DNA from: Stictocephala bisonia
Taxonomy: Eukaryota > Arthropoda > Insecta > Hemiptera > Membracidae
Assembly (NCBI GenBank): GCA_035578905.1
Contig: JAQJVL010000059.1
Coordinates: 2,406,636-2,470,635, forward strand
Reading direction: 5' to 3'
DNA: 64,000 nt
In this document: piece by piece, positions 1 to 64,000 of the stretch
Numbering within the stretch: position 1 is the stretch's first letter
Layout of the letters: each line of letters begins with the position of its first letter
The notes under the pieces: model-generated
What the model saw: the letters and a program-made list of their open reading frames with translations, nothing else
The model's database searches: none
What the model was told of the DNA's origin: nothing
Translations under genes and position numbers: made by a program

Positions 1-1155
1 AGAAACCTCTTTTAAGAATTTATGTTTTAAGAATTATATATGCACGCACCTCAAATCTGGCATAGCCTTTGAGGTCGTAAATTTTCTCATTTTTGCATTG
101 TGTATTTGTTTTGTTTTATGGATGTGCATTTTCTTGATGATGGCATTGTTATTTTATAGTATTAGTGGTCAGTCCTGGTATTGTTGTAGTGAAAATAGTG
201 TGGTGTATTTGCAATTAAGGGACATGAACATTATTTATTTATTTTGTTATTGGGTACATCTATCTATGAAATAATTTGTAGTATAGGACGAGAGTAATAA
301 TGTAAATTTGAGAAAATAAATATTCTTATTCTTATTCTCAACTGTGCATATTTTTTATTCAGTCGGAGTTAAATTTAAGTATAAGATTCAATATTTAAAT
401 AAACATATATAATTTACCATAGAATTTTTGATAGCCTAAATAAAACACAGTTGTATTTTTAAATATCTTTCGTATTGTATTGTAAAGCAGCATCAAAGTT
501 GGTGATTACAATAGCTGCAGAACTTGTTGCATCACGTGCAATTGTAGGCGCCCCGCTTACACGTGCTGTCTGTTATCAGTCACTAAACGTGATTCTCCAA
601 TAAAACTAAGCTATTTATGACTTATGTTTTATCCGGCTTTTATTGTATCCAGCTTGAACTTCTCCACATTAGGCTGGATAATTGAGGTTGTACTGTATAT
701 ATCATTTTATTAGTGCTTTATGTAATATGACAATAAAGATTGTTTATTTATTTATTTAGCACTCTAATCATTGGATAATGTAATGTGTGTTTGTTTACTT
801 ACAACGATAAAAACAGAAAACTTTTTGATCCAAAAATTTTAAATAATTTCAAAAAATTGGCATTACTATTTGATGAGTTGTAATAATCCATTAAACCAAT
901 CATTTGCCTTTGGTTACAGCTCGATAAATGAAATTATATGTATAAATCATTAATAATACGAACATGTTTTTTTTTTCAATATCATATTTAAAACAGGAAG
1001 TAATTGTAATTTTGTCCGTAGTGAATTTACATTTCTTTTAAAACAGTTCTTTCTTAATTTTTTACTTTAAATATTTAACATATTGCATAGTCAAAATTTG
1101 TATATATTTTAAATTTGTTTTAATTTGGTGTTCTGACTATCTTAATATGTTTCAG
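1..1155. other. Intron upstream of first visible exon
   Basis: No exon is seen here. Positions 1-340 end in an AATAAATATTCTTATTC-type tail like the 3' ends of LINEs elsewhere in the window. A pogo/Tigger-like end lies just before 696. ATTT-rich LINE-like tail sequence (AATAAAGATTG then TTTA repeats) lies at 730-760. The rest is AT-rich and unassigned. Confidence 0.4.
600..697 (-). mobile_element. pogo/Tigger-type terminal fragment
   Basis: Read on the minus strand from 695 it starts CAGTACAACCTCAATTATCC, next to a TA dinucleotide at 696-697. This is the form of pogo/Tigger terminal repeats (CAGTA plus a GGTTAA-like core). The other end is not found, so it is a truncated relic. Confidence 0.4.
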
Positions 1156-1216
1156 CATGCTCAAACTCCTCCAAAACTGATGCAGACACCTATAACTCCT
1201 TCATCTGTTCTCATTG
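1156..1216 (+). CDS. Washc2: WASHC2 exon (first in window)
   Basis: This 61-nt exon follows a pyrimidine-rich stretch and TTTCAG, and is followed by GTATGT. Read in phase 0 it gives a Pro/Thr-rich segment starting HAQTPPKLMQTP, and it leaves one G that completes a Gly codon with the next exon. The frame is chosen because it alone continues into DMFGESGKD. One alternative frame has a stop; the other is open but does not join. Earlier exons lie outside the window. Confidence 0.72.
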
Positions 1217-4200
1217 GTATGTTTTTTAATTTTGACTAATTTTATAAAATAATGCAAAATTATAATTCTTAAATTATGATAGTTTAATGAACTGCAACTG
1301 AACAATTAATTATTTAATATTGTTCATAAAATATAATGTGTCTTTTTGTGGGTTTACATTAATAAGTGTTTTTATTACAGTTATTTACTCTGGAAAATTG
1401 TTCACAAAACCCTCAAAATGGAAATCTTGCATCTTTAACTATTGCTGCCCAATATAGGCTAAAGTTGGGAGCCAGCACTGACTGTTGTTGTTGTTGTTGT
1501 TGTAAAGTTGTGCATAATTGTATTAATAAAGCCTACCTATGTTGTGAAAACAAACTAATTTTCAAGTAGTTCATACTTTACTTTCTGTTAATAATCCATA
1601 TAATAGGAAAATTTTAGTTAGGCGTTTTGTTATAAATTTATATTTCATCCATGGAAACAGGATTAAGAAGAAAAAGACTTAACACGTTCACTGTTGAGCA
1701 AATATTATGTTCTTTAACATATGCTGAAACTATAAATGTCAATTTTAAAAACTATCTCATAAATAATAAAAATCTAAAACTAAAAACGAATACATCTCAA
1801 AAGTCATATAACCTCTAAATACAAATTTATAAAAGACACAACAATCACACTTATCAATAAACCATTAATTGGCTGTAATCAGCTGTTTTACTCCGTGACA
1901 CACAAGTGTGTTTCCAGCAGTGAACGTGTTAATAAAGAATCCAATGAACAAAAATCTAATACAGATCCCACATATTTATTACCTTGTTATTGTATTAAAT
2001 TTGGAACACAGACTTTAGAAAATAATGAAAAGTACACTCTTGCACACTTTGTGCATCAACCAGATCCTCGCAGTAGCGCTTCTCTGCCTTTCGCCTCAGT
2101 CCATCAAACCTCATGTCAGTGAAAACTGTATTTGCTTAATTTTTTTCACATGCTAAAAATTTTAGATACATATTTAGCTCCAAGAAACTGTTATTCCATA
2201 TTTTTTGTTTTACAGATTTTGTTTGCGACAGTGGGGACCACACATTTTTATCAAAAATCTAAAGAATTTTTGGATTCAGGAGAAAAATATCTTTAATTTT
2301 ATATCCTAATTGACTTACAAAGTCAGTATTAAACATCTTTATGGTTTTAAAAAGTTTAGTTGTGGCCTTATATACATAAAATTGTTGAGTTATAAACTGG
2401 TCAGTAACATGTACGGTGAGCTTTGAAACAACAACTTCCCATGTGCTGAGTTCTGAAAATGTAGAGTCGTAATTTTAGAGTTAGATTTAAAAAAGCAGTT
2501 TTTGCATAAGAGATCTTTAAAATTAAATCCCAACTGTTTGAATGTTCTACGTGGTTTAACATTTCAATTTATGATGATCACCCCTTACTGTGTAGTTTTA
2601 TCCTGTACTTTTCAGAACAATTGTTTTATGTTTTGTGTTCTCTATATTTCGCTATTCCGCCCCCCTCTCCAGCATACCTGCCAACCAGTCCCCACCCCAC
2701 CACCTGTTATAAAGCTGGAAGGTCACTTGCCGATTTCAGTCTCAGAGAAACCACTGAGGATGCCACATCACAGTATGGGTGAAACGTCTGGTCATCTTGT
2801 AAATATTGTAGATAGTACCTTGACGCGGTTGTCACCGGAAACTGTAGATTCTAGTTATTGATGTATATATTTGATACTTCAGAATTGTTGTTTTACTATA
2901 CAATTTTGAATCTTACAATATTGGTATAAAAATAAATGAAAACTAATGACATTTCCTGTGACTTACTTACTACATCAAACGTGTTGAAAGATTAAGTCTA
3001 AAAACACAACATAACAAATTTCAAAATTCTAACTCTTTAGAAGTGCCTAAACATTTACTGTCAGTAAGCCGTTTAGATTATAATGAGTGTGAATTTGCAA
3101 ATTTATATTTATACCTACATGTATATAATTAACTATTTTACCTGGTACTCGTACAACCTGTTGATGTACAATACATTGATATTCTTTCTTTGTTTACAAT
3201 ATGCATTACCTTAGTTTCACTCTGAATTAAAATGAAGGAATGAACCGAGTCAAACTTCTGAATGGTATATTATAAATTTTGTTCAAGCACTGGTAAAGAT
3301 ATATTCCAAATCAATACAGTAGTGTCATCTGCATATAACATATATTTATGCTACGATTAATGGACCTAAAATGACCCTTCAGGTACACCATAAAGTAGGT
3401 CCTCTCTGAGTAATTCTTATACATATTCTTTACTGTTCTATACATTCTTAAACACATTTTAAACTTTGTTATACTCTATGTATCATTCTTCCACCCCCCC
3501 CCCTTTACCCAAGTTTAGTTGAAACTGAGTTAGTCTCTCTCCTCACCTGAAGTAACTTTATGAACATTTGTGTTATCTCTGTATTTGTTTTCTTGTCTAC
3601 TTTTTAGTGGAATTTTCTTCTCAGATAAATTTGCTGATGCCTATTGTATCTATCCTATCATATTTTATTATATTATCAAATCAAAATGCCTTTATTCATA
3701 AAAAATTATACATAGTGTATACATCCAGTAGTGCCAATAAATATTCTACTTATGACTATATAAATTATCTAGATTATATGGAGATAAAGTTAAAAGATAT
3801 GTTTTTAATTTAAATTTATCAATAATTACTTCATTTTTAATTTGGTTTGGAATGAATTTAAAAAATGAAGGCCTTTGTAAGAGGTTTTGCTTTTGAACAT
3901 TTCAAAATTGTGCTTTTCTGTTGTTAATTGATTACATTTAAAATATTGATGGGAATGGTTATGAATTTGGTGAGCTTGATAAGTTTTTTTTTTTTTAAGG
4001 ACTGGTTGTAAAATGAGTAAACCAGAAACGGATAAGATTCCCAAATTATAGAAAAAGTGTTTTTAATTGATTTTTAGAGTCTATTCCAAGCATTATTCTA
4101 ATAGAATTTTTCTATTAATAGACTTTTATCAAGGTTATTTTTTTAGGTGTTGCCATATATGCAGAGTCCATAAGAGATATGTGAATGAATAAGCGAAAAG

Positions 4201-7200
4201 TAGATTATTTTCAAAGTCTCTAGACTGCTTATTTTAGATATTCTCCGTAGGGCATAAACATTAGAAGGTGATGTTTTAAAGGTGGTATTTATATGATCAT
4301 TCCATGAAAGACCGCAGTCAATTACTAATCCTAGAAATTTTTTAATTTTGTTGTATCTACCTAGTCAATTACTGAATCACTGAATGTTTGGATGATTTTT
4401 TTCTTTAGACTGCCCTGTAGAAAAGGTGATAAAATTGGTTTTTGAAGTGTTGGGTAGAAGATTTTTTTCTATTCAGATAATTGTTTATATATGAAAGGCT
4501 TATTTTATTTATTTTGATTAAATTTCTTTTTGATCTTTACTTGCAATTAATTGTAATATTTGCATTATTCGCATACAGACACGTCCTACCTCCCTCCGAG
4601 GGCACCACCCCTTGCAATCCCTGTATGTAACAAAGAAACATGAGAGGACCCAGAATGGAGCCCTGGGGACACCACAGTAACCATCTGCAATGAAGATGCA
4701 AATTTTTCAATAATTTTATAATCAGAAACTCGGGAAATTTCAACATATTGCTTTCTTTCAAAGAAATAGGATTGAAACCATGAAAGTTCTTTTTTCTGAA
4801 CCCCAAGCTCATCCAACTTATTTATCATCATTTACACTGTCAAATGCCTTGCTTATATCTATGAATATTCCTAATACCTTCTCACCACCACCAATAGAGT
4901 TTATCACCAGTTCAACAAACTCCACACCTGCTGTTATTGTTGATTTTGCTTGACGGAAACCATGCTGTTGTTTATCGAATAATTTATTTATATTAAGATA
5001 TGAAATTAATTGCTTGCTGACCATCTGCTCGAATATTTTTTAAAAGAGGATAGAATTGAGACAGGCCTTAAGCTGGAAATATCATCTTTTTCCCTTTTTT
5101 TAAAAATTGGGATGACTTTTGCGATTTTAAGTTTATCTGGTAAAATTCTAGTTATGAGGGAGAAATTGACAACATATGCTAGTGGATTGAATATAATATT
5201 TTTGACAGATTTTAATATTGAAACTGTAATATCATCAAAAATGTGATGTTGCTTACAACAAATCAAATTTGATTGAACTGACCATGATTTGTAGGTGATA
5301 TGTTTGGAGAATCTGGTAAAGATATGTTGGCTACCCAGCCAGCCAATAAGAAACCTTTGTTTACCAGTTGGCAGCAGCCTTCTGATCTCTGGACTCCTGG
5401 TAAGTTATATTACCTAATTACTCTCTACTGTATTTTGCTTAATAACATATCGTATTATCTTTTTCATTTTTGAAAGCAATATATTGTACATAAAAGTATC
5501 AGTTTTTTTTTAAATAATCATTTTAAAAGTATTAGACATTAGACATTATTTATTCTGAAAAAAATACGAAAAGATGTATATCTCATTCGTCATTACAGAT
5601 AAACTTAAAATAAATAAACAACTAGTGTTAAAATGCCCCAACTAGTATCCTCATACTTTTCCTAAAAAGTAATCTTTGTTATAAAAACCACAGCTAAAAT
5701 AGTTGCTGTGATAACGATATTTTGACAAAACTAAAGATTTTTAGATTGAATTGTAACGATTGTGGCATCCTCTTTAAATTCAAAATATTACCTTTTAACA
5801 ATAATTCACCAAGTTTGGTATATAATAAATTATGACTGACTATTTTTATTATATAATTCCTGCAATATCGCAGCCAGTTCAATCTAAAGGTAATTAATTT
5901 GTTTAAGTCAAAACCTAAAAATATGTTGTTTTTTTTTTTTAGATGAAGACGCTCAGAAAACGTTTGATGACAACCCAGCTTCTCACAGGTGAATATATTT
6001 TACTCTATATTAACTGCATCTGATTGAGATGGTCCCAAGAAAAATTCACACTCCCATCCTTCAAAATGTTCAACCTGCATGTCCTTTCCTCCATCTTCAA
6101 AAATTAAACTAAATAATATTTAACAAAATAAAAGTAAAGAATCTCCAATGGTCTTGAGGAGAACCAGCATAGCTTGTTGAAAGAATATTATTTATTTGAA
6201 TTCTACATTTTTTTAGGAATTCCTATAAGAAATGTAACATTATTACTTCTCTGTTCCAATTTGTTTTTACTCTATGTATTCGTTCTCCATTCATAGCATA
6301 CGAGGCGTGTTTTTAAAGTAAGTACCGTTTTGGAATCCTACCGCTGTAGCGCTGCGATCGGTGTTCAGCGCATGCACTCTGGGTACTACTATCTGTTGGC
6401 AAGCCACAGCCACCGTTACAGATCAATTCGACTGTATTTAAGGTCGTTTATGACTGTTTAAAATTCCTCCTCTGATTAAAAATGCTGCCAACTGTAAAGT
6501 ATATGTTGTGATAAGTTTTCGTAACACTAAAGGCATGAAAGCAGCTGACATTCATGAGAGATCTGTGAAGTTTATTGAGAAAACAGAATGAGCCACAGGA
6601 TGGTATGGAAATGGGCGAGAGCTTTTAAGGTGGCCTTACAAATGTGCATGATGAGGAACAAGTGGAAAACCTTCACTCATTATTGATGACTTGGTGCAAA
6701 ACGTTGATGAAAAAGTCAGAGAAAACAGATGCTTTAACAACTGCACTGTTATGTACTGTGTCTTTAAGTTTCAAGAAGTGCGATTTATGAAATAGTGACA
6801 GAACTTTTGAAGTAGGCCTACAGAGAGTTTTGCTTACACTAGGTTCCCAAAATGTTGACGGAGAATCACAAAAACAAATGTTTCGCGAGAATCACAAAAA
6901 CAAATGTTGAACAGTTCTCTCACATTCCTAAAGCATTAGAATTGTGATGGTTATGATTTTTAAAACCAAATTGTTATGGTGACAGACTCACGAGGAATGT
7001 CATCTGCTTTCACGCCCTTAGCGTTATTAAAACTTACACAGCGCATAATCACAGTTGGCGGCATTTTTCATCAGAGGAGGAATTTTAAACAGTTATAATC
7101 AACCTTAAATACAGTCAAATGGATCCGTAACAGCGGCTGTGGCTTGCCAATGGACAGTAGTACCCAGCGTGCATGCGCTGAATGCCGACTGCAGCGCTAT

Positions 7201-10200
7201 AACAGCGGGATTCTAAAACGGTACTTACTTTAAAAACACGCCTCGTAAATCAACTTCGTTATTGATATGAAGGTCGTCTGGTTACGTATCACAGATGATA
7301 TTTTACTAATAAGCTACTAACAAATTGTTTTTCTGCCATAATTTTCATGTTAACAATATTTTAAGTTAGCAATAAGTAGCATTCAAACATTGCTGACGGT
7401 TATCAACCTGTCTTTGTATCAGGTAATTTTGTTAAATACATTGGTCTGTAAACAGTTAGTAGTACTTTTCTTATTAAATTGTTTTATTGACGATTAACAC
7501 AATCGTGTATTAGTAAAATTAAAATTTTTGTTGTAATAAAACTGTTTATGTAAAGAAATGGACAAGTCTTGGCTGAATGTTGTTATACTAATGGTTTAAA
7601 AATATACTATAAAAATATCTCTTACCATGGGTCATTCATTTCTATTGATGTCAAAGACAACACTTATGTATTCAACAACTAATCAAAAAGATTTGTGTAG
7701 TGTCCATCTTATAGTAATAGTATAGATATGAATATAGATACTTCATATCTATACTATAGTAATAGTATAGATATGAAGTTGAAATTAAGAAATAAACACA
7801 TTCATAAAGTGTTCAATTCAATTCAAAATGTCTTTATTCAAGTATTGTACAATACATACAAATGAATGGCGTCAAACAATTCTTATTCTAAGTACTAAAA
7901 CTAAACTAGTTATTTATAAACTTGTAAAAACAATAAAATTATGCATATTTGCAGTATAGATACATACTATTTGATTTTTTAAGTGTATTTAATTTTTACC
8001 CAGTAATTGAATAAATACTTTTTAAATAGAATTCATCAAATCCATAAAATGCATTAATAAGTAAATATTCTTTTAATTTAGTTTTAAAGATTTTATCAGA
8101 GGGTTCACCTTTTATTTCTATTGGGAGGCTGTTAAAAAATCTAACACCTGTTTATTTTGGATTCTTTTTGAACTTTTCTTTGGTATGTAGCTTTATTTGA
8201 AAGTCTTTCCTGTTTCTTGTATTATACTGATGAGAATCCAATTGTTTAGGAATTTCCTTCTCATTAGTTTTTATGTGGAGAATAGTTCTATAAATATACA
8301 TGCTATAAATTGTCATTATTCCTAATTGTTTGAAGTGTTCTCTACAGTGTTCATTGACTTCAAGATTTAACATGAGCCTTATTGCAATTATCTGTAGATG
8401 GAGGATTTTATTTAAGTTAATGAGGGATGTTGCTCCATATACTTCAATACCATAAGTAATGTGGGAATGAAGTAGAGCGAAATAAATTGATTTTAAAGTC
8501 TTTATGTCACAAAAGGGTCTTAGTCTTCTAATAACAAATATACCAGTGCTCAATTTGTGGCAAACTTTATTCATATGACTTATCCAACTAAAATTTTTGT
8601 CCATATTAATTCCCAAAAAATTAGTTTCTTCAACAAAGTCTATATCTAGATTTGTAATGATAGGGTATTTTTTTAAAATTTTTATAGCTAAATTTCATAA
8701 AAGTTGTTTTTTTGGCATTTAATAATAAATTTTGATCGGCAAGAAAATGTTTGATTGTAGTTATATTTTTTTGAATAGTATTTACTGCTTCAGCCATTGT
8801 TGAGCTAGATGCTGAGAGGCTTATATCATCAGCATATAGGCATACAGCATGATTAGTTGCTGGATCTGAAGTCTTCAGAGTTTCAGGCAAATATCCGATA
8901 TATGCAAGAAACAAGAAAGGTCCAAGGATCGATCCTTGAGGTACCAAATAAGCAATTTCTTTTGTTCCTGATTGAACTGTTTTTATTTATTGTTAGTTGT
9001 ATGTCTAACTTCTACATACTGCTTGCGCCCCTCTAGATAAGATTGAATCCATTTCAACTCTCTATCTTTGACCCCATAAATTTGTAATTTTTGAATCAGT
9101 CGATTATGACAAACGCTGTCGAAAGCCTTTGTCAGATCCAAGCACCAACACTATGCTCTCCCTTATCCAAGCTATAGATAATGTGTTCAACAAAACTTGT
9201 TAATGCAGTTATGGTTGATTTGTTTTGTCTGAATCCGTGTTGTTCGAGGTCTAACAATCTATTTACTTCAAAGTAATTAATTAATTGGTTCAACATACAC
9301 TTCTCGAATATTTTTGAGATTGAAGGCTGTACTGCAATTGGTCGATAATTTGATTTTTCTGTTTTATCCCCTGTTTTAAAGGTTGGTATAGTTTTAGAAA
9401 TTTTCAGTTCATCTGGGTAGACTCCTGTTATTAGTGACGCATTAATAACATGAAGGAGTGGCTTCAGGATTGCCCATTTTGCGTCTTTAATAATTCTGGT
9501 AGGAATTTCATCGTAGCCGGCAGACCATTTAGGTTTTAGTGATGTCTAAAAGTTCCTTCTCATTAATGGTCCTACAGTGAAATTTCAATTTTGTAGTTGG
9601 GGCTTCCATACTCATTGTGTGAGAAATGGTTGGTAGGTTTGGTAATACATAGTTTTCAACCACTTCAGAAAAATAATTGTTTAAAATATTAGCAACTTCT
9701 AAGGGATTTGATTTAATTTGATAATTTTGTTTCAGTTTTATTTTAGTGGCAGTGGATTCTACATCTTTTTTTATATCTGAGTTAACTAATTGCCAGACAG
9801 TTTTTGAAACATTACTTGAATTAGCTATCTTGTTTTTGAAATAAGATTTTTTTTTGTAAATTATATTTTTTCTATATTGTTTTTTTCCCGCTTTAGTAAT
9901 TTTTGTAACTGTTCATTTTTATTATGTCTGTAAAAATGATAATTATTGATTAGATTTTTGCGTTCAAATTTAATTTCATCGTCTACCCATTCAGTAAATT
10001 TATTCTTAATTCGTTTATTAACTTTTGGAAAATTTTTATAAAAATAGTACTTCAAGACATTATAAAAATAAGAGAATTTGTCTGTAACTGTGGTTTGGTA
10101 CAATTCAGTCCAGTCTTCAGTTTGAAGCTCCGTAATGAATCTACTAATATTTTCTTTGTTAAAAACTCTTACTAATTTACTAAGTTGTTTATTACTTTTA

Positions 10201-13200
10201 CATTTTACAAAATCATTCATTGTTAGCAACTGACCATTATGATCTGAGAGTGCTGTTATTAAGGAGGCTACTTTAAAATATTTCCTCTCAATGTTTGATA
10301 CAAAGTTATCCAATGCAGTTTCACTGTCCTCAGTGACCCTAGTTGGTATTGTAATCATATAATACATGTTGTGCATGTTAAGCAAATTGACAAAGTTATT
10401 CTTTTTGTTATCATCAATCAATACATCAATATTAAAGTCCCCTCCAACAATAATATTACAATTTATTTTTCTTAGCCTACTTAAAAATAAATCAAACTTC
10501 TCAATAAACAGTTCTACATTTCTAGAGGGTGTTCTGTAAACACCTGCAATAATCAGTTTAACTTTGTTTAAAGTAATTTCCACGGCACAGGATTCAAAAA
10601 TTTTATCTTCATTCAAGGACGATGTTATAGTTTTTGCCTCAATCCCATTTGAAACGAGAATCAAAACTCCACCTCCTTCATAATGGTCTCTAACGTAATA
10701 ACCAGCTATTTTAAAACCCGTTATGTTTATTGCCGTTATTTCATTTATTGTTAATTTGTTTTCGCTTAATATAACTATGTCAGGTTTTAATTCTTCAATT
10801 GTAAATAATAATGCATCGATTCTAGTTGATAAATATTGGATATTTTGGTGAAATATGGTTAATTTATTACAATTTAGTAGGGATAGATTTTTGTTTTTTG
10901 TATTTTTTAATCTGGATGATCTTTTTGGAAAAAATGTTTTAAAAAAGGTTCCGAACATTTCGTGGAAATTACTTCAACTTCATCTGCATTTTTAGGTAAA
11001 GAGTGGCTTATTGTGTTATTTAAAGATATAGGAACAAATTTTACATTATTTACAAAGGGGCTGTTACCCTCAAAAGAGGCATTTGAGCAAATTACTGAGT
11101 CTTCTTTCTGTCTTGCACTAGTAAGCATCATGGTAGTTGTTTTTGTCACTTCCGGGGAGATACTGTTATGTCCCTCATTGGCATTTGCTGAGTCCAGATC
11201 TTTTTCTTTACTTGATAGAAAGTTGGGAGAAATATGTAGCTTCAGCTGACATATAAATTCCTTATAGGGAAGTCCGTTTCGAAGCTGCCTTCTTGATTGT
11301 TCGTCGTGACAGATAATATGAACCGTAGCACCTGTAGTTTGTTGAAATTCTTTGATTTTAGTTGCAAAGTGTTCTATGGGAATGTTATCACGTGTACACC
11401 CCATAGGTGAGCATATAAGATGTGTGAGATTTCGGGTTTTAAAGTCTTCTGTAAATGTAGTAAAAGCTAGATCATAGTTATTTAATGTGGGTTTACTATT
11501 GTATTCTGGTTTTGTAATCAGACTGAAAACTGAGGCACCGTTGTTAATTTTCTGATATGCTAGACGTTCATTTATTAGATTTGAGAAATCTGGCCTACCA
11601 AACTTTTGTCTGAAAACAGTAGGGTCTGCGGAAACAGCCTGCAGTCATATTTCTGTTGCTATTTAGGTCTGATGAGATGCAGTGGGCAAATGCAATTGAA
11701 CAAAAACTGCACAAAGATTCAAGTATTTGTAAATAGTTGTGATAGCGTATGTAGGTTGGTTCGTGGTTCTTGGTTCTGAGTACTTTGTAATACCTTTACG
11801 CCTGACGCCCATGAATCAAAGAGTAATGTGTGTTTGTTAAACAACAAATTCAGAAGACTATTTAAGATAAGAGGTTTTATTTCTGTACCATAACAGTATA
11901 CAATATTTTGGGAATATGAAGCATACATAATACTTCCTAAAACTCGGTAAAACCATATATTTCCAAAAACTAGAGAATGGTAGCATCTAATTTATTCTCA
12001 GGGAGTGATTCTTTACATTCTTCCACAAAGAAAACATTTATTTAACATTTTGAATACTGTAAAAAGCGTAAATTAACTATTCAAATAAAAATGTATACCT
12101 TTTTGTTAAGCAGGATGTAATTAATAAACAAATTAGTTTACAGCGCTATTTAATTAAAACTTATATTACTAGAAAAATATATAAAACAGCCTGCCATTTC
12201 TGGGTTTGGACTAGATAAAAATAAAATAAAAATAAAACTTATTAAAACATAAAATCGCAACACAATTGATTGAATTATCACAAGTTATTTTAAAGTTTGA
12301 TATACAGTACGATCTTGTTTAACCAAAACCCTTTTAACCAAACTCCCGGGTTAACGGAATTGGGTCCAGTTAAAATATTTTTTTTAATTTCATTTCCATA
12401 AATAAATAACATCCTATTTTAATGATTTGATGTAAATCATTAGCACTTTCCAGCGATGTGTAATGACATTCTGACATTATAACGACGCTTGCTAGTAGAG
12501 TTCAGGCCGACTGAAAGTGTAACTTATGTAGTATGTTGTCGAGAGACAACAATGACGCACACTGTCTACTCAACGCTCACGCAGTAGGCATTCAACGACT
12601 GTATGCATACTGCGTTGACTGTAGCCTACTCGAAAATCTTCGTAGGGCGCTTGGTAGCGATGACCCATCATCTACGTTTCACTTGTCACTGTCATTTCAT
12701 TTCACATTCTGAACTTATTGTGTTAAAACATATTCGAGATCGATCAGCATGAAAATGTTCATTAAATGTAAAGCAGAAGAAGATTAACGATTTTTTTCAA
12801 GAAAACAAATTGAACTTTATAAAGAATTGAGCTGTATGTATAATTCTTATTTTGAACTTTGTTAATACAGTATTAATAATATTAAATAAGAATGTTAAAT
12901 ACTCTTGAATAAGAAAAATATTTCACAATAGTGATTTAATTTTTTATTACTGTAAATTACTGTATTTACTTATTCATTAAACAATAATTTACCACTAGGG
13001 TAATTTATTATTATATTACATTATGCACTAGACTTGTTAGTTTATTATGTATAGTATTATAATAATGGTCTTGCTAAGTTAAAATTGAGTATTGTATGAC
13101 CCTAACAACTTGTACAGAATATTCATGCCGATTCGAACTTCGAATACATAGATCGGCGATGCTCTTCTGATATAGTATCATACAATTGAAGGGGCCCTTT

Positions 13201-16200
13201 ACCCGAAGTCACGTTTTTGCTATTAAATGACAATTTTGTGTATAATTCCAGATTAATCTATTTTTCGTTCAACCGAATTACCTTGGTCCCATCAAATTTG
13301 GTTTAACGAGACCGTAGTGTAATTATAATATAGGTTTTGATGAAAGAAATCAAAGATTAGATCAATACAGTTAATAATGAAATATAAAGTAAGAATAGTT
13401 ACTAACAATTAATTACAGGAAAACAAACCACCGATCTTCTTTTCTTAATTGGTGATCAGAAAAGAATGTGAATGCTATACATGTACATAGAAAACCATAA
13501 AGCCTATAATTCTACAGATATTTTTAGAAATTATATGTGAAGGAATCGTGGCTGTCCTGTGAACTGATTTGATTAGTCTTAATTCTGTACATTCTGGAGT
13601 TTCATTTCAAGTGATCCATGTGAGGATTAATACCTTTCAAAAGTCAATGATACATATATTATGCTTATTAGATGCTGTCTGTATTTTATAATTAACTTAC
13701 ATTATTATAAAAACTTAGTTATTATATTGATTCTTTAAATAAAGTTCATAACCTAGTGCTAAATTGTAAGCTATGGCATTTAATATACTGCTAACAAACA
13801 CAGGATTAATAAAGACTTGTCTGTAAATTTTGTAAGCACTTACAGTGCTTGTTTCCACTCTAAATCTGGAGTGATGCATTATCGCTTCTAAAGTTTTTTC
13901 ACCTTTAATTCTTCTATTCCTTTGTGCTTACATTCTTTTCAGTTTATTGTGTTGTGTTTATAGACTGTGTAGATACATGTTGTTTTATTGTTTTAATAAT
14001 GGCTGAAAAACGTAAGAAAGTTGTAGTTACACTTCACTGTTCAGATGGGTCACTGACTCTGAGTACTGGTGACAAGGTTACTACAAGTAAGATTGCGTGA
14101 GAAACGTGTTGCCTAGTGCAACATATCAAAGGAGCGGGAAATGTAATGTTAAACACAATAAAGGGATCGGTAACTGAACATACCTTCATTAGCAGCACAT
14201 ATGTACCACTATACTCTTTTGTCATGCATATAGCAGTGGAAACCTACCTGATTTTTTACTACTGAAGAAATAAGCTACCTCTGTTTCAATCTGGTCTAGA
14301 TAAGACGATTCTGGATGATCCCCATCAAATAGTCACAAGGCCACTGTATTTTGTTGTAAATATAACAAATAATACACTATTTTTTTTTAATAAATGCCAA
14401 AGAAGTCAATGCAGTTTAAAACTGTTAACTGTTTAAATTTTGTACAGCAAAATTTTTTCAGGCCACCAAGTGCAGCTAGCAGTGTATCATCAGCTCAGAG
14501 TTCAAATATTTCAGAACCTGTCAAGAAAAATAGTGAAGATTTTGGCAAAAGTGGTTCAGGTAAGTGGTTCAGGTTCTCCTATTTACCACCATCATTTCCC
14601 TTCTTCATTTAGGAACGGAAAACAATTTCCAATTAAAATGGAAAATGGAATTGTCTCTTTCAACCCTTTGACTGGTCTGCAACGATATTTTGTTGCAACG
14701 AAAAGTTATAAATAACGATAAATCACTAAAAGTGATAGACAATGAGAAATTGCTGTTGGATTTTCGACCAAAAAATGATATGCAACAATTTATCGTTGTG
14801 CGTAGTTAATTTATTGCAATGTTATTTTGAAATGAAATGAAAATTTTTGTTATTGCTTATTCAAATGGCAAAGTTAGGACTAGACTATGTAACCTAGGAC
14901 ATAGTCCTCTCTTACACCTAACCTTTATAAAAATTACATATAATTATAAATTTACACATGATTAACTAATAGGAATTACTTAAATTTTTAAGTGAAAATA
15001 TAAAAGTAGGTATATTAATAGATAAATAAATTATGTAAAGTATCAGTTGGAAAATTTACAATAGTAAAATTATTATTTGAAAAAAAGCAATATTATACCT
15101 ATAAGCATAATGATATTTGAAAAAGTGTATTTATAAAAACAAAAAAATAATTAAACTAGTCCAAACATACATCATATTTCATTCCGCACCTTTGGTTCAG
15201 TGCCGTCAGTCTCCAAGGCCAAAAGTGAGTACGCCGGTCGATGCCTCCGGTGTGATCAGGTAGATTGTTCCACACTCGGCAAGCGGTTACTGTAAAGAAT
15301 TTGTTATATACAGAAGATCTGCGAGTGGGAATTGACAACAATGAAAATCCGTGCCAAATGTTTCTAGCACTAATTTCTGAAATAAAGGAGAAACGCTCGG
15401 AGAGATATGTCGGGGAATCATTGAGAAGAACTGAATGTGAAGTGGTAGTATATCAAACTGAAGAAGCTGATTCAATTTTAAGATAGATAAGACGTTAAAA
15501 AAGGGCGTTACATGATCTCTTTGCCTAAGATTGAAAATAAAACGAATACGATAATTTTGAGCACATACAATCTGTTTTAGAGCTCAACCGTTATGTCATT
15601 GACAACAACATCACACGACATGCACCACGGACAGTGTCCTTCTCGTGGCCTCTCAAAACATGACTTAATCTTCTGTGTGCAGGCTGTCTATTCCTAAATA
15701 TAGCCCTAAATTTATTTCTCATAGAAACTACAAACACATTAATCAAGATGTTCTTCTTAATGACGTCTGTACCTTGAACTAGAATGAAGTCCTTTTTGTT
15801 CCTGATATTGATCTTATGGTCGATAATTTTAACTGCTTGATATCATCTCTTTGTGATCGACACATCCCATTAGTTTTAAAGCGAGTTTCCAGCCAGCTGG
15901 CACCTTGGACCACTAATTTCATCCGTGATCTCTAGAAACAAAGAGACTTTGCATGTCTTAAAGCTAAGGTACCAAATCACATACAAATCACCTATTGATT
16001 GGGCTAATTACAAAAGACTGAGAAATAGAACTAAACAACAATTTCGTAATGCCAAAATTTGCTTTTATTATAGACATTTCTCAGTACTGCAATCTTCTAA
16101 GTCTTTATGGTCAAGAGTTAACACGTTCGCTGCGGCTATATGTAATAATAACTATCCGAAATACTAAAAAATATTATTATGAATAAACATACCTTATGCT

Positions 16201-19112
16201 GCCCGAAGATGATTCCAAGTCTTAAAATTGGGTTTCCGCCGCATTTTCCGTGTCTACGCCATTTTGAAAATGTTACAGCCCGGGCGGTAGTCAGCTCCTG
16301 GCGCCCTCCACCGACTGCCAACTGCATCACCGATTCACTTTCACTTCACTTTAGTCCATTAAAACAAGCCTATGACTTATAAATTACCAAAATAATAGTT
16401 TGTAGTATATAAAAAAGATATTTACATATATTTGATTTACTCTAAAAAAATTGACACAGGTACACTCTGTGATGAACTAAATTTTGAAGTGTCAGCAGTA
16501 CTAAATGAAGACTTAAAAGTTATTATTGTTTCATTATATCATTCAACATCCGGAAAATCATACAAATTTCTAGAATCCCTACAAAAATGTCTTAACTTTT
16601 TAAATTCATGGTCTTCTTATACAGTTATTATAGGAGGGGACCTGAACTCGGCCTTTGACATCACAACCAATAAACCTACAGCTAAGCAATTTCAGAATAT
16701 TCTAAGACAGTTCAATTTCTATTGTGTAAATAAAATACCTACTAGAGGTAAGAGTTGTTTAGATAACGTATTCATAAATTCTAACTTAAGTAATAGTGTA
16801 AAATGTGAGCTTTTTAACTATCCTTTCTCGGACCATAACGGTCTGATTACAAGTGTGCCTATTACAGTCAGGGATAGGTCCATACAAACCCCAACTGTTG
16901 GTTTAATCCCACAAAATATAAAAGTCCCACAGTTAGTTCTTACCGAAAAAGGTGTTCTGTCCCTCGGGGAACATTTGGCCACATATGACTGGAAACTGTA
17001 CCTAAGTAATAATGTTAATGCTTGTCAAAATTTTGAAATATTTTTTGAAATTTTTGTGGACAGTTTAAATAATAGTTTTCAACTAAAAAACAGTATTCAA
17101 TCAAATAAAAAAACTCAGAATAAACATCACTGGTACACGGATGAACTTGCCTCAATGAAGAATAAATTGTTATTCTACAATAAAATTATAAAAAGTAGTC
17201 ACAACCCTAGAGATGATATGGTTAGCCAAATGAAAAATCTCAAATATCAATATCGTACGGCTCTTAAGCAGGCAAAACTAACATGGAATGTTGGATACAT
17301 AGAGAATAGTAACAATAAGTGCAAGGCTGCCTGGAATTTGATAAATAAAAATAATAGAACCACCCCCCGTTATTCTAACTGCAATATCTCACCAGATGAA
17401 TTTAATAATTTTTTTATTGGCTCAGTTAATGGTATTCAAGATAAACTTATTAAAACTCCCATAACAGCAGACGATTTTATAAACAGAAAACATATAAATA
17501 AAGCTAATTTTAATTGGAACTATATTACCTCACATGATATTATACAAGCAGCAAAGAGACTTAACAACTCTAACAGTAAAGACATTTATAACCTTTCTAA
17601 TAGCACTCTAAAAGGGATAATCCAAACAATTGCCGTTCCTCTAGCATTCTGTATAAATAAATTACTTGAAGAAGGTGTATTTCCCAACCAGCTAAAAATA
17701 TCTAGAATATGTCCAATATATAAAAAAGGGCCAGTAAACTCTCCACAAAGTTACCGTCCCATATCAATATTGCCAATAATATCCAAAATTGTTGAAATAA
17801 TTGTGTATGACCAACTTAGTGCTTATCTTGAAGTAAATAACTATCTTAATGTAAGCCAATTCGGCTTTAGAAGGGGAATGTCAACAGTGGATGCAATGGA
17901 TGAATTAGTGCAAGAAGCCCTTCAGGCATTTGAAAAAAAGGCCTATGCTCAGGCCACTCTCTGTGACCTGAGCAAGGCCTTTGACTGTGTCAATCATAAT
18001 CACCTTTTAAACAAACTAAACTTCTATGGAGTTCAAAATTCTTGTTATAATTTTTTCCGATCATACTTACAAAATAGAAGTCAAAAAGTGTTAATTGATG
18101 GTATTTGGTCCCAAGAGTCAAAAGTCAACTTTGGCCTACCTCAGGGATCGGTGCTGGGACCTCTCCTTTTTTTAGTATCAATGAATGACCTCCCTGATTT
18201 TTTAAAAGCCAGGACAATATTATATGCTGACGACACTACTCTGGTAAATTCCGCTACAGATGTCAATGCTTTGGAAAATCTAACCGAAAACGCACTCCAC
18301 GACGCCACTATATGGTTCAATGCTAACGGATTTCTTCTGAACCAAAATAAAACCCAAAAAATTATATTTAGTTTAAAAAATAATGTCTCTGAGAGCCCTG
18401 ACTATCTTAATTCAGTTAAGTTTTTGGGGGTTCTTATTGATAACCATTTGACATGGAGCCAACACATTGACTCAATTAATCCAAGACTTAACAGGGTAAT
18501 ATATCTATTGAGAAGTCTCACAGATAAGATCCCGGAATCCTATACCAGAACAGCATATTTTGCGTACTTTCAATCAATAATACGTTATGGTCTCATACTC
18601 TGGGGAAACTGTAGTAGAATAGGGGAAATATTAATACTCCAAAAGAAAGCCGTAAGGGCTATAACTAAGTCGGAAGGGGATGAACATTGTCAACCCTTAT
18701 TTATAAGAAAAAAAATACAAACGATAATTAATCTCTATATTTTTGACTTAGCCCTATATGCAATTAAAAATCAAAGTAGTTATAAATATAGTTATGATAA
18801 TCATAACTATAACACAAGGACTAGGGATAGTGCCGTCATACATTTTTCTAGACTGAGTAAATGCCAAAATAGCCATACCATTATATCTATAAAAATATAC
18901 AACAAGTTAAAGATATTCATTGAAAAATATCCTATTTTGCAATTCAAAAACAAGCTATATAGCTGGCTATTAGAACGCCCTTTCTATAAACTAGAGGATT
19001 TTTTTGCCACTGTTTCCATAGAATTTTAGGTTTTTAGAATCTCATACAACACCTATAATAAATTATTCTTCAGTCTTTTTTTTTTAACTTTTAATATCAC
19101 ACTTTAACCAAT

Positions 19113-19188
<76 letters not shown>

Positions 19189-19651
19189 ATTTATGTGTGT
19201 GTATCTATGTGTGTATGTATATGTATGTATGGGTGTATGTGTGTATGCATGTGTATATGTATGTGTATGTATGTATATATGTATATATATAATTTAAATT
19301 TGGATTTTATATCAATAAATGTTAAATTTATGTCTAATATCACATAGTTTAAAGTTCCAAAGTGTAATCATAACTTATTCATGTAAATAGTTACTACTGG
19401 GCACAATACAAATTTCTTATTCTGTTGTTTTACTTTATGATATTATCTTTTTATTTATTTATTTTTTTTTTTTTTTTGTATGTTTGTTGTAACCTTAATT
19501 TGATACAAAGACATACAGAGATGTTAAGGAGGGTAATTGTGTAAAATATAATAATCCTTTGATCATGTTACAGTGTATTATGACTATGCTTTACTTGGCT
19601 GTAAAATGACTTTGTCAATAATCTTGTATGTTTCGTATGGCAAATAAACAA

Positions 19652-19682
<31 letters not shown>

Positions 19683-22600
19683 TACAACAGTCTGGATGTT
19701 TGTGTTTTTACACTTTATGGAAAGTGTCGAAACACTTTTCTGGGCAGGCCTTGCACACATACTTTGACTTCTTCCTGGTTTTATTCACCCTACATACATG
19801 GCAGTCTTTCTGGTGGATCCTGTTGGGATTATCAGGTCGAGGTTCAGTCATTGTTAGTGTGTTAGGGGTTCCTCGAAAGGGCATGATTGGCAGTGGATTG
19901 ACAGGTTTCGGCAGCAAGTTTTCTAGGACAGCGAGATGAAAATCATAGAATGTCCACTTATTCCTTTCTGCTGCACCAACAGTGTAGATGTTGTGCAAAG
20001 TATGTGAATTCGGCAAGAGCATGTGAATGATGTGCACCGCAAGCTTCTTATACCAGCGGAGTGTTTTCCTCTCCACTGGGTAGTATGCCATCATTTGATC
20101 GCCTCAGTCTACCCCCTTCATGAAACCATTATATTTCACTATAGGAAGAGGCTTGTCACGTACGATGTTTCGTTTGTTCATAGATTGAACCATGTCATTC
20201 TCGAATTCTGTCGAGATGTAACTAACAACCCGCTTGTCTTTCCACTTTGCGATGCACACGCCATCGGGGTACCTTGCTATGGTCTCCCCCGTTTTTAGCG
20301 TAGCAGATTTGACATCATTCGGACTGAATATACGGTCTATACGTAGTGTACAATATGTCTGTCTAGATAACAGCTTGCTATCTAACCTGAACGAATTATA
20401 ATAATTGTCCATATAGAGACTGTGGCTGACATCTAATTTCCGCTCCATTAGTTTCAACACAACATTTTCAGCGTGGCCTTTCCCTCCTAGTTCATCTACA
20501 ACTCCGCAATACACCAAAAATCTTAAAATTAGCCCATGGGGGTCGCTCAATGTGTATAATTTAATACCATACTTATGTTTCTTCCCTTTTAGATATTGGC
20601 GAAAAATAAGACAGTTCACACATGTCTATCAAACACAGTTCACACAAGGAAACAAAGAACATTAAAACTTTGTGGTAGGCCTACCACACACAGTTCACAG
20701 TCCACGGCGTGATCCGGAAGCAGACTCTCCCGGAGAGTCTGCTTCCGGATCACGCCGTGGACCGGGAAAGTCTGCTTCCGGATCACGCCGTGGGCCGTGA
20801 AATGTGTGTGGTAGGCCTACCAAAAAGTTTTAATGTTCTTTGTTTCCTTGTGTGAACTGTGTTTGATAGATTTTAATTAATTTGTGACACATCCCACTGG
20901 GACTTATTTATTTATTTATGTTCTTCAACCTGAAGATGCCGTATTCACAGCGAAACATGTAGTTAGTATTCTCACCATCACACGCTGTGAACTGTTTGAT
21001 GTGAAGGTAAAGTACACTTATTTTAGTCTATTTACAACAGTTCAGGGGCTACAAAATGGATTTTAAATATTAAAAGGCGTTAAAATTAGGGGTGTACGAG
21101 TAGCAGTTTTAGGAGTCGAGTTGAGTTTTTAGACATGAGTTTGGGTATTTTACCCTTAATTTTCAAAAATGAAAACAATGAAATGAAGTAAGCAATACAT
21201 TCTAACACTTTTTATTTAATTTGCTGAATAATTAATACAATTCAGAAAATTGTTTTAGATTCTATGAAATTATCAGTGATTAATTATAAATATTCATAAA
21301 GATATATGTTAAATAAACTGTAAAATAATATGAAAGATATATGTTAAATAAACTGTAAAATAATATGAAAGATATATGTTAAATAAACTGTAAAATAATA
21401 TGTGAAATATTTGTCATAACTTATAAAAAGGAGGCCTAAAATAAATTCAGAGTAAAAATTTAAAATTCTTAAACTAAACAAAAATTGCAATCTGGCGCTA
21501 AAAACAGTATATAATAGCCTTACCCCTAACTTTATTGCGAAAGTTTATCTATAAACTTTAATCAAATCAAACTCACAAACTTACCGCACTGTCAGTGTGA
21601 GTGTGCCACACTGTCATTGTGAGTGTGCCGCACTGTCAATGTGAGAGTGTCGCACTTTCAGTAAGCCAGCCTGTGCTTTCGCCATCAATCGGTCGGTAAA
21701 TATTCTCCCACATGTGTACCTTGGCTTTGACTGACAACACACACTCTTCTTTGTTTTATTAGTACTTTTTTAACTAAGTTATAAAATCACATTGTCTTAT
21801 AACTTGTACAGAACATGAGTCTGAGCCAATTAAAAATTGTTAAAAAAACAATGTTTAACACTTGAGAAAATGCACCTGAGCACAGATACATCTAATTTTA
21901 CCATCTGAAACTTTTAATACTCATTGTACCTTCCCAGAATAGCTTAGGTGTCCATAAAATAAGTAACATCCCTTCAGTTTAGATCAGTGAGCTTAGTGCT
22001 CAAGTGCGGGTGGTGGTCTTACAGTTATTTTTGTTAACCAGCCTTTTTATTCTAGTCGTTATTAGTTCCTCTTAAGTGTATACATCTAATATATATGAAC
22101 CATTCACAGTGTCATATAAGGGGCAAGGTTTAGGCCTTGCTAGTGCAAACTAACATATTCCTTATTGCATAACTGCATTGGCACATATCAAAATACCAAT
22201 ACAATGTATAATGTTTGTTGATGTAATAGTACCGTATACTAAACTTTTGTGATGCTTTTCTTGTAGCACATATCATGAAAAAGGACAAGACAATTTATTT
22301 GGGATTATGCATTTAATAAATATCATAGTCATACATTTCCCAAAGTTTAATTAATGGAAAATGTATTGAAAGTTGCAATGAGTTGCCCTATCTGAAACTT
22401 GTAGAGATCGTTTCACCTAGTAGCCTGCATGGACAGGCAGACACAGCCGTAGCAGAGGTTACATGACAGATCACACTGTGAGTGTCAGCTAGTAGCCTAC
22501 ATGGGCAGGCAGACACAGCCGTAGCAGAGGTTACATGACAGATCATACTGAGAGTGCCAGCCAGAAAATATCTGCTGTATTGATGATTTCATAAATAGTG

Positions 22601-25600
22601 GCGGAGTCATAAAATGAAGAAAAAAAACATACACGCATACAATTCAGTTCTTCAGTCGCGTTGCCGAAAATCGTGTAATAGGCCTACCTCACTCTCTGGC
22701 CGTTAACGAGTTGCGCACAATTCTACCTGCCTTAATTGCGCACCATGGACAGGCAGACACAGCCGTAGCAGAGGTTACATGACAGATCACACTGAGAGTG
22801 TCAGCCAGTAGCCTGCATGAACAGGCAGACTCAGCCGTAGCAAAGGTTACATGACAGATCACACTGAGAGTCTCAGCTATTCTGAATATCATTTTGCATA
22901 AAACCTTTTGTGCATTGTCACACTCTTCATTGTCGTACAATAATTGACAATGTTGTATCTGAACACAAAATGAGTAACATTCTAAATAAAAATTCTAATG
23001 ATAAAACTACATCTGCCACTAACATTGAAATAACAATACAGTAACTTCATTTTTTTTTTAGGGCGGATGCCTGTATTTGTACAAGAAGACCAGAATGACC
23101 TGTTCGCCTCAAAATCTGAAGCATCCAAAATACCTCAGAATAAAAAGCCTGTAAGTAATCCATTTTTCGATCACTTTACTTCTGTATTTCCATTGTATTT
23201 TTAGAAATGGCGTATACATTTATAAAAGGAGCTCTAGATACTTCATTTTTATATTTACTTTGATTTTAATTTCTAAAAATTATCAGGAAACTTTTGTCCC
23301 ATGCTATTTTTAGGGATTATGATAATATATCCCTATTGGATAATATATCAATATTGGAAGATATTGAAATAAAATCATACCTTGATCTTTACAACATCCA
23401 ACAATTTTTTTATTTCACATAACTTACTGCTAAACTTAGAAGAAAAAAATCTAACTTCATATCTTTTTCAACCAAACAAAGCAAACAAAAAAATTAACCT
23501 AATATTACAATTTACGATAGAGAACTGAAAAAATGAGGTGGAATAAAATATTTGGGCTTAACTGTAGACAAATATAACGTGGGACAGGAATGTAGAAAAC
23601 ATCTGCTCAATAGTAAAATCTGGGTTGTATGCTCTAAAAAATGTCTTATTTGTGTAACATCCCTGCACTAAAGTCATTATACTTTTTTTATATCCACTCA
23701 CACATTTCCTATAGAATATCTGTGAAGAGTTCAACCTCAAAAAAAAATTTAATTAAGATTCTTTGTCTGCAAAAAAAGCACTTTAGATTATTTTACATTT
23801 GAAAAAGAAAGATTTGGTAAAACATTTTTAGCCTAATTTACATTAATTTACATTTTTGCCTATAACTTCCTTATTTTTTTACATACACCTGTAAATTTTT
23901 TATATTATTAAATTTAAAAAAATCTGCATCAATAAACATAATAACTTTACGTATAAGTTATTTATTTTGTTTATAAAAATGTTAAAATGTACTTACCAAA
24001 AAAAGTTTTTGTTAATTTTTCATTTTGACTTAAAAAATCATGTTCAAAAAAATTACTAGTCCAAAAACCAGTAACTGCACTAACAACTATAGCTAACACT
24101 GAACACAAACACAAATTTTTGTAAAGTTTGGACTAAAATTAAGTTCTATTTACAGTAAACAAAAAAAATTAGCATTTGTGGTTTGGTAAGCAAAGTGCGT
24201 CGGTAAGCAAAGTTCACTACTCTAACTTGAAAAACTGAATAGCCTAGGTCGTTTCCTATCAATAGTAATGTTAAGATTAACCAAACCTGATGTTGATGGT
24301 TGATCTGGATCATATGAAGGGTCCTTATCGGTATCGTCAACAACAGAACTGTCTTCACTATCGTCTGATAATAATCCATCACTTAGATCGTCTTCGTCCA
24401 ACTAACTGTATTCTCACTTACTGGTGATCTTGACCGTTTCATTTTTTAGAAATTAGCAGTATAACATAATTCACTAATAACTATAACCTAAAATGGTAAG
24501 CAGCTGTCGTAATAATAATAATACAACAACAAACACTTGACTGACGCTACCACTGCCTGAACTGCGCATCGAGCAAAACAAACAGCTGACTTGTCAACAC
24601 CTTCTAAATCAGAAGCCAAACAATGACAACAAAATGGAAATGTTAATAAATAGTTATATATTCGTAATCTTTGTTTATTAGTGATTAATTTCGTATAAAA
24701 TATGATTCGTATAGTTTTAAAATAAAAATTACAATAACAAAATTCCAAGCGTCCTGTTATACGGACGTTAGTATTTCTCGATCGCCCAGCCCACGTCCTG
24801 ATATACGGACGTTAGTATTTCTCGGGTTTAAAAATGTAGACATACTGTATTAACTGTCTTCCGGAGGTATATTTTGTTTGTAAAATATATTATGTATATT
24901 TACAAACTATTATGTTTGTGAAAGAGTACATGCCTGAAAAAAACATCTAAAGAAACGCATAATTACAACACAAGGAGCAGAGCCTTTGTGGAGACTCGAC
25001 ACCACAACTTACAGCTCACAAAGAAAAATGCAAGTTTAACCGCGATGCAATTTTGGAGAACGCTTCCAACTTCGATTAACATGTTCACTGCGTTGTTATA
25101 ATTTCTCGGCTATTCATCCTGCGCGTCACGCGACCTTGGGGTCTTGTTGCATACCATCAGTTCAGTGTGGGACGACATCCCGAGATCTCGTTGCGCAATG
25201 GAAGTTCAGTGCACAATATCATATAATAATTGAAGATAGAGTTTTTTAGTTTATTGTTTTAGAACTCAAGTTTCTGACGTGAATGCTATGCAGGGTGTAG
25301 ATATAGCGTATAAGCACAAGGCATCGTGATCTCGTGTCGTATATAAGGAAGTACTGTAATAAATTATACTCTAGCTGAAAAATTGAGGTTATGTTGTAAA
25401 TAAAACAGACGACTCAGCAACCATGTGGAACAACTCTCCCGCCTTTTCAAACAACAGCTGACAATCTTTTTGCTAATATTGATGTTTAGTCTACCATGTG
25501 ATCGACGAGGTCTATAGGTCTTGTACTGCATATAACTAATACGTCATTACTCTTGTGCAGTATGTAAGCTATAGATCTCAAATAAGATTTAGGTTACTAT

Positions 25601-28600
25601 TAAATTCACAAAGAAAAATGCGTCCTTTGAGCATAACTCCTGCAACAATGCGTTAATTATAACAAAAAAATATCAGAAACGCATATAAGGAATTAAATGC
25701 GAATTTCATCACTGTATGAATGTAAGCCTATGTATGACACACGAGACCCCGGGATCTTGTGACGCAGTGAACACATTAAACATGAAAAGTCAAATAACAT
25801 TTTTAAAAGAAAACTTAAAAACTATTTGATTGACATTTCTCCCTACTCAACAGATGAGATATTTATAAACCTATTTTTAAATTGTGGAAATTTAATTTTA
25901 TGATTTTGTTATAGTCTTCTGAGTAGTTTAAAATCATGTTATTATTTACATTAAGACAATGCTTGTTAGTTGTTATCTATAGATTAGTATAATTAAAGAC
26001 ACTGTTCGCTGTACTAATTGTAGATATTAATGAATAAAGATACTTTGAAATTGAAGATAAACCACTACCTCCAGTGACACTTTGAGAAATCCACTTCTCT
26101 ATATCTTGACATTTTTGTCTCCAGTCTCCTACACAGTCACTTCTCCTACACCAAGATCAGTGGCAACTCTTTTTAAAGACTCTCCCTTATCCAACCATTG
26201 TAAAGCATTGAACTTTATTTCCAAAGAAACAACAACTTGTTTATGCTTAGCACTTATAATTAAAGAATTAAAACAGAAGAGTTTTCCATAGTAACACAGT
26301 AAAACAATTACTCAGCATGGACTAACAACTCCAACTGAATGGTTGAAGTCGAATGCTTACAGTATTGTAAAGAGGAACAGTTATGATGATTCTCAAAAAT
26401 AGGAGTTCATGGAATGCTCAACCTAGCAGCCGCCACTGTCATATTTGTTGATTCGAACTTCTGTACGCAAAGCTTTTTCTTGGAATGCTCTATCTAACAG
26501 CGGTCAACTCACACACAGTCTTTTCAGTTGCGACTTGTGCATTAGTGATACATTACTTGATACATTTATTGTTCATTACATGTTAGAGTGAGTTTCATTC
26601 ATCTTTTTTTCTAACTTATGTATGAAAATTTTCCGAGCTTTATACTTACAAAATGCTTTTATTATCTGCCTTGGTTAACATGGAGCCTCAGTTAATCGAG
26701 CCTCGGTTAACCAAGCTTTTACTGTATATGAAAGTGATATAGTTATTAAATTTAATACAAATCAAATGATCCACTTTATTATGAAATAAAGTGGAAGTAT
26801 GGTTAGAATTTTTTGTTTACTTTCATGTTTCTGTGCATTTTCTTTGTGTTTAAATTATGTCATAGTTAGTTTAAGAGAGATTTTTTAGTCTTTTATTTAT
26901 GTTTAGGAATACTTACTGTAAAAACTTTCAAATCAGCCTGAAAAGTACAATTATTGTGTATTGTGCATAGAACTGTGTGTTTTTTTGTTAATGTAATCTG
27001 TTAAAATCATGAGAAAAAGAAAATAGGAAAAAGTTATAAGGTATGTATACTTATAATTCTTACTAATAAAAATAGCATTTATTTGTTTTTTTTATTTAGA
27101 TTCCGACTGGTGGCATTAAAATATTTCAAGGTGACTTCAATCCTTTCTCTAATTTACACCAGAACAAGGATGCACTGAGCGATGAATCAGAATATTCTCA
27201 GCAAAGCAGGTTAGTAATGCATGCTTTTTGTTCATGACTCTTTGTTCCTTGTGTTGTCAACATATGAACAAGTTCGTCCATTTATTAGTTTCTTTAAAAT
27301 GATTTGTTGAAAACTACTAATTTTATGGAAGTAGAGATCCATCTTTGATCTAAAAAGTTGCAGTGTGTTTTTATTTTATTTCTTATGACAATTTGACACA
27401 TCACAAAATCACAGTTTGACCACAACAAAATGTATAAACATACAAAAATACTTCCTGAATCGATTGGTACCATTATCTGCCTGATATCTATTAGACAACC
27501 ATATTTTTCAATTAAGCGAAAACACAAACACGAAACGTTCGTTGATTCCAGTCATTTTAGTATTTTATGAATAAAAAATTGTGCTGATTCCAGACCTAGG
27601 ATTAAGGCCTAATTTAGAATGCAATCCTTACAATTTAGTGGATTAACTTTCAAGATTCCAATTTGTTGTATGCTGGATATAGATCTATTAAAAAATCTAA
27701 CTTATTTACGTAGAGTGGTGTAGTGCATTTTAATGAATTATCACTGTCTAACAATATACAGTGACAACACTTCCATTCCAGCGCTTTAGAGCTAGCTCGA
27801 TGCTAGTACTTCAAGTAGCCAGCCAACACCTGTACTGCATTACGGTTGTATTGTGTTGTTTGTTGCAAAGAATTGGAAGTATTTGTTAATATTAATGAGC
27901 CCCAAAGCACATTAACGTGCAACAGTGCGACATTGTTGCAGAACGAAAGAGACATCTGCAGAAAGAAATCATCTAATTGAGAAACTATTTTCCCGTACCC
28001 AAAGTTACAACATAAATTTCTGCAGAATGATATCTGGTTTTGTGTATAAACAATTAATTAGAACAGTATTTGTTGTGCAACGTAATACGAAACTATGTAC
28101 TGACTGATTCAGAATGACAGATGGCTTTTGCGATTTTATGAAATGAACAACAGCTGATTAGCAGAAGCAGATTGTAGTGAGAGGAAAGTTTTCTAAACTA
28201 TTACAATTGTGTTTAAAAAAATAACCTGCCATACTGTATGTTTAAATACTAACGTGTTCTGAATTTAAATTATCAATCAGCTGTTATTTGCTATCAATAA
28301 AATCAACCCACCTGTATTGTTAATGTTTTTAGGAATGCTTTTATTAAACCCCATGTTTGTCATCTCACCATAACCCAACATGACAAAGTCATGGGCACAG
28401 CTATACGCCTCTATCATGCAAGACTAGTGTTGAAACTAGTTCAAAATTACGTAACAACAACTTGCACAAGCGACAGTGGAGTATTTATAGTTTTGTTATG
28501 AGCTTTGTTTCATAGCACTTTTTTACTATTTATACTTGTAAATTTGTTCAAGCAACTTTCTTCAAATTTCAGTTGTTATCGTTAATATTGATTAAAATAA

Positions 28601-31600
28601 ATAATTAGATTTAATGATTTTGTCAATGTCCTTCCCAGTTCTGATTTTCACTTTGAACTGAACTAGTTCATATAATGAACGGACTAGTTCACTAGTCCAC
28701 TAAGCTGACTAGTTCATTTGACTCGATCGTTCGTGAACTACCCGTCTCTTCACTCCTGCTCTCCAATTACGATCGGATCGGTACATCGTGTGTCAGTAAT
28801 GATAACTTCAATTACTAATCATTGATTGATAATGGCTGCTTCTGGAGAGTGTATTGTTCTTAGTAACTGCTCAGAGAAAATACTACTTAAAACTCTTAAA
28901 ACAGATTATTAGACATAACCCAGTACGTTCTGTGATGTATACGTCTGCAACCAATGGAAATATTGGTATTTTTTCAGTCCAGTACTGTCCAACAGAATTT
29001 GGCTTTTTTTGCTAGTCAGACAGGCAGGTTATCGGAATTCAGTTAAGTTGAGTAGTAAAGAACTAAAAAGTACAAGTGCATTTGCATCTTTCATCTATAA
29101 GTGGTCATCATTACAATCTTGGTCAAATAAACTTGAATTAAATATAAATAAACAGAGTTTTTATCCCTTAATTTATATTTTACTTCTATATTAAACATTT
29201 GGGAATATAATTTATATAATTTTGGATAAAAACAGTATGTTTATACGATTCTAAGTAATTACATAACCAGAAGACAGCTCATTCTTGGAACAAATGGTTA
29301 GTTAAAATATTTTAATAACAAATTTTACATTCTTTTCTTTGACTTGGTAGTTGTAAATAAAATATAATAATATTTATACTGTCTAATAATTTAATCATAA
29401 TACTGTGAACGAAGGATATTTATCAAACAAAATAATTAATTTTTCGACAAAGAACATGATCAATATTTGAGGGAATAAATACAAATTCCAAATAAAATCT
29501 ATAATTCAATTATATAACATCGCTTGCTGGTGATTCTGAACTATCTTAATTGTTTTCAGTTTTTTGCTCCCACCACTTTGACTTATCACATAAGGGACGG
29601 CACCCGCATTCCTCCCTTTTTAGAAACATGGTTTTATACAATTATTAGTTTATTATTTATTATTATCAGAGACGATTTCTTTGTTTAAGTTAATAAATAT
29701 CATAATTATTATGATCCTTTGAATTTGACCATAATTTTAGGAAACTAAGGATATTAGCTTATTTCCACACAATTTTTTGCTCTCTAAATATTAAAAATAA
29801 AACAATTTAAACTGTATAATTGATTACTGTATTTAAACTTAATTATTTGTGTATTGAGTTTGTATGTAAGGTACAAAAATAAAATAACGTATTTAAAAAA
29901 GCCTTTTAAAATATTTTAATTTATAACAGAATTGAACGATAATTGGAGAATTATTAAATGACTTCTCCGAAATTACCTCAATATAAATAAAAAGGTTTAC
30001 CCAACAAGTTTCCTTAGATCTGTACAGAAATGTGGCTCACGCTCTTACCGGCATCCGCAGGCCAAGGTGTCCTTGTAGCTGGTGTGGGTGAGATGGAAAG
30101 CGGTCTTCTTCGAATCTTGTTAATTTGCACATTTCTTGAGGTCGCAAACATGCTTTCCGCACTAAAGTTCATGCACACAATGCGATCACCAACCTATACC
30201 AAATTGGTTCAAGTGTGCAACAATACAAAACCTGTTATTCAAAATCAGGATCATCACTAACTAATAAAAATTCTAAGGCATCAGCAACACTGTTACTTTG
30301 CATTAGAGCTGCCAATGTCACATTCATTTTTTGTTACTTAAAAATACATTAGAATGGGAAAGTTTATCAGCAAACTTTAAACCTTCTTATGTTTGTAGGT
30401 CATGAAGTTTTTCTATGTATTTAAATTCAATATTTAAACCATTCCCAGGTATTATTACCTTTTTTCAGCTAATGTGTACAATAATAATACAATATTAACA
30501 TATATTACAACGCACAACAAAAATATAACATCTATTAACTTGCAAAATCAACAACAAAAACAAAAGATTGCGTCCAACACAGTCATCTGGTGCATGGTAA
30601 GTGGTGGCTTCTTATCCACTTTCTAATGTTGGGGGGAAGCAACCTACAGCCGGCTCATTTCTGGCCGCCCGTCACCGCATGAACTAGCATTCCATGTTTA
30701 TAGGTCTATGTTCGACTGTGGTTTTTATCTCAAATCTGATAAATTATCATTTTCTATATCTCACCCTTTATTGTGTCACATATGGTTGAGATATTGGGAA
30801 TATTGTAATCCTAATTGAGTTGTTTTTATCAATATTTATCTTTTTCAGATGGGAAGATGATGATGAAAATGATCTTTTTAGAAAATCAAACAATATTTCA
30901 AGTACTAGTTTGCCTAAGAGCTCTCTGCCATCAAGTAAATTGGCTAAGAAAAAAGATGATTTATTTGATGATGAAAGTGATGGAGATTTATTTTCCAACT
31001 CAGAACTAACGAAATCCAACAAATCAAAACCAAGTGATATTATCAGTTCAAGTGGATCAACCAGTAGTCTTGCAACAAATAAAACACAATCAAGTATATC
31101 AAAAAGTGATCTCCCACAAAGAAAATCAATACTCTTTGGTGATACCACAGGTGAATCTGAAGAAGAAGATGATTTGTTTTCTAGCAAAAGCACTTTTTTC
31201 AATCCAAAATCCAACGATCTTTTTTCAGATGACATATTCAAATCAGATACTAAAGATATATTCTCTAACCTAGAAATTCCTAAAGAGACTAATTTAGTGA
31301 AAGGCAATTCTGTTAGTAAAGAAGTTGATTCTTTGTTTTCCAATAACATTTCATCTCATCAACCAATAACCAGTGAAAGATCATTTAAGGATAAAAAAGA
31401 AAAAGTCTTCTTTTCCAATGATGAATACATATTTGGAGATAAAGGATTTCTTGAAGATGACAGTTTGCTTGGCCCTTCAAACGTATCCAAACAAGCTGTA
31501 AATCAGCCTCGAAGTAAAGACCAAAATGCATCTCAATCTCATACAAAAAATTTAGTAAAAAGTAAACTTTGGGAAACCGATGATGATGATTTATTCAGTA

Positions 31601-34600
31601 ATACAAGTGTTACATCTGTCAAGCATATCAAAGATGCTGAATTGCCGTTCAATAGCAAGAATAATTCTGATGCGTTGAAGGGTGATTTGTTTGGTTCATT
31701 AAAACTACCAGAAAGTCACATGAAAGGAAAACCGGAGATTTCAAAGCTTAAAAAAGGCATAGAAACAAGATCTTTATTTGAATCTGATTCTGATGATGAC
31801 TTATTCTCATCACCTCAAGGATCTTTAAGTTCTAGAAAGTCAGTTCAGATGGCTAATGCTGCCATAGGACATAAAGACATTCAGAAACCAAGTACTGTGG
31901 AAACTGAAGATGTCTTATTTAAAAGAACAAAAACAGACTTTGGCAGTATTTTTTCAGATGATTTAAATGAAAGTAGTAATTTGATAACCAGTAGTGATAT
32001 TTTAGCTAACAAGAAACATGACATTTTTGAAGATGATGTTGGTATGTCCTCTGGTTTAATTTCTGATATCAAAACACCAGACTTATTTAAATCTGAATCG
32101 AACAATTCAACAGAAACTAAACAATCTTTAGGAGTGTCTGACGCTAACAGGAAAGATAATGAAGGCATATTCATAGAAGCTATAAATCCAGAACTAATAA
32201 GTTCAACAGTAAAACAGGCCTCTGTTTCTAATACCAAAGATTTTTTCCCAGAAAACACAGATTTGTTCGAGGATATCACTGTTAAAAATGTAGAAGTTGT
32301 AAATGTTAAAAAAACTGAACCGCCTCGGACGTTAGACATTAAGCCCATACTAGGTAACCTATCAAGTAATAAAATACATTCAGCAGATAAAAAAGTTTCA
32401 GAAAGTGTTCAAAAGCCACCAGTGTCTACAAAACCTTCAAAAAAATCTAGTGAAATTAAAGAAGATAGCTCAGATGCTACAAATGATGATATTTCCGTGT
32501 CCTCTCATGTATCAAGAACAATACCAGGTATGTATTTCCAAACTGTACAGTAAATTAAAATACTAACTGACACAATGGTCTCTATGGTTTGGCATTCATA
32601 GAGTTGGTATATGTTTATTAAGTATCAAATTATACAATACTATAGCAGTTTGCATGCACTTCACTACAAATAAAGTAGATGTCTTAGTACTAGGTATAAA
32701 ATAAACTGAAATAACTTAACCAATGTGACACATCATTTAGATAGTTGCAAATGCAATAATACCCTTTAATTCTGTGATACCCGTTAAAACTTGTGTATAT
32801 TTGTAAGTATTTACAAATGTTATATTAAGTATTATAAAAACATTAGTTTTCCCTAAATAAAACTCAAAATCAAAATGCAGGTGCCTTTGTTAATAGTGCT
32901 GAGTGGATATTTAAAAACTTAAGAAATCAAGGAAAGGTTGTTGTTTTGTTCTTCATCTCTTAACCAGCCTGGGTGTGCCGTCAAGCCTCACCCAACTCAT
33001 CCTGTCCAAGTACTTAAGCTCTTCTTGTGTTTGCCGTTAAGGCGCAAGTCCTCCTTAGTATGGTCTATCCATTTCTACCTTAATCTGCCCACTTTTCTTT
33101 TGCGGACAGTCCCTCTAGTAAGGCAGTTTTTCTCCTCTCTCCCATCCTCCATTCTCATTATATTCCTAAACCAACTTAACTCTGCCTTTCCAATCTCTTC
33201 TGTGTTTAAACTATTGCATCCAACATTTTGTCTTATTTCTTATTCTGTTTTGTTTTGATTTGTGTAACAACTTCCTAAAAAATTTCATATCTGTTACCTG
33301 TATTCTGCTTATATCTTTTTTGTTTGTTGTACATGTTCTAAGCTGTATTTTAAAATAGGTATAAAATATGCTCTAAACATGATTTCCTTAGTTGTCTTTG
33401 GTACTAAGTCATTCCATAACTTAGTAATGACTAAGTTAGTTACCTTGTCAAGTTAGTTGTACAAGGTAACTAACTTAAATAGGTAACTATCCACTTTGCT
33501 GCTTAAAATTTAGTTATGTTTCTTTTGAAATATATTTGTGGCAATGAACTTGTATCGACACTATTCATCTATACCATGGATATGTTTTATGGTGTGGTAT
33601 GGAAAGACAATCTTATCTTAAGGTTCTTATTTCATGGCTTATTTTAAGGCTAAAGAGTTAGCCTTATTTAGACTCCTTGCGAGTTAATCTTTTACATTCT
33701 TTGTAATTTTAATACCGGTGCCATTCTCTTAAGTGATCTATGTTCTGGAAGGTTTTGTTTCTTAGTCTAATAATAACTGGTGAGGTGTTTTTCATAATTG
33801 GTTATAGTTATAGAGTTCTAACAAATTATATTGTTGGAATAATTTTTATAATTTTATATATAATTTTTATGGATGTTAAGTTTTTTATATTTCAGTTATT
33901 TTTTATATTGTTGTACTGTTATACTGTTGTTAAATTGTTTCTTAGCTAATAACAATAAGGAGTAGACGTATGTTGGTTGATACTAAACAATGATTCTTAA
34001 ATCAGGCACAGATTTTTTTTTAAATCCGTAAACAAACAAAACTCTTGAAAAAAATCATTTATCTCAATATTGCATAAAAATTTATTATAAATTCGGCTTT
34101 GATTTACCATTCATTTTAAGTTTTTTTTTTTTTTTTTTTTATATAAGTGATTTGTCCAGTTTCATAAACTATTAAAATACAATAGTAATGCATATTTACT
34201 ATCCCAACATTATACAGGGTGTTTATAAAGCCCCGAACCAGCTTAATGATTTCTGAACGATTACAGATAAAGCAATAAAACTTAGTACATAATTTCTGCA
34301 CCTATAAATCTATTTTTTGAATTAACTACCATTTTCTGTCATATCAGGGGTCTAAAAGGAGCCAGAAGAAAATCTTAATTGAGAACATAGGTTGAGTAGT
34401 GCATAAAATAAAAAGTCTTTAAAAGTAGAATATAAACCCTCAAATACAATATTAAAAGGTTCAACCTTTAAAAAATGATGCTCGATTAAAGTTTTAAAAA
34501 ATTACAATTTAGGTTCTGTTCTAGACGGTTTAATATTCTTTTCTTGGCTCAATTTGGAAACGTTAAACTTTGTAAATACCTACTGGACTAAGGAAATAGA

Positions 34601-37600
34601 TTAGGGAGAGTCATGACCAGCAGTAAAACATTAAACAGACATCCTTCCCTTGCAGAGCGGTAGTTATAATCAGCAGTAAAACATGGGACGGGCATCTTTC
34701 CCCTGCAGAGCAAGAGGGCCTTTACCATTAGTAAATATTGAGCAGACATCTTTCTCCTACAGAGTGGGAGAGGATCCATAACCAGCAGTAAATTATTGAA
34801 CAGACATCTTTCCCTTGCAGAGCGGGAGGGTCATAACCAGCATTAAAACATTGAACAGACATCTTTTCCCTGTAGAGCGGGAGGGTCATAACCAGCAGTA
34901 AAACATTGAACAGACACCTTTCCCCTGCAGAGCAGGACGGCCATAACTAGCATTAAAACATTGAACAGACACCTTTCCCCTGTAGAGCAGGAGGGTCATA
35001 ACCAGCAGTAAAACATTGAACAGACATCTTTTCCCTGTAGAGCGAGAGGGTCATAAACAGCAGTAAAACATTGAACAGACACCTTTCCCCTGTAGAGCGG
35101 GAGGGTCATAACCAGCAGTAAAACATTGAACAGACATCTTTTCCCTGTAGAGCGGGAGGGTCATAAACAGCAGTAAAACATTGAACAGACACCTTTCTCA
35201 AGACATTCAGCATAGCAAATTAATATGATTAATGAGAGGGATTTTTCATCTTGAATGCATTACTTTGCTGTAGTCAGTAGAAATAAAAGATTTGCTACGA
35301 AAAGTTTGATGTAGGGAATCATAAATAATGGCTAGGTGGCAATAGGCAGTTAATCAAATACTGATCAAATACATTCTGACAACACTTAGGTGTGTTACTC
35401 TGAAATAATGTTTTGTTAAAGAAATTATATTTACTTATTTTACAAATGTTTTAGTATGAATACACAAGTAACCATGAACTTATTGACTATTATCTGCAGT
35501 TTCTATTATTAATTATTTATTAAAACATTAAATACCATTAATATACTATTTAAAAATTGTATCTACTTTTCAGGTATAACCCATGGCCAGGCTTGAGATC
35601 GTTCACAAGTAGATCATTTATTTGTTTATTTAAAATTAAAACTGTTGTAAATTGATTTTGTTTTTTTTTTTTTTAACTTTTATTTGTATTGGCTTCTTAA
35701 CTAAGTTTTAATAAATTTGTAATTAGACCATTTAAGAACTGAATTGTACATTAGAAACGTAGATATTTAATTTCAAAATTGTTTGTTCAGTTTGTTACAA
35801 TTGTTGTTTGATTCAAAATTCTTTGTATATCTTTGTTTGATTAAAAACATTATTATATCCTTAATATTACTATACTGGGTTTTCATTTAATTGTGTATTT
35901 GTGTTTTATTTATTTATTTTTAAGCATTAATTATTAATTTATAGTGATCTTTCCTAAAAACAGGATGCACTTATCTAATTGTTAATATATCAGCGAAAGT
36001 ATGTTGTAGCAAGCATATACGAGGCATGTTTTTAAAGTAAGTGTCATTTTGGATATTTGCTGTTATAGCACTGCGGTCGACGTTCGGTGTGTGCACGCTG
36101 TGTTTTTGTGTGAATATTATAATTTGAGGAGATATTTCAAACACTCATAAACAACCCTAAGCACTGTTGAATGGATCCATAATGGCAGCATGGCGTGCAC
36201 ACACCAAATGCCGACCGTAGCGTTGGAACGGCGGAATCCTAAACTACTTTAACTCTCAAACGCTTACGGGACTTATTAGAGTATGTAAACTTCAGAATAT
36301 TGACGTGATTTATATACCACTGGAAACGTAAAGAAACTCAGAGTCATATTATGTATTTCATTTGTTTATATGACAACCCTGTCGTCATTTGTAGAAGATG
36401 GAAAATTGATATTGAATTAAAGTGAAAGCTCACTGTTTGCCATTTGTTGTTTACAAAACTTATGTAGCTAGCTACTGTATTGTTCAACTTTTTTGCCGTT
36501 GTTTTAGTTAATATTATCAATTTATTTGTTTCTTTTGTGTTTATAGTGTTACTTAAAGTACCAAAATGTCTTTTTGATAACGAGTGGAGTGTTTTTAGTT
36601 CTTATAAAATGTGTAGGCTAATACAGTGACGTAGTAGAAGAAGGTTATGTAGGTTGTTGTGAATTTATAATCATATTTTATGTTTATAAATAGTAATGAA
36701 CAAAGCAACCAGATAAAACATTTTATAGAGTATTTTCATAGCTAAATTATAGCATATAATATAAAAATATAATCATCTTATCCTCACACAAATAAGTTAT
36801 AACTGTATCCATGGTAACGAATTTTGGGTTTCTGCTACTTTTTGCAGTTTATGTAATATAAGTCAGCTGTTTTTCAGCTAATCTTAGTAAAACTATACAT
36901 TTACTGAAACTAGACTAAATATAGAGGCTTTTGGCTATCTTGGACATTTGAATGTATTTATATAATACTTTTCCCAGGTATGGTTCCCCTTTTTTTCTTT
37001 TCTTGCTAATGGTTTTTTAATGTTTCATTGAAAAGGAAAAAAATTATTTTTATTTATACATCCATATTATTATAACCACAGTGCTCTCCTGTCTGTTGGG
37101 AACAAAATTATACCACAGAAAGGTAACTAAATAACGTACAAATGTTTTTTTACATTTTATTAAAAAAACTGCAAAACACCCAAAAATAGCCTGCCGGTTA
37201 GAGAATATTAATGTGCCTGTTCTAGGGTTAAAAACATGCCTCATATTTATAAGCTAATATATGTATTTGTGTGTGTTTGTGTACAATTCGTGCAGAACTC
37301 TTTGTTCAGTAGATTGTGGTAGTACATCCTTTTCACATAACCATCAGAACAAAACAAGAACAATTCCTTAAATCCAATAGGAATAGTTTTCACCAAACTT
37401 TTTTTAAATGTAAGGCCATTTTGTGAGAAAACGAACTGATATTGAAAAAACCTAAAATATCAGTGTTGTAGAAAATTGTATTCCGTACATGAAACTTTGT
37501 TATTGTTTGAAGTTCAAAAAATCGTTGACGTCATGTACCTATTTTTTTGTCAGTATAACATTTTTCAAAAGTAAGGCCGTTTTATGTAGTAAAGGTTTAG

Positions 37601-40600
37601 TATAGAGTAAAAAGTCAAGAGTTTAAAGTTGTAAAAAATGTATTTCCTCACAATCAAAATAACATCAGATTTGAAAATCGAACAAAACTTCATTGAATCT
37701 CAAAACCCAATCCATACACGGTCCGATTTCCAGTTAGAGTAAGCCTTTTTAAAATGTAGCCTATTTTATGAGATATAAAAAAGTCAATAGATAAGTAAAT
37801 ATTTATTTCTAGACACTACAGTTTGTCAAATTTGAAATTTGAAAATTATTTTTGTGTTATAGCTGAAAACGCATGATGTGCAAAACCCAGTTTTGGTCTC
37901 TCTATTTAGAAGTAAAGAATGTCAAATGTCATGAATATTTCTGCAGGTTTCAGGATAAGAACTAAAGTTCAAGTATGAATATGATGGGTTGTGTATGCTT
38001 GGACGTACCCCATAACTGTGATGAATGAGTAGTGTCAAGTTGCTTTGTAATATACTAAATACCACTGTACATGTATGGGTGGGCGAGTGGGTCAATACCA
38101 CTGTACGTGTATGGGTGGGTGGGTGGGTCAATACCAGTCACTGTACATGTATGGGTGGGTGGGTCGGTCAATACCAGTCGCTGTACACGTATGGTTGAGT
38201 GAGTCAGTCTGTTCACTTATATTTCTTAAACATAATTATTAATAATTCTGGTATTGAGGTTTGGGATATGATTAACTGGTATCAGGTATTGAAGAATTGT
38301 GTGCTAGCATGGTGTTCATTGGCTAAGGGTTCAGCCTACGGAGTCTAAAGTGTGGAACAGGTGAGTGAAGTGAAGAATTTTGTGCTAGCATGGTGTTCAC
38401 TGGCTAAAGGGTTTAGCCCGGGGAGTCCAAGGTGTGGAACAGGTGAGTGAAGTGAAGAATTGTGTGCTAGCATGGTGTTCATTGACTAAGAGTTCAGCCT
38501 ACGTAGTCCAAAGTGTGGAACAGGTGAGTGAAGTGAAGAATTTTGTGCTAGCATGGTGTTCAGTGACTAAGGGTTCAGCCTGTTGGAGTTCAAGTGTGAA
38601 ACAGGTGAGTGAATTGAAGAATTGTGTGCTAGCATGGTGTTCACTGGCTAAAGGGTTCAGCCCGGGAAGTCCAAGGTGTGGAACAGGTGAGTGAAGTGAA
38701 GAATTGTGTGCTAGCATGGTGTTCAGTGGCTAAGGGTTCAGCCTGCGGAGTCCAAGTGTGAAACAGGTGAGTGCAGTGAAGAATTGTGGTACCGATGCAT
38801 TTGTACTAAAGATCTATGGAATATTATTAGTTTTCTTAACTAGCATAATGTATGTTAATAGAAATATGAAGCAAGTGAACGTAATACAACGCAAGTTTAT
38901 TACAATATAAGTACAAAAAGTATACATTTTTTGGTGATAGATTTTGATAAACCACATTCCCCACCTCAAACAGAGGGATTAACAAAATGATTATGATGAT
39001 TCATTTGTAAATCGTGATTGTGCATGTGTATTATACAACCACACCACAATCTTGCAATGTGAATGAATATTACTACATAAAAGTTGAAATATATATGCAC
39101 AAGTAAAGTATTTAAAAAGTGTTAGTTAAATTCTTTATATTATTTTATTTTATATTATACTATTCTTATTTTACTGCATACACTTTTTTGTGGGCTACCA
39201 TTTCTCTTTGTTATTTTGTGTGTATATTTCCGTTATTTAGTGTGATTTTTTGATAAATTTTAAATTCTGATGGGTTAATTTTATTGCTGAACACATATTT
39301 TAAAACTATTTTGTTCTATGACAATTTTTGGTTGTTGATAAAACAGAAAAATCATTCTGAATCCTGTATTATGGCAATAGGAGTGATGATAATACAAGCA
39401 ATGACTAAGACAAAACACAAATTTGTGTTTATTTTCACCATAACCCGATTTTAATTCAAACAGAAAAATGTTGAGGATAAATAGGGTCGGGATTTGTTTG
39501 ATTAAGTTTGGTTAAGTAAGTGAAAAACATTACTAATATATATGTGATCACCAGGGAAAAAATTAAAAAAAATAACGAATAGAAATTTTGTTTTACTTAT
39601 CTGCTAAAAAAATGAGCTTTCCAATTTTTTGGTAAAAATGAGAATCAGAATCAAAATTCTTTATTCAATATCATCAAGAAATGAATAGGCGTCACTATAC
39701 AAACTTATTTGTTCATATGTATATGTATTTTACATAAGAGTTAAACTTATTACAATTTACGAGAGTCAACATTAATAATTAACAAAAATCAAAATTAGGT
39801 TTTATTGAAGTTACACTCTTCAAATTTGTCAATAGTATAGATTGATTTCTGTATGAGGACACTCACCAGTCTTTTCTTCAGTCTTTTGATTTCCATTCTT
39901 AATGTTGTCAGGGAGGAAGTTGAGCAATCTTACACCACTATATGAGGGCTTCTTAGTTCTGTGTGCTGGCAGATCACAGTCATCAGCACGTCTTGTGTGA
40001 TGTTCATGGTTGTCACCTCTCCTCAGCAATTTGCAACTCAGAGCACTGAAAATTACCTCAAAAATGTATAGAGATGTTACTGTATCTCTATGGTCTTGAT
40101 TATTTCTCTGTAACTGTCATGAGGTTGAAGATCAGCCATGATTTGCCTAGCACGCATTTGTAGGGCTAGGACATAATGTAGGCTGTTCTTTGAAGAGCTT
40201 CCCCACAGGGTGATTCCATAGCGAATGTGTAATTTGAAAAAAGTATGGTAAGCAGTTCTTGTGGCTGATCATCTTCAGAGCAAAAAGAGCTGACCTAAGA
40301 GATCCAGATGATCAATCAAAATCAAAAGCTCTTTATTTACAATATCATCTAGATATGAAATGGTGTCTTAATATAATTTACAGCATAAAGTATGTGTCTC
40401 TTGCTTAACAATATAATTATTGGTGTCTTAATTGTGCTTCATGGTAAAGTATTCTTCTAGTCTGTAGAGCTTCCACCAGCCATTGCTGGAGTTTTCTCTT
40501 GAAGTCTTGAGAATCCAAGGTCTTCAGACTTTCAGGCAGTGTGTTGTACAGTATATATGATGGTTTTCTGCTATATTGTGTAGTGTGATCAGGTGGAAGT

Positions 40601-43600
40601 ATGTAGTCTTTTGCTCGTCTTGTATTATATTGGTGGTAGTTTTCTCCACAGGGGAAATCCTGTTGGTAGATGTGGGTAATCAGAATATGATGATATAAAC
40701 ACACTACTGCCAGAAAACCAATTCTTATTGGTGTCCCCCAGGCGTCCATAATGGGACCAATTCTTTTTCTGCTTTTTAGTGATGGCATCCCCAGCAGTGT
40801 GAACCATGCCAACTTATGTGTATATGCGGATGATACCTGATTACTAGTCTCTTATCAAGATCGCTCTTTTGCAGAAATATATGCTTTTTTAAATGGTAGC
40901 TCTTTGTTGCAGTGGTTAGTAATCAACTTGTTGCCAATGCTCAAAAGACTTAAGTAGTTAGGTTTTACATCCGTTCTTTTGACTCTAACTTTGATCACAA
41001 CTTCATCATAGGTGATTCCGAGGTAACTCGGAGGTCAGTTTCTTAGGCTTGGTAATTCATAGCAAGTTTGATTTCTCAAGCCACGTTGCCTTGGTGTCCA
41101 ACAGAATTAGCAAGGGGCTATCTATTCTGCAAAGACTGGCTTGCTTTATTGATAGGCAGGTCCTGCACTCAGTTTACTTTGTTTGTGTATACCCGCACTT
41201 GTCTTATGCGGTGGCAATATCGGGAGCTCAAAGTCTAAGTAATCTACAAATTTTTAGATTATAAAAGAAAGCCTTATGCATCATTTGTGACCTCCCTGCC
41301 AGGGAATCCTGTAGAAACATCTACATTTTGGAAACAGTCACTTTTTTAAAAAGAAATGTTCATTTGTTTACTAGCTCTGACTTATATATACACACTTACT
41401 CAATCCGTAATGATGACTATTTAAATATTCCACGTCACCAATCATACTTTTTTCAGGAAGAAGCTCAGTTTAATTGTATTAAACTGAACAATGCTCTTCC
41501 TTCGTATTTAAAGTTAGTTACCGATTAAAGCAAGTTTAAAAAAGCCCTTAAAGCATTCTTGATACAGGGTGAATACTATTGCATCCAAGACTTTTTTTGT
41601 AAATGAGTTAATTTGTTTGCCTGTGTGCATTATATTTCTTAAACTAAGACTTTGTGTATAAACTATGTTGTATAGACTATTAACTGTCACATTGTTTGTT
41701 TTTGGTCAATAAATCTGAATCTGAATAGCGGCTGATCTGGACAGCATTATTTTATTTTGATTTTTCTCTACCACTGTACCCACCTAACTTCTGACAAACT
41801 TTGGAATGCAGAATTTACAATTAAAAATTTGGTGTCATTTTATTTCATGTAAACCCCTAGTTTAAAAGCAAAAAGCTATTACCTTTGAAACTCAAGTAGG
41901 CATCACACATTAGACTGTGTTGTTTGGGGTGAAATTCGAAAACATCTAAATACAAAGTGTGATATCATATTTTGAAACTCGTAAGATTTTGTTTCTTGAA
42001 TGGTAAACGAGAGATGCCTGAAATTGTTATGTTAATCAAGAGATGACATTTTTCTGTTCAGGAAAGCTTAAATCATCTCAGTTAATAAACATCAACCCGA
42101 TAGCTCTTTTACCTGGTGCAAAACCCCAGCTGAAGGCAGAGAGGTCTCCAGATAGTGAAGAGCAAACACATGTAACGGATGGCAGCCAAATATTGACCAG
42201 TACAGCAGTTGAGACCCCTCTACCACTCCACAGTTCCAAGTCTGATTCTTCTCTCAGCACACAAGAAGAATGCTTGCCTCCTCCTGTGAGTGGCCTGTTA
42301 CAGAGTGTCAATAAAGTGAGTCTAAAGTAATCTCTTCTACTTATACATATTCCATCACACATATAACTTATTATAACATCTTAAGCAAACTTCCTTTAGA
42401 AAAAGACCAATTACTAATTTCACTCAGAACAAATTTCTATTTTTTGTACTTTTTATATATGACCACCTCTAATATATATTAGTATGTGTATATATGCTAG
42501 AAAGATAAATACTGTAATTGTTATTTTATTGATGCCTGTATGTATAGCGTATGGTCTCTGTCAGCTGCCATTAATCTTTTAAAAAAGAAGCAATAATTAT
42601 ATTCAGAACAAGATCCAAAAGTCATGTTATTAATTGATAGAAATAATAAAGTGATCTCCTTTCACAAAACTAAATCCAATCCATTAAGCCATTTAAAACC
42701 TGTTCTCTGATTTTATTTATGCTAGCTAATCCTTCCGTAAAAGAGGGCAAGGGGCACTCTGATACATAATCTTAATATTAATCATATAAAATAATTTTAT
42801 ATTAATCATATAGGTTAGGTTAAAGGGCACTAGGCCAGGAATTAGTATATTAGAGAGATAGGACATCAGCAAACTTACCTTAAAAGACAAGTTCACTAAC
42901 ACCAGAGTAGTAGTCACAAACACAAAATAGACACAATCTCACAAATTTTCAACACCACAGGCATTTTCTGTTGAAAATTTGTGAGATTGTGTCTATTTTG
43001 TGTTTGTGACTACTACTCTGGTGTTAGTGAACTTGTCTTTTAAGGTAAGTTTTCTGATGTCCTATCTCTCTAATATACTAATATTAATCATATAAAAATG
43101 TAATCAGTGTTTGGATAGACTCCCCAAAATCACATGACTGATCTAGTGTCAATCCCCATGTAGATTTCCAGTAGTTAAATGTGCCCACGCCAGTTCGGAA
43201 GTGAATTGACAGAGTTCATTCCCTACAAGGGCAGTTCCACGCTATGATCCCGCTAGTAATGGGAAGTGCTGTTCACATTCACAACAAATTTTTAAAGCTG
43301 TAGGTACCTCCTGGGTAATTCTAAACCTTCAATAAATCTTGTAGCTGGACTGTCACGAATTTGTGATCTCCCGGCTAAGGCAGCTTCCATACAAAAAAAA
43401 CTATATCTATTTTGATAACATATCAATTTAACTATATATTTTCCTACTCAATACAATAGTTACTTACACACATATATACACATTTATATATCTGGTCTAA
43501 AATTATTTATAAGTAAAATATCAAAAGAACTCTAACTATTCTACATGAAAGTTGTGGTAAGTAGTTGAATAAGTAAAATTCATTATCATAAAGGGTGATC

Positions 43601-46600
43601 TTCATAGTAGTTTTGTTATTACTAAAAACAACAAAACTAAAAGGGCTAGTTCAAACAATATAATTATTATAATAACACACCCACTAGAGGCAAAAATTGC
43701 CTGGATAATGTTTTTATCTTCAATCAAAACTTAAAAATTTCATCTGTAACAACCTTTTACTTTCCCTTTCCGACCATGATGGAATTTTAGTTCAAACAAA
43801 CTTCAACACAAATCATTATAATTTAAATAACATTTTAACAACATCAAATCATTATCACATAAAATGTAACTTGCTTAAGAAAAATATACAAGCTTTATCT
43901 TTATGTTTAGTCTTGTATGACTTGTATTCTTGTTACAAAAGTTTAGTTATGAATCGTCAGATATTGTGTTTTCACATATTTAATGTTATAACCAACCACT
44001 TAAAATTATTAATTAAGAACTATAAAAGCTGAACAACCAAGTAAGGAAAAAAGTTGTACCAAGATTGCTGTACATTTGAATTGACTGATATGAAAAGAAT
44101 TTTTTATTTTTGGAAAATTCAAGACAAAATCTATTATTAATCTAAGTTTGTTACAAATATTAAATATGTTGAAGATAGCTAAAATAAATGTAAATCTGCA
44201 TAGGATGTCATTAAACCTAATACAGAAGCTATCAAACAAAGTGAGTCCACCATTGATGTGTTAAACAATTATTTCATTAATTCAGTTAGTAAAATAAAGA
44301 TGAAAACGAATAATCAATTGCTAAACCTTTTTACTGATGACAGTATATCTGATAGGTCTACTCAAAATAGTTTAATTTGTTTTAACTGGTGGGTAGACAA
44401 ATTAAAACAAATTAAATGAAATTTGCAGCATCTAGTAACTGCAAAAGATGTTCTAGATGCTGTCAAAAAAAAAATCAGACAGTTATGATTTTTTTCTGCC
44501 TAACATGTCTTACAATTTACTGAAAAGAATCGTTGTTGATTTGACTGAACCTTTAGCAGTATGCTTAAGTTCTCTGCTTAGTGATGCCATTTTCCCCTAT
44601 CAACTTAAAATTTCTTGTGTATGCCCAATTTACAAAAATGGACCAAAAGATAAACCCCAGAGCTATCAGCCAATATCACTAATCCCTCTACTTGGAAAAT
44701 CATCAATTGAACATTTTGTATTCAAATAAATCGAAACATTGTATGAAAATAATATTTTAAATATATCACAATTTGGCTTTAGAAGAGGGAAATCAACGTT
44801 TAATGCTTTAGATAACTTATTCTGATTCACTTAAGAAGACAAATCTTCATGCTCAGGTCACAAAAAGGCTTCTGATTGAGACAAAAGTAAAATTCTTATT
44901 GCAAAAATTAAACATTATAGTTTTCACATATTTTCAGCCTATTCAGAATTCAGATACGATTTGATTCAATTCTGTACGGTAACGGTACCGGGTCATTTTC
45001 AAATTAACGTACAAATAAGAATTTCTTGACAAAAAAAGGTTTTATTCATGAAAAAAATCAAAAACCACTTTAAATGTTTTTTTATACCTTCAGAGACATA
45101 ACCAACATAGTGGCTGAGATCGTAGACTCATTTTCAAGGATTTATTGTATTTTGAATAATTTGCTCGTCCACGGAGTTGATTGCATGGACCACGGAGTTG
45201 ATATTTGAACCATATTCTCTCAATTTGTATAGCAATTATATATCAAAAATAATAAAATGATGTAAAGTAAATGAAATAAAAACACTTTAATTTATAAAAG
45301 TTTATTTAATGGTCACAATATTAACATAGAAATATTTAAAAATTGAAAAAAAATTCATTGAAACTAACTCTAGCTTGAACTCTAGGCCCTAGTTGATTCG
45401 AATGTCTTTTTTGTTGATTTCAAACAAGTACTGTCCTCGTTTATTAATAAGCTGAGGCTGAGGCACCAGAGAAACAATTTCATTTTTTTCAATGATAGAG
45501 ATGGGCTCGTTAGAAAAAACAAAAATGTCTTTTGTTTCACTGCAGCGTGACATGAACTTTATTTCAAACAAGTCATCGCCAATGTCTTGCACAACATTAG
45601 CGATATAGTGTTTGACAGACTTCGTCCCCTTAAGGGACACAATTATGAAATCATTTACTGCTGGGATCTTCTTGTCAATCCCTCTCTTAGACTGATCATC
45701 TGGAAGTAGATCCGGCTCTTCTTCAGAGTCTGTATATACCGTCTCTGACACTTTCAGCTTAGGTTTTGGTTGTGATGGTTTCCTTTTGTGTGCTAGAAAT
45801 TATATTAAGAAAAATACTTGGATATAAACATAAAATCAACACTAATACAAAGTGCCTATTTTTATAAATCAAGAATTTGTTAATCAATAGGTAATTAATT
45901 GTTGGTGGGATAAATCGTACGTGATACATCAGAAAAAACATAAAAAACTACTGAAGCAACGATAAATAATTCTAAGCATTAGCTACAGACAATAAATGTA
46001 TGAATATAATTAATAAAGTGAAAGTTATTAACTGATTCTTTTTAGAACTTTCAAGTTGGAAAGAAGGTTTAAAATAGGTTTTGTTCTAAAAGAACAAATA
46101 AGCAGCACTTTTGAAATGTTAAATGCGGTTACTTCAAATGGTCCAATAAAATACAATAGTTTAATGTAAATCTGTTTGCATACAAAGTAGGCATTTTGAG
46201 ACATAAACTAAACAGCAACAGACATAAAAAACTCCTACTCTAGTATTTTTATAGATGTATGAAAAAAGGATACAGTTCGGAGAAGCAGGCTGAAGTAAAG
46301 GAATCTCGCCAATGTTGTAGTGAACACATTTTTTTTCAAAATTGCAATCTGTACAGCTCAATCTTCTAGCTTGCATGACCTTTTTCCCTTTGGTCCAAGT
46401 AACTTGATGAAGCCTAAGGGTGCCCTTGAATGTTTCAGCTTGTTTTATATTTTCAAATTCTTTATTTAATTCAGAAATCCTTTTTGCTTCAATGGGAATT
46501 ATGTTGATGGAAGAACCAGATCCTTGTAGCTTAGATACTAACGTTTCAAAGTCTGGGACATCTTCACCCTTTGCAATGATAGCATCTGCTACTCTTTTAA

Positions 46601-49600
46601 TGGCTCCTCCTATCCCATCGGGAGCACCTTTGCCATGTGAACTTTCGGAGTAGTGCCAGGCCATTCTTTCTGATTTTAACCATGTACTTAAGGTGGATCC
46701 AAAAATTTGGAACATATATTTGTTACGATATTGAGTAGTCGGCCCATCGCTTAAGAAATGCACTGTCCTAATTTGGGGAATAAAAAACCTAAAACATCAA
46801 TACAAATAATTAAAACCAATTACAAATCCACCTGTAAAACAAATTCCACGTAAACCAGATATAAAAAAAATCAATAAATCATAAACACTGTCAAGGTAAA
46901 TCAAATTGACATGTTATTATGATCCAAAATTATCAATAAATTTCATTATAATCAATCATGAATCAATTTTAAGTGCAGAAAATCAACTCCGAGGACTCAA
47001 ATCAACTCCGTGGACATGGTATGACCATGGAGTTGATGTCCACGGAGTTGATGAAGTCTTGGTATAACCACCTGTTGTTGATACAGTTTGAGGTTATAAC
47101 TAATACAGCTGAGTTTCTGTGTTTTATACATATGTTCTAATCTTATTCACAACATATTAAGTTATTATATGATAACTTACCTAAATATAGAACACCACGG
47201 AGTTGACGTACTGATGTCAGCAAATACACATTTGATTAAAAAACATATAATTTAACAACAGACATTCACAAGACTACAGTAGCATCCAAACAAGATGGCT
47301 TCCCTCTAGCTTCTTCTCCATAGTGAAGCAGTGTGACCACTGTTGCAGAGCAAAATTTACCAACTTAATGAGTGTCCCTGGAGTTGATTACTCTTTCTGG
47401 GACAAAATTTAAACATTAAATACCCTAACTTTTTGATGAACACAAGCATTACAATAATTTTACTTATAATGTAAATTATAATTTCAAATAAAAATTAGTT
47501 GATTTTTTTACATTTTAGATTGTTTCTATTTACAAACTAATTTTTTTTCAAAGCCTACAGAGAATAGGACGGTCCACGGAGTGGACAATTCTTACTTATA
47601 ACTAAATTTTCAAATAAGGTTTTAAATGAAACATTTCTATTTCAAGTAATTTAAATAAAAACAATGCTAATAAATATAATGTGTTATGAATTATTAAAAA
47701 ATTCAAATTAATATGTGTTTTTATCACGTGGGACAGAGGTTTGTACGTTATTATGAAAATGACCCTACCATAATTAACTAAAGAACTATGAACCACACGA
47801 TACGATTTGATTCAATTCTGTACGGTAACGGTACCACAATTAACTAAAGAACTATGAACCACACAGTACGATTTGATTCAATTCTGTACGGTAGCGGTAC
47901 TACAATTAACTAAAGAACTATGAACCACACGATACGATTTGATTGAATTCTGTATGGTAACTGTACCACAATTAACTAAAGAACTATGAACCACACGATA
48001 CGATTTGATTCAATTCTGTACGTTAACGGTACCACAATTAATTAAAGAACTATGAACCCCATGATACGATTTGATTCAATTCTGTACGGTAACGGTACCA
48101 CAATTAACTAAAGAACTATGAACCACACGATACGATTTGATTCAATTCTGTACGGTAGCGGTACTACAATTAACTAAAGAACTATGAACCACACGATACG
48201 ATTTGATTGAATTCTGTATGGTAACTGTACCACAATTAACTAAAGAACTATGAACCACACGATACGATTTGATTCAATTCTGTACGTTAACGGTACCACA
48301 ATTAACTAAAGAACTATGAACCACACGATACGATTTGATTCAATTCTGTACGGTAACGGTACCACAATTAACTAAAGAACTATGAACCACACGATACGAT
48401 TTGATTCAATTCTGTACGTTAACGGTACCACAATTAACTAAAGAACTATGAACCACACAAAAAAGTTTTAATAATCCTAACGGAATGTAACTCCAGAGAA
48501 CATTGCAAACCTCTTTTTATTGATTTTCAATTTCAAACCATTATAAACCTGTACTTACTTGACTTACTTATTTATACTAAAAAATTTCAGAATTTATAAA
48601 TTTAACCAATCTTTTCATAACTATAACACAGACAGGAAAGATTTTAAAGTAGATTTTTATTTCTTGAATAAGACTCAATACAGTATTACATTTCAAGTTA
48701 GAACCTTATATTATTATTTTGATGAATTTTTTTAATTAATTTTATTGATGGCTTTAAAAAAATCATGTTTTACAGTTTAGATGAGTTTTTCAACAAAAAT
48801 GGCATTAATTTTTTAATTAAACTCTTTCAAACAGATGACTTTTGTAAATTATAATCAACTTTACAAAACCTCACTTTTAAATTTTACTTTGTTACTCTAA
48901 GATCTTATGACTACAACTGACGTGAAATCTCTGATCAACTATAATAATTTGACTTTCATTAAGATAAATACTTCTCATTTATTCAGAGGTCGTTCTATTT
49001 TAATCTGTTAGTAAGTATCTAATGACTTGGCTAATGCAGTAGCTGTTATTGTGACTTTGTCAATGATGTAACATTTGTATGGCAAAGAAGATTTGTATTA
49101 TTATTATTATTAGTTTTATTAAATAGTTTAGTACTGAATAAATAAATAAATGAATTTATTCCCCTCAAAAACATACATAATAACAACATTTTACATTTCA
49201 TGGAATGTGACTGACCACACTTACAAGTATTGTAGCCAGTAGTATCAAATTAAAATAAACAGAATTATGTCAGAGTGCAATAATAGACATATTAAAGTTT
49301 GTTGAGCCGCTCTCCGTGGCATCTGCGTCAGGCACAGCTGGTGGGCTTATCACTACCTAAGCCTACACGCACACAACAAACTGACTGATTCTTATCAACT
49401 AGACAATTTCTTATGACTAATTCTTGAATAAAATAAAGCAAATTCAGCACTCTTTTCTATTTAAATTAAATTATACAAGTTATTTTGAAAATAAGTAGCT
49501 AATGCTTATGCTATCTTAAACTTATACCAACTATTCACATTTAAAAGAACATAAATTTGCATTCGTCATGTAAAAATAACCATGATTTTAGTGTTTTACA

Positions 49601-52600
49601 GAAGGATTTTATGTTGTCTAACTGTTTTATGTCTTTTGGCAATTTATTGAACAATTTTGGGCCACTATAACTAAAACATTGATTAAAAACTGATTTGTTG
49701 ACCTTTGGAATACGAAATATTCTTCGTTCTATACTTCTAGTATCATAATTCAAGTCAGTTGTTCCCAAATTACCACTTCTACTGTAAAACAGCCTCAATA
49801 CTTTATATATATAAAGGTGCTGCAAAGGCAATATTTTCAATTCAATCTACTGGTTCTATACATTGAAAAATTCTGCAGCTGCTTTAAATCTTATGTAGGG
49901 TAATGACGCATGTAGCACATGTGAACAATGTGAGGCTAGGTGAAGCACATGTGAGCGATCGCAAATGTGTATGTAGGAAATTCTCACCTGTAGCACCTCT
50001 TTTAACTGTGTTGCTATGTAGGGTGTTAATAAAGTCCTTTTATGGCTTAACACTTCCTCAAAGATTACAGATAAAGCAATAGCACTTGGTACACAATTAC
50101 TACACCTAAAAATTTACATTTTGAAGTAACTATAAGTTTTCTGCCATATCAGGGGGATGGCCCACAAGGATTCAGAAGAAAATTCTAAATGTGTGTAGGT
50201 AGAGTAGTACATCAAATTAAAGGTCTATATTAGGAGAACACAATGCTGTAAATCCCATCTCAAAAGGTTCACCTTTTAAAAAATGTCAATGGTTTACAGT
50301 TACAATGTTACAACTGGTTACAACAGTTACATTGTTGGTTCTGTTGTATATGGCTTAGTATCATTTTCTTGGGGGAGAATTAAACTTTGTAAATGCATAA
50401 TGGACCTAAGGGATAATTTTTTAAGGTAGTTAGTGACTGACTCTTCACATCCAGTGGAGAATGGTCCACGTGGAGTTTGACAAAAATATTAAAGGTAATC
50501 ATAGGTCAAGATGTACATAATTTTAAAGGGTTTGTCCAACAGAGATTTAAAGGGTTAGTACAGCAGAGATGAGTACCACCTATGGCGTTAAAAAAGGTTG
50601 ATCCAGTCAAAAATGATAGATGTTCAAGGATTTTAATGTAAACAAATTTTTAGAACTGAAGCAGCCGGTGTCATAACTAGAATCTATATTTTCCAGTGAC
50701 AACCATGTCAACGTGCTATCTACATTATGTACAAAATAACCAGACATTTCGCCCATGCTGTGATTTAGCATTCTCAGTAGTATCGCTGGACTACTGAGGA
50801 TGCTTTTGTGATTTAGAATGGCAGGTACGCTGGAGAGGGGAGGAGGTCACCCACGTGACCTAAGGTCATTGGCGGAAGAAAATCAATATAGCTAACTATT
50901 CCATTTTATTTCAATTTACTTTAAATTGAATTAATTTAAATTACTTAAAATTTTTAAAAAAATCTATTTTAAGTAAATTAAAAAAATGAAAGATTTAGCC
51001 TTATTGATTTTCTTCCGCCAATGACACTGGGTCATGCTCCTGCCCCTCTCCAGTGTACCTGCCAAACCAGTCCCCACCTCACCACCTATTATTAAAGCTG
51101 AAAGGTCATTCACCATCAAAGTCTCAGCGATACCACTGAGGATGCTATATCACAGCATGGGCGAAACGTCTGGTTATCTTGTACATAATGTAGATAGCAC
51201 CCTGACGTGGTTGTCACCAGAAAATATATATTCTAGTTAAGAAAATATTATTTACTTACAAATTTATTTGAGAGAAAACGATGAAATTGTTAACCCTTGT
51301 GCAAAACCAACTTCATAATGTACATTTTATGACATGTGTAATGTAGTATTCAGTTTATAGCAGCATTTTTTCTTTTATTAATTAGTGGCCACAATCCTTA
51401 AATTGTGGCTACTAATAAAATGCCTTCTACAATCAAGTAACATTTTTAAACTAGTCATACTCAAAACCTTGATAATGCCACTAAAATATATTCTCTGTTT
51501 TGTATTGTTACAAAACAATTTTTAATTAAGAATATTTGGTTTGTGACTCAATAAAACTTTTTTCTAACATTTAATTTGGATTGTTCATTCTTCCAGGAAA
51601 GACCTAAAATTCAAGGAAAAAGAAGACCGTCGTCAAGACGTGCCCGACAAGAAGCAATAAGAGCATCCAGTATTGAAGTAGAAGAAGAAAGAACTACTCT
51701 TCCTCCACCTTCTTCCAACTTGATGAGTCCATCCACAGATGAAGAAGACCTGTTCAGTGTGCCACCCTTGGATGTCATCACAGATGGTGCCAAGACAATT
51801 TCACCCAAAACTGACATTTTTGGCACACCTACTGTTTTGTCCCCAGTAGTGAAAGAGTTCCCATCCTCATTTGTGTCAACACCTTTCATCAGTTCTCAAC
51901 CACCTCCTTTAGATGATGAAGAAGATGCATCCGCTCAAGATGATGACATGTTTGGCTATGAAGATAATCTATTTGTCACTTCAGTTAAAGAAAAGAAGTC
52001 GTCACTAAACAATGTATCCAGAGAAGCAGTGAGTGTGGATGCTGCCAGGGATTTATTTGGTTTCATTGACGAGGATAGGTTGTTTTCTGATGTTCGAGAG
52101 GCACCTCCACCACTAATACTAGATGAAGATGATGATGAAAACGATAATAAATTTTTTATGTCAAATAGTAAAAATAAAAGTATTTCTTCTGAAATGTTTG
52201 AGGATTCTAATAAAATAGCCAGTAATTCTGATAGGAACACTCAGAAATTATTTGATGATGAAGATAGTTTGTCATCAAATTATAAAACTGATTCCCTATT
52301 CAATACAGTTACTAACAAACCTTCAGAGAATCCCAAAAGTGTATCTGTTGTGTCTGATAGTTCTATGAGTCTTTTTCTATCTGAAAAAGAATCGACATCC
52401 AATGATCCTTTGTTTGCTCCTGCCATATCTACCAATGAAGTTGACAATAGTTCATCGATAGGGCATATTGTCAGACATGACGATTCTGTAATTCTAGAAA
52501 GTAAAAAACATTCTGATCAAGTAAAAACTGAAAACCCTCCAAATGAAAGTATTGCCTCTCTTGATAAAGGTAAATTAGATTCTGCTAAGGACCTATTTAC

Positions 52601-55600
52601 TGATGATGATGATGATGATTTGTTCGGTTCTCATATTACTGAGCACTCAACATTTGGGTCTTCTGGAAGTTCTGCAAACACCAAACTTAATGAATCATCA
52701 ATCATTTCAGCTAAAAATGTAGATAGTAAAGTATCAACTAAGATTGAATCTCAAAATGTTACTACATCTCATTCTCTAGAAGGAAAGATTAACAAAAAAA
52801 ATACATTATTTGATGATGATGAGACTGAATCTAGCAGTTTGTTTCTGCCTGGAACTGCAAAATTAGGCAAGTCAGAATCATCTTTAAGGCCTTCGTTATT
52901 TGGGGATGAAGACGATGATGATGATGGTAGTATATTTGGACCTTCAACTGTGCCTGGCAAGATCAGTGGTACTACCAATCCACCTCAAGGTCCATCATAT
53001 GTAGCTTCACAAACAAGTTCAGGTTAGTAGTGTTGTTTTAATAGTAAATAATTTTAATAACTTTTTACTGGCTTCTTTAATGTTTGCAAAGTAATATTTA
53101 CTACTGTACTTGGCACACGTGCTAACTTTTATGAATTGTGTCTAGTTTGTTATTGGGCACTTATTTGGGTTTATAAGAGAAATGACTACATTGCTATAAG
53201 TAATTCCCAATTAGCTATGGAGTAGAGAGATTGTAGTTTTACAGGACTCAGCTGGGCTTGGTGGAAAGGCTGTGTGGAAAGTTTGAGGGTAGGATGTGGA
53301 GAGAGTTGGCGTGATGTTTTGTAGCCAACCAGAGCCGTTTATTCAGATCACTTCATCATCGTACAATATGAAATATGGACCATGTTAGTATTATATAAAG
53401 TATTGTGTCAATATATTATACTAACATTGAGTTTTCAATGATTTGCAATAAGTAGGAATAAAAATAATTTACTATTGACGTAATAGAAACTATGAGTCAA
53501 GGCAGGTCCTGCAATAGTCACCTCATAATTTTCTCTTAAACTCTTTATTTTTATCGTTATTTACAAGCCATATTAGAAGGTTGTGCGTTTAGCCAAGTCT
53601 GAGATTGCAAGGGTTAACCCATTGAGGATCGCATAGCTTAGCGCACACACAGGCCTAAAAGGTACAAATTAAATACCTAACACGGCACTACACCCGCCCT
53701 GCCGGCCTAGCGCACTCGCAAATTCTACGTGTTTTGTTGTTATTTACGTTACATAAATGTTACACTGACCATAGCAGTAGTCTATTTAACTGGGTCTATC
53801 AATCAGTAAATTAACCAAACTTTTACTTCACTGTAATATAAGGTGGATTGGGATCACTCACTGTCATAAATGTTTACCGATTTCCGAGTGTCATACAATT
53901 TTGAAATTTGGACGGAGGGTTAGATATAACCATGTTGACCTCATACAAATTCAAACATTTTCATATTTCAATAAATAGTGGTCGATTTTAGGGGTTGAAA
54001 ATAAAAATTTTCCTGTAAGAATAACATTGGCGACTCGGCCATTCAGAAAAACATAGTTTCATTCCAACGGTTGTTTTAGCAAGACTCAGTGACTGACGTT
54101 TTGGACTGCGGAGGGCAAGGTTCAAATCTCCAACTGAGATAACGGTTGGTACTTCACTCATTGAATAAAGTTCACATACAGGCCTGTAGGCCCATGTGAA
54201 CTGGAGAGTAAAGTTTTTCAATTATTTTTTTTTAATGAAAAAAATATAAAGTTATGAAGTTCATATAACTAATTGTTTCCGGAACACCTGTCACAAAATG
54301 TGTAGACATTTGTTTCCCAAGAAATGTTAAATAATCATCAAACAATTTTAGATAATTCTGATTTGTATATTAATAATTTTATAAACAATTCTCCACATAA
54401 GGAAAACTTTATAAATAATACACAAGCTTTAGAAAATACTTTTTTGAAGAAATGTAAATGGTTAATGATTAATATATTCAGGGTTTAAGGTCAAATTCAA
54501 AAATAGAAAAGCTTTAGCAATTGATGTGTGGATTAAACATAGACATTATCTGTTTAAGTGAGCATTGGCTGAAATCAGATGAAATTTCTGTTATACAGCA
54601 TTTTATGAATTACGATCTAGCAGCTTTTTACTGTAGTGAAAAAGGTATTCGAGGGGGCTCCTGTGTCCTTCTTAGAAATAATTTAGAGTATAAGCAACAA
54701 AATAATATAATGAACCATTTAAAAGAAGATCGTATATTTGATATTAGCTGTGTAGAATTTTGTGATAAAAAAGGGGTGTATTATATTATCGTTTCTTTGT
54801 ATCATAATACAGACTATAGTAATGTCAAGATATTTATGGATGAGCTGGAGAGATTACTTAATATATTGAAAAAAGAATCAAAACCTAAAAATATTTATAT
54901 TGCCTCTGACCTGAATATTGATTTGTTGGATGAATGCCGAAACATTGCCTTAAGTAATCACCTCATGAATTTACTAGCCACTTATGGGCTGAAATATTAA
55001 ATTTGCCAACTAGGGTTACCAATTATTCTAAAACTTGTATTGATAATATTATTTCAAATAAACTTGCTAGCCTAAATTACCTTATGAATATTGAATTTGG
55101 TACATCTGATTACAGAGCTTTCCTGACTTCTATTTTTGAAAACCCTGTTAGTGTAGAGCCAGTCATTAAAAAAAAATAGAAAAAAGAGATATTTTTCACA
55201 ATATAACACAAATAAATTTGTTCAGACCTTTAAACAAGTAAATTGGGAGTATAATATAGAAAATCTTCTCAACAAATTTTTAATTTGTTCTTTTCATTAC
55301 TTAAAATTACTTTTGAAAATCATTTTCTACTTAAATCAGTTCAAATTAAAATCCCTAAAACTAGTAAATTTGTAAATAAAAATTGGGTTTCATGTGGTAT
55401 TCGCATCTCTAGTATGCGTAAAAGAGAACTTCATAAATATTCTAAAACTTCTTAAGACAAATATTTTTTAGAATATATAAACACTTACAAAAAGATTTTC
55501 AAAAGAGTATGTAGTGCAGCTAAAAGATTGGAAAACAGAAAATTTATTGAAAACGCAGAGAACAAGAGCAAAGCAGATTGGCATGTGGTAATATCTGAGA

Positions 55601-58600
55601 TGGGGATGAATAAGTCTGTAAATAGTAACTTTGAGAAATTAACAGTAGGAGAAAACGTAATTATTGATGGAAATGAAATGGCTGTTAGTTTTAATGAAAT
55701 GTTTGTAAATTCTGCTTGTGAAATGAAAGCCTCATCTGATAAAGAATTAGCAAAAAAATACTTAAAAAACATGGAGGAGTCAAAATATCAGTTTAGCTTC
55801 AATTAAGTTATGGCAAAAAAGGTTAACAAAACCATAGCTGATCTAAAAAATCAGCTGGGTGGGATGAGATTCCTGTACAAGTTTCGAAAAAGACTGCAGA
55901 CTTCATATCAACTCCTCTAAGCTTGATAATTAATCAATTGAAGAAGTATTTCCAGACCAATTAAAGTATGCAAATGTAATACCTCTTTGCAAAAATTAAA
56001 TAAAGACAATCATGAAAACTATAGGCCTGTATCAGTGTTGCCAGTTTTATCAAAGATTTTTGAAAAAAAAAACGTTTATGAACAGCTAAGCAATTATCTT
56101 AATAATAAGGGAGTTATCTGTTCAAATCAATATGGATTTAGAATAGGACGTAGTACTTTGGATTCAGCTGCAGAGCTGGTAAAATTTGTTTCAGAAGCGT
56201 TGGATGGTTCACAGAGTACTGCAGGTATTTTCTGTGATCTTTCAAGAGCCTTCGATTGTGTTAATCACCAAATCTTATTAGAAAAATTATATTTTTGTGG
56301 ATTTCTGGACAAACCTTAATTTTTTTAAAATCATACAAATAGAAAACAAAGAGTTATTTTAACCCTGTGGAACTGGCGCCTCGCCTCACAGACCCGAGCA
56401 CTCATTTTTTGATTGGCATTGGGAGGGGGATTGTCCCAAGGTCACCAAACCCCAGGTAGCTGCCTCACTTCTGAGGCCAGTTACCGACTTGCAGTTGACC
56501 ATGCCGTACTCCAAGTAGTTTTGTTGCTATTTAGCCTTCGGGTCTGTCAGGCGAGGCGTCAGTTCTCGCGTCACACGGTTTGGAGTGTGTGCTTTTTTTA
56601 TTTAGTGGGTATAAAGTGACAGTGCAAGATAATTACCAGTGTAAAACGTTTTATTTTCTTTTTTAATGTGCCTTTTGATATATAATTGCAAGTGAAGCAG
56701 AAAGGGAAAGAATAAGAAGAATTCTCGAAGAAGTTGAGAATGATGAATATACTGAAGAGGAATTTAACCAGTCTGATCGAGAACAGGAAGATTGTGTCTC
56801 TGAATTTTATGAAAATACAGACACAGAGCAAGATGGAACTGATAATGAGGAGGACCTGGAAGAAGATGTGCCCATACCAGAATACCAAAGACGTGCTGTG
56901 CCTGTATACGTAGGAAAAGACCAGACTACACAATGGAAAATACATCGCCCTCCTGTACGTTCGGTAAGAACACGTCAAAACAATATTATCATTCACTTAC
57001 CAGGAGTCAAAAGAGATGCTAGAAATGCAAAATCTCCTATGGACTCCTAGCGATTGTTTTTTGATGATCAAATTATGAATACTATACTTGACACTAATTT
57101 GTATATTGAAAAATGTAGGCCTAATTATTCTAGAGAAAGGTCAGCCCAGCCTACTGATATTATTGAATTGAAAGCTGTATTTGGCTTGCTTTATTTAGCA
57201 GGTATTTTGAAAAGTATCCGACCAAACTTGAAAGAATTATGGGACCGTGAAGGCAATGGAATGGAAAAATTTTGCTTAATTATGTCACGTGAACGATTTT
57301 TGTTTCTGTTGAGACACATTCACTTTGATAACACTAATACGAGAAAAGTGCGACGCTGGTTGATAAGTTTGCCCCTATAAGGGAAATTTTTGAAAAATTT
57401 ACTGAAAACTGCAAGAAAAGCTATACCATAAGTGAATGTGCTACCATAGATGAGATGCTCCTTGCATTTAGGGGTTGCTGCTCTTTTCGGCAGTATATGC
57501 CGAAGAAACCCAACAAGTACGGGCTAAAGTTGTTCTTACTAGTTGATGCAAGAATACGTTACATGTTGCATTGGGAGCCTTATGTTGGTCAGCACCCCCT
57601 GGGACCTTTTAAACAAGAAACAAATGCACACAACGTTGTAAAAAACGTTCACTCCTTTATCTGGCACTGGTAGGAATATCAATGTAGACAGTTATTTCAC
57701 CTCTTTCCCATTGATTGATGAATTGAATGATTGGCATAAACTAACAGTTGTAGATACCGTAAGGAAAAATAAGAGGGAGCTACCTCCTCTGTTTGTCAAC
57801 ACAAAAGAACGCACTTTAAACTCCAGTTTGTTCGGATTTCAAGAACACGTCACATTCTGTTCATATGTGCCTAAAAAGGGCAAAAACGTCATCTTAGCAT
57901 CCAGTATGCATCATGACAATGCTATTGATGATGCAACAGAACAACTCAAACCAGAAATGATTGTATTTTACAATTCCACCAAAGGTGGGGTTGATACTCT
58001 GGACGAACTATGTGCATTGTATGATGTTGTGAGAAATACGCGACGTTGGCCTATGCTCCTTTTTTTGGGCTCATGAATGTGGCTGGTGACAATTCTCAAA
58101 TCATTTTCACATCAAACAACATCGACACTAATATTGTTCGCAGAAGGTACTTAAGAGAACTGTGATCATTGACATCGGAACACAAACAGCGCAGAGCTCT
58201 GATGACGAACCTACCTCCAGAAGTAAGAATGAGATGACAGGAAGTCACCGGTGTAGCGCCTCAAGCTGTGAGAGCTGATCAGCTGCCAGAAGGGACCAGA
58301 AAACGGTGTCATTTATGCAGAAAAGAAAGCAAGACCAAATATTGTAAATACTGTTTTAAGTTCATTTGTCTTAAGCACTCATCATTTTCATGCCCAACAT
58401 GCCCCATTGCAAATAACATTTAAATGTTGATTTTTGAAGTAAAATGCTCATTTTCCATTTATTGAAAGTTTAATTTTGAGTTTTGTTATTCGTACTATGG
58501 GGTTTTATGAACTACATTTTAAATGCCATTTTGCAGTTTAAATTTCTTTTGATTATTTTGTATAAATTATTATAAAATTAACGTCTTTTGTAAGGGCTTT

Positions 58601-59593
58601 TTAAATTGTTCATTAAAAATGCAAAAATGAAATAAATGTTGTTTTTATTCACCAATATTTTTATAAGTTAGCAAATTAATAGAAAACAATTTGGTCATCA
58701 ATGTATTTAAACTAGAAACAAAAAGAATCAATTTTACATTTCGGGTCTGTAAGACAAGGCTAGTGTCACAAGCCAGTTCTGCAGGGTTAAATAGAAAGGA
58801 TAAAAGATATACTTCAAACTGGATTGTAACTAAAGGGGGAGTCCGCAGAGATCAATTTTGGGCCCTTTGTTATTATATATATTAATGATTTGCCATTAAG
58901 TATTAATCATGCCAAAATTTTGCTATATGCAGATGACACCTCAGTAATTTGAAGATTTACTAGTGTCTTTAACCTAAAACTGGCAATTGAAAGATTATGA
59001 ACAGAACTTGGGAGTTGGTTTGATGTAAATGGATTAAAGTTAAACTATTCAAAGACAGAAATAATAAAATGTCAAACTCAAAAAATAATAATAATAATAA
59101 ATTAGAAAATAATATATATTTTAATGGTAATGTGATCAATGTAAATAGTACGGCAAAATTATTAGGTTTAAAAATTGATAACTACATAGTATTGAAACCA
59201 TTCAAAGCAAATTTAACAAAAAAATTAAGCTCTGTTTGCTTTCAATTGTACATTTTGGGAAAACTGTGGATTTGAATGTTTAGGCTGGTGGTTTACCATG
59301 CTTGTTTTAATTCTTTATTACAGTATGGTATAGAATTGTGGGGAAACTCGTCAGAGGTCACAACTATTTTTAGGATTACAAAAAAATATATTCGTACCAC
59401 GATGTGTTTTAATAGAAATCAATCTTGTGGAACTATATTTAAAAAATTAGGTATTTTGACTCTTCCTTCATTATATATTTTTAAATGTTTAATTTTTGTA
59501 CATAAGCAGTTAGATACTTTTTATAATAATCAAAATATTCATAACTATAATAACGGTTTAGGCATCAACTTCAATACCCAATACACATGCACG

Positions 59594-59632
<39 letters not shown>

Positions 59633-62186: not shown

Positions 62187-62370
62187 GTGATCCTATTTTT
62201 TTCACTCTAGGATCATAATAATTATCGAATAATTGTGTTATACGAAGCCGTACGCTTTTAAAGTTAATTAATGCTCACGAAGGTAATGTTATTTAGTTTA
62301 TCTTTTGTAATTATTTAGTCTGGGTTTAAAGGTTTTGTTATTTGTATATTACACAGTGTTCCTAGATGTA
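62187..62370 (+). other. Probable WASHC2 3' untranslated region
   Basis: Directly follows the stop codon. No AATAAA is seen here or downstream to the window end, so the polyadenylation site is not resolved. Confidence 0.4.
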
Positions 62371-62374
62371 TTAA

Positions 62375-63330
62375 CCCATTCGCCTACTATCACGGAACTA
62401 GAACTTGACAGCCATTTTGGACTGTATATTCCATTATGGAATGGTTCTGTGTTGATCATATAACTTTTATAATAACTTTAAAACCTAATTTTTAAAGATA
62501 TTTGTCATATTTAATTAAGTTAATTATGAATTCGGCAGTATTAATTTCATTTGGAAGCAAAAACAAGACTTATTTTCCGATTTCAACACTTGAGATTTGA
62601 AATTGAAACGTCAGTTACAACTGCGTAGTCTTTGATTTTCTTTGAGTTGTCAGTAATAAGTACATATCATATAACAATTGTTATTTGTTATGAATAACAG
62701 TTGATTTAGTTTTTAACCAAATGGTAAAAATGAAACATTCTATTTGATCGTTTGGTGTTTTTTTACAGTAGAAAGTTTGTTGAATGTTTTGGTTATGTTA
62801 CTTAAAATGTCTGAAAGAAACACTGATAAATATTTTCGAGAGAAACTGATATTTTTTTATTAGAAAGTGATGACAATAATGGTGCCAAACTACAAGAGAA
62901 GAGTACGGCACTCTCTATAAAAACATTTGCTGAAAACATATTCTGTAACTTTCCTTTCTATGTGCATGTAGGCCTGCTGGCGAATACTTGGAGTATATGT
63001 TTAGTCAATGGTTTTTATAAGTAACATAATTATTATTTTAATGTAATAACTAAATTATCTACTGAAATATAACAACTACATAACAATTAATTGTGTCTTC
63101 TGTACATTTGAAATTAATGTTTACTTTAAAAAAATATTTTATTTCATATTTTTTAATTTTATGTTTTTCATATATTTATTAATAGAAACTTTATAGAAAA
63201 TTATACTATCAGTTAGCTTAGTTATTAGAGATTGTAAAAATATGTACCATGATAAATCTAACATTGTTAGAGTAAATTTAAAAAAATTAAAATTTGCATT
63301 TGCTATTAAATTATAAGGTAGGCCAATGGG
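62375..63330. mobile_element. TTAA-flanked MITE, 956 bp (piggyBac type)
   Basis: TTAA at 62371-62374 is followed by CCCATTCGCCTAC. The right end, reversed, reads CCCATTGGCCTAC, next to TTAA at 63331-63334. One mismatch in 13 bp. No transposase is recognised inside. Confidence 0.8.
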
Positions 63331-63555
63331 TTAAAGTAATTGTTATTTGTAATGTACGTATGTATCTAAGAGTGCTTGTTATGTATTTGAATTTTTTTTT
63401 TAACTTTTCTATATATCTGTAAAATGTGCATTTAACATAAAAATATATAACACAAAACATAGTGATGGCAAGTGATGTTCTCATGTTTGTCTGCTAGCCA
63501 ACATGCAATGTAGTGCAATTGTAGTGGCGCCAACAGGCACTAGGGGCGCAGTGCT

Positions 63556-64000
63556 GTAACCCAGCTACTTGGGGACAAAGTGTTGTGGAGATTGTAGGTA
63601 ATTGGTCCTATACTTGGTCTTCTTAATATCGATATAGCATCCGCTCAATGGCTACCATCAATTTGGGCACTACTAGAGAAGGCTGGAGTGTCATTAATAT
63701 ATTAAGTTATAAAATATATTAATAACTGCAACCCAGCTACTTGGGGACAAAGTGTTGTGGAGATTGTAGGTGATTGGTTCTATACTTGGTCCTCTTAATA
63801 TCGATATAGCATCCGCGCAATGGCTGCCATCGACTAGGGCACTACTAGAGAAGGCTGGAGTGTCATTGATATATTATATAATATATTAATAACTGAAACC
63901 CAGCTACTTGGGGACAAAGTTTTTTGGAGATTGTAGGTGATTGGTTCTATGCTCAGTCGTCTTAATTCCAACATGATGTCCCCTCAATGATTGCTATCAA
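63556..64000 (+). repeat. About 170-bp tandem repeat, running off the window
   Basis: Units start at 63558, 63730 and 63897 with AACCCAGCTACTTGGGGACA and contain AGCATCCGCTCAATGGCTRC and GAAGGCTGGAGTGTCATT. The third is incomplete at the window end and more diverged. Confidence 0.9.

Follow-up and report, generated by a model that had tools for sequence, protein, structure and literature searches.

A TARG1-like macrodomain with further predicted hydrolase and chromatin-reader domains in the first ORF of LINEs from Stictocephala bisonia

The proteins encoded by the first open reading frames (ORF1) of LINEs are poorly understood. In the available parts of a survey of 448 elements, the ORF1s of CR1, L2 and Jockey elements carry PHD, RRM, CCHC, Tnp22, coiled-coil, esterase or zf/lz modules, the tabulated types being centred on RNA-binding, PHD, zinc-knuckle and esterase proteins, and the esterase type occurring in two vertebrate groups only (PMC4120745); the available text of a second paper gives the ORF1 with a coiled coil and an esterase a wider spread across animal phyla (PMC3905857). 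The macrodomain protein TARG1, in the accessible portions of the literature, reverses thymidine ADP-ribosylation of DNA (PMC8501950) and removes the DNA-ADPr that PARP1 makes at single-stranded gaps (PMC11102865), and TARG1 and TARG1-like macrodomains of flies and bacteria reverse uracil ADP-ribosylation (PMC13036486).

The sequence analysed here, called the window, is a stretch of 64,000 nt of the Stictocephala bisonia genome (JAQJVL010000059.1, positions 2,406,636-2,470,635, forward strand). It holds a dead, 5'-truncated copy of a LINE. In long intact copies the ORF1 encodes a large mosaic protein bearing hydrolase domains, which probably acts as a chromatin-docking eraser. Domain content, retained active-site letters, constraint and the link to a LINE ORF2 are all read from sequence. 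The element presumably resembles the CR1/L2 lineage within the Jockey superfamily.

The LINE copy in the window and its macrodomain

The copy lies on the minus strand (Table 1), with an endonuclease/exonuclease/phosphatase (EEP) domain and reverse transcriptase pieces downstream of the ORF1 remnant, as expected of a LINE; RVT_1 is likewise found in the related locus L031 (1.8e-28). Copies are dispersed over at least 150 places on many contigs, and the window copy is itself truncated. Its homology to four related loci (L032, L003, L005, L006) ends at 11722-11725. The sequence at 11726-11760 is therefore flank and the copy is cut within the first macrodomain residues, so that the span of 10907..11760 given to ORF1 in an earlier note on this DNA stands only up to 11725. 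The 3' limit appears to lie at about 7815, judging from an AATAAA...TTGAATTGAATTGAA tail. The macrodomain is split by a frameshift near 11640, its AHCISSD block lying in the other frame, as the joined translation named in that note implied, and the ORF2 pieces are in shifted frames; the copy is thus dead. If ORF2 begins at its first Met (10958), the two frames overlap by 52 nt, the figure proposed before. RVT_1 matches the window at 8630-8986 (8e-13) and at 9132-9545 (5.6e-5, below the curated cut-off). The C-terminal region of ORF2 has no Pfam family at E<=1, and the endonuclease and reverse transcriptase pieces gave no useful match in the PDB.

Table 1. Features of the window and domain order of the long ORF1s in related loci
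Sequence	Feature	Positions	Strand	Evidence or content
Window	LINE copy, decayed and 5'-truncated	7815..11725	-	3' end at low coordinate; 5' truncation at 11725
Window	ORF1 remnant: most of TARG1-like macrodomain and C-terminal tail	10907..11644	-	245 aa ORF
Window	Macrodomain N-terminal part with AHCISSD block, other frame	11598..11725	-	profile match 5.8e-8 (segment 11795-11598)
Window	Lys aligned with TARG1 K84 (LITK)	11510..11512	-	alignments and codon check
Window	Asp aligned with TARG1 D125 (GCTRD)	11387..11389	-	alignments and codon check
Window	ORF2 start, EEP domain, overlaps ORF1	9861..10973	-	Pfam PF03372 2.9e-7
Window	ORF2 reverse transcriptase pieces, shifted frames	8630..9545	-	Pfam RVT_1
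Window	ORF2 C-terminal region	8152..8694	-	open frame; by eye resembles L031 ORF2 C-terminus
Window	Second LINE ORF2, long open frame	16399-19029	+	RVT_1 2.7e-32
Window	DDE transposase piece	19708-20625	-	PF13843 1.5e-24 at 20104-20625
Window	Presumed FAM21/WASHC2 exons	30790-32553	+	repeated acidic motifs only
Window	Exon(s) resembling WASH complex subunit FAM21/WASHC2	51555-53027	+	PF15255 3.2e-4 (below cut-off)
Window	Tandem repeat array, unit 55 bases	34604-35197
Window	Tandem repeat array, unit 81 bases	38290-38788
Window	Tandem repeat array, unit 66 bases	47766-48458
Window	Tandem repeat array, unit 172 bases	63554-63966
L031	Long ORF1, 1041 aa			MBD 1.1e-15, Peptidase_C48 1.4e-10, SGNH, macro
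L036	Long ORF1, 992 aa			MBD, C48, GDSL_2 1.1e-8, macro
L035	Long ORF1, 935 aa			PWWP 2.7e-12, C48, SGNH, macro
L079	Long ORF1, 951 aa			MBD, C48, SGNH, macro
L080	Long ORF1, 970 aa			MBD, C48, SGNH, macro
L078	Long ORF1, 1058 aa			PWWP, C48, SGNH, macro
L033	Long ORF1 and endonuclease in one open frame	1970-5200		PWWP, coiled coil (by eye), SGNH, macro, EEP; without Ulp
L081	Long ORF1, runs off locus	1729-3999		FLYWCH-like (by resemblance only), macro, C48, SGNH
L082	Long ORF1, 784 aa	1462-3813		FLYWCH-like (PF04500 5.7e-4, below cut-off), macro, C48, SGNH
L034	Tenth ORF, N-terminus not covered, one frame	3582-5699		SGNH, macro, EEP

Elsewhere in the window there are a second LINE ORF2, near which the ORF1 profile found nothing significant, a DDE transposase piece that we take to be of piggyBac type, sequences resembling FAM21/WASHC2 exons, and tandem repeat arrays.

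When the window ORF (10907-11644) was compared with the PDB as a single sequence (phmmer), five TARG1 sequences came first (E 0.0078-0.0098) and the only other matches up to E 10 were two helicase/primase sequences (1.8-1.9). A profile of the window and seven relatives matched five TARG1 sequences (best E 8e-14) and, up to E 10, no other sequence. The Pfam macro model gave no match to the window ORF at E<=1 and, among the first 7 relatives, matched P0004 only (E 0.12); profiles and structure were used for this domain instead. A profile of 12 relatives built without the window recovers it at E 1.4e-47 (11644-10910). A chance match is ruled out, the best of 20 windows with 2-mers shuffled within 1-kb blocks scoring 11.4 bits against 158.7 for the actual one. 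The proposal of a TARG1-like macrodomain in the first ORF of a LINE is thus borne out by the profile, by the EEP and reverse transcriptase regions downstream and by other copies, but it described ORF1 incompletely, since the window holds only a 3' stump and the long ORF1s contain further domains.

In the AF2 model of the ORF1 remnant, most block means exceed 90 across approximately residues 21-140. A Foldseek search with this truncated model put TARG1 at the top with a weak score (E 0.016), among unrelated folds; another Foldseek listing places PARP14, PARP9 and a Thermus macrodomain under TARG1, and the domain has the macro fold. The 50 rows of the VIA list include no other macrodomain family, which is uninformative on those families. 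Of the 93 rows with a residue at the position of TARG1 K84, 92 keep the Lys, and 75 of 79 keep the Asp aligned with D125, which we take to be the catalytic aspartate (stand-alone proteins included in both counts), the mean commonest-letter frequency per alignment column being 0.56. Both catalytic residues had been reported as retained in the window, and its codons agree. The catalytic role of K84 is described in the available text of PMC8501950.

The domain carried by this LINE family looks able to remove ADP-ribose. Alternatively, it might serve targeting or packing by binding alone, its ligand being ADP-ribose, poly(ADP-ribose) or RNA, with catalysis incidental. Macrodomains often act as readers, and the MBD and PWWP found at the N-terminus of long copies are reader domains too, but a Lys and an Asp conserved so far above the column mean argue against this alternative, which we judge unlikely.

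Copies, ORF1 architecture and constraint

The window's own genome comprises 1.683 Gb in 11,105 contigs, and the match tables favour the best full-length matches, so that the counts given here are frequencies among the best and not over all copies. With the window ORF as query, the best 150 of 2,124 first-look candidates were scored and all 150 match it, many in long open frames; besides its own place, seven rows reach 80-95% identity (a single locus on C40 accounts for two) and two shorter pieces 85-86%, followed by other families at 37-55%. The full ORF1 of L031, for which the best 44 of 7,029 candidates were scored (48 rows), is matched over residues 1-1041 six times. Five of these matches are without stops at 99-100% identity, which indicates that the L031 family was recently active. 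For the Homalodisca protein P0008, the best 98 of 5,602 candidates were scored (111 rows), and all 98 hold SGNH and macro parts (85 as one stretch and 13 as two by our count). The highest identity to P0008 in the window's genome was 57%, which does not support an origin of the window in Homalodisca vitripennis. Three protein searches yielded 102 proteins, 19 from Homalodisca vitripennis and 2 from Graphocephala atropunctata by name, and relatives are thus present in leafhoppers of both genera. Searches for related loci in viral contigs and in genome contigs gave 0 confirmed loci each.

These copies bear on whether the window simply has a host TARG1 gene or pseudogene that lies beside a LINE by chance, or a domain captured once at this locus. 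Insects do have host TARG1 genes (fly Targ1-3, in the available text of PMC13036486), but in 14 other loci (L003, L006, L009, L013, L031-L036, L078-L080, L082) the macrodomain adjoins an endonuclease related to that of the window, and each of the best 150 places scored matches the ORF. A 56-row tree, moreover, separates the 51 element-type domains, that of the window included, from five stand-alone TARG1-like proteins with support 100/100. The tree was built from 53 of the 104 aligned domain rows (those with at least 118 residues), the window piece, a human TARG1 fragment and P0100, four stand-alone database proteins being entered whole. The chance of a host gene is accordingly negligible, and capture at a single locus, against which the earlier note had asked for other copies, is ruled out by those copies and the 14 loci. 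Inside the LINE group of the tree, the Graphocephala protein P0019, in which three dsRNA-binding domains are joined to a LINE-type macrodomain, is sister to P0036 from Homalodisca (59% identity); these could be a domesticated LINE macrodomain or a chimeric transcript.

Nine long ORF1s, chosen for their long open frames and not as a random sample, were read from the N-terminus (Table 1). Where complete, they have 784-1058 aa. They begin with an MBD (four), a PWWP (three) or a FLYWCH-like zinc-finger domain (two), and contain a SENP8-like Ulp protease in eight of nine cases and an SGNH esterase and a macrodomain in all nine. A relative of the window endonuclease directly follows or overlaps ORF1 in all eight that could be read far enough (E 8.7e-6 or better), L081 ending before that position. 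Two families (L081 and L082) have a permuted order, with the macrodomain before Ulp and SGNH, and those of L033 and L034 may make ORF1 and endonuclease as a single polyprotein, as their shared frame suggests. The closest solved structures are SENP8 for the protease region (3.4e-18; 4.9e-21), MBD2 for the MBD (3.2e-10), and fly LD23804p and the HDGF/LEDGF group for the PWWP (2.1e-13). The Pfam endonuclease model is detected in L033, L034 and L079, falls below cut-off in L031 and is absent from the L035 and L036 pieces. Pfam GDSL_2 is above cut-off in L036 only, being below it or absent elsewhere, and where Pfam is weak the SGNH call was made from motif letters and the fold of P0010. Active-site letters are kept throughout: all 10 ORFs with the macrodomain have its Lys and Asp, all 10 with Ulp have its His, Asp and Cys, and the Ser motif is present in 12 of 12 with SGNH, the Ulp and SGNH letters being those we presume to be catalytic. 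A loose FLEL-like pattern in the C-terminal tails of ORF1 matched 20 of 102 proteins, clear false matches among them, and is not claimed as a motif.

The window copy is truncated before SGNH, and L032, 94% identical in the macrodomain, keeps Ulp, SGNH and macro regions upstream of the window copy's cut point, split by stops; in this decayed locus no MBD was found upstream, either with the L031 and L036 MBDs at E 1e-4 or by eye. A single open frame in L077 (695-3340) encodes Ulp, SGNH and EEP; it has no macrodomain but retains the tail that normally follows it. Three more places match the L031 ORF1 over the same limited range. The macrodomain seems to have been cleanly lost in this lineage, which is close to the window's family, and since the frame is long and open the domain is not indispensable to every family.

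Selection on the macrodomain was estimated by pairwise Nei-Gojobori dN/dS over 74 loci (76 minus L007 and L028), 20 of 2701 pairs being removed for short overlap and 2010 of the remaining 2681 being saturated; the pairs are not independent, some loci overlap (L012/L031, L002/L032 and L006/L022 among them), and loci found through protein similarity lean toward kept frames. The median was 0.22 for 27 pairs at dS 0.05-0.2, 0.17 for four pairs at 0.2-0.5 and 0.21 for 344 pairs at 1-2, with no pairs at 0.5-1. Near-identical pairs (296, dS under 0.05) gave 0.50, as a median over those with dS above 0. Constraint is thus weaker among recent copies, as would be expected if they are dead. Compared part by part, the macrodomain had 0.19 (25 pairs, dS 0.03-0.3) and 0.15 (218 pairs, dS 1.0-2.2), SGNH 0.39 (50 pairs) and 0.48 (three pairs), and the linker 0.34 (54 pairs, dS 0.3-1.0) and 1.36 (two pairs); Ulp had 0.17-0.36 on four pairs, the MBD 0.20 on one pair, and the tail no pair in the dS bins. 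The dN/dS test suggested for the macrodomain in the earlier note therefore returns 0.15-0.22 once pairs with dS below 0.03-0.05 are set aside. The macrodomain is under purifying selection and is the most constrained of the well-sampled ORF1 parts.

A proposed role of the ORF1 protein

As a chromatin-docking eraser, the ORF1 protein would assemble with the element RNA, and its reader (MBD, PWWP or FLYWCH-like) would dock the particle on chromatin that bears its mark. The macrodomain would act as an ADP-ribose hydrolase, its likeliest substrate being ADP-ribose linked to bases of single-stranded element RNA or cDNA, because TARG1-type macrodomains reverse uracil/thymine ADP-ribosylation and a LINE exposes RNA and cDNA strands. 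The Ulp domain would act on host repressors or repair factors, freeing them of a ubiquitin-like tag (NEDD8 or SUMO). In insects, transcribed gene bodies are marked by both CpG methylation and H3K36me3, and Piwi-guided silencing in flies needs SUMO; on these grounds MBD and PWWP could steer insertion while the Ulp domain weakens silencing.

The main alternative for the macrodomain is that it clears PARP-made ADP-ribose at the nicked target, sparing target-primed reverse transcription. In its favour, a TARG1-type enzyme stands beside a nicking-type endonuclease, and in L033 and L034 the two share a frame. PARP activity has been reported to help, not to block, human L1 integration, with which a general anti-PARP role fits poorly, and the L077 lineage does without a macrodomain. 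TARG1 does remove PARP1-made DNA-ADPr at single-stranded gaps in the available text of PMC11102865, but the LINE ORF1s tabulated in the accessible part of PMC4120745 are without a macrodomain, and we regard this alternative as possible but doubtful.

Extended to the whole group, the eraser reading would define a class of LINE whose ORF1 carries swappable readers of gene-body marks (MBD for methyl-CpG, PWWP for H3K36 methylation), a SUMO/NEDD8 protease and an ADP-ribosylhydrolase, shuffled in an arms race, the marks removed being those by which the host silences or blocks the element; we offer this extension tentatively, as somewhat short of probable. A large, recently active family with candidate erasers of ADP-ribose and ubiquitin-like tags next to chromatin readers hints at which host marks may restrict or guide LINEs. 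This can be put to the test: known assays exist for every domain, one genome holds both families that have a given domain and families that lack it, and the sites of insertion can be checked against gene bodies.

Comparison with known systems

Macrodomain, Ulp, MBD and PWWP are absent from the ORF1 domain table of PMC4120745, which has no FLYWCH-like domain either, and from PMC3905857, as far as their available text extends, and among the matches listed for open-licence PMC papers (title, start of abstract and term counts) none describes one of these domains in a LINE ORF1. An esterase in a LINE ORF1 is already known; for the predicted macrodomain, Ulp, MBD and PWWP or FLYWCH-like domains in that position we found no record. 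Viruses with macrodomains and bdelloid retroelements provide a parallel, as viruses or mobile elements with accessory hydrolases (available text of PMC5408684 and PMC6431247). The accessory ORFs of the bdelloid elements are of GDSL and DEDDy type, and in the available text the terms “macro” and “Ulp1” have 0 occurrences in PMC6431247, as do “macro domain” and “Ulp1” in PMC5408684.

The macrodomain resembles TARG1/OARD1 (C6orf130) in fold, block order and catalytic Lys and Asp, but it has about 25% identity to it, is fused into a transposon protein and bears an extra C-terminal block, RxLRNGLxxxEF. The protease region has its best PDB match in SENP8 (NEDP1/DEN1), of the Ulp1-family proteases, and keeps their His, Asp and Cys letters, but sits within a LINE ORF1, its NEDD8/SUMO specificity being putative. 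The closest elements are LINEs with a Type IV ORF1 (coiled coil and SGNH esterase, e.g. ZfL2-1; PMC3905857, PMC4120745), with which the present ones share the esterase (SGNH being found in the ORF1 of the long copies), in some cases a coiled coil, and a place upstream of an EEP/RT ORF2; in contrast to that type, they add a macrodomain, mostly an Ulp domain, and MBD, PWWP or FLYWCH-like readers. It is a LINE ORF1 of new make-up, not a new kind of element.
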